Shown piece by piece: positions 1 to 64,000 of a stretch of 64,000 nt of DNA. Made by a program: the position numbers and the translations under genes. The stretch is taken from NCBI GenBank assembly GCA_036874045.1, contig CM072336.1, positions 17,727,001-17,791,000 on the forward strand. The letters are read 5' to 3'. The number at the start of each line of letters is the position of its first letter. Position 1 is the first letter of the stretch. The notes below the pieces were generated by a model. It was not told the origin of the DNA. It did not search any database and saw nothing but the letters and a program-made list of their open reading frames with translations. The stretch comes from Cymodocea nodosa. Lineage: Eukaryota > Streptophyta > Magnoliopsida > Alismatales > Cymodoceaceae.

Positions 1-104
1 AACCAAGTACATGGAACTTCATCATTCTCTATTTCTTTTCCTTTTGCATCTCTTCTGCTTTTGCCTTTTCCTCTACCACGACCTTTGTAGAACTTGGAGA
101 CCAT
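1..104 (-). pseudogene. Start of additional ORF (aORF) of copia remnant E1, cut by window edge
   Basis: Reading leftwards from an ATG at 104-102, 34 codons stay open to the window edge. The N-terminus is basic and Gly/Arg-rich (KGRGRGKGKSRR), then becomes acidic. The aORF of element C5 at 59142 begins similarly (GRGRGR after a few residues) and sits in the same place, downstream of RNase H and a long noncoding spacer. On that basis I call it the aORF start of E1. Only the first residues are visible, so function cannot be judged; the GRG tract could bind nucleic acid, which is inference. Confidence 0.45.
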
Positions 105-1688
105 CGTTGCAGGTTTTAATAGCAACAAGCGGGAAAGATTTTCTTGACAAAGTTTACAAATAACATAAGTCCCCATGTAATAAGTGTTTAAATAGGGTTT
201 TTAGGCGTATAACTCAACGTGAAGAGAAGTCAGGTTTAGAAATTAAATAAATATTGAATAAAGTTTATTCAATCAAGGTACCCGAAATATTCAAGTATAA
301 CTCGTTCAATTAAACAACCTAACAAGTAAAACGCTGTCTAGAGGCAGTTTTACACGTTACCTTATCTAACATAACGTCTAGTTAGTACACAATAATTTTC
401 GGATGCTTCCAACTAAAACGTTCCGAAAACAACACACATGCTAAACTTAACATTATCTTGAGAACATTGTAAACTATTTGAACATTTTGTCCTTTGAATC
501 TAAAATAGTTTATTTGTCTTTTTAAATTATTTCATCAAGATTTTAAGAGGACATTAATTCAGATTAACTAAGATTTGTATTCTCAATTATATTAATCTGT
601 TTTCGACATTGTTAATCCTCCCCCTACAAATATACTTCAAATATATTCAATCAAAATACAAAATATACTTGTAGTGACAATAGATGTTAAGTATAACTAT
701 ACTTTTACATTTTCTTTTCAGAGACTTCTGTTATCCTGACATCATCAAAAATGATTTCCAGAATCAATTCCTACTGTATATGAATCAAAACACAACTTTG
801 AACTCAATTCAATTAATTCAAGGAGAATAAAAGAATGTATCTCAAATAAACATTTTCAAAAGTACTAATGTTGATTCAATAAATCAGTAGTCATATTGGT
901 ATAAACTATATGCGATTCAAAGATATCTGTAATTAATGAAACAACTTTTTCTTTTCAAAAACAGTAAATATTGATAATTTTCTTTAAAAGTTAGTTTGAA
1001 AAGCTTGAATCATACAAGAGCTTTCTAATGTACCCGTGTAATGAGCTTTCAATCAACAATCTCAGATCTGATCAAGACCTTAGGTTGCCAGATTTAAAGA
1101 ATCCTTTTTCAAGACAACAATCCTTACATACCTATCTGCTCAAGTACAAAAGGCTCATGATCAAATTGATCAATAAACTCTCAAAGATTTTTACTTTGTA
1201 AGCACTTTTCATTTTAAGCATAGTATATATGTATTCCATTAATATAGATGCAATAAAACACAAATCTCATACAATTTTTACTTCTATGATTGTACTGAGA
1301 ATATGAATCAGTTTCAATAAGCTTATACTTTTGATTAACATTTTAAGATGAGTTACATATAACTTATTCTACAAGTTTAATCAATTAAGTCAAATTTATG
1401 CATGATCATATGCATTTTCCTTGATTCAAAGAAAACATTTAATCAAAATTTCAGAATGTCAGAAGTATTTAATGTTTTTCATTTACACTTCCACTTAAAA
1501 TCGTAAAAACTATTAAAATTGTTAACTACTTAAAATCAATAAGATACTACTATGATTTTATAATAAATACATAGTATCTTAAGCAGCAGTTTAGATATTA
1601 CTTTAGATATTTATAATAAGTATATAATATCTATGAGGTGAACAACATCATCAATAATATTTATCTTTTTATGTGGAGTTTAAGCATT
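105..1688 (-). other. Noncoding spacer of E1 between RNase H and aORF
   Basis: No credible reading frame on either strand. The interval is AT-rich and lies between the RNase H stop (1689) and the aORF start (104). A pyrimidine run at about 618-626 (CCTCCCCCT) is a reversed purine tract of the kind Sirevirus-like elements repeat ahead of their 3' LTR. About 630-1650 aligns by eye with the 3' noncoding DNA of the gypsy elements G1 and G2, described separately. Confidence 0.6.
630..1650 (-). repeat. Noncoding block shared with gypsy elements G1 and G2
   Basis: The core at about 993-1190 is closely matched at 37808-38000 (G2) and, reverse-complemented, at about 23070-23265 (G1). Landmarks include GAGCTTTCAATCAACAATC and CAATAAACTCTCAAAG. 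Weaker collinear similarity runs either side (for example TGATTTCCAGAAT near 750 and 37570, and AAGATACTA near 1540 and 38340). In every copy the block has the same orientation relative to its element. E1 is a copia and G1/G2 are gypsy, so the sharing crosses superfamilies. Confidence 0.7.
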
Positions 1689-2507
1689 TTACACATCACA
1701 TAGCCTACAAATACCTAAATTTAATCTAATGTTGCAGAATGTATTTTCGTCTAGAGGTTTTGTAAATATATCAGCTAATTGATTTTTACTAGACACAAAT
1801 TATAATTTAATTTTTCCTTTAATTACGTTATCTCTTAGAAAATGATGTCTAACCTCTATATGCTTTGCTCTTGAATGTAATACAGGATTTTTGGAAAGAT
1901 TTATTGTAGAACTACTATCACAATAAATCTCAGTTGTATCATAAGATAATCCAAAATCTTCTAAAGTTTGCCTTATCCACAGAATCTGAGTGCAACATAG
2001 TGCAGCAGCAACATATTCAACTTCTGTAGTAGAAAGTGCTACATAGTTTTGTTTTTTACTAAACCATGACACCAAATTATTTCCCAATAATTAACATGTG
2101 CCACTGGTACTCTTTCTATTAGATTTAGATCCTGCATAATCAGCATTAGTATATCCTATAAGATCTATTGAACTATCCTTAGAATAATAGAGTCTGAAAT
2201 TTTTAGTTCCTTGTATATATCTAAATATTCTTTTAACTGCAATTAAGTGTGATTCTTTAGGATTAGATTGAAATCTAGCACTAACACACACAGCAAACTT
2301 AATATCAGGTCTACTAGTAGTCAAATAAAGTAAAGAACCAATCATACTTCTATATTTTCTTTGATCTATAGATTTTCCTATGTCATCAATATCTAACTTT
2401 AAAGTAGTACTCATAGGAGTTCCTCGAATCCTTGTATCATTAAAATTAAATTTCTTAAGCATTTCATTTGCATATTTTTCCTGATTTAAAAATATACCTT
2501 TATCCAT
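1689..2507 (-). pseudogene. Copia RT C-terminus and RNase H remnant of E1
   Basis: One frame runs from 2507 to a stop at 1689 and is broken by internal stops near 2088 and 1797. It shows the end of the RT connection (MIGSLLYLTTSRPDI, then the RIFRYIQGTKNFRLYYS stretch) and RNase H motifs: ADYAGSKSNRKSTSG, SWFSKKQNYVALSTTEVEY, the AKHIEVRHHFLRD segment and the terminal ADIFTKPLDENTF. Sequence resembles the Sirevirus/SIRE branch of Ty1/copia. The catalytic RT core (YVDD) and integrase are absent: the frame begins directly after protease sequence at about 2510, so an internal deletion removed them. Non-functional. Confidence 0.9.
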
Positions 2508-2509
2508 TT

Positions 2510-2775
2510 ATGACACTTAGCAAATTAAAACCTAGGTTTTCTACAAATAGTACATTCGAAATAACACAAGTAGGAGTTATTTGAACATTGCCCATACCTA
2601 TGATTTTATCTTTGCTTTTGTTTCCAAATGTTACACTTCCTTTCATGGTATTTGTAAAATTTTGTAATAGACTTTTTGTCTGGTCATGTGACTTGACGCT
2701 CCACTGTCCAAGATCCATTTTGATGTTGTTTCCTCCTGCAACACAAATTAAGAAAAACTTTTTCTTGGTACTCAA
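2510..2775 (-). pseudogene. Copia aspartic protease remnant of E1
   Basis: Reading leftwards, the active-site motif WILDSGASSHMT is visible near 2685-2720 in one frame, while the downstream part (GSVTFGNKSKDKIIGMGNV, then VENLGFNLLSV) lies in another frame, so at least one frameshift breaks it. This is the pepsin-like retroviral protease that processes the copia Gag-Pol polyprotein. It ends at the conserved NLLSV segment, where integrase should begin, but here RT/RNase H sequence follows at once. Confidence 0.8.
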
Positions 2776-3773
2776 TGTTGTTGAGGACCAAGTTCATTAA
2801 ACGCATATTTCGTCTTTTTGTTTAAAAATAGTTTAACATTATCATTTATATTCTTATTAGTTGTAAGTACTATTGATTTATCATTAGCTTCATACTCACA
2901 TATAGCATTATTGCTTTTGCAATCATTCTTTTTGTTTTCAGATGTAGTATAATCAAGATCAAACATATTTTTATCAGATGTTAATTTATTTTGGTCATGC
3001 TAATACATTTCTGTAAGTTCATACCAAGATTTTGTACTTGTATTAACACTTTCCGTACATATAAAATCTTTTTCTGCACAAGAATTTTTTGTTTTATCAC
3101 TTGCAAAATGAGTAATTGGTTTAATACCAGTGTATTGAATTACATGCTCAGGTTTCTGAATTTTCAGTTTACTACAATTGTCTGAAATTTTAGAAACATT
3201 AGAAACTGAATTTCCAAAACAAGAAACAAGATTTTTAGAAACATTTATAGTCATGTTAGAAGTACAATTTGACAAATCACATTGATTTATATTATTACTA
3301 CATGATTCATCCCTTGAAGTACCTACTTCTACAAATTTATTACCTTGTTTCATAATAAAAGGAATTTTAGTCTTAGATTTACTTGAACTACAACTAATAA
3401 ATCCTTTATTGGCTTGAGATTGAGGATATTCAGGATAATCAAATCCTAAGCCAAATTTATAAGACACCGCAGGGGTACTAGTTAGTTTGTCTAACTTAGT
3501 TTGACTTAAATTTCATTTCTCAATGGTAGAATTTAAATCTTGCTCTCTCAGTTTTAATTTATCTATCTCGAATTCAAGTTCATTTATATTGTTTCTCAAC
3601 ATTTCATTTTCAGATTCTATCTTTAATTTTTCAGCATTTATATTCTGTATTTGTTCATGCAAGATACATTCATTAAATCTAAATTTTTGCAAATCTCTAG
3701 CATGATTTTCATTATCACATTTAAACTTTTCTAAAGTAGTAGACAGGAAACAATTTTCTTCTTCCAAAACAAA
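2776..3773 (-). pseudogene. Gag C-terminal linker with coiled coil, E1
   Basis: Two long open stretches (3767-3513 and 3467-3000) and a shorter one (2966-2772) read leftwards. The first is strongly heptad-like (ENEMLRNNINELEFEIDKLK), a predicted coiled coil. The second is Ser/Asn/Lys-rich and includes YKFGLGFDYPEYPQS. A coiled-coil linker between zinc knuckle and protease is characteristic of Sirevirus Gag, and the same layout occurs in C1 at 26853-27300. Stops and frame changes make it non-functional. Its 5' side is interrupted at 3774 by solo LTR S1; I could not find the capsid part of this element in the window. Confidence 0.65.
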
Positions 3774-4011
3774 TGGAGATATTTAGAGTTTTGTTTGTAT
3801 AGAGGTCACGTGAGAACTCATTAAGTTAGAGGCTTAAAGGTTAAAATAGGTCACGTGATAACTCATTAAGTTAGTGAGTAAAAGAAGAGACCAACTCGTT
3901 AAGTTAGTGTTATACACATGGTGAAATTATAAGTTACGAATGCTGTATTGTATCACGTGAGGTGCACATATTTAACTCGTTAAGTTAACATAACTAAACA
4001 CGTTGAGTTGC

Positions 4012-4170
4012 TATATTGAACACTAAGGCAACGCATTAGGTTAGCGTTATAAACTTAAGTTGTTATTTTTGCACGTGGTAAAATTCTTATTATATTGAAC
4101 ACTAAGGCAACGCGTTAGGTTAGCGTTATAAACTTAAGTTGTTATTTTTGCACGTGGTAAAATTCTTATT
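4012..4170 (+). repeat. 79-bp tandem duplication in solo LTR S1
   Basis: Two adjacent near-identical units of period 79 starting at about 4014 and 4093. Each contains TATTGAACACTAAGGCAACG and ends in GCACGTGGTAAAATTCTTAT. They differ mainly at CGCATTAGG versus CGCGTTAGG. Each unit carries a CACGTG E/G-box core, so the duplication doubles a potential regulatory site upstream of the TATA box. Confidence 0.85.
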
Positions 4171-4516
4171 ATAAAAATATTTGTTTATTACTGGTTCGTT
4201 GAGTTATCATAACACAACGGAGATGGTTCGTTGAGTTACCATAACACCACGGACTTAGTTCGTTGAGTTAGCTACAGTACTTGTTACATGAAACATTAAA
4301 GTAACGACTTCTTATTACACTGATGAAAAATTTTTGGACGAGAAAGTTTATTTTCAGGAAATTTTTCAGAGATCTAGGAGTGATGATTAAAGAAAATTTG
4401 AAATATAAACGTGGGTTAGAACGTGTGTGTTTCGATGAAGGAAAAAGAAAAGACGTGAAGAAGTGGAAAACTGGTAGTGGTTAAACGTGAAGGATATGCA
4501 TGAAATGAAGATACAG

Positions 4517-4523
4517 TATAAAA
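4517..4523 (+). promoter_or_regulatory. TATA box of solo LTR S1
   Basis: TATAAAAGG follows the palindrome and CACGTG region of the LTR and precedes a purine-rich leader. Position and strand fit the U3 promoter of a + oriented LTR. Confidence 0.5.
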
Positions 4524-5083
4524 GGCATAGAGTTCTCATTGATCAATTTATCCTTGCAGACAAAACGAAAAATCTTTTCAAGGATCAAACTATCCTTGCA
4601 CACCAAAAGAAAAATCTTTTTCAGGGATCAAAGACACCTCTTCGGGAAAAATCTCTCAAGTGGAAGAAAGTTCAGTGAAGCATAAAAAGGTAAGATTTTC
4701 GTCACTGAAGATTTAAAGTATCAGAAGAAAGCAAATTCGGTGAAGCATGAAAAGACAAGATATTCGTCACTGAAGAATTGTTAAAGAAGAAAAAGAAGAA
4801 GAAGAAAGATCTCAAACAGGGAGAAAAGTTTTAAATTTCAGAAATTAGTTTTCTCTATTTATAGTTATGAAATTGTTTAGATGATACATGGTATCGAGTT
4901 ATAATTGCATCTACCATTTCTAAGGAGAATTGAATTGTATATTGTAATTGAAACCTTGAATAAAAATGATTTTATGAAAACAATGTCTCGACTTGTTTTT
5001 GAGTTTTAAAGTTTCAATTATATTTCAGAAAATATTAAAAATACACAATTCACCCCCCTCTTATGTAGCCATACGATCCTACA

Positions 5084-5260
5084 AGAAAGATCTTTCATAC
5101 CTATCTGGAGATCTTGTTCCATTCTATGAATCTGCTGTTCTTGCTCTTACAGAGAGAGGGCAGTGAAACGACTAGATGAAGCTATGAAGGAGGAGGCGCG
5201 AAAAAGGGATGAAGCAGACGAAGGATTTGAGAATCGAAAGGTTAAGACAGAGTGATAAGA
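5084..5260 (+). other. Short coding-like fragment of unknown origin
   Basis: Immediately right of S1 the + strand reads KDLSYLSGDLVPFYESAVLA and, after one frame change near 5160, a charged helical stretch (DEAMKEEARKRDEADEG) before a stop. Composition is denser and less AT-rich than its surroundings, so it is probably an exon or ORF relic, perhaps of an element's additional ORF. I do not recognise the family. Confidence 0.3.
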
Positions 5261-6650
5261 TAACCCTCTGAAAGCATATAAAAATCGGAAAGTTCCAGAG
5301 ATTAGTGAGTTAGAGGCCTAACTTACCGAAAGAAAAGAATTTTTGGATAGTTACAGGATAACTGTCCGAAAAAGAAATAAGGCACAAGACAGTAACTTGC
5401 TAAAAACTAAGAAGTTTTCGGATAGTTACAACTTAACTGTTTGAAAAACCCTTAAGACAAAAGGACTAACTCTCCGATGATTGCCAACACCCAACCAGGT
5501 AAAGAAAATAGCTCCCCCTAAAAATATGCTGACAAAAAAATCTTAAAATTGAGAAAATCAGACATATCAAAAAGAATAAACTCCCTTGAAAATATGAATA
5601 AAAGAAATCAGCAAAAAAATAATTTGTTTGAGGTATTGTATTTGTATAATGTTTTTATTTTATATTATTTATTATTATTATTTTTTTTTAAAATTATAAT
5701 TATGTGAGAATTACTGAATTATTCAAGGCTCCACATTAAGATAAATAACACATTTCACTTAGCATAAGGACTTGATCCTATGGTTCACCTTATTAACCTT
5801 AAAGAAATCAGTTTTTATATACTTCAATGTTAGAACTTAATTTTTAGAATAGAAAAATTCAAGCACATTTAATATGTTCTCTCTGGCCATTTTGAAATTT
5901 CCATGAAGCAACCCCAAGGTATATTTTCCCTTAACCATGTCTATTATGTAATTAACTAAGAGAAAAAGATCTTTGAGAATTATGAAATTGTCAGTACATA
6001 GCCATAATCGGAGGTTTTTTTTTTTTTTTAATAATATTGGTGTTGGTTGCTCTTTGCAACAAACATTCCAATTTTTTTATTTTAAACAATGGAAATCACT
6101 TTGACAGTACTAAAAAAAATGGAAAGTGTAGAAAGTTAAAAACATTTGGACAAGGTCAAGTTAAATATCTTGAATCTTATTGCTTCCAGCCACTTTTCCT
6201 TATTTTTCACCCTCACATATTAAACACTTCTAAATTTTCTAATCATGAAACATTCAGTCTAGCAAATAGGAATACAATCACTGAATTAATTAAGGTAACT
6301 TGGCTATTTTTTGAATTTAGGCCCCCATTCTAAGTGTCATGTGGACATTATTTTATTTGTGGAGCAGAAGCCTTCAGTAATTTTGATGAATTAATCTGAG
6401 TTGATTTTAATATAGATGTAAGAAATCATTGTAACTTATAAACTCAGTAGAAAATCATCTCAAGAAGAGTGTTGGTAGAGATGTTTTTGTTTTAAAATTT
6501 GAAGAAAAATAATTTGTAAATATTCTCAAGAAATAACTCAAAATAAGAATTAGATTATCAAACTAACTCAATATAATTAAAACAGATAATAGAAAATAAG
6601 ATGGTGAAGTAAATATAAAAGAAATAGAAGATAAAACATAGTAGGTAAAG
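5261..6650. other. Unresolved noncoding DNA with palindromes, left of C1 pol
   Basis: 5320-5480 carries GGATAGTTA/TAACTGTCC-type palindromes (5344-5372 and 5412-5440) like those in the C1 LTR. At about 5488 CCAACA followed by an AGCTCCCCCTA tract resembles an LTR end and reversed purine tract of a minus-strand copia. 5630-6650 is AT-rich with homopolymers (T-run at 6014-6028) and no supported gene. The 3' LTR expected for C1 was not recognised here. Confidence 0.4.
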
Positions 6651-8798
6651 CTAAAAATCATTTAGGCAACATATTCCTAAATATCTTCTCAATTTGATAA
6701 ACTATTTTTCCTTAAGAGGCTTTGTAAAAATATCTGCCAGCTGCTCATGAGTAGAAACAAAATTCAGTTCAATGTTATCCTTCATAACATTATCTCTCAA
6801 AAAATGGTGTCTTATCTCAATATGTTTTGCCTGAGAGTGAAACACAGGGTTCTTTGACAAACTTATTGCACTATTACTGTCACAATTAATAGGAGTTTTT
6901 CCATATGTAATTCCATAATCTTTCATAGTTTGTTTCATCCAAAGAATTTGTGCATAGCATAGGGCAGTAGCAACATATTCAACTTCAGTAGTTTATAAGG
7001 CAACACAATTCTGCTTCTTACTGAACCATGAAATTAATGAACTGCCAAACAGTTGGCAAGTTCCACTAGTACTCTTTCTATCAGATTTGCATCCAGCATA
7101 ATCAACATCATTGTATCCAATTAGATCCAAACTGCTATCTTTGAAATACATTAAACCAAAATTTGAAGTTCCTTGTAGGTATTTCATTATCCTTTTAACT
7201 GCAGATAGGTGAGATTCTTTTGGTTGAGCTTGAAAACGAGCACAGGCACAAACACTAAACATGATATCAGGTCTAGAAGTAGTTAAATAAAGAAGAGAAC
7301 CTATCATTCCTCTATATTTAGTAATATCAACAGCTGGTCCAGATTCATCTTTATCCAATTTAATTGATGAACTCATAGGAGTGCTAGAGGACTTGTAGTT
7401 ACTTATTCCAAATTTTTCTAAAAGTTGCTTTGTATATTTCTCTTGATATACAAAAATTCCTTTTTCAACTTGTTTAATCTGCAATCCCAGAAAGAAAGTC
7501 AACTCACCCATTAAACTTATCTCAAACTAATTTTTCATTTGATCTACAAACTTATTACTTAAAATCTCATTAGTTGCTCCAAAAATGATATCATCTACAT
7601 AAATCTAAACAACTAACAAACCTAGATGATTTTTCTTAAAGAATAAGGTATTGTCAACCTTACCAATAGAAAAACCATTATCTAATAGAAAGGATTTCAG
7701 CCTATCATACCAAGCTCTCGAAGCTTATTTCAAACCATACAAGGCCTTCCTCAGTTTGAAAACATGCTCAGGAAAATCAGCATCAGCAAAACTAGGTGGT
7801 TGCCTAACATAAACTTCTTCTTTAATGAAACCATTTAAAAATGCACTTTTAACATCCATTTGATATAGTTTAAAATTCATATGAGCAGCAAATGCTAGAA
7901 AATTCTAATAGATTCTAATCTAGCTACAGGTGCAAAGGTTTCTTCAAAATCTATTCCCTCCTGTTGGTTATACCCTTGGGCTACTAGTCTAGCCTTATTT
8001 CTAATAACCTGTCTTGATTCATCAGATTTATTCTTAAATATCCATTTAGTGCCAATAATTGAATGATCTAGAGGTTTAGGAACTAAGTCCCAAACTTCAT
8101 TTCTTCTAAATTGATTAAGTTCTTCCTGCATTGCACTAATCCAAAATTCATCATTTAATGCCTCATCAATGTTTTTAGGTTCTATTACAGATAGAAATGC
8201 ATAACACCTAGAAACATTAATCCTAGATCTTGTTTGCACACCTTTAGAAATATCACCAATAATAAACTCCTTAGGGTGTTGAGCCAAAAATTTATGAGTC
8301 AAAGGATTATCATTTCTTTCTTGACCCAAGGTACTAGATTCTCCAATATTTGATTCATCACATTCATAATCTGAAGTATCAACAATTTCTTTTGAAACAT
8401 TACTTGGCTCTTCATCAAAATTTACATGCATAGATTCTTCCACAACCAAAGAAATTTTGTTATAAATTCTATATGCGTTACTTCTTGAAGAATATCCCAA
8501 AAATATACCTTCATCAGATTTTGCTTCAAATTTATCTTTATTCTCTTTTGTATTTAGAATAAAACATTTAGATCCAAAAGCTTTAAAATAATGTACTTTA
8601 GGAATTCTTCCCATTCATAGCTCAAAATGAGTCTTATTTATGTCTCTTCTTAAGGTTACTCTATTTAAAATATAACATGCAGTACTAACTGCCTCAGCCT
8701 AAAAATAATAAGCAACCTTGTTTTCATTCAACATAGTTCTAGCCATTTCTTGAAGAGATCTATTCTTTCTCTCTACAACTCCATTCTGAGAAGGAGCT
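6651..8798 (-). pseudogene. Copia integrase C-terminus, RT and RNase H of C1 (3' half of pol)
   Basis: Copies genomic RNA to cDNA and removes the template in intact relatives. Reading left from 8798: integrase SQNGVVERKN, the [18 protein letters not shown] segment, the acidic inter-domain linker, RT start ([38 protein letters not shown]), FLNGFIKEEVYVRQPPSF, the catalytic [11 protein letters not shown] near 7565-7600, MGELTFFLGLQIKQ, then RNase H through HIEIRHHFLRDNV and LADIFTKPL to a final stop at 6651. Breaks include TAA at 7725-7727, TAG at 7605-7607 (just before YVDD) and TAG at 7527-7529, all where relatives have Gln. Closest in kind to SIRE/Sirevirus pol. Confidence 0.92.
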
Positions 8799-9655
8799 TG
8801 TTTAGAATGAAAAAGTGCATATTATTAATGGTTAAATGATGGTTAATTGCATAATATTTAGCTTATCATATGAGAATTAAGCCATTATGTTATAATTGCA
8901 CTGTTATATGCTTTAATTAAAGAATCTGCTTAATTTTAGGGAATTAATGTTAATTTAGTACATTTCTGAACTGTCGGTAAGTTGCAGGCTGGGAAATTCT
9001 TAAGTATCCGAATTTTCTGATATTTTGGACAGTTATGTTTAATATACAGAACATATTTTGAACAGTTCTGTTTAACAGACCGAACATGTCGGATAGTTAT
9101 GTTTAAATTGCCGAATAGTTATGTTTTGAAAGAATATTTTATTATTTCCTGAAGTACACATGTCAAAACCATAATGCATAACTTAAGTGAACTTTTAGTG
9201 AGTTATCTATAACTATCCGAAATTGCAGTTGAGCATCAGATAGTTAGACCTGTAACTCTCCGAAATGTTTATTTTGTTATTAAATTGCTGCTGACACGCG
9301 TCGAAATCTGATAGATTTACTTAAGTTATATATCAGTGAGTTATCTGTAACTATCTGAAATGCAACTAAGCATCGGATAGTTAAGTTTGTAAGTATCCGA
9401 AATGCATCTAAGCATCAGATAGTTAAATTTATACATGTGTTTTATAGTTAAATCAATGAAGAAAGTCCGTTGAGTTATCTGTAACTCCACAGACTATTTA
9501 TTTTCTAATATGCCATTGTAGCAGTTGTAGGAACAGACAGGGAAGAGAAAAACCACGTTTGCACGTAGCGCGTAGGGAGATAAAATCATCACCGTTGTTA
9601 TGAATGAAGGAAATCCAACCGACCATTCAAGTAGAAGCAGTTACTACTGAAGAAA

Positions 9656-9663
9656 TATAAAAG
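9656..9663 (+). promoter_or_regulatory. TATA box of G1 LTR
   Basis: TATAAAAG, preceded by the palindrome-rich U3 and present again in the 3' LTR at 24644-24651. It predicts a transcript start about 30 bp downstream. Confidence 0.6.
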
Positions 9664-9747
9664 AAAAGAAGAAAAAGAAGAAAAGGGTGTGATCGATGGA
9701 CAACTAGTGTATATAGAGGAGGAGCATCGAGCTTTCTGCAAACAGTA

Positions 9748-9933
9748 TCAGCAATTCTCCAAAGTACCACACCAACCATCATTACCACCACCATAATCAC
9801 CAACCATTGGAGGTTTGTGAGAATACTTTCTTGATGTCGGGTCGATTCTGAGCCAAACACAGTGCTTGACAACCACTGTGAGGAGTGATCGCGTCGTGGG
9901 AAGGAAAGCCATTTTCACCAAGCGCCGACTCAT
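9748..9933 (-). other. Antisense reading frame conserved in G-family LTRs
   Basis: 61 codons from an ATG at 9933, beginning MSRRLVKMAFLP, with TRSLLTVVV and KPPMVGDYGGG further on. The corresponding frame is open in the 3' LTR (24921-24574, 115 codons), largely open in G3 (around 32920-33065) and open with one internal stop in G2 (36130-36290), always antisense to the element. I do not recognise a family. It may be a captured host exon or chance conservation of young LTRs. Confidence 0.3.
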
Positions 9934-10870
9934 ATTTCAGGAGATCGTAAAGCTTTTAGCCTTGGCTTTGGGTTGATGCCTATATGCTGAAGAGGAGATC
10001 ATCTTGCAATTTTGGACTCACGATTCTATAGGGAGAGGAGACAGAATTGTAAGTGGTTTAATTTTCAGTGGTGTAATCGCGTTACAAGTAGTGACGGAAG
10101 TATTTACTATCGAGTGAGATTACTTTACATTTCACCTTTCGCCCATTTCCATGTTCATATTAAAACAAAAATACCAAAAACAATTTATATATGTTTGTAT
10201 GTTGTCTTTGAGTGTTGTATTGTTTGTGTTGTATCGTGATTAATGTTATCTTTGTTAGTGTTGTGATTGTTTTATGTTTGTTTTAGTTTTACAGTTTATT
10301 GAAATTGGTTTGTTCAAAAGACTTAAAGATTTTAATGGTTACTGTTTGAATTATCTGAATGTTAGTATGCTTAATGATAAATCCAGTGTTTACTAACATT
10401 AAAGAGCTTAATTGATGTTATTTACAATCTATGGAATCGCCCAATGGTTGGCCGAATTCCTTTGTAAATAGTAGTATTTAAAAAGAAGAGATAGGCTCCT
10501 GGAATTAACTTAAGTCCACGAGGTTAGTCTGTTAAGTTAACCATAACTTAACGAACTTTGTCCGTTGAGTTAACTGTAATTCAACAAAGAGCTTATTGAA
10601 TATATAAATTTGATTGTTAACAAACGAACAGTTCTCAAGTTCTTCAGCAATTCCCTATGAGATCGACCTGTACTTGCACACTGATACAATAGACACTATG
10701 CACTTACAGTTAAAGTACAAATTGGAATTAATATCTAAATTGTATTAAAGGTTGTTTGTTTACTTCTAAAAGAAAAAGAATAGGCATAAAGCTAAATTAA
10801 CTAAGTAAAAACAGAAGTAACAAATCAAAGTTTTTCTAGTGTCATGTTGGGAAAATCCAAACAAGTTTTA

Positions 10871-10888
10871 TGGCACCATTGTCAGGGA
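10871..10888 (+). other. Primer-binding site of G1 (tRNA-Asp type)
   Basis: TGGCACCATTGTCAGGGA lies 7 bp past the LTR. It is a slightly decayed form of the TGGCGCCATTGCCGGGGA-type PBS complementary to the 3' end of tRNA-Asp, which is used by Athila-group elements. Confidence 0.8.
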
Positions 10889-10976
10889 ATTGAATTGAAT
10901 TGAATTAATATAAGCAACTATTAGAGTTGTTTCGTTTTAATAGCTAGAGTTGTGTTTTTCTTCTGTAATTGAGAAC

Positions 10977-11386
10977 ATGACATATGCTTATGCTCAAAGA
11001 TTTCTGAAACTTGTAATTAGCGTATGTGAATTCTGTAATTCTGAAGGACACGACATTTCTAACTGTTTGAAATTGAGACATTTACAGATGGTTAGATCCC
11101 ATGAACAACAAATGAATTATCCTTAGTATAATAGAGCTGAGTATGAGAATCCTATAGTTTACCCAATTGATGGTTAGTATAGAATGTGTAATATGTTGAG
11201 AGACACTGAAGTTTGGGATAGGTATGACAGACTAGAGCATAGTATAGAGCAAAACCTTGACAAACTAGAATACTTTATGTGTCAACAACAAGAAGTCAAC
11301 CAATTAAACTATAAGGAAGCATATTCAGAACCTAAAAAGGATATAATTTACAAAACTGAAAAATCATAACGAAAATTGATAAAAAA
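10977..11386 (+). pseudogene. Short gag nucleocapsid part with zinc knuckle, G1
   Basis: From an ATG at 10977 the frame reads through a perfect CX2CX4HX4C knuckle (CEFCNSEGHDISNC, codons at 11025-11066) and then a charged, helical stretch with stops (first TAG near 11127). Knuckles of this type bind genomic RNA during packaging. There is no capsid domain between the PBS and the knuckle: the leader is only about 110 bp. The capsid-type sequence is instead found at 19364-20706. A frame change separates this part from the protease frame that starts near 11387. Confidence 0.75.
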
Positions 11387-14300
11387 TTGAATGCAATGAG
11401 ATTAGATGATTTGGAAAGAAAATTAAAAGCATTAGACGAATATATAATGAAAATACAGGTCATGCAACAAGACGATGAAAATTATAATGTTATAAACCTA
11501 CATAATTTACAAAATATACAGCAAACAGAAATTATTAATGCAAGAGAATTTAAAGAATGCACTTTAAAACTAAAAACAATTGAAGATCATAATCACGAAA
11601 ATGATATACAAAAACATCATGAGAGTAACGAAAATCTAGAAGATGTATGTGTAATATTAAGATCTGGAACTGATATACCACCAAGAACTCAAAATGAAAA
11701 TAATATGAAGGTGGATAAGAGTAAAAATCAAAATGATAATGAAAATGTAATAGCTGAAAATTTAGAAATCACTGAAGAACAATCTGAATCTGCTAATGAA
11801 GCTAAAAATGATCAAACAAATCAATTGAAAGAAAAAGAATCTTTTAAACCAAAATCTTTAGCACCCTATCCTGAAAGATTACAACAAACAATACTTGAAA
11901 AACAAGAAAAAATCAGAGAAATTTTTGAAAAAGTACAAGTTAACATTCCTTTGTTAGATCTATTGTAGAAAATGCCACATTGTGCTAAATTTCTGAAGGA
12001 TTGGTGTACTAAGAAAAGAGAGCGAAAAGTTCTTAGAAAGGTCTTTTTAGTTGAGCAAAGTAGTTCCCTATTTCTGCCACAAATTCCTAAAAAGTTATCT
12101 GATCCTAGAATCCCTGTTATATTATGCAACATAGGAAATACCATTCTAGAAAGAACCTTAATAGACTTAGGTGCAAGTATAAATGTTATGCCAAGTGATA
12201 TATTTGCATCCTTAGGATTAGAAGGCTTAACTCCTACTAGTACAGTTATTCAATTAGCTGATAGAAGTATAAGATACCCTAGAGGAAAAATAGAGGATGT
12301 CTTAATTAAAATCAAAAACTTTATATATCCTATTGATATTGTAATTTTGGATTCCCAACAAATTAAGCATAAAAATAGTGATACATCTTTAATTTTCGGA
12401 AGGCCATTTTTAGCAACATCAGGGGCTGTTATAAATTGTAAGATTGGAGTAATGAAGTTAGCATATGGTAATGAGGATACTCAATTAAATATTTTCAAAC
12501 TAGAAAGGTTTGAGGAGTTAGAAATGTCCTTACATACCATAGACTTTTTAGAGGATGAAGGAGATATGTTAGATGATGTGATTCAAGAAGAATTAAATAG
12601 GCAAATCAATTCTGAAACTTTAGAGGAAAGTGAAAGCATAAATATAGGAGATCTGGAAGAAACTTATTTAGAAAATGATGATGTTCAATTAGGAGCTCTA
12701 GCTTCTGATGGGCAACATTTAGAATTAAAACCTTTACCTCTTGAATTAACCTATATATTTCTGGAAGATAAACGAACCTATCCAATCATTATTGCTTCAG
12801 ATTTAAAAGAGGATCAAATAGCTAAATTAAAAGATGTAGTAAAAAGTTATAAAGAAGCAATAGGATGGACTATGACTGATATAAAAGGGTTAAGCTCATC
12901 TTTATGCTGTCATCACATATATTTAGAGGAGAATGCTAAACCTATTAGAATTCCTGAGAGGAGATTAAATCCAAACCTTAAAGAAGTAGTCAAGAAGGAA
13001 ATAGTTAAATGGTTAGATAATGACATAATTTATCCAATTTCTGATAGCTCGTGGGTTAGTCCAATCCATGTAGTTCCTAAGAAATCAGGATTAACAATTA
13101 TTAGGAATGAAAGTCAAGACTTGATACCTATTAGAATTCAATCAGGCTGAAGAGTATGTATAGACTATAGAAAGCTGAATGCTGTAACTAGGAAAGATCA
13201 TTTTCCCTTACCTTTTATAGATCAAATGTTGGAAAGATTAGCAGGGCAAGAATATTTTTGTTTCCTAGACAGGTATTCAGGGTATAATCAAATTCCAATA
13301 GCATTAGAAGATCAAGAGAAAACAACTTTCACCTGTCCTAATGGAACTTATGCTTTTAAGAGAATGCCATTCAGATTATGCAATGTACCAACTACCTTTC
13401 AAAGGTGTATGTAGGGCATATTTACTGGAATGACTAAAGATTTTTTAGAAATATTTATGGATGATTTTACTATATATGGCAACTCATATGAAGTCTATTT
13501 AAAAAATTTAGACCTAATATTAAAACGTTGTGTGGAAAAAAATTTGGTTTTAAATTGGGAAAAATGTCACTTCATGGTTAAACAAGGAATAGTCTTAGGG
13601 CATGTTGTTTCTAAGAAAGGGTTGGAAGTAGATAAAGCTAAAATAGAAGTAATTTCTAATCTACCAGAACCTAAATTAGTAAAAGATATTAGATCGTTTC
13701 TAGGACATGCTGGTTTTTATCGAAGATTTATTAAAGACTTTAGCAAGATAGCTAGACCTTTAACTAATCTATTAAAAGATGTTCCATTTAACTTTGATAA
13801 AAATTGCAAGGAAGCATTTTTCAAACTTAAGACTAGCTTAATTTCAACTCCTATAATTCAAGCACCAGATTGGAGCTATCCATTTGAATTAATGTGCGAT
13901 GCTTTTAATTTTGCTATAGGAGCAGTGTTAGGATAGAAGATAGAAAAATCTCCTAGAGTGATTCATTATGCAAGCAAAACCTTAAATGATGCTCAAGTTA
14001 ATTACACAACTACTGAAAAAGAATTATTAGTTGTTGTACTTGCCTTAGAAAAGTTTAGATCATATCTAATTGGAGCTAAAGTAATAGTATACACGGATCA
14101 TTCAGCTCTAAAACGTCTAATAAAGAAAAAAGAGACTAAGCCTAGATTGATTCGATGGATATTATTATTGCAAGAATTTGATCTAGAAATTAAAGATAAA
14201 AAAGGTTGTGAGAATGTAGTAGCAGATCATTTATCAAGATTACAAATAGAAAAATCAAATATTGAAATTAAGGATAATTTTCCTGATGAACAATTAATGA

Positions 14301-15619
14301 CCATTAACACAATACCTTGGTATGCAGACATAATTAATTACTTAGTTACTAGTCTAACACCTAAGGATTGGAATAGACAGGATAAGAAATTGTTTTTCTC
14401 AAGAGTAAAATATTATTATTGGGAAGACCCATACTTATTTAAGAAATGTCCTGATCTAGTTTTAAGGAGGTGTGTTCCAGAAACTGAATATCCGAGCATA
14501 TTATCTTTTTGTCATGACCAAGCTTGTGGAGGGCATTTTGGTTTAGGGAAAACTGCTAGAAAAATTCTACAATGTGGGTTTTATTGGCCAACACTATTCA
14601 AAGATGCTCATAAATATTGCTTAAGTTGTTTAAGATGTCAACAAATAGGAAGAATATCAAAGAGGAATATGATGCCTCTTAATCCTATTATTGAGGTTGA
14701 AATCTTTGATGTGTGGGGAATAGATTTTATGGGTCCATTTCCTATGTCTAATCAATTTAATTACATATTGTTGGGGGTGGATTATGTATCTAAATGGATA
14801 GAAGCTATTCCTATAAAAACTAATGACAACAAAGTGGTAATACAATTTATAAGAACAAATATATTTGCCAGATTTGGAATACCTAAAGCTATTATCAGTG
14901 ACAGAGGAACTCATTTCTATAATAGAAGTTTTGAAGCCTTAATGAAGAAATATGGAGTAAACCAGAAAATTGCAACATCATATCATCCACAAACAAGTGG
15001 ACAAGTAGAAAGTGCAAACAAACAAATTAAGTTAATCTTAGAAAAAGTAGTAAATCCTACTAAAATAGATTGGGCTAATAGATTGATAGATGCACTTTGG
15101 GCTTATAGAACTGCTTATAAAACGAGCTTAGGTATGTCACCTTTTAGGCTAGTATATGGAAAAAGTTTTCATTTACTTGTTGAAATAGAACATAAAGCTT
15201 ATTGGGCATTAAAAACTCTGAACACTAATTTAAATCAAGCTGCTGAAAATAGGAAAATGCAACTAATTGAATTAGAAGAATTTAGAAATGAAGCTTATTC
15301 GAAGACTATAAGAGAAAAAGAGAAAATGAAATTCTGGCATGATATAAAAATTATTCCAAAAAGCTTTGAAATAGGATAAGAAGTATATCTTTATATGGCT
15401 AGACTCCATAACCATCTAGGAAAATTAAGATCTAGATGGGCAAGACCTTACATAGTTTGAAATATTTATCCTTATGGAGCTATTGAAATTGAAAATCCTA
15501 AAAATCAGAATATATTTAAAGTAAATGGACAAAGACTTAGACCTATTCTGAAAACATCAAAAAGTTCATTTGGAATTATAGAAGAAGTCAGAGTAGAGGA
15601 CTACTCGAGCTTTACTTAG
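11387..15619 (+). pseudogene. Athila-like pol: gag tail, protease, RT, RNase H, integrase (G1)
   Basis: One reading frame of 4233 bp without any indel. Order: acidic linker with LRSGTDIPPR; protease DLGASINVMPS near 12170; RT from VCIDYRKLNAV, FLDRYSGYNQI and the catalytic IFMDDF (Asp codons 13460-13465); RNase H with CDAFNFAIGAVLG, EKELLVV and YTDHSALK; integrase HHCC finger ([11 protein letters not shown] through CLSCLRC), catalytic DFMGPF, SDRGTHF and GQVESANKQ. It is inactivated by six in-frame stops: TAG 11966, TGA 13148, TAG 13412, TAG 13934, TAA 15377, TGA 15458. Relatives carry Gln or Trp at most of these sites. FLDRYSGYNQ has Arg where Gly is usual. Confidence 0.95.
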
Positions 15620-16186
15620 TAAGAAATCAGTTTTTATGTTTTTATATATAAAAAAAACATTAAAAACATTAAAAAAATTATAAAATATAAAAATCATTGC
15701 GATTCAACCGATTGGATCCATCGATATGACCGGAACATAAAAAATATGTATATTAATTTTTAGAAAAAATGTTGGTTTTACTGAAACATAGTATCGGTTC
15801 AATCGAAAAAAAAATTAGGTTTGACCAAAACATCGTATCGGTTAAACTGGTAAAAAAATAGAAAAGCTATTATCTTAAGTATTTTTATTATTATATTTGC
15901 TTGTACGGGAAGTCCATTGAGTTACGCTTAACTCAATGAGCTTACTCCGTTGAGTCTTGAGTTAGTCAATAAGCTTATTCCGTTGAGTTAACTGTAACTC
16001 AACGGAGTAATGTAGCTAAGACCGCGGATAAGATAGTAATAGTTGGTTCGGGAAATGACTCGATTACCCGCCTAAACTTAGGGCTTATTTAAACTAAAAC
16101 TTAGGGTTTTGGGGGCATTATCCGGCAAATCATTTAGAATCTAAAATAGTAGAAATCAGAGTGATTCCGTGTTGTACAACTCCACG
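15620..16186 (+). other. Intercistronic spacer before aORF, G1
   Basis: No gene. 15640-15900 is A/T-rich with repeated ATCGGTT-type phrases; 15905-16010 holds a cluster of palindromes including a perfect 12-bp-arm hairpin. The spacer separates the pol stop (15619) from the aORF start (16187). Confidence 0.7.
15905..16010 (+). repeat. Palindrome cluster upstream of aORF, G1
   Basis: Contains CATTGAGTTA/TAACTCAATG and, at 15979-16006, TCCGTTGAGTTA, loop ACTG, TAACTCAACGGA: two perfectly complementary 12-bp arms around four bases. It repeats the GTTA...TAAC core found in the LTR and before the other internal ORFs. Confidence 0.85.
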
Positions 16187-18412
16187 ATGAGGAAGATGAC
16201 ACCCGAGTTCTAAGAAGAGGCCATTGACACATCAAAATTTCTACAGGAATTAGAAGAATGGCACACACGGTAGAAGATCAGAAATACAACAAGAGAGAAA
16301 GAGCTACAAAAGGTAGAATCGAAACTTTTCAATTTCAGAAGAGATTTAGTAGATTTGGGTATACAAATACCTCAAATAATGGAAACAAGAATAAAGGTTG
16401 CAACAGAAATTGCTGTAAGCAAGGAAAGAAAAATAAGGCCAAGTAATGAAGTTGCCCTAGAATTAATCCAACGTAAGTCCTAGCTCTAGTTCAAAAGATG
16501 AATCTGTAGACAAGCTAGATGGGCGATCTAGGAGCAAGAAAGGAAAGAAAATGAAGAAGAGGCAACTAAAGAATAGGAAGAACCGACTGTTGAAAGACCT
16601 ATTCCTGAGGAACAGTAGTCAGGACTTCTAAGTCAGCCAACAGAGCAATTACCACAAGTAGCATTTGCTTGGCCAAGAACTGAAGAAGAAGAGAAAGAAT
16701 TTACTAGCTTGGTCAAAACAGCAAGAGACCAAGGAGATACTCAAGAAATAGCTACGGCTAAGGCACATATTTTATATGAAGCCATTAAAAAAAAAAGGGT
16801 CGAAGAAAAGATAAGGGCCCAATACAAAATAAAAGTTGAACAGCATCAGGCAGTAACTAAATCAAGTGTTGTAGGAGAGGCTGGTCCTTTGAGACCAGCA
16901 GTTATGAAGAGAATTAAACAGGAAGAGCTAGTACTTGTGGCTTGAAGGCCTGTACAGCCTACTTTTGTAGATTTAATTTCAGAAGAAGAAGAGGAAGAAT
17001 AGACACAATTAATCAGAAGAAGGAAAGGAAAAGAAAAAGTGCCTGAATATAGAGAAGAAATTAAATCTGAAGTACCAATTTTAACAGGGCCTGTGGAGCC
17101 AATATTTATAAACCTACTATCCGATTCTAAGGAGGAGCAGGAGCTGCAATAGTAGGAGCAAAGACAAGAAGAAAAATAGGCTAAAATTAGTCTATAACCT
17201 GTACAACAAGAAGAGATAGAAATTAGGGTAGAAACTGAATTGCCCGTGACTCCATCCCAATCTATTACAGAATCAGAAAGAACAGTGACAGAACAGATTG
17301 GTAGTCAGGAGGAAGAAGAAAGAGCATAAAATGAAGAGGCTGAAAGAAGCCATTTGGACAAAAATAATTTCACAAATTCCACTGAAGAGCAAGAAACTCT
17401 TTAGCAATTTATGGAGAGAATTCAAGATAAAGTGGAGAGTTCTGCCAGCTCACCACCACAAACAGAAACAGAAATTCAAGAATCTGTAGAGAATGTTCAA
17501 ATGCAGCCTATAGAAGAGGAATATCAAGAACAAACCCCTCTAGAACAACAAAGTCACCTTCCTGACCCGACTGAAACAACAATTTTGAATGAAGTACATT
17601 TTTGGAGTTAGGAAGCTTATACAAAATACCAAGAAATTAGGGGTTGCGATATTATTTACAATTGACCAGTAAATTGAGATGGAATGCAAGAAATCAAAGA
17701 TTTATTTGAATTCCAAGGTCTACTGTAGTTCATTTCTCAAGAAAAAGGGCATGTAGTTTATGAGAATTTAGTGCCCTGTTTTTATGCAAATTTGAGAGAA
17801 GGAGAAGGAGGATTAATTTTCAATGTGGAGGAAGCAAATGTACAAATAACACTAGAGCTTCTCCCCAACATTTTTGGATTAAAGAATGAAGGACTAAAAT
17901 TTTTGGAAGACACAACTACAGTTGAATGGACTGAACAGGAAATCAAAGACTATTTAGTTATCAATCCTGGTGTGCCTTTATTAAACAGATTGAAGCATTT
18001 AAATGGTAAAGCACACATAGCAGCTAACATTTTGATTAAGAATGTCTATCAACGACAAGGCTATGACATAGAATTAAGTCAATTTGTTAAATGGGCCACA
18101 TATGTAGTTGTAAACAGGATTCAAATAAATTAGTATGCAGTTTTTATCTCCAAGTTGACAACAGTAAAGAAAAAATTATTTTATGGAGATTTGATTCCAC
18201 TACTGATGGTGGATTGTATTGATTTCACTAAATGGGCATCAAAAAGAATCAGATCCAGAACCATTTCAGTGAAAGAATATAGAATTTTTGTAGCTGTAGA
18301 GCTAGCTGTACCTTCTAGAGGAATTACAGGAGCTGTAGAAAGAATTAATCAATTAGAACTTCAATTAGAAAAACTCCAGAAGGAAGTAGATGAACTTAGG
18401 AATAGAGGTTAA
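16187..18412 (+). pseudogene. Additional ORF with plant-transposon-type domain (aORF), G1
   Basis: About 740 codons, mostly in one frame from ATG 16187 to the stop at 18412, with a local frame excursion around 16465-16620 and over a dozen nonsense codons, most of them TAG. The N-terminal two thirds is Glu/Gln/Lys-rich and probably coiled (EEEEKEF, QEEEIEIR-like stretches). From about 17650 a globular part follows: KDLFEFQGLL, VPCFYANLREGEGG, the LLPNIFGLKNEGLKF segment, LNRLKHLNGKAHIAA, WATYVVVNRIQ, KKLFYGDL, ending in a short coiled coil. It matches domain-for-domain the copia aORFs at 56540 and 43868, and resembles what Pfam calls 'putative plant transposon protein' (from memory, not searched). 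Role unknown. Confidence 0.75.
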
Positions 18413-18844
18413 ATTATATTGTTCATCTACTTGTATAAAATTGTATGAAAATTGTATGATGTACTTGTACTGTAAATTGATTCATATTAATGAATATAAA
18501 TTTTTCAGATGCAATTTTCATACGTGTTTTGAATGTGAAATGAATGGAATGTATTGAATGTTATATATAATTTGCGGAACTTTATGAATGAATGTTTAAC
18601 AGATTTACAATTTGCTGAATAACAGGATAAATGCTTAAAAATTTCTACATGTTGCAAGATAAAATGTAAATTCTGCATAACATAAAATGACCTGCAAGTT
18701 AAATCTTTATATAATGCTCAGATTTAAACGAATTTTGATTAGAATGATGCATTAATGACATAGATTTAACTTTATTCTAGTTAAGCAGAATGAAAAAGAA
18801 AAAAAGGCAGAGAGAAACTTACGAGGAGTAAAACTTAGAGGTTG

Positions 18845-19045
18845 CTAAGTGTTAACTCAACGAAGTAAGTTAGTTGAGTTAACTGTAACTCCACAAGGTT
18901 AGTAATATAATATAAGGTCACTCCGTTGAGTTATCTGTAACTCAATGAAGTTAGTCCGTGGAGTTAGCAACAGTAACCGACTATGTTCCATTGAGTTATT
19001 TGTAACTCAACGAGGTTAGTTTGTGGATTAAGCAGAACGGTTATT
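18845..19045 (+). repeat. Palindrome cluster upstream of capsid gag, G1
   Basis: At least four GTTA...TAAC pairs, for example TTGAGTTAACTGTAACTCCA, CCGTTGAGTTATCTGTAACT followed by CAATG, and CATTGAGTTATTTGTAACTC followed by AACG. The equivalent cluster in G2 lies at 41940-42115. Confidence 0.85.
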
Positions 19046-19196
19046 CTTTTAACCACGAACAAAACTTCGTCGATTTAGCAGTTACCAAAATTTGAAATTA
19101 ATAGTGGAACACGTACCCATAAAAACGGGAACCACGTGCACGTTGCAAGCCACATTCTTGCAACGAGATTTATTCACTTTATGAATGTGCAGTATA

Positions 19197-19205
19197 TATA
19201 TAAAA
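19197..19205 (+). promoter_or_regulatory. Candidate internal TATA box before capsid gag, G1
   Basis: TATATAAAA stands about 150 bp below the palindrome cluster and about 160 bp above the gag ATG. G2 has TATAAAT at the same place (41767-41761, minus strand), with CAGAATGTTATTTAC following in both. The arrangement copies that of an LTR promoter, so an internal promoter is plausible but unproven. Confidence 0.45.
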
Positions 19206-19363
19206 CAGAATGTTATTTACAAGTTACCAACACTTTTAAAAGAAAGGAGAATGCGTTGGAGGACCTGGAAGGAGAAGCAGCTGATTCAACTTCATCCGAC
19301 AACAAATATTTATTGAATGGAAAGCTTTAGACTAGTATGTAATTAATCTTTTGCTATTTATTT

Positions 19364-20706
19364 ATGAGCACATGGACTCGTTCTCTAAGTACTAAACGAT
19401 TAGTAAGAACACTTACCTAGGAATTTTCATTGCAAAGGAGTACTGAAAAATTTTCTGAACTAAACTTTAACGAAATTCTTTAGGGTGTAGCTAACCTTTC
19501 TTTAAAAGAGAACGTAGAGATAGCTGCTCCAATAGAAAAACCATTAGGAGAGATTCTGTATCCTGAATTAGTTGATGAACCTTCTTGTATTCGATTGCCA
19601 AACTTTGAGGGAGATAGGTTTAAACTGAAATCTAATTATATTAGTCAATTGCCACATTTTCATGGATTAGAAAGAGAGGATGCCTATTATTTCTTTAGAG
19701 AATTTAATGAAGTTTGTCAAATGATGAAAATGCCGAACATGAGTATAGATGCTATTAAACTTAGATATATCCCTTTTTCTTTAAAAGACATAGCTAAGAG
19801 ATGGTTATATACTCTATTGCCTGATTCAATTTCTACATGGATTGAATTTTACTCTATTTTTCTGGAAAAATATTATCAACACATCAAACAATTAAAAAGA
19901 AGAAAGAAATATTAATGTGTAGCCAAAAATAGGGTGAATCATTTTGGAAATATTTTGAAAGATTTAAAGATTTATTGACTCAATGTCCACATCATGCAAT
20001 GAGTAAAGCACAATTAATAGGTATAATTTATGAAGGCAGAGATGTTTCAACAAAATCTTTATTAGAATCTACTTGTCAAAATGGATTTTTAAAGTTATGT
20101 AGTGAAGAAGCATGGGCATATTTAGAAAACTTTGCAAAAAGAACTACACAGTGGGAAAATTCAGTTGAAGCTATTGTAGATAAAAAAATATTGCCAAGAG
20201 GAATGCATGAAATAGATTCAAGTACAATGCTTGAGGTGAAATTAAATGAATTAACAAAGAAAATAGAAGAGTTATCATTAAATCAAAAGCTAGCAGAAAA
20301 GAATGCAAACATAAATGATTTAGATATTATTTATGCTAGAAACCAGAGAGATAACTTGGGAAATTCTTATAATCCTAATTGGAGAAATCACCCGAATTTA
20401 TCTTGGAGAAACAACAATTTCCAGGGAGGAGAAAATGTAATTGAGAAGAATATAAGTTATGAAGCATTAATTGAACAGGGATCTAGAATAGAGAAATTAG
20501 AAAAGATAATCCAAGAATTAAAAAATCGTCTAGATTTTGTATTTGGAAATGCTGCAATTCAAAATCAGAATAGAAATATACCACTTAGATAGAAGGAACC
20601 AATGGAAGTTAGATCTACTAGTGGATTACCAATGCAAGCAATACCTAACCCTATCAATAGAACTATTAATGAAATTGATACCTCTTCTAGGAGGGTAGCT
20701 GAATGA
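19364..20706 (+). pseudogene. Capsid-type gag ORF downstream of pol, G1
   Basis: Shows the Athila/gypsy capsid (Retrotrans_gag) pattern: LPNFEGDRFKLKSNYISQL, HFHGLEREDAYYFFREFNEV, the LRYIPFSLKDIAKRWLYTL segment and FLEKYY; after one frame change near 19885, CPHHAMSKAQLIGIIYEG, LLESTCQNGFL, then YNPNWRNHPNLSWRNN, a motif normally found in the gag region after the knuckle. It ends at TGA 20704. No zinc knuckle is present here; that piece is at 11025. Inactivated by TAG 19415 and 19481-region stops and by the frameshift. G2 has the same ORF at 40381-41582. Confidence 0.85.
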
Positions 20707-20895
20707 AGCAGCATATTTGAAGCAACTATCTGTATATATATATGTTTTTTATTTTTAGTTAATAGTATCGTAGAGTTAGTCCTTAACTCAGCGAACTTAG
20801 TCCGTTGAGTTATGCCTTAACTCCACGAGGGTGTGTAGTAGTTATGTTAATTTTTATCTCTGCTAAATTTTTGTTTGTGTTTATAGAATCGACAA
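20707..20895 (+). other. Spacer with palindromes and candidate splice acceptor before F-box, G1
   Basis: 20769-20830 contains two palindrome pairs (AGAGTTAGTCCTTAACTC and TTGAGTTATGCCTTAACTCC). It ends in a T-rich tract with TTTATAG at 20880-20886, ten bases before the F-box ATG. G2 has TTATACAG in the corresponding place (around 40180), so an acceptor-like AG is conserved. Confidence 0.55.
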
Positions 20896-22032
20896 ATGGA
20901 ATGGATGCAATTACCGTTGGATGCACTAAGGGAAGTACTGAGTAACTTGTCAGCTAAAGATCTATGCAGGCTGTGTTGTGTATCAAAGGAAATTAAAGAC
21001 TGTATTGAAGAAAAATATTTTTAGGGACTACAAGCTACAAAAATGACTAAGATTAGAGATGGATTCATTTGGAGGTCATTTAATCGTAGTTCAATTAATC
21101 ATGAATATCTGGCTATGGAAGAAACTACTAGAATTTCACCCAATACATTAGAAGGAATAAATCATATTATGGGGATAGATGAAGGATTGATCATATACAG
21201 GACGAGACCAAGGTATGCAAGTTTATTACTTGATATTTTGATAAGAAATCCTATAACAAGAGAAGAATGGAATATGGGAAGACCTAATAGATATGAAGTA
21301 CCAACTATAAATTGTGGATCGGCTTTAATATTTTTTGATAAAAATTCTGCAATTCTTGAAAAATTATATTATTGGAGACCTACAGGAAATTGGGGTGAAG
21401 ATTTACGCTTAAGTGTGTATAATTTTCTGAATAAATCTTGGAATGAAAATATTATGATATATCTAGGATAGAAATCATTAATTAACCAAACACATGTCAT
21501 ACTTGATGGATATATATATCTAGTCACAGAGATATCAATAGCATATGAATCTGATTTATACATAGTGAGCATAGACAATTATGATGAATATATAGAAATT
21601 TTACCTATACCGAGAGAAATAGCTAAACCACCATCTGTAGAATGTAATGAAATTCAAATAGGAATGTGGTATAATGAAGAAGATGATCCTACTTTATGTC
21701 TGATAAGATGGTGGGATGAATTGCTGAAATTTCAAATATGGATTATGAAAGACATAAATGAATGGAAGTGGGAAGAGGAGTATATTGAAATAGATGTAGA
21801 AATAGAAACTGCTACATTACCCTGGAACCAAAAAGGATCCCTTTCTGCATTTCATATCATTAATGGTAATACACTTGTATTTGGAATTTATAATATATTA
21901 CATGTTTACAAATTAAGAAGGAACAAGAAATGCATTAAAACAGAATTAATAGCAAGAAGAACTATGCCTAAAAAGTTTGCTTGGACTGATACGTTTATTC
22001 CATTTGTTTCTACTTTTCAATCATGTTCTTAA
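20896..22032 (+). pseudogene. F-box gene copy carried by G1, two nonsense codons
   Basis: 1137 bp, exactly the length of the intact copy at 39025-40161 and collinear with it without any indel. The start is the ATG at 20896, reading LPLDALREVLSNLSAKDLC, the F-box that binds SKP1 in SCF ubiquitin ligases. The rest resembles an F-box-associated beta-propeller-like region (RNPITREEW, then the Trp-rich CLIRWWDELLKFQIWIMKD). Broken by TAG at 21022-21024 and TAG at 21469-21471; the second is a CAG (Gln) in the other copy. It lies between the capsid gag and the PPT, so it is cargo of the retroelement and not a flanking host gene. Confidence 0.85.
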
Positions 22033-23772
22033 GCTATGATTTTGTGTGTTTAATGTTGTGTGTATTCTACGTTTATGTTGTAAAAAAAAAAAAAAAATTG
22101 AAGTTTTCATGTTTATTTTATAAAAAAAAAAAACAAAATATCAATCTAGTTTGTTGGTATCTGTTCTGGGAAACCAATTGGCTTTCTTGTGAGCCACTAG
22201 AGGCATAGGAGCCTAGGTTCCATACAAGACACTGATTTATTAATATCTGTTAAGTGTTATTTTGTTTTATATTTTACTTTTATATGTGAATGAAAAGTTT
22301 TTCAGAATCAAAAATCGGAATATGCAAAAGGAGATACAAACGGAACAAGGTATGTAACCAATTACTTACCCTGAATTTTAAATCAAACAAAACTGTATTC
22401 ATGCCTACTACAATTACTGTACTTATTGTCAAATCTTTTACAATGAGGACAATGCAAAATGTAGGTATGGGGGGAGGTAATTAAAGTAACAGCCATGTAA
22501 GTTTGTTAATTAAAGGAATTAAAATGGTACTGCAAAGTTGTGGAAATTGAAAATTTTTATGAACTTGCTGTAACTATCTGATAATTGAGACTGTAAAATT
22601 TTTATAAATTGTAATTGCTTGAATGTTATATTTAGAAGGCTATATAAGATGCTATAGAATTTACTATTTATGCAAATTTAGATATAGTATCTTATGTTTT
22701 TTCTGAATTTCATGAGTTTAACAGTTTCACGATTTTAAAATGAAATCAAAATGCTTAATGAAAAATCAGTAAATTATTTGAAGTCTTAAAGGAGCTGAAA
22801 TATGAATTCTAGATTAAATGAAACATATATGATGAAAGATACATTTAATTTGACTGATTGAACTTGTAGAATGATTTATGTGTAGATCTTATTAAACTAC
22901 AAAAAAAATATGAGCTTATTGTTATGGATTCATATTTACAGTAAATGATAGAAGTAAGACTATATGAGATTGGTGTTTTACTGCATCTGTATTAATGAAA
23001 TACATACATATACAGTATGTGATTAATGTTTTGTTTTGTGTTTGTATTTTGAAAAAAAAAAGAAAAGAAATTTGAGAGTTTATTGATTTGTTTGATCACG
23101 AGCCATTTGTACTTGAGTAGATAGGTATGTAAGGATTGTTGACCTGAAAAAGGACTCTTGAAATTTGGCAACCTAAGATCTTGATCAAATCTGGGATTGT
23201 TGACTGAAAGCTCGTTACATGGGTACATTAGAAAGCTCTTGTATGATTCAAACTTGTCAAATTAAGTTTTAAAGTACAATATATATATATATATATATAT
23301 ACATATACTATTTTGAAAAGATACAAGTGTTTTGTGAAATACAGATATCTTATGAATCGAGTATATTTTCTGTTATCTAGAATTGCTGTAATATGAATCT
23401 AGAATTGACTTTTGAAGTTGTTTAATGGAGATACAATTCTTTATTCTACTTGTCTTAATCATATTGAATTGGATTGTACTTTGATTTGTATGTTGTTGAA
23501 ATTTCTTCTAGAAATCTTATTGGAAAATTTAGAATGGCAGATGATGAAAAGAGGAACAAACGATAATATAATTAACACCTATGTGATGATGATATACTTT
23601 GTATGTAATTTACATATATTCTAAGTATATTTGTAGGTTGATTACTGAAACATACAGAATATATATTCTTATGCTGAACAGAAGAAAAAAAAGAAAGAAG
23701 AAGAATTAATTCTAGCACTTTTTGAAAAACCAATTAATTAGATCTTAGTTTGCTAAGGGACTAGCAAACTTT
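22033..23772 (+). other. 3' noncoding region of G1
   Basis: No gene. Contains A-runs near 22081-22097 and 22122-22133, a (TA)n run at 23279-23300, and the conserved block at about 23070-23265 shared with G2 and the copia E1. GGTATGGGGGGAGG at 22462-22475 is a purine tract in addition to the one next to the LTR. Confidence 0.7.
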
Positions 23773-23786
23773 AGGTATGGGGGAAG
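23773..23786 (+). other. Polypurine tract of G1
   Basis: AGGTATGGGGGAAG immediately precedes the 3' LTR start (TGTTTAG). It primes plus-strand DNA synthesis in LTR elements. G2 has the same tract at 37238-37251 on the minus strand. Confidence 0.85.
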
Positions 23787-25851
23787 TGTTTAGAATGAAA
23801 AAGTGCATATTATTAATGGTTAAATGATGGTTAATTGCATAATATTTAGCTTATCATATGAGAATTAAGCCATTATGTTATAATTGCACTTTTATATGCT
23901 TTAATTAAAGAATCTACTTAATTTTGGGGAATTAATGTTAATTTAGTACATTTCTGAACTGTCGGTAAGTTGCAGGTTGTGAAATTCTTAAGTATCCAAA
24001 TTTTCTGATATTTTGGACAGTTATGTTTAACATACCAAACATATTTCGGACAGTTATGTTTAACAGACCGAACATATCGGATAGTTATGTTTAAATTGCC
24101 GAATAGTTATGTTTTGAAAGAATATTTTATTATTTTCTAAAGTACACGTGTCAAAACCATAATGCATGACTTAAGTGAACTTTCGGTGAGTTATCTATAA
24201 CTATTCAAAATTGTAGCTAAGTATCGGATAGTTAGACCTGTAACTCTCCAAAATGTTTATTTTGTTATTAAACTGCTACTGACACGTGTCGAAATCTGAT
24301 AGATTTACTTAAGTTATATATCGGTGAGTTATCTGTAACTATCCGAAATACATCTGAGCATCGGATAGTTAAGTTTGTAAGTATCTGAAATGCATCTGAG
24401 CATCAGATAATTAAATTTATGCATGTGTTTTATAGTTAAATCAACGAAGAAAGTTCGTTGAGTTATCTGTAACTTCATGGACTATTTATTTTCTAATATG
24501 CCACTGTAGCGGTTGTAGGAACAGATAGGGAAGAGAAAAACCACGTTTGCACGTAGCGTGCAGGAAGATGAAATCATCGCTGTTGATGTGAATGAAGGAA
24601 ATCCAACCGACCATTCAAGAAAAAGTAGTTACTACTAAAGAAATATAAAAGAAAAGAAGAAAAAGAAGAAAAGGGTGTGATCGATGAACGACCAGTGCAT
24701 ACAGAGGAGGAGAACCGAGCTTTCTGCAGACAGTATCGGCAATTCTCCAAAGTACCACACCAACTATCGTTACCACCACCATAATCACCAACCATCAGAG
24801 GTCTATGAGAATACTTTCTTGATGTCAGGTCGATTCCGAGCCAAATACAGTGCCTGACAACCACTGTGAGGAGTGATCGTGTCGCAGGAAGGGAAGCCAT
24901 TTTCACCAAGTGCCGACTCATATTTCAGGAGATCGTAAAACTTTTAGCCTTGGCTTTGGGTTGATGCCTGTATGTTGAAGAGGAGATCAACTTGCAATTC
25001 TGGACTCGCGATTCTATAGGGAGTGGAGACAAAATTGTAAGTGGTTTAATTTTCAATGGTGTAATCATATTGCAAGTAGTGATGGAAGTATTTACTGTCG
25101 AGTGAGATTACTTTACATTTCACCTTTCGCCCATTTCCATATTCATATTAAAACAAAAATACCAAAAACAATTTATATATGTTTGTATGTTGTCTTTGAG
25201 TGTTGTATTGTTTGTGTTGTATCGTGATTAATGTTATTTTTGTCAGTGTTGTGATTGTTTTATGTTTGTTTTAGTTTTACAGTTTACTAAAATTGGTTTG
25301 TTCAAAAGACTTAAAGATTTTAATGGTTACTATTTGAATTATCTGAATGTTAGTATGCTTAATGATAAATCTAGTGTTTACTAACATTAAAGAGCTTAAT
25401 TGATGTTATTTGCAATCTGTGGAATCGCCCAATGGTTGGCCGAATTCCTCTGTAAATAGCAATATTTAAAAAGAAGAGATAGGCTTGTGGAGTTAACTTA
25501 AGTCCACGAGGTTAGTCCGTTGAGTTAGCCATAACTCAACAAACTTTGTCCATTGAGTTAATTGTAATTCAACGGAGATCTTATTGAATATATAAATTTG
25601 ATTGTTAACAAACGAATAGTTCTCAAGTTCTTCAGCAATTACCTGTGGGATCGGCCTATACTTGCACACTAATACAATAGACACTATGCACTTGCAGTTA
25701 AATTACAAATTGGAATTAATATCTAAATTGTATTAAAGGTTGTTTGTTTAATTCTAAAAGAAAAAGAATAGGCATAAAGCTAAATTAACTAAGTAAAAAC
25801 AGAAGTAACAAATCAAAGTTTTTCTAGTGTCGTGTTGGGAAAATCCAAACA
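23787..25851 (+). repeat. 3' LTR of G1
   Basis: Same length as the 5' LTR (2065 bp). It repeats its palindromes (24185-24480 and 25500-25580), TATA box (24644) and GTAAGT donor-like site near 25036. Differences from the 5' LTR are mostly transitions. It ends ATCCAAACA against the C1 integrase gene. Confidence 0.93.
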
Positions 25852-26505
25852 GGGCTCTAGGAAAGGCAAATCTATGTTCTATTCCTAGATCTTGACAAAG
25901 TTTTTCCATCTTTTCATTTTCAAATTCCCCTCCATGATCACTCTTAATTTTCTGAACTTTCAATTGCTTTTCATTTTGAATCATATTCAGAAAAATTTTA
26001 AACTCCTCAAATACTTCACACTTATGTCTAAGAAATATTACCCAAGAATATCTTGAAAAATCATCAACTAGAACAAATACATATCTCTTACCACCTAAAC
26101 TTTCTATTCTAGTAGGGCCAAATAAATCCATGTGAATTAATTCCAAAATTCTTCTTGAAATAATTTGCTTTCCTGATTTAAAAGAACTCTTCTTCTGTTT
26201 TCCCAATTCACATGCGTCACAAATTTTATCCTTTTTAAATTTCAAATTTGGAAAACCATCTACTAGGTTCTTCTTAGCTAACTTATCTAGCTACTTCATA
26301 TGAATATGACCTAGTCTACGATGCCTTAACCATGCATTGTCTAAATTATTTTAAATTAAACAGGAATCAGTTAAAGAAACATCATCAGGTAAATTTAAAA
26401 AGCATACATCATTTCTTCTATGAGTAGTAAATTTAACTTCACTAGAGTTTTCATCAATAACAAGGCATTTCTTAGATTTAAACAAAACCATATAACCTTT
26501 ATCTT
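25852..26505 (-). pseudogene. Copia integrase N-terminal half and core, C1
   Basis: Reads left into the G1 insertion point. The HHCC finger is visible as RHRRLGH with CDACELGK, followed by the core with HMDLFGPTRIESLGGKRY (first catalytic Asp), VLVDDFSRYSW and SDHGGEFEN (second Asp), stopping at FPRA where G1 interrupts. The remaining part, with the third acidic residue region (QNGVVERKN), lies at 8798 and below. Stops near 26350 and 26290 break the finger region. In intact relatives the enzyme inserts cDNA into the genome. Confidence 0.9.
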
Positions 26506-26760
26506 CTAACTAAGTAATACTAATTAAATTATGTTCTAAATTTTCAACTAGTAAGACATTATCTATAACCATTTTATCATTTACATAAACAGATCCGATA
26601 CCAATAATCTTACCTTTCTGATCATTACCAAATCTGACATTTCCTCCATTCATCATCTTCAGGTCTTTTAGGACAGATTTATCTCCAGTCATATGCTTTG
26701 AAGCACCACTATCCATCACCCATCGTGATCTTTTAGTTTTGACCAACAAGGACAGTCATA
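26506..26760 (-). pseudogene. Copia aspartic protease, C1
   Basis: Open for 79 codons with the active site WVMDSGASKHMTGD near the start, then VRFGNDQKGKIIGIGSV and ENLEHNLISI, the standard copia protease layout. A stop at 26509 separates it from the integrase linker. It cleaves the Gag-Pol polyprotein in intact relatives. Confidence 0.85.
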
Positions 26761-28487
26761 ATCACATCCTTTGGTACCTATATTTTCATGGGTCCATTTT
26801 TGTTAATGGAAAATATTTGAAATCTATTTTGTTTTGAAATCCATGTGTTATTTCAATTAACAGTATTTTTTTTTAACACATAGATAACTTTCTCTTTATT
26901 AATTGTTTTCAAATAGCCATTTCCATAATCCATTTTATAGGTGTTTGAAAAATTAACAAAAGCATATGTTTTTGGTGGTTCATAGTTAAAACCTATACCA
27001 GTTCTATCACCAAAAACTTTATAACTATTAATAATATTTGTCAGTTTCTTATCTCCTTTAGTAAATGCTCCTAGTTTAAATTTTAGTCTACCAATTTTTT
27101 GTTCTAATTTTTCTATATCATTATTAGAGCTAGAATTTACAACACAATGATTTTTAAGATTTTCATTCAATTTTTTAATTTCATCTTGTAGCCTTTTGTT
27201 TTCTAAAAATTTATCCTTTAGTTCCTTAATAAGTTCTGAATTATATTTTTCAAGTTCAGACAGTTTTATTACTATTTGATAATTTTCTTTTTAACATAGA
27301 GTTTTCTAAACTAATATTTTTTAGTTCTTCCAATAATTCATTATAATTATCTTGATTTATATCAGATACATCAGAATCATTATCAAAAATAATTTCCTCA
27401 GCTCTATTAGGATCAGAATGTACCTCATTAGTATTAGCTATAAAGTAGACATTGGCTAGCTCTTTAGACTCGGACTCAGTCTGTGTACCATTAGTACTGG
27501 TACCCTCAAATGCTTCAGATTCTATAGAATCATCCCAAGTAACTTGGAATGCCTTCTTCTTTCCTTGATTAAATCTTCTTTGATGAAATTTCTATTTTCC
27601 ATGAGATTTCTTCTTGTCAAAATTCTTTCTTTCATCCTTCTTTTGATATGGGCATTGGCTCTGAAAATGCCCATATCTGTTGCAGTTGAAGCATTTTGTA
27701 GTAGATTGCTTCCCTTTATCATGACTTTTTCCTTTCTTCCAGAATTTTTTGTATTTTCTGATAATACAGGCCAATTCTTCTAAAAACTCATTAACAGACT
27801 CCTTAGATGGTTGTTGAGCTTTCAGTCCAAGCTCCTTTTCCTTTTCAACTTTCCTTGAGGTTTCTCCTTCCTCTTCTTTCCAGTCCTTTAGTTGAGTCTC
27901 ATAGGCTAACAGATTGCTAGTGAGATCTTCAAGAGTGAAAGTCCCATTTCCTTTGAATCTTGTAGGGAGGTAGCCTTAGCTTTCCAATCTTTATTCAGGC
28001 TTCTCAAGACTTTGATAACCTATTCTTTCATGGGAAATTCTTTCCCGAGACTCTTCAGTCCATTTATTATCTCAATGAAACAAGAAATGAGATCAGTGAT
28101 ACTCTCATTCTCTTTCATTTTAAACATTTCATATTTCCTCAATAGGATACTTATTTTTGTATCCTTCACCTCATTTGTTCCTTCATATGTAATTTCTAAT
28201 GCACGCCAAGCTTCATGTGCAGTAGAACAAGCAGAGATCTTGTTATATATATCAGCTATGATTGCACAAGTTAGTGCATTCATTCCTCTTGCATCCATTT
28301 GTATTTTCTTCTCATCTTCATCATTCCACATGTCTTCAGGAACATCTAGAAGTTGTATTCCATGAACCACTGCTCTCCATACCTTTACATCCATAGATTT
28401 TAAAAAATTAGTTATTTTATTTTTCCAAAAGCCATAATTATTTCCATCAAAGAGTGGAGGTCGGTGTACATGCTGACCCTCTACCAT
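26761..28487 (-). pseudogene. Copia gag of C1: capsid, zinc knuckle, coiled coil
   Basis: The likely start is the ATG at 28487, about 40 bp past the PBS, reading MVEGQHVHRPPLFDG and FWKNKITNFLKSMD (UBN2-type capsid). Capsid continues through ACSTAHEAWRALEITYEG to a TAG-type break near 28020. A zinc knuckle CFNCNRYGHFQSQC lies at about 27652-27692. Next come an acidic region and a Sirevirus-type coiled coil (IEKLEQKIGRLKFKLG, around 27100) and the FNYEPPKTYAFVNF stretch. Several frame changes (about 27960, 27590, 27300) and stops inactivate it. Confidence 0.85.
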
Positions 28488-28526
28488 TGATCTCAGATTG
28501 ATTAAATCTATTACAGAGATAACCAA

Positions 28527-28538
28527 GCTCTGATACCC
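28527..28538 (-). other. Primer-binding site of C1 (initiator tRNA-Met)
   Basis: On the minus strand GGTATCAGAGC follows the LTR end by two to three bases. This is the standard copia PBS complementary to the 3' end of initiator tRNA-Met. Confidence 0.85.
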
Positions 28539-28540
28539 CT

Positions 28541-30275
28541 TGAAAGGATTGAATGACACACTAGGGGGGGGTGAATAGTGTCCTAATAAAATTTATTTTG
28601 CTTTTAAAAACTTTGGAAGTTGTTGACACTAATGAACCCTGATTAACTGATTTTGGAATTAAACTATCAATGCAAAAAGTAAAGAACACAAAGAAATTTA
28701 TAGTGGTTCCCCAAACTGGGTAGTCCACTCCTCAAGGCCACAACCTCGAGAATTCTACTAAGTGCTTTTAAGGCTAAGCACAAACCTTAAACAAGTTGCT
28801 TTTGCAGGCTAAGCAACAACCTTACAGATGTTTTTAAAAGCTAAACAAAAACCTCACACAAAGCACCAACTTTGTGTACTCAAGACCCCAATCTTGAGCA
28901 AGTGAAGTATCACACTTCACTCTCTTCACCAAGGCCCCGACCTTGTGAAGGTATACTCACAACACCCTTGTGAGTTAAGGTTTTCAAGTAAATGAGATGA
29001 CAATTTAAACTCAGGAGTCATTGACTCAAAATAAAAATGACACAAAATACCAGATCAACTCCTATGAAGAGTAGACACAAAGGTTCTAAGGAGAATTCTT
29101 GATTGATCTGCAGCTGTTGATCTTCTGGACTTTGTTGTAGACGAATCTTCAAAGAGTTTGCAGAATTACTGAGCAGACAATTTCTCATTTTGAGTGTTGA
29201 AAAATTCTATGTGTGTCCTCTTACAGTTTTCTACAAAAATCCTTTTTATTTTTCCTTCGAGATTTGCATAAGTGGAAAGAATTCTAAAATGGTTAGATGA
29301 CTTATGTAGGAATTCATTTCCGGTAACCTTCAATCATAATAAAGTTGAGATTTGCAATCAAAAGATATCTTGCCACAAAGATTAGTCAATTAATAATAGT
29401 TGCAGTTTTTGTAAAAATAAAATCTTTGGAGGCTTTCAGAAAATTGAAGACTTAAACAGATAACCTGTCGAAACTCAAAATCATTTCGGATAGATAGAAC
29501 TAACATACCGAAAGACCACTTAAGTCATGCATTAAAAATGAAACATGTGTCCTTTAGAAACCGTGTTATAAAATATTAAAAAATAAACTATCCAATAGAG
29601 TGGACATGTTTCGGATACTTATAAAGATAATTCTCCGATCCTTAAGTCATTTCGGATAGTTACATAGGTAACCTTCCGAAAAGTCACTTAAGTCAGAAAA
29701 TAATAGAAAACTCAACCATCCGAAGCTTAAAATAGTTTTCAGATACTTACTGAAGATAACTCTCTAATTCTTAAGAGTTTTCAGATAGTTAAATCATAAC
29801 CTTCGGAAAAGTCACTTAAGTCAGGCGATGAGAGACTAACATGTGTCCTTCAGAAGAAAGTAACCGAAAATATATTAAAACAGAGAAACAGCTAACTCTC
29901 TAGAATAAAAACCTTAACTATCTGAAACCAAAGGGATTTTGGAGACTTACGATAAAAAATCATATCCAGACATAAAAAGACTTAACTCACTAAAGATAAT
30001 ACTTTTCGGATAGTTACTGATATAACCGTTCGAAAAGCTAGGAGAGAGAGACATAACCATCTGATTTGTCCTATTTTGTTCGGTGACTTATAAAATAACT
30101 CTCCGATCAATACACTATAGACAAAATAACCTGTCGAAATCTAATTTAAAAGATTTTGAGAACAAAGCAGTTAGCCAAAATTCATTTGAGTAAAAAGACA
30201 TCTAACATATAGCACAAATAATTAAACCACACGTTTTTCATCATCAAAATTAACTGATAAATAATTGAACTAACA
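28541..30275 (-). repeat. 5' LTR of C1
   Basis: On the + text it starts TGAAAGGATTGAATGACACA and ends ATTGAACTAACA. It is bounded by the PBS on the left and by foreign gag sequence (C2) on the right. It includes Cys-free direct-repeat-like phrases of AGGCTAAGCA type (28770-28870) and a palindrome field at about 29440-30150 (CGGATAGTTACATAGGTAAC followed by CTTCCGA, among others). Length 1735 bp. No second copy was recognised in the window. Confidence 0.75.
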
Positions 30276-30656
30276 ATATTTATGTACTAACATATTAATC
30301 TTAGATTCCTTGACCTGGTTAATACCTTCGTTGACAACTTCTAATGTATGCCATATCTCATATGCAGTTTAATATGCAGAAACTTTGTTAAATTGATCAT
30401 GAAATAAAGCACAAAATAAGATGTTTAAACCTTTAGCATTCAGTGTCATTCGCTCATTTTCATCAAAAGTCCAAGTATCATATGGAGTCGTAACTAATAC
30501 TATAGGATTGCTAATTATATGCCATAATTTGAAATCAATTGATTGAAAGAATACTTTCATCCTATATTTCTAGTAGCCATAATTGCCACCTTCGAACATA
30601 GAAGGACGATTTCTGGTCTATCCTTCAGTCATAACTAAGATTTTAGTATTATCCAT
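30276..30656 (-). pseudogene. Capsid gag 5' end of copia C2
   Basis: From ATG 30656 (MDNTKILVM) the frame reads RPSMFEGGNYGY, MKVFFQSIDFKLWHIISNP and TLNAKGLNILFCALFHDQF, then is cut at 30275 by the C1 LTR. It is a close match to the C4 gag at 54220-55027. Internal stops are present near 30362 and 30570. Its continuation should lie on the other side of C1 but was not found. Confidence 0.8.
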
Positions 30657-30785
30657 TTTAAACAGATGATCCTAAGTAAATGATAGGAAAAACTGATTCC
30701 TAAATAGAGAAATGAAAGCTCTTAATTATGATAAATGCTATGATACTAGTTGTAGTAGAGCGTAGGCAATCTAACAAAAATAAAT

Positions 30786-30797
30786 GCTCTGATGCCA
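30786..30797 (-). other. Primer-binding site of C2 (initiator tRNA-Met)
   Basis: Minus strand TGGCATCAGAGC, one mismatch from the canonical TGGTATCAGAGC, two bases from the LTR end. It fixes this LTR as the 5' LTR of a minus-strand element. Confidence 0.8.
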
Positions 30798-30799
30798 AT

Positions 30800-32058
30800 T
30801 GTAGGATTGTTGTATCACAAGAGGGGGGGTGAATTGTGTCTTTAGTAATTAAAATTACCAGCGAATAAAACAAGAGCACAAAACACTTGTAAATAAAATT
30901 CTATTCTTTATAAACTTTAAAGAAAGAATTTACAATATTTTTTCAACTCAATTCCCTTCTTGACAGTTTTGATACAGTAATATCCGATATACAATTCAAA
31001 TAGAAAATGAAGTCATTATTCAAAACTAATTTCGAATTGTATAAAACCTGATCTTTATGCACGTAGCTCATTTCTTTCTTTTTGCTTAGCTTTTATATCT
31101 CTTCTTCTCCAATTGTCGAATTTCCAGACTTCTTGCATTTGCAACTCCTTTTCTGAAATTGCTTGGAATTTCAAACTTCTTCTAATGTTGGAGAATTTTT
31201 CTAGATATGAATATTCATACTTGATTTTTCAATTTGGGATCTAGATTGAATATTTAGACTTGGTTTTTGAGATTGGGATCCTCATCGTAATGTAGCTCGT
31301 ACTCTCTATAAGTAGTCGAACTATGTCTTCACGTTCAACATGTTCATCCACTTAATCCATAATCCATGTACTAATTTCAAATTCAAATTATCCATGATTT
31401 CCACTATCTTTTTGAATTTCCATTATGTCCACTATCATTTTGAAATTTCCACTTTCTCCACTATCATTTTGAATTTCCACAATCTCCACTCGTAGATTTA
31501 CCGAAACTTTATCTTCCTAGAGTTTTGTAGAATATCTTCTAAGTCTTCATTTTAGTCGAACACTTATCCTTTAAGTCCTGTAAAAACTCAAACACTTATC
31601 TATAACTCTTCGAGTTTTTGCACCTACAAAACACATGACTGAACATAGAAAACTTATTTGTTCATTAGTCATTTTATAAAACTAGAACAGTTATCTATCC
31701 ATGCGTATAAAAACTCGAACAGTTATCTAACTCTTCGATTTTTATTATCAAGCGCACATGGAAACCACATGACAACTTAAAACATTAAAAACACACGTGC
31801 AGATAACTTAACTATACAAGTTTTTAACATAACTCTTCAACTAAATCAAAACGTTAACTATCCAAAAGTTTAACTATCTGAAAATCTAACTATACGAAAA
31901 CTTTAACTATCTGAAAGTTAACTATCCGAAATTTTAAATGAAACTTTTTGGTAACTTGTCAACATTTTAATTACGTGACTATTATACTTAGAAAATATTA
32001 TTTAGACTTATTTAAAAACTTTAATAAAGCATTTATCATCAAAACAAAATTCCTAACA
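30800..32058 (-). repeat. 5' LTR of C2 (LTR-X family)
   Basis: On the + text it runs from TGTAGGATTGTTG, followed by TATCACAAGAGGGGGGGTG, to AATTCCTAACA, the ends shared by the LTRs at 33218, 42377 and 55028 and, inverted, at 45711. It holds palindromes built on CGAACAGTTA and TAACTCTTCGA at about 31590-31930. Right neighbour is gypsy RT sequence, so C2 inserted into G3. Confidence 0.85.
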
Positions 32059-32212
32059 TTAAGCTAGTTTTAAGCTTGAAAAATGATTCTTTACAATTTT
32101 TATCAAAGTTAAATGAGACATCTTTTAATAGATTAGTTAAAGGTCTAGCTATTTTGCTAAAATCTTTTATAAAATCTAGCATGTCCTATAAATGATCTAA
32201 TATCTTTTATAT
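32059..32212 (-). pseudogene. Gypsy RT fragment of G3
   Basis: Minus-strand reading DIRSFIGHARFYKRF then, after a short deletion, LTNLLKDVSFNFDKNC, matching the G1 RT connection region at about 13690-13850 (DIRSFLGHAGFYRRF). About 50 codons survive. It abuts an LTR of the same family on its right, so several kilobases between 5' LTR and RT are missing. Confidence 0.8.
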
Positions 32213-33217
32213 TGGAGTTTATAAGTGTTCAATTAAGCACTCCGTTGAGTTACAGTTAACACAACGGACTTAGTTCGTGGAGTTATGGTTAACTCAATGG
32301 ACTAACCTTGTAGACTTAAGTTAACTCCACGAGCTTATCTTTCTAGTTAAATACTGCTATTTACAGAGGAATTTAGCCAATCATTGAGTGATTCCACATA
32401 ATGAAAATAACATCAATTAAGTTCTTTATTGTTAGTTAATATTAGATTTGTCATTAAGCAAGACTAACATTCAAATATTTCAAATAGTAACCATTAAAAT
32501 CTTTAAGTATCTGAAACGAATCAATTTCAGTAAACAATAAAACTATTTTCTATTTTCTGAATCAAACAGACATAAAACATTCACAATACTGACAATGATA
32601 ACATTAATCACGATACAAAACTAATAATACAACACTTTAATACTAAATGTAAACACAAATAATTTGTTGTTTTTGGTATTTTTGTTTTGATATGTTCTTA
32701 AGCATGAGCGAAAGATGAAATGTAAAAATCTCTATTGATAGTAAAAACTTCTATCACTACATGCGATGTGATTACACCACTGAAAACTTAATCAGTTACA
32801 ATCTTACCTCCTCTCCCTATAGAATCATGAATTAAAAATTGTAAGATGATCTCTTCTTCAGCATACTAGCATCAACTCGAAACCAAGGCTAGAAGCTTTA
32901 CAATCTCCTAAGATATGAGTCGGTGCTTGGTGAAAATGGCTTCCCTTCCTACGATGCAATCACTCCTCACAGTGGTTGTTAGTCACCATGTTTGGCTTGA
33001 AATCGACCTGACATCTAAAAAGTATCCTCACAAACCTCCAATGGTTGGTGATTTTGATGGTGGTGTCTAGCTTCAAGGAACTTTCGACGCTTCCTGTAGT
33101 TGGCGCAGTTCTCCACACACTTTTTCACAGTCTTTTTCTTCGTCTCTTATATTTCTTTCAGTAGTAACTGCTTCTACTTAAATGATCAGTTGGATTTTCT
33201 TCATTCATATCAACGAT
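32213..33217 (-). repeat. Truncated G-family LTR (G3)
   Basis: Aligns with 35440-36490 of the G2 LTR, including the palindromes CCGTTGAGTTACAGTTAACA and CTCAATGG near 32240-32330 and the antisense frame starting ATGAGTCGGTGC at 32926. It is cut on the right by LTR-X of C3 at 33218 and fused on the left to RT sequence. The remaining third of the LTR is not present next to C3. Confidence 0.8.
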
Positions 33218-34406
33218 TGTAGGATCGTTGTGTCACAAGAGGGGGGTGAATTATGTCTTTAGTAATTAAAATTACCAACGAATAAAATAAGAGCACAAAA
33301 CACTCATAAATTAAAATTCTATTCTTTATAAACTTTAAAGAAAGAATTTACAATATCTTTTTAGCTTAATTCCCTTGTTGTCGATTTTGATACAGTAATG
33401 TCTGATATACAATTCAAATAGAAAATGAAGTCCTTATTCAAAGTTAATTTCGAATTGTATAAAACCTGATCTTTATGCACATAGCTCCTTTTCTTTCTTT
33501 TTGCTCAACTTCTATATCTCTTCTTCTCCAATTGTCGAATTTCCAAACTTCTTGTGTTTGCAGCTCTTTTTCTAAAATTGCTTGGACTTGCAAACTTCTT
33601 CTGATGTTGGAGAATTTTTTTAGATATGAATATTCAGACTTGATTTTTCAATTTGTGATTGGGATTCGGATTGAATATTAAGACTTGGTTTTTGAGATTG
33701 AGATCGTCATTATAACGTAGCTCGTACTCTCTATTAATAGTCAAACTTTGACTTCACATTCAGCATGTTCATCCACTTAATCCATAATCCACGTACTAAA
33801 TTCAGATTCAAATTATCCACGATTTCCACTATCATTTTGAAATTTCCACTTTCTCCACTATCATTTAGAATTTCCACGATTTCCACTTGTAGATTCACCA
33901 AAACCTTATCTTCCTGGAGATTTGTAGAATATCTTCTAAGTCTTCATTTTAGTCGAACACTTATCCTTTAAGTCCTATAAGAACTCGAACACTTATCTGT
34001 AACTCTTCAAGTTTTTGCACCTACAAAACACGTGACTGAATAAGGAAAATTTATCTATTCGTTAGTCATTTTATAAAACTCGAACAGTTATCTAACTCTT
34101 TGATTTTCATTACCGAACGCACATGGAAAACGCGTGACAACTTAAAACATTAAAAACACACATGTAGATAACTTAACTATACGAGTTTTTAACATAACTC
34201 TTCGACAAAAACAAAACGTTAACTATCTGAAAATCTAACTATCTAAAAACTTTAACTATCCGAAAGTTAACTATTTCAAATTTTAAATGAAACTTTTTGA
34301 TAACTTGTCAACATTTAATTACGTGACTATTATACTTAGAAAATATTATTTAGACTTATTTATAAACTTTAATAAAGCATTTATCATCAAAACAAAATTC
34401 CTAACA
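33218..34406 (-). repeat. 3' LTR of C3 (LTR-X family)
   Basis: Starts TGTAGGATCGTTG and ends ATTCCTAACA on the + text, 1189 bp, followed at once by ATCTCCCCCTTTTTGATGAT. That is the reversed polypurine tract, so this is the 3' LTR of a minus-strand copia. Confidence 0.85.
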
Positions 34407-34730
34407 ATCTCCCCCTTTTTGATGATGTCAAAACCTAATAAGTCAAATAATCTATCTTCTCCCCCTTTTTGGCATTATAAAAAAGTAAATAAAATGTAAG
34501 GAAGAAAAACTTGCTAAGTATATATCATTGAAAAAGACATTTTTAAACATGCATAACTTTCGTGGATAAGAATAAACTATTTAAATAAAACTGTTTGAAA
34601 GAAAATTTATCAAAAACAAGTATATGATCATTAAATGTAGTAAACAATTTACATAATGCGATTGCTTTACATAAGTAATTTTTGGTAACAAATTACAATA
34701 AATAAATCATGCAATACATAATTTGTATAA
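34407..34730 (-). other. Polypurine tract and 3' untranslated DNA of C3
   Basis: Minus strand AAAAAGGGGGAGAT at 34407-34420 touches the LTR; a second AAAAAGGGGGAGA occurs at 34459-34472. Multiple purine tracts ahead of the 3' LTR are a Sirevirus trait. The rest is AT-rich with no gene. Confidence 0.7.
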
Positions 34731-35143
34731 TCACAAGCCTTTTTGTCTTCAAAAAGTATTTATTAGAGTATCTGAAATTTGCTTTGCAATTTCTGTACTT
34801 ACATTGTTTATTTGATCAATTATTACTTGATCTAAATCTACCTATGAAACTTGTGATGGTTGTTGTAAAAATTCTGTATTTATGTTTGTATGTAAATCTG
34901 TATGTGTATCTATATGTATACGTGTATTTGTATCTGTATGTTGCTATTGTTCTGAAAACTATGTCGATTGTTGCTACTGTTGTTGTGATTGAGTTTGCCG
35001 ATCCTATTTTTGTTGTTGCTGCCGAATTACAAGTGTATCTGCTTCTTGGTATTTTTGTAGTTCCTTTGCAGAGAAAGATCTTGACTTTAATCTTTTCTAT
35101 GGCCAAGGTGTAATATCTGTTTGACTTACCACAATTCTCAAAA
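34731..35143 (-). pseudogene. aORF C-terminal fragment of C3
   Basis: Reads from the truncation at 35143 (VVSQTDITPWP) through RSFSAKELQKYQEADT, a Gln-rich stretch, a threonine/histidine repeat tail (HTDTNTRIHIDTHTDLHTN) and NTEFLQQPSQVS to a stop at 34731. It is the same C-terminus as the aORFs at 43868 and 56540. Broken by several stops and joined abruptly to gypsy leader DNA at 35144. Confidence 0.75.
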
Positions 35144-35213
35144 GTGTATTGTTTAGGTTTTTAGGCAGCATTAGAGAACTTGTTTAGTTCCCCAGCAATG
35201 GCGCTAGAAAACT
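35144..35213 (-). other. 70-bp gypsy leader with PBS on the outer side of the G2 LTR
   Basis: The minus strand reads AGTTTTCTAGCGCCATTGCT then GGGGAAC, the tRNA-Asp-type PBS, directly after the LTR end, then about 40 bp of leader before aORF sequence resumes. A PBS here, on the side away from G2's body, means this LTR once also served as a 5' LTR. Confidence 0.75.
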
Positions 35214-37237
35214 TGTTTGTGTATTTGTTAACTTCTATCTTCAACTTGTTTAATTTGTCTTTATGCTTATATCAATAATTTCTTTTAGAAGTAGACAAAC
35301 AACCTTTCACACAAATTACATATTAATTCCAATTTGTATTTTAACTATAAGTGCATAGTGTATATTGTATTTGTGTGCAAGTACAGGTCGATCCCATAGA
35401 GAATTGAGTAAGAATTGTGTACTATTCTGTTTTTTTTATATTAGACTTAATGTGTTCAGTAGTCACTTCGTTGAGTTACAGTTAACACAATGAACTAAGT
35501 TCGTGGAGTTATGGCTAACTCAACGGACTAACCTCATGGACTTAAGTTAACTCCACGAGCCTATCTTTCCAGTTTAATGCTGTTATTTACAGAGGAATTC
35601 GGACAACCATTGGGTGGTTCCATAGATTGTAAATAACATCAATTAAGCTCTTTAATGCTATTTAATATTAGATTTATCATTAAGTAACATTCAAATATTT
35701 CAAACAGTAACCATTAAAATCTTTAAGTATCTGGAATGAATCAATTTCAGTAAACTATAAAACTATTTTCTATTTTCTGAATCAAACAAACATAAAACAT
35801 TCACAATATTGACAATGATAACTTTAATCACGATACAAAACAAACAATACAACACTTAAATACTAAATATAAACACAGATAAGTTGTTTTTGGTATTTTT
35901 GTTTTGAGATGTTCATGAAAATGGGCGAAAGGTGAAATGTAAAAATTCTCTATCGATAGTAAATACTTCTGTCACTACATGCGATGCGATTACACCACTA
36001 AAAGCTTAATCACTTACAATCCTACCTCCTCTCCCTATAGAATCGCGAGTCCAAAATTGCAAGATGATCTCCTCTTCAGCATACTGGCATCAACCTGAAA
36101 CTAAGGCTAGAAGCTTTACGATCTCTTGAGATATGAGTCGGTGCTTGGTGAAAATGGCTTCCCTTCCCACAACGTGATCACTCCTCACAGTGGTTGTTAG
36201 GCACCGTGTTAGGCTTGGAATCGACCTAACATCAAAAAAGTATCCTCACAGACCTCCGATGGTTGGTGATTATGGTAATGTTGGTGATGTTGGTGAATTG
36301 TTGGTGATGTTGTAGATGCTTTAGTGAACTTCTAATGCTTCCTACAGTTAGCACGGTCCTCCACCTTTACACACATTGCCACACATTGCCAACCACACTT
36401 TCTTCATTTTTTCTCCTCTTCTTTTATATTTCTTCAATAGTAACTATTTCTACTTTAGATGATCGGTTGGATTTTCTTCATTTAAATCAATGATGGTGAT
36501 TTCTTCTTCCTTCCACAAGTGAATTCCTACGTGATACGTGCAATCGTGGTTTTCCGTCGAATGTCCTGTTTCTGTAACCGCTACAGTGGCATATTAGAAA
36601 ATAAATGGTCCGTGGAGTTACAGATAACTCAATGAACTTACTTTTTTGATTTAACTATAAAACATGTGTAATAAAGAAATAAGTTGCTAACATAACGTGT
36701 TACCTTAGTGTGTATTCATGTAACTCAACACGTACAGTTATGCTAACTTAACAAGTTAAACATGTGCATCTCACGTGATATACTAAAGCATTTAAATTTA
36801 ACGCGTGCATAATTCTAATTTAACAAGTTCAAATATTTTGGATACTTACGAACCTAACTATCCGATGCCTAGATGCATTTCGGATAGTTAGCAGATAACT
36901 TACCGAAAATCCACTTAAGTTATGCATTATGATTTCAACACGTGTACTTTAGGAAATAATAAAATATTCTTTAAAACATAACTGTCTGGTACATTAAACA
37001 TAACTTTCCGAAATAATAGAAAATTCGGATACTTAAGATTTTCACAACCTGCAATTTACCAATAGTTCAGAAATGTACTAAATTAACATTAATTCCCTGA
37101 AATTATGTAGATTCTTTCATTAAAGCATATAACAGTACAATTATAACATAATAGCTTAATTCTCATATGATAAGCTAAATATTATGCAATTAACCATCAT
37201 TTAACCGTTAATATTATGCACTTTTTCATTCTAAATA
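35214..37237 (-). repeat. LTR of G2, flanked by both PPT and PBS
   Basis: 2024 bp, homologous to the G1 LTRs (TGCACTTTTTCATTCTAAAT at the PPT end, with one change in the terminal TG, and TGTTTGTGTATT at the other). It contains the palindromes at 35480-35560 and around 36610-36960 and a retained GTAAGT near 36017-36022 on the minus strand. Confidence 0.85.
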
Positions 37238-39024
37238 CTTCCCCCATACTTAAATTTTGCTAGTCCCTTAGCAAACTAAGATCTAACTAGTTGGTCATTC
37301 TAAAGTGTTAGAATTAATTCTTCACTTAGTTCTTTTTCAGAATACATAATTTAGATTACTATATAGATATTCTATATTTTTCACTAATCTGTTTTGACTT
37401 TGCTTTCTCCTCTTCAACCTGCAAATATATTTAGAATATATGTAAATTACATACAAAATACATTAGCATCACATAGGTGTTAATTATATTATCATTTCTT
37501 TTTCTTTCTTTCTTTTTTCTTTTTTTCTTTTTTTTTTAGCATCTATCATCCTGAATTTTCCAAAATGATTTCCAGAATAAATTTCAACTACATACGAATC
37601 AAAACACAATCCAATTCAATATGATTAAGACAAGTAGAATAAAGAATTATATCTCAAATAAACAACTTCAAAAGTCTATTCTAGATTCATACTTCAGCAA
37701 TTTTAGATAACAGAAAATATACTCGATTCAAAACATATCTGTATTTCACAAAACACTTGTATCTTTTCAAAACAATATATACATATTTGTACTTTAAAAG
37801 TTAATTTGACAAGCTTGAATCATACAAGAGCTTTCTAATGTACCCATGTATCGAGCTTTCAATCAACAATCCCAGATCTGATCAAGATCTTAGGTTGCTA
37901 GATTTAAAGAGTCCTTTTTCAGGTCAACAATCCTTACATACCTATTTGCTCATATACAAAAGGCTCGTGATCAAACAAGTCAATAAACTCTCAAAGTTTT
38001 TTTTTTTTTTTTACACTCACAATATATATACATATTTCATTAACACAGATGCAATAAAACAAAAATCTCATATAGTCTTGCTTCTATAATTTACTGAAAA
38101 TATGAATCCATATCAATAAGCTCATACTTTTTCTATAGTTTAATAAGCTCTACACATAAATCATTCTACAAGTTTAATCAATCAAATTAAATGTATCCTT
38201 GATCATATGTATTTCATTTAATCCAAAATCAACATTTCAGCTCTTCCAGGATTTCAGATAATTTATTGAGTTTCAGTTAAGCATTTTCTTTTTTTAAAAT
38301 CATGAAACTATTAAACTCATAAAATTCAGCAAAAACATAAGATACTATATCTAGATTTGTATGAATAATAAAATTTGTAGCGTCTTATATAAGATTATAA
38401 ATATAACATTCAAGCAGTTACAGTTCTTAAAAATTTTACAGTTTCAATTATTAGATAGTTATAGCAAATTCTTGTTCAAAAAATTTTCAATTTCCACAGA
38501 TAGAACTTTTGCAGTACCATTCTAATTCCTCTAATTAACAAAATTACATAGCTGTTACTTTAATTACCTCCCCCCCATACCTACATTTTGCATTGTCCTT
38601 AATGTAAAAGATTTTACAATAAATACTGTAATTGTAGCAGGCATGAATATTATTTCATTGACTTAGCATCTAACTCAACGAACTTAGTTGAAATGTAAAT
38701 TCAGGATAAGTAATCAATTACATACCTTGTCCTTTTGTATCTCCTTCAATATCTTTTGATTTTTGATTCTGAAAAACTTTTTCATTCACAAATAAAAGTA
38801 AAATATATAACAACTTAAATTGTTAAATTAGTGTCTTGTGTGGAACCCAGGCTCCTATGCCTTTGGTGGCTCACAAGTAAGCTAATTGGTTTCCCAAAAC
38901 AGATACCAACAAACTAGATTGATATTTTGTTTTTTTTTTTTATAGAATAAAACTAAAACTAAAATTTTCCCTTCTCTAAAAAAAATGCAGAATACAGACA
39001 ACATTAAAAGCACAGAATCATAGT
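37238..39024 (-). other. 3' noncoding region and PPT of G2
   Basis: The PPT is minus strand GTATGGGGGAAG next to the LTR. 37400-38560 is the noncoding block shared with G1 and E1 (core 37808-38000). CCTCCCCCCCATACC at 38568-38582 mirrors the extra purine tract in G1. A C/T-rich run lies at 37498-37540. No gene. Confidence 0.75.
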
Positions 39025-40161
39025 TTAAAAACATGATTGAAAAGTAGTAACAAATGGAATAAACGTGTTAGTCCATGCAAACTTTTTAGGCATAATTCTT
39101 CTTGCTATTAATTCTGTTTTAATGCAATTGGATTTCCTTTTTAGCTTGTAAACTTGCAGTATGTTATCAATACTAAATATAAGTGTATTACTATTAATGA
39201 AATGAAATGCAGAAAGGGATCCTCTTTTGTTCCAAGATAATGTAGCTGTTTCTATTTCTACATCTATTTCAATATATTCTTCTTCCCACTTCCATTCATT
39301 TAGGTCTTTCATAATCCATATTTGAAATTTCTTCAATTCATCCCACCACCTTATCAGACATAAAGTAGGATTATCATATTCATTATACCACATTTCCAAT
39401 TGAATTTTATCATATTCTGAAGATGGTGATTTAGCTATATCACTAGGTATAGGTAATATTTCTATAAAATCATCGTAACTGTCTATGCTTACAATGTATA
39501 AATCAGATCTAAATGCAACTGATATATCTATGACTAGATATATATATCCATCAAGTATGACATGCATGCTGTTAACTAATGCTTTCTGTCCTAGATATAT
39601 CATAGTATTTTTAATCCAAGATCTATTTAGAAAATTATACACACTTAAGCATAAATCTTCATCCCAATTTCCATTTGGTCTCCAATAATATAATTTTTCA
39701 GGAATTGTCAAATTTTTATTAGAAAATATTAAAGCTGACCCACAATTTTCAGTTGGTACTTCATATCTATTAGGCCTTCCTATATTCCATTCTTCTCTTG
39801 TGATAGGATTTCTAATCAAAATGTTGGGTAACAGAATTGCATACCTTGGTTTGGTTTTGTATATAATTAATCCTTCATCCATCCCCATAATATGATCTAT
39901 TCCTTCTAATGTATTGAGTGGAATTCCAGTAGTTTCTTCCATATTTAAATATTCATAGCAGATTGAACTACGATTAAATGACTTCCATAAAAATCCATCT
40001 CTAATCTTAGTCATTTTTGCAACTTGTAGTCCATGAAAATATTTTTCTTTGACATAGTCTTTGATTTTCTTTGATACACAACACAATCTGCACAGATCTT
40101 TAGCTGACAGGTTACTAAGTACTTCCCTTAGTGCATCCAATGGTAATTTCATCAATTCCAT
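39025..40161 (-). CDS. Intact F-box protein gene carried by gypsy G2
   Basis: 378 codons, uninterrupted, starting at the ATG 40161. Residues 4-45 are an F-box: LPLDALREVLSNLSAKDLC, then LCCVSKKIKDY, the surface that docks on SKP1 in SCF E3 ubiquitin ligases. Residues about 60-370 resemble an F-box-associated substrate-binding region: RNPITREEWNIGRP, repeated hydrophobic strands, WWDELKKFQIWIMKD and EEEYIEIDVEIETATLSW. No signal peptide or membrane segment, so probably cytosolic or nuclear. It sits between the capsid gag and the PPT of the element. The homologous G1 copy has the same length and two nonsense codons. The substrate is unknown; the family assignment rests on pattern recognition only. 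Confidence 0.8.
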   Translation of the reverse strand: MELMKLPLDALREVLSNLSAKDLCRLCCVSKKIKDYVKEKYFHGLQVAKMTKIRDGFLWKSFNRSSICYEYLNMEETTGIPLNTLEGIDHIMGMDEGLIIYKTKPRYAILLPNILIRNPITREEWNIGRPNRYEVPTENCGSALIFSNKNLTIPEKLYYWRPNGNWDEDLCLSVYNFLNRSWIKNTMIYLGQKALVNSMHVILDGYIYLVIDISVAFRSDLYIVSIDSYDDFIEILPIPSDIAKSPSSEYDKIQLEMWYNEYDNPTLCLIRWWDELKKFQIWIMKDLNEWKWEEEYIEIDVEIETATLSWNKRGSLSAFHFINSNTLIFSIDNILQVYKLKRKSNCIKTELIARRIMPKKFAWTNTFIPFVTTFQSCF

Positions 40162-40380
40162 CTGTTGTGATTCTGTATAACATAAACAATAATTAGCAGA
40201 GACAAAATTAACATAGCTACTTCACACCCTCGTGGAGTTAGGTCATAACTCAATAAACTAAGTTCGTTGAGTTAAGTAATAACTCTACCATACTACTAAC
40301 TATAATTAGACTTACATTTTTTTTCTTTTTTATATTTTTCTATTTACTATATTATACATAGTTACTTCAATTATACTATT
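40162..40380 (-). other. Spacer with palindromes before F-box, G2
   Basis: 40235-40295 holds the counterpart of the G1 spacer (GTGGAGTTAGGTCATAACTC and TTGAGTTAAGTAATAACTCT). On the minus strand TTATACAG ends about ten bases before the F-box ATG and could be a splice acceptor. Confidence 0.55.
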
Positions 40381-41582
40381 TCATTCAGCTACCCTCCCAG
40401 AGGAGGTATCAATTTCATTAACAGTTCTGTTGATAGGATTAGGTATTGCTTACATTGGCAATCCTCTAGTAGGTCTAACTTCCAATGATTCTTTCTGTCT
40501 AGGGGGTATATTTCTATTTATATTTTGATTTCGAATTTCAGCATTTCCAAATACAAGATCTAGACAATTTTGAATTGCAGCATTTCCAAAGTTATCTTTC
40601 TGGTTTCTAGCATAAATAATATCTAAATCATTAACGTTTGCATTTTTTTCTGCTAGCTTTTGATTTAATGATAACTCTTATATTTTCTTTGTTAATTCAA
40701 TTAATTTAACTTCAAGCATAGTGTTTGAATCTATTTCATGCATTCTCCTTGGCAATATTCTTTTATCTGTAATAGCTTCAACTGAGTTTTCCCACTGTGT
40801 AGTTCTTTTTGCAAAGTTTTCTAAATATGCCCATGCTTCTTCACTACATAATTTTAAAAATCCATTCTGACAAGTAGATTCTAATAAAGATTTTGTTGAA
40901 ACATTTATGCCTTCATAAATTATACCTATTAACTGTGCTTTACTCATTGCATGATGTGGGCATTGAGTTAGTAAATCTTTAAATCTTTCAAAATATTTCC
41001 AAAATGATTCTCCCTATTTTGGCTACACATTAATATTTCCTTCTTCTTTTTAATCGTTTGATGTGTTGGATAATATTTTTCTAGAAAAACAGAGCAAAAT
41101 TCAGTCCATGCAGAAATTGAATCAAGCGATAGAGTATATAACCATGTCTTAGCTGTGTCTTTTAAATCAAAAGGGATATATCTATGTTTAATAGCATCAA
41201 TACTCATGTTTGGCATTTTCATCATTTGACAAACTTCGTTAAATTCTCTAATGAACTAATAGGCATCCTCTCTTTCTAATCCATGAAAATGTGTCAATTG
41301 ACTAATATAATTAGATTTCAGTTGAAACCTATCTCCCTCAAAGTTTGGTAATCAAATACATGTAGGTTCATCAACTAATTCAGGATACAGAATTTCCCCT
41401 AATGGTTTCTCTACTAGAGTAGTCATATCTTTATTCTCTTTTAAAGAAAGGTTAGCTATACCCCTAAGGATTTCATTAAAGTCTAATTCAGAAAATTTTT
41501 CAGTACGTCTTTGTGTTGAATAATCATGTGTATGTGTTCTTACTAATCATTTAGTGCTAGGAGAATGAATCCATGTGCTCAT
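40381..41582 (-). pseudogene. Capsid-type gag ORF of G2
   Basis: From ATG 41582, in line with G1: LPNFEGDRFQLKSNYISQL, CQMMKMPNMSIDAIKHRYI, DTAKTWLYTLSLDSIS, then after a frame change CPHHAMSKAQLIGIIYEG, LLESTCQNGFLKLC and LIELTKKI. A deletion of about 140 bp relative to G1 removes the NPNWRNHPN region. It ends at TGA 40383-40381. Stops near 41353 and 41265 and the frame change near 41030 make it defective. No zinc knuckle. Confidence 0.85.
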
Positions 41583-42376
41583 AAACTCTTAACATAAAGT
41601 AAAATAGCAGAAGATTAATTACATACTAGTCTGAAGCTTTATATTCAGTAAATAGTTGTTGACGGATGAAGTTGAATCAGCTACTTCTCCTTCTAGTTCC
41701 CCAACGAATTTCCTTTTCTTCCCCAAGTGCTGGTAACTCGTAAATAACATTCTGTTCTATATTTATAATGCACGTCCATAAAGCAAATGAATCTCGTTGC
41801 AAGAACATGTCTTGTAACGTGCAGTGTGGTTCCTATTTTTATGGGTACGTGTGTCGCTTCTAATTTCAAATTTTATTAACTGCTAAACCCACAAAGTTTC
41901 ATTCATGGCTAAAAGAATAATCATTTAGATTAATCCACAAACTAATCTCGTTGAGTTATAGTTAACTCAACGGACTAATTTCAGTTACTGTTGCTAACTC
42001 CACGAACTAACTTCGTTGAGTTACAGATAACTCAATGGAGTGACCTTATATTATATTATTGACCTCGTGGAGTTAAGGTTAACTCAACGAACTTACTTCG
42101 TTGAGTTAACACTTAGCAACTTCTAGAAACTTACTTCTCGTATTAACTTCTATATTTTTTTTTTCTCCTACATCCTATTAACTTAAATAAAGTTAAATAC
42201 ATGTCATTAATGAAATGTTCTAATTTAAAACTCATTTGAATCTAAACATTATATAAATATTTAACTTACAATTCATTACATGTTATGTAGAATTTATATT
42301 TTACTATGCAGCATGCAGATATTTTCAAGCATTAACCAGTTATCTTGCATTTAATCCTGTCATTCAGCAAATTTAT
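41583..42376 (-). other. Leader, TATA box and palindrome cluster before capsid gag, G2
   Basis: TATAAAT (41767-41761, minus strand) precedes the leader; 41940-42115 carries palindromes such as TTGAGTTATAGTTAACTCAA and TTGAGTTACAGATAACTCAA. Beyond 42180 the sequence follows the G1 spacer downstream of the aORF and is cut by the C4 LTR. Confidence 0.7.
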
Positions 42377-43571
42377 TGTAGGATTGTCTGTATCACAAGA
42401 GGGGGGGTGAATTGTGTCTTTAGTAATTAAAATACTAGCGGATAAAACAAGAACACAAAACACTCGTAAATGAAATTCTACTCTTTATGTAAAGACATAA
42501 TTTACAATATCTTTTCAACTCAATTCCCTTCTTGAAGGTTTTGATACAGTAATGTTCGATATACAATTCAAATAGAAAAATAAAGCTCTTATTCATAACT
42601 AATTTCGAATTGTATAAAACCTGATCTTTATGCACACAGCTTCTTTCCTTCTCTTTGCTCAGCTTCTGTGTCTCTTCTTCTCCAATTGTCGAATTTCTAG
42701 ACTTCTTACGTTTACAGCTCCTTTTCTGAAATTGCTTGGAATTTCAAACTTCTTCTAATGTTGGGGAACTTTTCAGAATATGAATATTCAAACTTAACTT
42801 TTCAGTTAGGGATCCAGATTGAATATTCAGACTTGGTATTTGAGATTGGGATCCTCTATTGTAATGTAGCTCATACTCTCTATTAATAGTTAAACTATGT
42901 CTTCACGTTCAGCATGTTCATCCCCTTAATCCATAATCCACGTACTAATTTTTTCTTTAATCCAAATTACTATCTTTTTGAGTTTCCACTTTCTCCACTA
43001 TAATTTTGAATTTCCACGATCTCCACTCGTAGATTCAACGAGACTTTATCTTCCTAGAGTCTTGTAGAATATGTTCTAAGTCTTCAATTTAGTTAAACAC
43101 TTATCTTTTAAGTCTTGTAAAAACTCGAACACTTATCTGTAACTCTTCGAGTTTTTGCACCTGCAAAACACGTGACTAAACATAACAAACTTATATGTTC
43201 CTTAGTCATTTTATAAAACTCGAAGACTTATCTATCCATGCGTATATAAAAAAAAACTCAAATAGTTATCTAACTATTCAATTTTCATTACCGAACGCAC
43301 ATGGAAAACACGTGACAACTTAAAACATTAAAAACACACGTGCAGATAACTTAACTATACGAGTTTTTAACATAAACTATTCGACAAAAATGAAACGTTA
43401 ACTATCCGAAAGTTTAACTATCGAAAATCTAACTCTTTGGAAATCTTTAACTTATCCGACATAAAAATGAAACTTTCCGATAATCTGTTAACTATTATAC
43501 TTAGAGAATATTATTTAGACTTATTTAAAAACTTTAATAAAGAATATATCATCAAAACAAAATTCCTAACA
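42377..43571 (-). repeat. 3' LTR of C4 (LTR-X family)
   Basis: Starts TGTAGGATTGTCTG and ends ATTCCTAACA on the + text, 1195 bp; the adjoining ATCTCCTCCTTTTTGATGAT is the reversed PPT. It is inserted in the G2 spacer. It contains palindromes with CGAACAC/TAACTCTTCGA arms. Confidence 0.85.
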
Positions 43572-43867
43572 ATCTCCTCCTTTTTGATGATGTCAAAACC
43601 TAATAAGTCAAATAATCTATCTCTTCTCCCCCTTTTTGGCATTATAAAAAAGTAAATAAAATGTAAGGAAGAAAAATATTCTAAGTACATATCGTTCAAA
43701 AAGATATTTTTAAACATGCAATAAATAAACTGTCATGGATTAAGCATAAACAGTTTAAATATAAATTGTGAAAAATAATCACATGAGTATTAAATGTAGT
43801 AAACAGTTTACATAATTTTTGGTAATAAATTACAATACATAAAGCATGTAATACATAATTTGTATAA
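43572..43867 (-). other. PPT and 3' untranslated DNA of C4
   Basis: Purine tracts on the minus strand at 43572-43585 and about 43623-43637. The rest is AT-rich and closely similar to 34407-34730 and 56216-56539. No gene. Confidence 0.65.
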
Positions 43868-46800
43868 TCACAAGCCTCTTTGTCTTCGAAAAATACTGAT
43901 CAAAGTGTTTGAAATTTGCTTTGCAATTTCTGTACTTACTCTGTTTATCTGATCAATTACTACTTGATCTAAATCATTTTGTGAAACTTGTGATGGTTGC
44001 TATAAAAATTCAGTATGGATGTTTGTATTTATACCTGTATTTGTATCTATTTGTATACTTGTATTTATATTTGTATGTATACCTGTATTGATATTTGTAT
44101 GTTGCTGTTGTGCTGAAAATTGTGTTGATTGTTGCTGTTGTTGTTGTGACTATGTTTGCCTATCTTGTTGTTGTTGTCGGACTACAGGTGTATCTACTTC
44201 ATGGTATTTTTGGAGTTCCTTTGTAGAGAAAGATCTTGACTTTAATCTTTTCTATGGCCAAGGTGTAATATCTGTTTGACTTGCTACAATTCTCAAAATC
44301 GTATAACCATAAAATAATTTACTCTGCAAATGTAAGATATGAGAAACAAAAATATCATACCAGTTCACCTATAAATGGTTAATTAATACGTACGTAGCAT
44401 AAAGACAACATCTACCAACTTCTGCACCATGACCAAACCTTTGAAACAATGAAGCATGCAGTATTTTTGCAATAAAACGTGCTTGGCCATTTAAATCATT
44501 TAGTAATCTCATTGGTTTGTTGGCAGTTGGATCTTTGGCTAAACTTTGAATGTCTCATCCCAATTGATAAACTTGTTTTCTTTTTGATAAGTTAACTCCT
44601 TCATTTTTTAGACCAAGTACTTGATAAAGTAAATCTAAAGTTAAATATATGTCATTTTCTTATATATTGGAAACAGGAATACCTTCTTCCATTGTTAAGT
44701 TTGAGTAAAAACAACTGATAAGTTTGGGTATAACAAGATGGCCTGGCTGTTGTGGAAGTAGAGTCAACAAGCCTTGAAATTCAAACATTTCTCATATATG
44801 TGTCATCCCTTCAAACTTAACTGGTCTTGAGTATAAAACTGTAAAAGTTCTATATATTTGAAATTTTTCATAACAGGAACTACTTCTAAACCATAATAAT
44901 GTATTTTCATATAAACTTTATTCAGGATTAGGTATTTTCCTGTAATCATGTTTTGATCTAGACTGGTTTCAATATTATTAGTAGTATCTATATTTTCAGA
45001 GCTTTCAAAACTGGTGGAATTTCTATCAAAGCTGGTATAAATGTCTGAAATATCTGTTATTGTCGTATCAATAATCTACTGAAATTCTTCTGTTTGTACT
45101 TCTTGAGACATATGAGTAGCAACAATCTGTATATCAATCTGTCTATCAGCAACATTTATATCTACGATTGATCTATACAACAACTGTCTCTGTAGGAAAG
45201 AATGTTCTATAATAGATTCATTCTGTATTTCTGAAATTTCTATACTTGAAACATTGGTAGTGTGATATTCAATCTGTAACTGTGTATGTTGTTGATTATA
45301 TACATTTATTAACATGTATATTATATACTGTAACAAACATAACCATATGTATAAACTGTAGTATAAGCAACTATATCAAAAATCAAAAGTTTCTATCTGA
45401 GATATAGTTAGAGGAAGAATATCTGTACATTCCTCTTTAGATGAAATATCTTCAACATTCATAGACCCAATGTCTATATCATCAAAAATATCATCAAAAT
45501 TGATATCATCTATATATGTATCATCAAAATTTCCTACATGTTCTCTTTCTGTAGGAAAATAATGTGTTCTTGCAGCATGATGTGAAAAACTATCCATTGT
45601 ATTAAAAGATGCATTATGCACTAATGTGACACAATACCTTAGAGTGTATGCATGTAATCCAATATTTGCCACATCTGTTGGGATTCCTGACACAAATGTC
45701 TGTCCAGCTTTGTTAGGTATTTAATTTTGAAGATGTATGCTTTATTAACGTATTTAAATAAGTTTACATAATATTCTCTAAGTATATTTCTCTAAGTATA
45801 ATAGTTAACAGATTATCGGAAAGTTTCATTTTTATGTCGGATAAATTAAAGATTTCCGAAGAACTAGATTTGCAATAGTTAAACTTTTGGATAGTTAACA
45901 TTTCATTTTTGTCGAATACTTTATGTTAAAAACTCGTATAGTTAAGTTATCCGCACGTGTGTTTTTAATGTTTTAAGTTGTCATGTGTTTTCTATGTGTG
46001 TTCGGTAATGAAAAATTGAATAGTTAGATAACTGTTCGAGTTTTTATACGCATGGATAGATAACTGTTCGAGTTTTATAAAAGGACTAACGAACAAATAA
46101 GTTTCCTTGTTTAGTCACGTGTTTTGCAAGTGCAAGAACTCGAAGAGTTAAAGGATAAGTGTTCGAGTTTTGACAGGAGTTAAAGGATAAATGTTCGACT
46201 AAATCGAGGACTTAGAAAATATTCTACAAGACTCCAGGAAGATAAAATTTCGGTGAATCTACAAGTGGAGATCGTAGAAACTCAGATTGTTAGTGAAGAA
46301 AGTGGAAATTTAAATAGAAAGTAATTTGGATTAAAGAGAAAATTAGTACGTGGATTATGGATTATGGATTGTGGATCAAGTGGATGAACATGCTGAACGT
46401 GAAAGACAACAGAGTTCGACTACAAATAGAGAGTACGAGCTACATTACAACAGAGGATCCCAATCTCAAAAACCAAGTCTGAATATTCAATTTGGATCCC
46501 TAACTGAAAAGTTAAGTTTGAATATTCATATTTTGAAAAGTTCTCCAACATCAGAAGAAGTTCGAAATTCCAAGCAATTTTAGAAAAGGAGCTGCAAACG
46601 CAAGAAGTCTAGAAATTTAGCAACTTGAGAAGAAGAGATACAGAAGCTGAGCAAAGAGAAAGAAAAGAGCTGTGTGCATAAAGATTAGGTTTTATACAAT
46701 TCAAAATTAGTTTTGAAAAAGAGCTTTGTTTTCCTATTTGAATTGTATATCAAAAATTACTGTATCAAAACTGTCAAGAAGGGAATTGAGCTAAAAAGAT

Positions 46801-47689
46801 ATTGTAAATTCTGTCTTGAAATAAAAGAATAGAATTTCATTTACGAGTGTTTTGTGCTCTTGTTTTATCTGCTAGTTTAATTACTAAAGACACAATTCAC
46901 CCCCCCTCTTGTGATACAGATGATCCTACAAGCTTCTACAATGGAACATAATTTTCCATTTTTCAATGATTATTCTTTTTGCTACATTATTCCTTCTACA
47001 CCTATAGTTAGTCCAAAATATTCTAATGTCTTTTTCTTTTTCCGACTATATGTCTGTAGTGTTTCTAGTTGTTCAGGAGGTTCTAAAATTTTCTTAATTT
47101 CTCCTGTTAAAGGCACTTATGGTCGTGATGGTCCTTCACCATGATGCCTAGGTGGTAATAATGGAATATAGAGTTTTAAGCTCTCAAACTCTACCATTTT
47201 TAGTTGATAAACTTTTTGTCCTTCACTTCGAAGACCCATTTTCCTAATGGCAGTTTTCTGTTCATCTATATACTGTTGAATGTCATCTAAAACAGCCGAG
47301 GGAAAATAATGTTGGGAATACAAAGATTCTAATTTCCTGTTTGCATTTTCTATCATTGGTCCCCATTTCTTTCCATAGTAAGTGATAGATTGTACCGATT
47401 TTTTATGTATATGTCTAGAACTTGTAACAATCGCATGATTAGGTTGTAAAGTTCGTTTCCATTGTTGTAAAGCGGAAAGTTCAGTCTATTTTAGTCTAAA
47501 CTGTGTTTCAGCATAATTGTGAATAAACTTTCAATAGAAATTTTTCTCATCTTGAACAGCTTTTCTAATTTTATGCAGTATTTCATTTGTAAAAGTGTAC
47601 CTTGAGTAGATGTTGTTGATTTCACTTTGCATTTTCTAAAGTTCCAGCTCTCTTTTCTGCACTTTTGTCATTCTACCATGTCCTAACAT
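43868..47689 (-). pseudogene. Large aORF of C4, interrupted by solo LTR S2
   Basis: From ATG 47689 (MLGHGRMTKVQKRELEL) to the stop at 43868; about 2600 bp once S2 and its duplication are removed, similar to the C5 copy. Order: basic start, helical region (INNIYSRYTFTNEILHKIRK), LKLYIPLLPPRHHGEGPS, an Asp-rich stretch (NFDDTYIDDINFDDIFDDID, 45535-45460), then the plant-transposon-type domain in several frames around 44900-44300, and a Gln-rich/repeat tail. Many stops and frame changes. It occupies the envelope-like position of Sireviruses, but I see no signal peptide or convincing membrane anchor. Confidence 0.75.
45711..46930 (+). mobile_element. Solo LTR S2 (LTR-X family) with perfect target duplication
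   Basis: TGTTAGGTATTTAATT to GATGATCCTACA, 1220 bp, opposite in orientation to the surrounding elements. AGCTT flanks it at 45706-45710 and 46931-46935. The C5 aORF at 58370-58385 has the uninterrupted sequence (TCCAGCTTCTGCAATGG), which proves the insertion. No internal region remains, so the LTRs recombined. It contains CGAACTG/CGAAGAG-type palindrome arms at 45800-46200. Confidence 0.93.
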
Positions 47690-48064
47690 TGTCGATTAAT
47701 CTTTGTTGTGCACTATAGAACTTAGTGGAAGTAACGATTGTGAAACTAGGGTTTTACCAAGGTAGAAACATGAAAGGTTGTCAGTAAAACATTTATAACT
47801 CTTTGAGTTTATAAACGGATTCAATCATTGAAATCATAAATATAAGATCCGTTACTGATAAATAACTCGAGTGCTTACAATAACTATATGAGTTTTACAA
47901 CCGATAAAAGAAGAATTCTTAGCATAACTATTCATGTAAAGAAAATAACTTCTGGCTAAGTGAAAAGTGAGAAAACTCGAAGACTTATGATAACTATTCG
48001 AGTTTTGTGAGAAGTAAAGCACATAACTATATGACAAACGATAATAGTTATTTTCAGAGATTAA
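47690..48064 (-). other. Noncoding DNA upstream of C4 aORF (left of T1)
   Basis: Matches 59143-59460 of C5, including ACTCGAAGACTTATGATAAC and the CGAGTTTT phrases. It continues at 53340 after the T1 insertion. No gene. Confidence 0.7.
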
Positions 48065-48433
48065 TGTTGTGCGGAAAGATCAAACAAACGTGGAGCATCT
48101 AGGGGTGGCATGGACAAGAGATCTGCGTGGAAGAGAGGATTACGAGTGGAGAATTCGAAGAACAACAAATTTACGTGGTTCCCCAACATGGGTACGTCCA
48201 CAGGTGATCAATCTATCGTGATTCCTTGTTGTATGATTGCTGGTACAAAGAAGGGGGAGAACGAAATCAAGGGATGGTTTGGCATGGCATCCCTTGGACG
48301 TGGATGACCCCTTACATATATAGGGTCAACGGTTGGTGATACACAAAAGACAAGTTTGCCCCTATACAAATTATCAAAGAAATGCAACCATATACAAAGA
48401 CACATACATATACTTGATGGAAGACACGCATCA
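48065..48433 (-). repeat. 3' LTR of T1
   Basis: 369 bp; adjoins the PPT on its right. A TATATAT motif lies near 48316-48322 on the minus strand. Confidence 0.9.
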
Positions 48434-48503
48434 CAAATCTCCACCTTGTCTTTCATCAATCTTCACCACGAACAGGTGATGGATCACCAAGACCCAACTT
48501 GGG

Positions 48504-51500
48504 TCAACAGTAGCAATAGACGTTGAGTAAGTCCAAGCAATGCTTGAACTTGCTTTCAACAACGCCCTTTGTAAACATATCAGCCGGATTGTCCTTTGTG
48601 TTGACCTTCATAATCTTTATCTTGTCTTCATTCCTAAGGAAGTGATACTTAACATCAATATGTTTAGTTCTATCATGAAAGACATTATCTTTGGAGAGAC
48701 AAATAGCACTAAGACTATCATAGAAGATATCAGCTTTATCAATGCGCCAACCAAAGTCTCCAAGTAAGCCTTTCAACCAAATCCCTTCCTTTGAAGCTTC
48801 TATCATAGCCACATATTTAGCCTTAGTTGTGGACAGAGATACTGTAGGCTGAAGAGTTGATTTCCAACTCATAATAGAACCTGCAAATATAAAGACATAA
48901 CCAGATAATGATCTCCTTCTATCAACATCACCTACATAGTCTAAGTCTGTATAACCAGCCATAGTACAACCCTGATCTGCTGCATACATCAAGCTAACAC
49001 TAGAGTTCCTTTCAAATATCTGAATATCCTTTTAACTACTTTCCAATGTTCCCTGCCTGGATTGGACATGAACCTACTAATAACACTCAAAGGATATGAC
49101 AGATCAGGCCTAGTGCATACCATAGCATACATAAGACTTCCAACTGCCTGTGCATAAGGAACTCGTTGCATATCAAACTTTTCAGAATAAGTTTGTGGAC
49201 ACATCGCAAATGACAATTTGACATTTCGGTCATAAGGCATGATAATGGCTTTGCATGAAGCCATACCAAATCTGTTAAAGATCTTCTCAATATACTTCTG
49301 TTGATTCAAAAATAGCTTACCAGAATTTCTTTCACGCCTAATCTCCATTCCAAGAATTCTGCCAGCTGGACCAAGATCCTTCATATCAAATTCTGATTTT
49401 AATGTGTCCTTCAGCTCTTGTATCACTTCGATATTCTTTGCAGCTATAAGAATATCATCAACATACAATAACAAATAAACATGTGTACTCTTATCAAGAG
49501 TTTTAACATATACACATGAATCATAGTTGTTGTGTTTAAAACCAACTTTAACTATAAAGGCATCAAACCTTTTGTACCGTTGTCGTGGTGACTATTTAAG
49601 TCCATACAAGGACTTATTTAATTTGCACACCCAATCAGATTTACCTTTCACCACAAACCCTGTTGGTTGTTCTATCCAAATATTTTCTTCCAACTCACCA
49701 TGCAAGAAGGCCGTCTTTACATCTAGTTGTTCCAATTCTAAATTCTGTGTTGCAGCAATGGATAACAAAATTCTAATAGATGTATGACGTACAATAGGAG
49801 CAAATAACTCATTGAAGTCAACTCCTTCTCACTGGGCATAACCTTTGGTGACTAATCTTGCCTTGTGCTGCACACCTATGTTGCCTTGAGTCCCAATCTT
49901 CTTCTTATAGACCCATTTGCAACCAACAATATTTGTGTTCTTCGGACGTTTCACTAGTTCCCAAGTCTTGTTCTTATGGAGAGATTGGAGTTCCTCCTCC
50001 ATAGCATACATCCAAAGACTAGCTTCTGAATCTTTCATTGCAGCTTCATATGTAGGTGGATCAACAGAATCCTCCACCTCAACTGCTACTTGTAAGGCAA
50101 AAGCAACTAAACTATTGTAGCCATATCTAATCGGAGGTCTAACGTCTCTTCTAGGACGATCTTTGCCAATGGTTCTTGGTCGTGGTTGCTCTACCTCTTC
50201 CTCCTCAACTTCATTTTCCTGAGTTTTAGAAGAGATTTCTCTAATTTCAACTTGATCAGTGATAGGCGGCTATTGTGCGTCATCTATCTCCATCTATTCA
50301 AGAAGGGTGTGCTCAATTTCTAGTGTTTCACCTACTAGTTTATCTGTTGCCTGCAAAAGAGAATTCTCATCAAAAGTAGCATCACGGCTATATATTACTT
50401 TGTGAGATTCAATATCATATATCTTGTATCCCTTTACACCAACACCATAGCCCACAAATATGCCTTTCTTGGTACGTGATTCCAGCTTGCCATTGTTTAC
50501 ATGATAGTAAGCTGGACACCCAAAAATTCTAAGCTTTAAATAACTAGCAGATCTTTTCAACCATACCTCAAGAGGTATCTTCCCATCTAAGGCACTAGAA
50601 GGGGACTTGTTTATCAGATAGGAAGCTGTGTTAATAGCCTCTACCCAAAACTTCTTACTCAAACCTACATGAGACAGCATACAACGTGCCTTTTCTAGGA
50701 GTGTTCTGTTCAATCTTTCAGCCACTCCATTTTGCTGAGGGGTATACTTGACAGTGTTATGCCGTGTAATGTCTTCATCTTTACAAAAGTTATCAAATTC
50801 TTGAGAACAAAACTTAAGACCATTATCAGTTCTAAGATATTTTACCTTTCTGTCTGTTTGGTTTTCTACCTGCTTCTTCCAATGCTTGAAGCAAGAAAAA
50901 GCTTCACTTTTGTGTGTCAAAAAGAAAACCCAGTTCATCCTTGAATGACAGTCAATGATAGAAAGAAAATATCTAGAACTTGCAATAGAAGGCTGACGTG
51001 AAGGCCCCCAACAATCAGCATGAATATAATCAAGAACTCCCTTGGAGCTATGCTGACTACGTGCAAATGACACTCTTTTCTGTTTGCCAAAGACAGAATG
51101 CTTGCACATGTCAATACAAGCAACCTTGTGCCCATCAAACTTGCCCAGACTACTCAGTTTCTGCATTCCTTTTTGCCCCAAATGACCCATCCTTGAGTGC
51201 CACATGACAGAAAAATCCTGTTGACCAGATATAGCTGATGTAGTTGCGCCAACAATTGGAGTGCTTTGCAAAATGTATAAGGGACCAGATTTGGTTCCCT
51301 TCATAACAACTAACGAGCCTTTCAGTATGCTGATCTTCCCCTCACCACCTGTATATCTATAACCCTTAGCATCAAGGGCCATCAGTGAGATCAAACTTTT
51401 TCCAAGCTTTGGGACGTGCCAAACGTCCTCCAGAATTCTAACTATACCATCATGCAGTTTAAATTTTATAGTATCCACACCAACTCTAGAACGCACATCA

Positions 51501-52403
51501 TCATTGGCCAAAGTCACTTGACCACCCTCCACCTGCTCGTAGGTGTCAAAATACTCCCTAGTAGGAGTCATATGATGTGAAGCTCCTGAGTCCATAATCC
51601 ACTAATCATTAGAATAGGCACTGCAACAAACTGTAAGAGAAAAGTCATCACCTGACACAGAACTGGTTTCTGCCCCAGCAGCCTTTCCTTTGTTCATAAG
51701 CTTGGGACAATGTGATTTCCAGTGTCTTTTCTCCTTACAGTAATGGCAAGTATCCCTAGAGTACTTGCCCTTCGACTTGCTTCTACTTCTATTCTTCCCT
51801 CCACCTTGTCTCTAGCTTCTTCCCCTGTTCTCTTGGTGCTAAGCTGAGAGGCCAACACCACTTACCTCGTTTCTACCATGCACCATGTGCTTAATCTCCT
51901 TGGAATGAAGGCTGGACCTCACTTCTTCCAGTGTAATTGAATCTCTTCCAACTACACAAGACTGAACAAAGTTTTCATAACTCAATGGGAGTGAACAAAG
52001 CAAGATAAGAGCTGCATCTTCATCTTCTATGATTACTCCAATATTCTTGAGTTCCATCAGAATAGCATTTAGCTGATCTAAATGCTGCTTAAGAGGTACA
52101 CCTTCTATCATCTTTAAAGAGAACAATCTCTACTTTAAGAACAATTTATTTGTTAAAGACTTAGTCATATACAATGACTCAAGTTTCTGCCAAAGACCTA
52201 ACGAGGTAGACTCATCAACAACTTCTATTATAACTTCATTAGATAAACACAACAAGATGGTGGAGTGAGCTTTCTCCTCCTGCAATTCAAACTCTGGCGA
52301 ATTTCTGTTCAAAGTAGTTTCCTTATTTAAAGGAGCCCAAATACCTTATTGCTTTAGAAGTGCTTTCATCAAACTTTTCTATCTTCAACCCCGAAGTATT
52401 CAT
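48504..52403 (-). pseudogene. Tork-like copia gag-pol of T1
   Basis: From ATG 52403 (MNTSGLKIEKFD). Gag has a small deletion after KFD, then GLWQKLESLYMTKSLTNKLF, and a knuckle CHYCKEKRHWKSHC (Arg for the usual Gly) near 51740. Protease WIMDSGASHHMT near 51600. Integrase finger MWHSRMGHLGQKG with CKHSVFGKQ, core YIHADCWGPS, RTDNGLKF and QQNGVAERLNRTLLEKAR in a 433-codon open stretch (51595-50294). RT: QLDVKTAFLHGELEENIW, LLYVDDILIAAKN (49475-49437); RNase H from YAADQGCTMAGYTDLDYVG to a stop at 48504. Broken by stops near 49830, 50290 and 51600 and a frameshift near 49005. Confidence 0.93.
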
Positions 52404-52954
52404 GTTTTCAAAACAACAAACAACCAGCAATACACACGAAATATAATGTGATTTCAACAAACACAATTCTGTGGCAAGGTACACAATAGCAAGCAATATC
52501 TCAACAACAATATGCTACTAAAACTACTGATTTCAACGAAATGCAATCAGCCACAAGCCAAGCACACTACTTATCACAAAACAGTAGCAAATACTCGCAC
52601 AAACCAAGCACAAAACCACAATCACAAAATGCCCAAAATTTGACAATCAAAGAGTCACTCGTCTAGAAAACTATTGTGCCCTAGCCAAACGCCTCCTACT
52701 GTATCTTTCTGAATACGAAACTTCTGACCACGAAATTTTAAAGGATGGAATTTCAGGAAGCTTACTACACATCCTCAAAATTTGAGATGCAACGGAGCAC
52801 GGACGAGGAAGGCGCACGACTTGGCGTCGGAGTGTGCAGACTGGCATCGGCGACGATGGTAGTTACAACAATGAAGAGATCCCTTGTGGAAATGGCTTGA
52901 ACCTTGATGAAACTCTTCGAAACTTCAGATGCAAACCTGGAGATGTCCAACCTC

Positions 52955-52966
52955 GCTCTGATACCA
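52955..52966 (-). other. Primer-binding site of T1 (initiator tRNA-Met)
   Basis: Perfect TGGTATCAGAGC on the minus strand, two bases from the LTR. Confidence 0.9.
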
Positions 52967-52968
52967 GT

Positions 52969-53339
52969 TGTTGTGCGGAAAGATCAAACAAACGTGGAGC
53001 ATCTAGGGGTGGCGTGGAGAAGAGATCTACGTGGAAGAGAGGATTGCGAGTGGAGAATTCGAAGAACAACAAATTTACGTGGTTCCCCAACACGGGTACG
53101 TCCACGGGTGATCAATCTATCGTGATTCATTGCTGTATGGTTGCTGGTACAAAGAAGGGGGAGAATGAAATCAAGGGATGGTTTGGCATGGCATCCCTTG
53201 GACGTGGATGACCCCTTACATATATAGGGGCAACGGTTGGTGATACACAAAAGATAAGTTTGCCCCTGTACAAATTATCAAGGAAATACAACCATATACA
53301 AAGACACATACATATACTTGATGGAAGACACACGCATCA
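52969..53339 (-). repeat. 5' LTR of T1
   Basis: 371 bp, pair of 48065-48433. Open frames across it in several phases are incidental to its relatively high GC and have no family resemblance. Confidence 0.9.
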
Positions 53340-54219
53340 TAAATAGGTCTTTTAGAAAAATATAATAATATTAAGTTAACTGTTCGAGTTTCTCGAATGG
53401 ATAGGTGTGAAAGTCGAAGAGTTAAACATAACTGTTCGAGTTTCAACTGAGACATAATAAAGCAATGAAATTCAACATGTGCATAATTCTAACTTAAGGT
53501 GTTCAGATATTTTCGGATACTTATAAACCTAACTATCCAATGCTCAAATGCATTTCAGAGAGTTACCAAATAACTTATCGAACATTCACTTAAGATTTTA
53601 GGCTTCGACATGTGTACTTCAAGAAATAATAAAATATTCTATTGATTGTTTAAAACATAACTATGCGATATACAATATAGTCTTCCGAAATCATAGAAAA
53701 TTTGGATACTTATGAATTAAAAAGCTTGTATTTTATCGATAGTTCAGAAATGTACCTTATTAATGTTAATTTCCTGAAATTATGCAGATTCTTTCATGAA
53801 AACATATAATAGTTCATAAGAGTTGAATTATTATATGAGAAATTGCTCCCCCTACATAAATGTAGTGTAAAGAATCTTTGCCTTACTTAAACTGGGTTGT
53901 CAAGCCCTAAATAGTTTTGGCTTTAAAAGGTCAAATAGCTTACTTAAAAAGGATGCTAAGCCTTAAATAGATTTGAGTCTCTCTATTTTTTTTTTTTTTT
54001 TAAATATGAATTAAGTACAGAAATAAGTAGTAGATTTAACAATTTAAACTTTCTGGCTTTTATCTTATTCAGTTTACAAAAGATAATTCATAGAGATATA
54101 CCTTCAGGAGCTTAAGAGAATTCAATAATGAGTACACGAACTTAAGACAATAAATATTATACATTATGTGTAAAGAGTAGATAATAACAAGAAAAATTAA
54201 CAAAGATTATATGCACAGA
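53340..54219 (-). other. Noncoding DNA of C4 between gag and aORF (right of T1)
   Basis: Collinear with 59455-60430 of C5: palindrome field (53380-53600), TTGCTCCCCCTACATAAATG near 53840 (purine tract on the minus strand), AAGCCTTAAATAGATTTGAG, T-run near 53985. In C5 this DNA follows RNase H; here gag joins it directly at about 54220. Confidence 0.75.
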
Positions 54220-55027
54220 TTATATGCACTTGTAGCATATGATTTTGTCTTTCGTGAATGACTTCGTCTCCATATCTCCAGATGTCTTTGCTAACCTGAA
54301 GTTCCTGCGTTTCTTCAACATATTTATAAATTTTCTGGTCAACAATAGTAAATCATCGTTAGAATCACTAGTGACTTTTGAGACTTTATCAACCTCAAAA
54401 GCTAGATCCCTTCTAGGATTTTTCCCTTTTGGATCTAAATGTTGTACTTCATAGGTTGATAGATTTCCAATGAGATCATCGAGAGTATATGTATTTAAAT
54501 CTTTGGACTCTTCAATAGACGTTGTCTTTTGAGCCCAAATTTTAGTTAAAGATCTAAGGATCTTTCTTACCAAGTCTTTTTCCTCGAATTTCTTGCCTAA
54601 AGATTTTAATGAATTTACAATATCAAGAAAATGGGAAAACATGTCAGAGATACATTCGTTTTCGTGTATTTTAAAAAGCTCATATTTATGTACTAACATA
54701 TTAATCTTAGATTCCTTGACCTGGTTAGTACCTTCATTGGCAACCTCTAATGCATGCCATATCTCATATGCAATTTGATATGCAGAAACTTTATTAAATT
54801 GATCATGAGATAAAGCACAAAACAAGATGTTTAAACCTTTAGCATTCAGTGTCATTCGCTCCTTTTCATCAAAAGTTCAAGTATCATATGGAGTCGTAAC
54901 TAACACTATAGGATTGCTAATTATGTGCCATAGTTTGAAATCGATTGACTGAAAGAATACTTTCATCCTATATTTCCAATAGCCATAATTGCTACCTTCG
55001 AACATAGGAGGACGATTAGTGGTCTGT
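54220..55027 (-). pseudogene. Gag of C4, joined to 3' noncoding DNA without pol
   Basis: Reads left from the C5 LTR at 55028: NRPPMFEGSNYGYWKYRMKV, FKLWHIISNPIVLVTTPYDT, a stop at about 54875, then 211 open codons including TLNAKGLNILFCALSHDQF, AYEIWHALEVANEGTNQVKE (UBN2-type capsid) and YTLDDLIGNLSTYEVQHLDP, ending in the first half of a zinc knuckle (IICYKCI). The frame ends where 3' noncoding DNA begins. So the knuckle is cut in half, and protease, integrase, RT and RNase H are missing. Confidence 0.85.
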
Positions 55028-56215
55028 TGTAGGATTGTTTGTATCACAAGAGGGGGGGGGTGAATTGTGTCTTTAGTAATTAAACTAGCAGATAAAACAA
55101 GAGCATAAAACACTCGTAAATGAAATTCTATTCTTTTATTTCAAGACAGAATTTACAATATCTTTTTAGCTCAATTCCCTTCTTGACGGTTTTGATACAG
55201 TAATTTTTGATATACAATTCAAATAGGAAAACAAAGCTCTTTTTCAAAACTAATTTTGAATTGTATAAAACCTGATCTTTATGCACACAGCTCTTTTCTT
55301 TCTCTTTGCTTAGCTTCTGTATCTCTTTTTCTCTAGTTGTCGAATTTCCAGACTTCTTACGTTTGCAGCTTATTTTCTAAAATTGCTTGGGATTTCAAAC
55401 TTCTTCTGATGTTGGAGAACTTTTTAGAATATGAATATTCAAACTTAACTTTTTAGTTAGGGATCCCAATCTCAAGAACCAAGTCTGAATATTCAAACTT
55501 AACTTTTTAGTAGTCAAACTCTGTTGTCTTTCACATTCAATATGTTCATCCACTTGATCCACAATCCATAATCCACGTACTAATTTTCTCTTTAATCCAA
55601 ATTACTTTCTATTTAAATTTCCACTTACTTCACTAACATTTTGAGTTTCCACGATCTCCACTCATAGATACATTGAAACTTTATCTTCCTGGAGTCTTGT
55701 AGAATATCTTCTAAGTCTTCGATTTAGTCGAACATTTGTCCTTTAAGTCTTGTAAAAACTAGAACATTTATCCTTTAACTCTTCGAGTTTTTGCACTTGC
55801 AAAACACGTGACTAAACAAAGAAACTTTTCTGTTCGTTAGTCTTTTTATAAAACTCAAACAATTATCTATCCATGCGTATAAAAACTCGAATAGTTATCT
55901 AACTATTCAATTTTTCATTACCGAACGCACATGGAAAACATGTGACAACTTAAAACATTAAAAACACACGTGCAAATAACTTAACTATATGAGTTTTTAA
56001 CATAAAGTATTCGACAAAAATGAAACATTAACTATCCGAAAGTTTAACTATTGCAAATCTAGCTCTTTGGAAATCTTTAATTTATCCGACATAAAAATGA
56101 AACTTTTCGATAATCTGTTAACTATTATACCTAGAGAAATATACTTAGAGAAGATTATGTAGACTTATTTAAATACGTTAATAAAGCATATATCATCAAA
56201 ATTAAATACCTAACA
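55028..56215 (-). repeat. 3' LTR of C5 (LTR-X family)
   Basis: TGTAGGATTGTTTG to AATACCTAACA on the + text, 1188 bp, inserted in C4 gag (left flank TCTGT). Followed by the reversed PPT at 56216. Confidence 0.88.
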
Positions 56216-56539
56216 ATCTCCCCCTTTTTGATGATGTCAAAACCTAATAAGTCATAATTTATATCTCCCCCTTTTTGGCATTATAAAAAAGTGAACAAAC
56301 TATGTTCTCCCCCTTTAGGAAGGTAAGCAAGTTAAATGTAAGGAAGGAAATCTTACTAAGTATATATTAATCAAAACGATAGTTTCAAACATTAATAGGA
56401 TTTATGGATTAAGCATAAACTGTTTAATATCATAAATTGTGAAAAATAATCACGTAACATTAAAATCAATAAACAATTTACATAATATTTTTGGTTACAA
56501 ATTAAAAAAAATAAATCATGTAATACATAATTTGTATAA
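56216..56539 (-). other. PPT and 3' untranslated DNA of C5
   Basis: Three purine tracts on the minus strand (AAAAAGGGGGAGA at 56216-56230 and 56264-56275, and CTAAAGGGGGAGAAC near 56306-56320). Multiple PPT-like tracts are typical of Sireviruses. No gene. Confidence 0.75.
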
Positions 56540-59142
56540 TCACAAGCCTCTTTGTCTTCGAAAAATATCAATCAGAGTATCTAAAATTTTCTTTGCAATA
56601 TCCATACTAACTCTGTTTATCTGATCAAGTAATGCTTGATCTAAATCATTTTGAGAAACTTGTGATGGTTGCTGTAAAAATTCAGTATGTATGTCTGTAT
56701 CTATACCTGTATGTATTTCTCTATGTATACCTTGTTGTATATCTGTATGTATATCTTGTTGTATATCTGTATGTTGCTATGATTCTGTAAATTTTGTGGA
56801 TTGTTGCTGTGTTTGCCGATCCTCTTGTTGTTGTTGTTTGAGGATAGGTGTATCTGTCGCTTGGTATTTTTGGAGTTCCTTTGCAGAGAAAGATCGTGAC
56901 TTTAATCTTTTCTATGACCAAGGTGTAATATCTGTTTGACTTGCCACAATTCTCAAAATTGTATCACCATAAAATAATTTACTCTGCAAATGTAAGATAT
57001 GAGAAACAAAAATATCATACCAATTCACCTGTATATGGTTAATTAATGCATATGTAGCATAAAGACAACATCTGCCAACTTCTGCCCCATGACCAAACCT
57101 TTGAAACAATGTAGCATGCAATATTTTTGCAATAAAACGTGCTTGGCCATTTAAGTCATTTAGTAATGTCAATGGTTTGTTGGCAGTTGGATCTTTGGCT
57201 AAATTTGTAATGTCCCATCCCAATCGATAAACCTGTTTTCTTTCTGATAATTTAACTCCTTCATTTTTCAAGCCAAGTACCTGATGAAGTAAATCTGGAG
57301 TTAAATATATGTCATTTTCTTGTATATTAGAAACAGGAATACCTTCTTCCACTATTAAGTTTGAGTAAAAACAACTAAGAAGTTCGGGTATTGCAAGATG
57401 GCTTGGTTGTTGTGGAAGTAGAGTCAACAAGCCTTGAAATTCAAACAGTTCACATATGTGTGCCATCCCTTCAAACTTAACTAGTCTTAAATATAAAACT
57501 GTAAAAGTTTTATATGTCTGAAATTTGTCATAACAGGAATTATTTCTAAACCATAATAGTGTATTTGCATCTAAACTCTGTTCAGGATTAGGTATTTTCC
57601 TGTCATGATGTTCTGATATGGGACTTGTTTCAATATTATCAGCATCATCTATATTGTTAGATCTTTCAAAACTGGTGGAATTTCTATCAAAACTAGTATA
57701 AATGTCTGAAATATTTGTTATTATCGTATCAATAATCTACTGAATTTCTTCTATTTGTTCTTCTGGAAACATTTCAATACCAACGGTCTCTGTAACAATC
57801 TATATATCAGCAACCTGTATATCTATATGTGATCTATATAACTATCTCTGTATGAAAGAATGTTCTATATCTGTTTGTGGAATAGAATCATCTTGTATTT
57901 CTGAAATTTGTATATGTGAGACATTGGTAGTATCATATTCTATTTGTAACTGTGTATGTTGTTGATTATATACATTTATCAACAAGTATACGATATATTG
58001 TAACAGACATAACCATACATATAAAGTGTAGTATAAGCAACTGTACCAAAATTCAAAAGTCTCTGTTTGAGATACAGTAAGAGGAAGAATATCTGTACAT
58101 TCCTCTTTAGATGAAATATCTTCAAAATTCATAGATTCAATGTCTATGTCATCAATAATATCATCAAATTTGATATCATCTGTATATATATCATCAAAAT
58201 TTCCTACATTCTCACTTTCCGTAGGAAAAGAATGTGTGCTTGCAGCATTGTGTGAAAAACTATCCATTGTATTAAAAGATACATTATGCACTAATGTGAC
58301 ACAATACCTTAGAGTATATGCTTGTAAGCCAATATTTGTCACATCTGTTGGGATTCCTGAAAAAAAGTCTGTCCAGCTTCTGCAATGGAGCATAGTTTTC
58401 CATTTTTCACTGATTCTTTTTTTTGCTGCAATATTCCTTGTACACTTGCAGTTAGTCCAAAATATTCAATTGTCTTTTTCTTTGTCCGACTATATGTCTA
58501 TAGTGTTTCAAGTTGTTCAGGAGGTTCTAAAATTATCTTAATTTCTCCTGTTAAAGGCACTTGTTGTCTTGATGGTCCTTCACCATGATGCCTAGGTGGT
58601 AATAATGGAATATAGAGTTTTAAGCTCTCCACCTCTGCCATTTTGAGTTGATAAACTCTTTGTCCTTCACTTCGAATGCCCATTTTGCTAATGGCAGTTT
58701 TCTATTCATCGATATACTATTTAATATCATCTAAAATAGTTGGGGGAAAATAATGTTGGGAATACAAGGATTGTAATTCCCTGTTTGCATTTTCGATCAT
58801 TGGTCCCCACTTCTTTCCATAATAAGTGATAGACGGTACCGATGTCTTTGGTACATGTCTAGAACTTACAATCGTAGGGTTAGGTTGTAAATTTCTTTTT
58901 CATAAATGCAATGCGAAAAGTTCAGTCTGTTTTAGTCTAAACTGTGTTTCAGCATAATTTTGAATAAATTTCCAATAGAAATTTTTCTCATCTTGAACAG
59001 CTTTTCTTATTTCATGTAGTATTTCATTTGAAAAACTGTACCTTGAATAGATGTTGTTGATTTCATTCTGCATTTTCTAAAGTTCCAACTATCTTTTCTG
59101 CACTTTGGTCATTCTACCACGTCCTCTTCCACATCCTAACAT
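56540..59142 (-). pseudogene. Large aORF of C5, best-preserved copia copy
   Basis: About 2600 bp from ATG 59142 (MLGCGRGRGRMTKV) to TGA 56540. Parts in order: GRGRGR start; helical segment DEKNFYWKFIQNYAETQFRL; LKLYIPLLPPRHHGEGPSRQ (58640-58570); 183 open codons 58393-57842 with an acidic patch (DDIKFDDIIDDIDIESMNFE); 184 open codons 57466-56912 holding the plant-transposon-type domain (AHICELFEFQGLLTLLPQ, IPELLSCFYSNLIVEEG, LLHQVLGLKNEGVKL, LLNDLNGQARFIAKIL, YATYALINHIQVNW, QSKLFYGDTILRIV); Gln-rich stretch; TDIQQDIHTDIQQGIH repeats; final helix DIAKKILDTLIDIFRRQ. Stops and frame changes separate the parts. No function can be assigned. Homologous domain in G1 at 17650-18412. Confidence 0.78.
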
Positions 59143-61155
59143 TGTTGATTATTCTTCGCTTTGCACTGTAGAACTTAGTGGAAGGAAAGATTTTGAAGCT
59201 AGGGTTTTACCAAGGTAGAAACACGAAAGGTTGTTAGTAAAACATTCATAACTCTTCGAGTTTATTAATGGATAAATGGATTCAATCATTGAAATCATAA
59301 ATATAAGATCCGTTACCGATAAATAACTCGAGTGCTTGCAATAACTGTACAAGTTTTACAACCAACAATTGCAGAATACTTAGCGTAACTATTCATATAA
59401 AGAAAATAACTTTAGGCTAAGTGAAAAAGTGAGAAAACTCGAAGACTTATGATAACTGTTCGAGTTTCTTGAAGGAATAGGTGTGAAAAGTCGAAGAGTT
59501 AAACATAACTGTTCGAGTTTCAACTGAGACATTATAAAGTAGTGAAATTCAACACGTGCACAATTTGAAGTTAAGGTGTTCAGAAAGTTTCGGAGACTTA
59601 TAAACCTAACTATCCGATGCTCAAGTGCATTTCGGAGAGTTACAGATAACCTTCCGAAAGATAACTTAAGTCAATCGTCCAGATCACGACACATGTATTT
59701 AAGCAGTTTTATAATAAAGAGATGTTTCAGACAGTTACAAATCTAACTTTCTAATGCCCGACGCATTTCAGAGAGTTACAGATAACTTACCGAAAATCCA
59801 CTTAAGTCATGCATTATGATTTCGACACGTGTACTTCAGGAAATAATAAAATAGTCTATTGAACGTTTTAAAACACAACTGTCTAATACTTGTAATATAA
59901 CTTGTCGAAACAATAGAAAATTCAGATACTTAAGAATTAAAATACCTACAAGTCACCAATAGTTTAGAAATGTACTTAATTAAAGTGTATTTCCTGAAAT
60001 TATGCAGATTCTTTCATGAAAACATATAATAGTTCAAAGTTATGAATTATTATACGAGAAATTACTCCCCCCACATAAATGTAGTGTAAAGAATCTATGG
60101 TGTACTTAATCTAGGTTGCCAAGCCCTAAGTAGAGTTGGCTTAAAAAGGTCAAATAGCTTACTTAAAGAGGATGTTAAGCCTTAAATAGATTTGAGTCTC
60201 TCCTTTTCTTTTCTTTTTTTAATTTGAATGAAATACAGAAATAAGTAGTAGAGTTAACAATTTAGACTTTCTGGCTTTTATCTTATTCAGTTTACAAAAT
60301 ATAATTCATAGAGATATACCTACAGAAACTTAAAAGATTTCAATAATGAGTACACAACTTAAGACAAATAAATATCGTACATTATGTGTAAAGAGTAGAT
60401 AATAACAAAAATAACAAGGATTATATGCATAGATTATGTCAGGATTGTTATAACACCTTGAAAGATAAATTAAGCTTGAGTGCATTGCCCCCTTTTTTCT
60501 TTTTATTATATTCATATATATATATTTTATGTATTACCTCCCACAATATCATCTTTTTACATGATCATAATCCCTTGCTTAGGGGAAAGATAACTAGTTA
60601 CTCAATGACAAGTGAGAATAGGTAATTTTTCTTTTTTGAAATATAATCTGAATTACTTGCAAAATGAGTTTTCAATCAACACATCCCAAACTAGTTGGTT
60701 TAAGTAACTAGGGTTTAAGATCCCCCAACGAACTTAATTACTCAAGTAATTACAGACAAAAAATAAACAAAAATAAAACAAGACAGTAAATTAAATTAGA
60801 GGCAACCGCAAGACTTAATTTTTCTAACAGAATGTTTATAACTTTCCTTTAATAAAAAGTACATACTTTCTATGTATTTTCCTATTAAAATCTCTATAAT
60901 AGCATATACATAAGTAACAAAAATATAGTTGGCACTCACATTGAATCAATTTAACTTTTCCTTAAGTAATCTTTTCTGAATTTTTCTTAAATAAATTGAC
61001 TTCAATAAAAATCAAAATTTCATAAATTTTTAACTACTAGAAAACTATAATTCGAAAATAGATATGTTGTTTTGTTTTTTTTTGTTTTTTAATAATAAAG
61101 ATATTAAATTCTAAAACTACCTTATAACAAACCAAAATACAATGAACAAGACCAT
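59143..61155 (-). other. Noncoding spacer of C5 between RNase H and aORF
   Basis: No gene. 59240-59920 is a palindrome field (GTTCGAGTTT, CGGAGAGTTACAGATAAC followed by CTTCCGA, among others). ATTACTCCCCCCACATAAAT near 60062 is a purine tract on the minus strand. 60660-60750 (GAGTTTTCAATCAACACATC) looks like a diverged form of the block shared by E1, G1 and G2. Confidence 0.7.
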
Positions 61156-62790
61156 TTAAATATTAGATAGCCTACAGATACCAAGTTCTAATTGTAATTT
61201 TGAGAATATATTTTCATCTAAGGGTTTTGTAAATAGATCTGCTAATTGTTCTGTGGTAGGAACAAAATTTAATACTATTTTTCCTTTTATAACATTATCC
61301 CTTAGAAAATGATGTCGAACTTCTATATGTTTTGCTCGTGAATGTAAGATAGGATTTTTAGATAAACTAATTGCAAAACTGCTATCATAGAAAATCTTAG
61401 TTGGTTCATAGTCTAAATAAAAATCTTTAAAGGTTTGTCTAATCCATAGGATTTGAGCACAACAAAGTGCAACAGCTATATATTTAGCTTCAGTTGTAGA
61501 TAATGCTACACAATTTTGCTTTTTGCTAAACTCCGACACTAAAGAATTACCTAACAATTGACATGTGCCACTGGTGCTTTTTCTTTCAAACTTACATCTT
61601 GCGAAATCAGCATCACTATAACCTACTAAGTTTAAAGAAATGTGTTTAAAGTAAAACAATCCAAAATTGATGGTTCCTAATAGATATTTAAAAATTCGTT
61701 TAATAGCAAGTAGGTGTGATTCCTTAGGATTAGATTGATATCTAGCACAAGTACACACACTAAACATAATATCTGGTCGGCTAGCTGTTAAGTAGAGTAA
61801 TGAACCAATCATACTTCTATATTGTTTTACATCTACAGTTTTTCTAGAGTCATCTTTATCCAACTAGGTGATAGTACTCATTGGTGTATTCTTTGTTTAA
61901 GTGTTGTCTAAACCAAACCTCTTTAATAAATCTTGAGTATATTTTTCTTATGAAATAAAAGTACCCCAATCTAATTGCTTAATTTGTAAGCCTAGGAAAA
62001 ATGATAGTTCACCCATCATACTCATTTCAAATTGATTAGTCATGTCTTTCGAAAAGGACTAACCTAATTTATCATTTGTTGCTCCAAATATGATGTCATC
62101 TACATAGATTTGAATTACTAATATATCTTTTTCGATCTTCTTGATAAAAAGAGTGTGATCTGCCTTTCCCATAAAATACCCTTTTTCCATAAGAAATTTA
62201 GATAATCTTTCATACCAAGACCTAGGAGCTTGTTTAAGGCCATATAGTGCCTTCTTAAGCTTGTAAACATACTCAGGATGTTTTGAATCTTCAAAACTTG
62301 GAGGTTGTTTTACATACACTTCTTCTTTTATATATCCATTTAAAAAAGTAGTCTTAACATCCATTTGATATAATTTGAAATCCATATAACAAGCATATGC
62401 TAACAAAATTCGTATTGATTCTAGTTTAGCAACAGGAGCAAATGTTTCATCATACTCAATTCCTTCCTCTTGCTTATAACCTTGAGCAACTAATCTATCT
62501 TTATTTTTAACTATATGTCCATCTTGATCTACTTTGTATCTAAATACCCACCTTGTTCCTATTATTCAGGTGGTGGAACTAGATCCCATACCTCATTTCT
62601 TATAAATTGATTTAGCTCATCTTGCATAGCTAAATACCAAAATTCATCTTCTAAGGCATCTTCAATTTTCTTAGGTTCTAGTAAAGAAACAAATCAATAA
62701 GCACCACAGATGTTGACTACTGATGACTGAGTCCTAACTCCTTGTTTAGGATCACCTATTATCTAATCAATAGGATAAGATGAAGCATAA
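61156..62790 (-). pseudogene. Copia RT and RNase H of C5
   Basis: Reading left: EDEFWYLAMQDELNQFIRNE, a damaged stretch around 62580-62400, then [38 protein letters not shown] and the catalytic [13 protein letters not shown] (near 62085), MGELSFFLGLQIKQ, IGSLLYLTASRPDIMFSVCT, RNase H with SDADFARCKFERKSTSG and SKKQNCVALSTTEAKY, the RHHFLRDNVIKGKIVLNF segment, TKPLDENIFSKLQLELGIC to a stop at 61156. Breaks: stops near 62058, 61950, 61912 and 61868, and frame changes near 62500. SIRE/Sirevirus type; it polymerises cDNA in intact relatives. Confidence 0.92.
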
Positions 62791-64000
62791 CGTCAATTTC
62801 TATGTTGTTCCACATTTTCTATAGGTATGACATTATTTTCTTCTAAATTTTCATCATTCAAACTTAGATTTCTTATTCCGTCAGATAATCTATCAATTTC
62901 TCTGTCAACATCATTTGGTACTATTTTTGGGAGAATTTTTGAATCAAAGTTTTCAGCATGTCTTAAATCCAAATGAGAATTTTCATGAAATTTCACATGC
63001 AGGGTTTCCTCAATAGTTTTTGTTGATTTATTATAAACTCTATATGCTTTACTTCTAATGGAATAACCAACAAAAATCCCTTCATCTGATTTGGCTTTAA
63101 ATTTGTCTCTTCTTTCCTTAGTGTTTAAAATAAAACACTTACAGCCAAAGGGTTTTAAATAACTTATTTTGGGAACCCTATTATACCATATCTCATAAGG
63201 AGTTTTATCTAAAATTAGTCTTAGATGTACTCTATTTATAACATAGCATGCTGTATGAACTGCTTCTACCTAGAGAAATAGAGGTAACTTATTCTCATTT
63301 AACATGGTTCTACACATTTCCTAAAGTGATCTGTTTTTATGTTCTACTATCCCATTTTGTGAAGAAGCTCTTGGAAATGAGTACCTATGATCAAATTCTG
63401 TACCATGATCACTCCTAAGTTTTTGAATTTTAACATTTTGCTCATTCTAAACTTTATTACAGAATATCTTAAATATTTCAAAAACTTCAGTTTTATTAGT
63501 TAGAAAATAGACCCAAGTAAATCTAGAAGAGTCATCAACTAGTACAAAAGCATAATGTTTACCTCCTAGACTGGTTGTTCTAGTAGGTCTAAATAAATCC
63601 ATATGCACTAGTTCTAATACTCTTTTGCTTGTTATTTCATTTAAGCTTTTAAAAGATGTTTTATGTAATTTACCTAGTTGACATGCATCACACATAAACT
63701 CTTCCGAGTACTTAATACTAGGTAAACCTCTAATTAGATTCTTTTTAGACAACTTTTGTAATAATTTTAAGTTTGAGTGTCCTAGCCTTCTATGCCATAA
63801 AATGACTTCATCTAATTTTGCAATTAAGCAAGCATTGTCTTTAATAATATTAGAAGGCAAATTTAGAATACAAACAGATCCTTTCTTGTATGCAGCGAAT
63901 AAAATTTCGTTTGTAGACATGTCCATAATTTTACAAGAATCTTTTTCAAAAATTACTCTGTAAATCTTCATTAAAATAGGAACACTCAATAAATTAAAAC
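62791..64000 (-). pseudogene. Copia protease-integrase linker and integrase of C5, cut by window edge
   Basis: From the right edge: VIFEKDSCKIMDMSTNEIL, integrase finger WHRRLGHSNLKLL with CDACQLGKLHKTSFK, core HMDLFRPTRTTSLGGKHY, VLVDDSSRFTWVYF, LRSDHGTEFDH, SQNGIVEHKN, EIWYNRVPKISYLKPFGC, then the acidic linker (LSDGIRNLSLNDENLEENNV). Open for 180 codons 63989-63447, then broken by stops near 63445, 63275 and 63325 and by a small deletion between the SDHG region and the next segment. Gag and the 5' LTR lie beyond the window. Confidence 0.9.

Follow-up and report, generated by a model that had tools for sequence, protein, structure and literature searches.

An F-box gene as a probable accessory gene of an Athila-like Ty3/gypsy retroelement family

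Introduction

Plant LTR elements are usually viewed as gag plus pol, sometimes with an env-like or unknown ORF in addition. In a 64,000-nucleotide stretch of Cymodocea nodosa DNA (the window), the same F-box gene occurs twice beside a capsid gag gene, in the sequences designated G1 and G2. This raises the question of whether the F-box gene is a scrap of host sequence or a gene that belongs to the retroelement, and if the latter, what its product might do.

Results

Anatomy of the G1 element

The F-box gene of G1 sits inside a 17-kb LTR element (8799-25851, plus strand; Table 1) with the hallmarks of Ty3/gypsy elements: an LTR pair, an internal region, a polypurine tract and, as judged by eye, a primer binding site. 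By eye the primer site also resembles what we take to be the tRNA-Asp type of Athila elements; ARAGORN found no tRNA genes in the window. As a candidate target site duplication, the flanks of G1, GAGCT and GGGCT, agree at 4 of 5 positions, and a copia paralogue gives the empty site only roughly. The CX2CX4HX4C motif that opens the 5′ coding part was the sole one in G1. Reverse transcriptase and RNase H precede integrase, as in the Ty3/gypsy order, and G1 pol showed 52-67% identity among the 120 pol proteins listed, for which the list names no lineages. The capsid gag, recognised in two pieces by PF03732 (8.3e-5 and 5.3e-5, barely below the curated cut-off), is split from pol and lies 3′ of integrase, an order that is itself unusual. 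The sequence-only reading that drew attention to this locus had not noted the LTRs that enclose the element, the presence of pol upstream of gag, or how many copies there are.

Table 1. Positions of the G1 element, G2 and related features in the window
Feature	Position	Strand	Remarks
3′ tail piece, third and more distant copy	623-1549	-	matches the tails of G1 and G2 at 73-76%
G1 5′ LTR	8799-10863	+	2065 nt; 93.5% identity to 23787-25851, 134 differences, ungapped
G1 putative primer binding site	10871-10888	+	7 nt past the LTR; judged by eye
CX2CX4HX4C zinc finger	11025-11066	+	start of 5′ coding part; six-frame scan
Protease ORF	11969-13150	+	PF13650 2.2e-4, slightly under cut-off; DLGAS motif at 12158
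Reverse transcriptase end, RNase H, integrase	13415-15379	+	RVT_1 4.4e-8, RT_RNaseH 1.8e-25, rve 2.7e-14
ORFx region, uncharacterised	16188-18410, limits approximate	+	broken in G1
22-bp palindrome, three copies	18873-19011	+	ahead of gag
G1 capsid gag	19484-20592	+	broken; downstream of pol and immediately ahead of the F-box gene; without zinc finger
G1 F-box gene	20896-22032	+	same gene as in G2; two in-frame internal TAG
Second polypurine-tract-like copy	22454-22476	+	3′ of the F-box gene; repeat of 23764-23786
Polypurine tract	23764-23786	+	adjoins the 3′ LTR
G1 3′ LTR	23787-25851	+	paired with 8799-10863
Deleted further copy	32058-33215	-	LTR piece fused to reverse transcriptase piece; matches 9593-10608 and 13680-13842
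G2 3′ LTR	35177-37235	-	76% to the G1 LTR
G2 F-box gene	39025-40161	-	open ORF, 378 codons / 378 aa
G2 capsid gag	40565-41606	-	broken

Pfam gave no match for a 134-aa piece of ORFx in G1 (17729-18130) or for an ORFx-related ORF at 56912-57733, and the assignment of ORFx to a known plant transposon domain was rejected on this ground. The ORFx region matched 57532-57242 at 40% (tblastx), and related sequence in the window, here called family X, has an ORFx-like ORF and does not match G1 in pol. The 22-bp palindrome recurs in the LTRs and before ORFx, with half-sites before the F-box gene. The view that relic LTRs form the leaders ahead of gag, ORFx and the F-box gene was rejected on shuffle and coding controls: without its motif block the pre-gag leader scored 57 versus 53.5 for shuffles, and the three leaders with the motif scored 140, 79 and 64 versus shuffle means of 100, 54 and 55, with a coding control likewise higher (131 versus 106). 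The idea of a structured RNA in the conserved sequence 3′ of the F-box gene was dropped (z -0.99), and nothing in an Rfam scan of the window reached the gathering score.

The F-box gene in the window and across the genome

The coordinates given for both 1137-nt genes in the sequence-only reading proved exact, as did the open frame of G2 and the two TAG codons of G1, and the common placement that it described was seen again, with gag on the 5′ side and polypurine tracts on the 3′ side. The two genes were 87% identical across 1137 nt with zero gaps in a pairwise alignment, so the absence of indels between them also held, despite the disruption of both adjacent gag genes at differing positions. 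In tblastn of the product against the whole window, only G1 and G2 gave a meaningful E-value; no F-box was found beside the tail piece at 623-1549.

A gene confined to these two loci would have spoken against that reading, but at least 109 full-length copies of the F-box gene were found by protein match in the host genome (374.6 Mb). Its estimate that the frame had survived one or more rounds of copying was an understatement. All 109 scored matches span from residue 3 or earlier to residue 375 or later, at 86-91% identity, G2 itself excepted; 11 of them have no internal stop and 98 have at least one. Among 70 fetched loci, which are the best protein matches and hence a choice favouring open and conserved frames, gag or the spacer lies 5′ in 63 and the tail 3′ in all 70. 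In the aligned set (n=71), which shares this bias, the median divergence was 7.5% (maximum 13.9%) and length changes were solely multiples of 3; the ATG is retained in 69 of the 71 copies, and a splice-acceptor-like site is present in 55 (counted without a control).

The upstream 10 kb of six other copies was inspected. The order pol, ORFx, gag and F-box gene was found in three of them (L074, L075 and L076) and is interrupted in the remaining three; ORFx was found in L072 as well as in these three. G1 shares the order with L074, L075 and L076, whose reverse transcriptase-integrase part is 91-94% identical to its own.

Domains and relatives of the product

PF00646 (F-box) was detected in the G2 product (E 4e-11, 42.8 bits versus a curated cut-off of 20.5) and in the first piece of the G1 product (E 3.6e-12). 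The domain score that had been proposed as a check was thus obtained, and as the genome has 109 or more full-length copies, the match is not due to chance. The FBA domain, also proposed, did not follow: PF07734 reached 13.8 bits versus a cut-off of 21.1 (18.2 in a G1 piece), and TIGR01640, an F-box-associated domain, gave 2.7e-6 and 4.7e-6 with 26.9 bits, under the curated 37.9. Since both remain under their curated cut-offs, a full assignment was withheld and the C-terminal half of the product is called FBA-like only. A model of the 64-residue F-box had a pLDDT of 65, and its first eight structure matches in the PDB, with a best E of only 0.95, were in F-box protein entries, the chain identities being inferred from entry titles; among them is cyclin F, which we take to be an F-box protein. 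A model of the full-length product (pLDDT 35) was discarded.

The protein search returned no relatives of the single F-box sequence at E 1e-3 (1028 candidates) or of the F-box profile at E 10 (3854 candidates). This search depends on shared words, and a missing match therefore does not mean that a host parent gene is absent. By sequence, the PDB gave a single chance-level match for the product (E 0.53) and none for the profile, and IMG/VR held no relative of the product.

Selection on the F-box ORF

Between G1 and G2, 0 indels were observed where 11.5 were expected, and 2 stops versus 9.6 expected (P 0.003). The dN/dS corrected for mutation bias was 0.58, and 0 of 1000 simulations were that low; codons 190-252 look neutral. 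Simple dN/dS also came to 0.46 in two wrong frames, one of them sense and the other antisense. Because wrong frames reach this value, simple dN/dS was dropped as proof of constraint; the case relies instead on simulation, on shifted frames and on singletons, each with its own limits.

The ORF carries 0.24 indels per kb; in its flanks, compared with G1, there are 20-32. In 68 copies, the counts of nonsynonymous to synonymous variants (N/S) fell from 333/98 among singletons to 30/31 among variants in at least 16 copies. With all variant types, amino-acid changes were depleted among shared variants in both shifted frames too (ratio 0.52, P 3.7e-4; 0.66, P 0.034), compared with 0.44 in the true frame. 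For transitions, the comparison of variants in at least 6 copies with singletons gave P 1.4e-4 in the true frame versus P 0.18 and 0.31 in the shifted frames; set directly against the shifted frames, common transitions in the true frame were borderline (P 0.052). Fixed differences between two subfamilies were 4 nonsynonymous and 5 synonymous versus 333/98 among singletons (P 0.036), a test that gave P 1.0 and 0.69 in shifted frames, that rests on 9 sites and that loses significance when only transitions are counted (P 0.48). Variants of the F-box domain in 3-5 copies showed the opposite trend, 13 to 2 (N to S). Taken together, the tests favour constraint on the F-box ORF, with part of the signal inflated by the protein-based choice of copies. 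The neutrality check put forward in the sequence-only reading did not refute it: the copies appear non-neutral, the trends in shifted frames and the protein-picked sample being caveats.

Discussion

We consider it probable that the F-box gene is no scrap but is resident, as an accessory gene, in a large Athila-like Ty3/gypsy family, and that it encodes a putative SCF substrate receptor. The observations behind this are the anatomy, the copy number, the order shared by G1 and three other copies, the F-box score and the signs of constraint. The element would read zinc finger, protease, reverse transcriptase, RNase H, integrase; ORFx; capsid gag; F-box protein. A plant F-box gene may have been captured by the element, and the protein could be produced through splicing or an internal promoter. 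Its N-terminal F-box most likely docks it on the host SKP1-CUL1 ubiquitin ligase, where SCF assembly would be expected; the FBA-like half might bind a host or element protein, and removal of this protein by the ligase would help the element to multiply. A bolder version strikes us as quite unlikely: the family would have adapted a host F-box gene as an SCF adaptor that, over much of the family's past, strips away a restraining protein, possibly of the silencing machinery, with the capsid gene cut loose from pol and a shared palindromic regulatory site marking the genes and both LTRs.

With at least 109 copies and signs of constraint, the host-type F-box gene would place this family among the rare plant retroelements whose accessory function can be named. 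The cargo also offers a direct handle, namely identification of the protein that its product binds. If the target restrains transposition, the hijacking of ubiquitin ligases by viruses would extend to resident elements. How capsid is supplied when it is not fused to pol is a further question, raised by the split gag order.

The gene could instead be passive cargo, captured once from the host by a master element and copied along, its ORF still recognisable through recent amplification. The stops in 98 of the 109 scored copies and the part of the N/S trend that recurs in shifted frames agree with this, and host genes are commonly captured by LTR elements, the captured genes of rice being described as mostly under non-purifying selection; those of sorghum are more often under purifying selection than those of rice (PMC3726574). 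Against it, the 71 copies, a biased sample, have diverged by a median of 7.5% and up to 13.9% with length changes in threes, whereas indels reach 20-32 per kb in the flanks, and the true frame loses amino-acid changes among common variants more than the shifted frames do. We regard passive carriage as unlikely. As to origin, the 3′ half with gag and the F-box gene may come from a pol-less relative, so that G1-type elements would be chimeric and their gag order a by-product. This is a serious possibility, against which we lean slightly. Arabidopsis has pol-less Athila families in which selection maintains gag and env, as well as inter-family chimeras (PMC2410132), and family X combines an ORFx-like ORF with the lack of a pol match to G1. 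On the other side, G1 has this order in common with L074, L075 and L076, whose reverse transcriptase-integrase parts are 91-94% identical to its own, and any recombination must therefore be old and the chimera must itself have spread. A chimeric history bears on the origin and not on the function of the F-box gene.

Two further proposals give the product a specific target. Like polerovirus P0, it may remove ARGONAUTE or another silencing factor, a step from F-box cargo to host silencing that is taken solely by analogy with P0. P0, an F-box protein, promotes the decay of AGO1, which is also acted on by FBW2, an F-box protein of plants (PMC11371168); plant elements encode anti-silencing proteins such as VANC (PMC5735166). 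However, plant F-box proteins have many targets and no sequence feature here indicates AGO, and we hold this role to be very unlikely. Still less probable, in our view, is that the product turns over the gag or integrase of the element and so times assembly or nuclear entry. The position of the gene directly behind a gag that is physically split from pol would suit such a role, but position does not equal function.

Among known systems, as represented in the accessible text of the sources cited below, the Athila/Calypso/Diaspora lineage of plant Ty3/gypsy elements is one of the closest to the present family. Its elements likewise have a CX2CX4HX4C finger, a DLGAS motif and a primer site a few bases past the LTR, several of them carry an additional ORF downstream of pol, and in Diaspora the gag core, zinc finger, protease and pol form one ORF in that order (PMC1142308, PMC2410132). 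In G1, by contrast, the gag core is located about 8 kb downstream of the zinc finger, 3′ of integrase, and is followed by the F-box gene. The Athila arrangement, with the gag core upstream of the finger and pol in one polyprotein, was absent from G1, L074, L075 and L076, and because the gag core lies 3′ of integrase the family is called Athila-like rather than canonical Athila. The pol-less Athila families, where purifying selection acts on gag and env, resemble the present family in the keeping of element-borne genes and in recombination chimeras, but the extra gene here is an F-box gene and not env, and pol is present in G1 and in 3 of 6 further copies (PMC2410132).

Plant LTR retrotransposons carry additional ORFs, such as env-like genes, Grande gene23 and Retand TRP28, several of which are antisense, whereas the F-box gene is in sense orientation (PMC7264820, PMC11963269). 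No F-box gene is among the additional ORFs in the accessible text of these two articles, and the word occurs 0 times in that of PMC11963269. No retroelement family with a resident F-box gene was found in the literature covered, mostly open-access articles judged largely by title or abstract, preprints excluded. P0 is likewise an F-box protein of a mobile genetic element, but of an RNA virus, and the likeness is by analogy (PMC11371168). In the VANC/VANDAL21 system, as here, a single element family has repeated copies of a short motif in its non-coding parts, but the class of element is different (PMC5735166). Host-type genes also reside in LTR elements as captured genes, for instance in Bs1 and the rice and sorghum sets (PMC7264820, PMC3726574, PMC8764390). 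Another case is TaChr6G576 of Thlaspi arvense, an LTR-captured gene of the F-box family like the cargo here; what is described there is the tandem duplication of one gene and not an element family carrying an F-box gene (PMC8764390). Captured genes are said to occur once or in a few copies (PMC7264820, PMC3726574, PMC8764390), whereas the F-box cargo of the present family is found in at least 109.

Structure of the G1 element and its gene order

G1, one of the two F-box-bearing copies in the window (G1 and G2) of a Ty3/gypsy element family, was flanked on both sides by a copia element, and a copia paralogue at 63.3 kb represents a site without G1, with an imperfect alignment. GAGCT and GGGCT adjoin the G1 LTRs. 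At rates of 7e-9 to 1.3e-8 substitutions per site per year, the LTR divergence of 6.5% roughly dates the G1 insertion to about 2.5 to 5 million years ago. The putative G1 primer site presumably resembles that of Athila elements, which is of the tRNA-Asp type. The RNase H-integrase piece of G1 had 7970 protein matches; among the 120 listed, identity was 52-67% and every organism-named protein was of plant origin.

The capsid gag of G1 is located 3' of the integrase. Only approximately 140 nt separate the primer site from the finger, too few for a capsid there, and no finger was found in the capsid gag. Gene order was assessed in the upstream 10 kb of six other F-box copies (L071-L076). Three of them (L074, L075, and L076) had the order protease, RT-INT, ORFx (an ORF region without a Pfam match in the piece searched), gag, and F-box gene, with RT-INT 91-94% identical to that of G1. 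L072 had ORFx and gag with other sequence in between, its stretch ending short of the pol region, and L071 and L073 had other sequence 5' of the pre-gag leader within the 10 kb. Because this order is common to G1 and three other copies, it is not peculiar to a single copy, and the family is therefore called Athila-like rather than canonical Athila.

Features of the G1/G2 family and other repeats in the window
Feature	Position	Strand	Remark
G1 LTR pair	8799-10863 and 23787-25851	+	2065 nt each, 134 site differences, no indel
G1 CX2CX4HX4C finger	11025	+	after primer site
G1 protease, DLGAS motif	12158	+	after finger
G1 RT end, RNase H, integrase	to 15379	+	after protease
G1 ORFx region	16.2-18.4 kb	+	3' of integrase
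G1 capsid gag	19484-20592	+	after ORFx, directly before F-box gene
G1 F-box gene	20896-22032	+	two internal TAG
G1 polypurine-like repeat	22454	+	3' of F-box gene
G1 polypurine tract	23764	+	after polypurine-like repeat
G2 F-box gene	39025-40161	-	open, 378 codons
Palindrome sites	9469, 10531, 10564, 15916, 15982, 18873, 18925, 18990, 24457, 25519, 25552		
Palindrome sites, G2	35470-36633, 41950-42088		
Core decamer, further sites	210, 4197-4270		
R repeat, five copies	30799-32058, 33216-34406, 42376-43572, 45710-46931, 55027-56216		1.2 kb
Copia element	48065-53344		ends 95% identical, pol ORFs up to 435 aa

The R repeat is tied to family X, whose ORF is related to the G1 ORFx; one R copy lies inverted inside an X copy, and no second R was found at the other end of family X in the window.

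The F-box gene and its copies in the genome

The sequence-only reading had located both F-box ORFs exactly, including the two TAG codons of G1 and the open frame of G2. The absence of indels that it claimed was borne out by a gap-free alignment (145 differences across 1137 nt; 297/378 identical residues), and both gag ORFs were indeed broken, at different places, directly 5' of the F-box gene. PF00646 (F-box) matched the G2 product at 4e-11 (42.8 bits; cut-off, 20.5), as that reading would lead one to expect, and the first 42-residue piece of the G1 product at 3.6e-12. The C-terminal half is named FBA-like (F-box-associated) because its scores fall below the curated cut-offs for TIGR01640 (2.7e-6 in G2 and 4.7e-6 in a G1 piece) and PF07734 (0.055). 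A 64-residue model placed three helices across the F-box. The first eight PDB matches to this model lay in F-box protein entries, but with E values of 0.95 to 2.4. The full-length structure model was set aside as useless.

A search of the host genome (374.6 Mb, 28 contigs) with the F-box protein gave at least 109 scored matches, each spanning at least residues 3 to 375, so that the gene is not limited to two loci. This number, which excludes G1, is a lower bound, since only part of 7041 first-look candidates was scored. No internal stop was present in 11 of the 109. Among the fetched loci, all selected via the F-box and thus representing family members with the gene, gag or spacer (gag-to-F-box) sequence lay on the 5' side in 63/70 and tail (3') sequence on the 3' side in 70/70; gag itself was visible in 24 of the 30 with flanks long enough. 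In one locus (L016), a stretch of less than 4 kb held two F-box genes in tandem, of which the second had a gag end and a spacer of its own. Eleven copies of equal open-frame length with a TAA stop lay on one strand within 1 Mb (G000 C2, ~8.75-9.71 Mb), and the three fetched were at least 99.5% identical; this cluster is perhaps a DNA-level duplication of a dead copy and not transposition.

Start region and a shared palindrome

The F-box ORF started with ATG in 69/71 copies, and YAG resembling a splice acceptor, a loose pattern scored without a control, occurred within 25 bases before the start in 55/71. A 22-bp palindrome, GTTGAGTTA-N4-TAACTCMAC, was present in both LTRs, before ORFx, and before gag, and half-sites preceded the F-box gene. 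The window contained 34 exact matches to the core decamer of the palindrome (0.07 expected), nearly all within the G1/G2 family. When one mismatch was allowed, the decamer lay 30 to 150 bases 5' of the ORF in 64/71 copies, compared with 15/1420 shuffled stretches. Apart from this motif, the pre-gag leader and the LTR had nothing in common above shuffles. We read the palindrome as a putative shared regulatory site. The G2 tail (38690-38660) has an insertion of roughly 31 nt relative to G1 that contains the decamer, as if the motif could spread by itself. Behind the F-box gene, about 120 nt (22130-22250, 38815-38935) showed 93% G1-G2 identity compared with a tail average of 87%, and no stable fold was found there.

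Constraint or passive copying

The F-box gene might be a resident accessory gene of the element, or passive cargo merely copied along with it. Between G1 and G2, the non-coding flanks showed 28 indel runs over 2769 nt, a rate at which 11.5 would be expected in the ORF, where none was observed; this baseline varies with the region chosen, because the G1 LTRs have no indels in 2065 nt. Under the mutation pattern of the flanks, simulation predicted 9.6 stops against 2 observed (P = 0.003), and replacements were milder than neutral expectation (P = 0.005). A dN/dS well below 1, which the sequence-only reading named as support for function, was seen in part: the value was 0.41, or 0.58 after mutation-bias correction, with 0/1000 simulations as low, but simple dN/dS was also 0.46 in two wrong frames. 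By codons, it was 0.36 (1-50), 0.30 (64-126), and about 1.1 (190-252); the first and second pieces of gag gave 0.88 and 0.29.

Comparison of rare and common variants in 68 copies needs no outside baseline. Singletons had nonsynonymous/synonymous counts of 333/98, compared with 65/48 for variants present in 6-15 copies and 30/31 for those in at least 16; within the F-box domain, the counts were 41/13 (singletons), 13/2 (3-5 copies), and 1/9 (at least 16). Relative to singletons, variants in at least 3 copies had a ratio of 0.44 (P = 1.3e-6) in the true frame, but the two shifted frames also gave 0.52 (P = 3.7e-4) and 0.66 (P = 0.034), so mutation accounts for part of the trend. With transitions only (singletons versus at least 6 copies), the true frame kept its signal (P = 1.4e-4) and the shifted frames did not (P = 0.18 and 0.31); true versus shifted frames among common transitions was borderline (P = 0.052). 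Fixed differences between subfamilies of 11 and 57 copies (4 nonsynonymous, 5 synonymous) differed from singletons (P = 0.036), with no signal in shifted frames or, at two sites, with transitions only. The distance to G1 was 0.122 for the ORF, compared with 0.143 for the spacer and 0.141 for the tail (63/66 copies measurable), the ORF being lower than the spacer in 49/63 and the tail in 55/63; indels per kb were 0.24, 32, and 20, respectively. The choice of copies by protein similarity is biased towards open frames, which accounts for part of the difference in indels and stops; the comparison of rare with common variants suffers less from this bias but does not escape it. Taken in full, the shifted-frame controls slightly lower the confidence in a resident gene and slightly raise that in passive cargo; on balance, a resident accessory gene is the somewhat favored reading, and passive cargo is rather unlikely.

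Discussion

Because flanks on both sides are shared in 63/70 loci, the resident gene would descend from one capture and would since have long been part of the element, where it shows signs of constraint. These signs appear clear in the F-box domain and just behind it; an adaptor of the SCF ubiquitin ligase would need that domain. Polerovirus P0 and plant FBW2 are F-box proteins described as able to lower AGO1 (PMC11371168); no finding of the present sequence analysis points to AGO as a target.

In open-licence literature, mostly at the level of titles and the start of abstracts, no retroelement family with a resident F-box gene was found, and the nearest case is a single gene of the F-box family captured by an LTR element in Thlaspi arvense (PMC8764390). 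The palindrome has a parallel in kind in the VANC targets of VANDAL21 (PMC5735166). Diaspora, a related element, encodes its gag core, the same finger, protease, RT, and integrase in a single ORF (PMC1142308), whereas G1 has its capsid gag 3' of the integrase. LTR elements with an accessory ORF are already known; unusual here are the kind of gene and the gene order.
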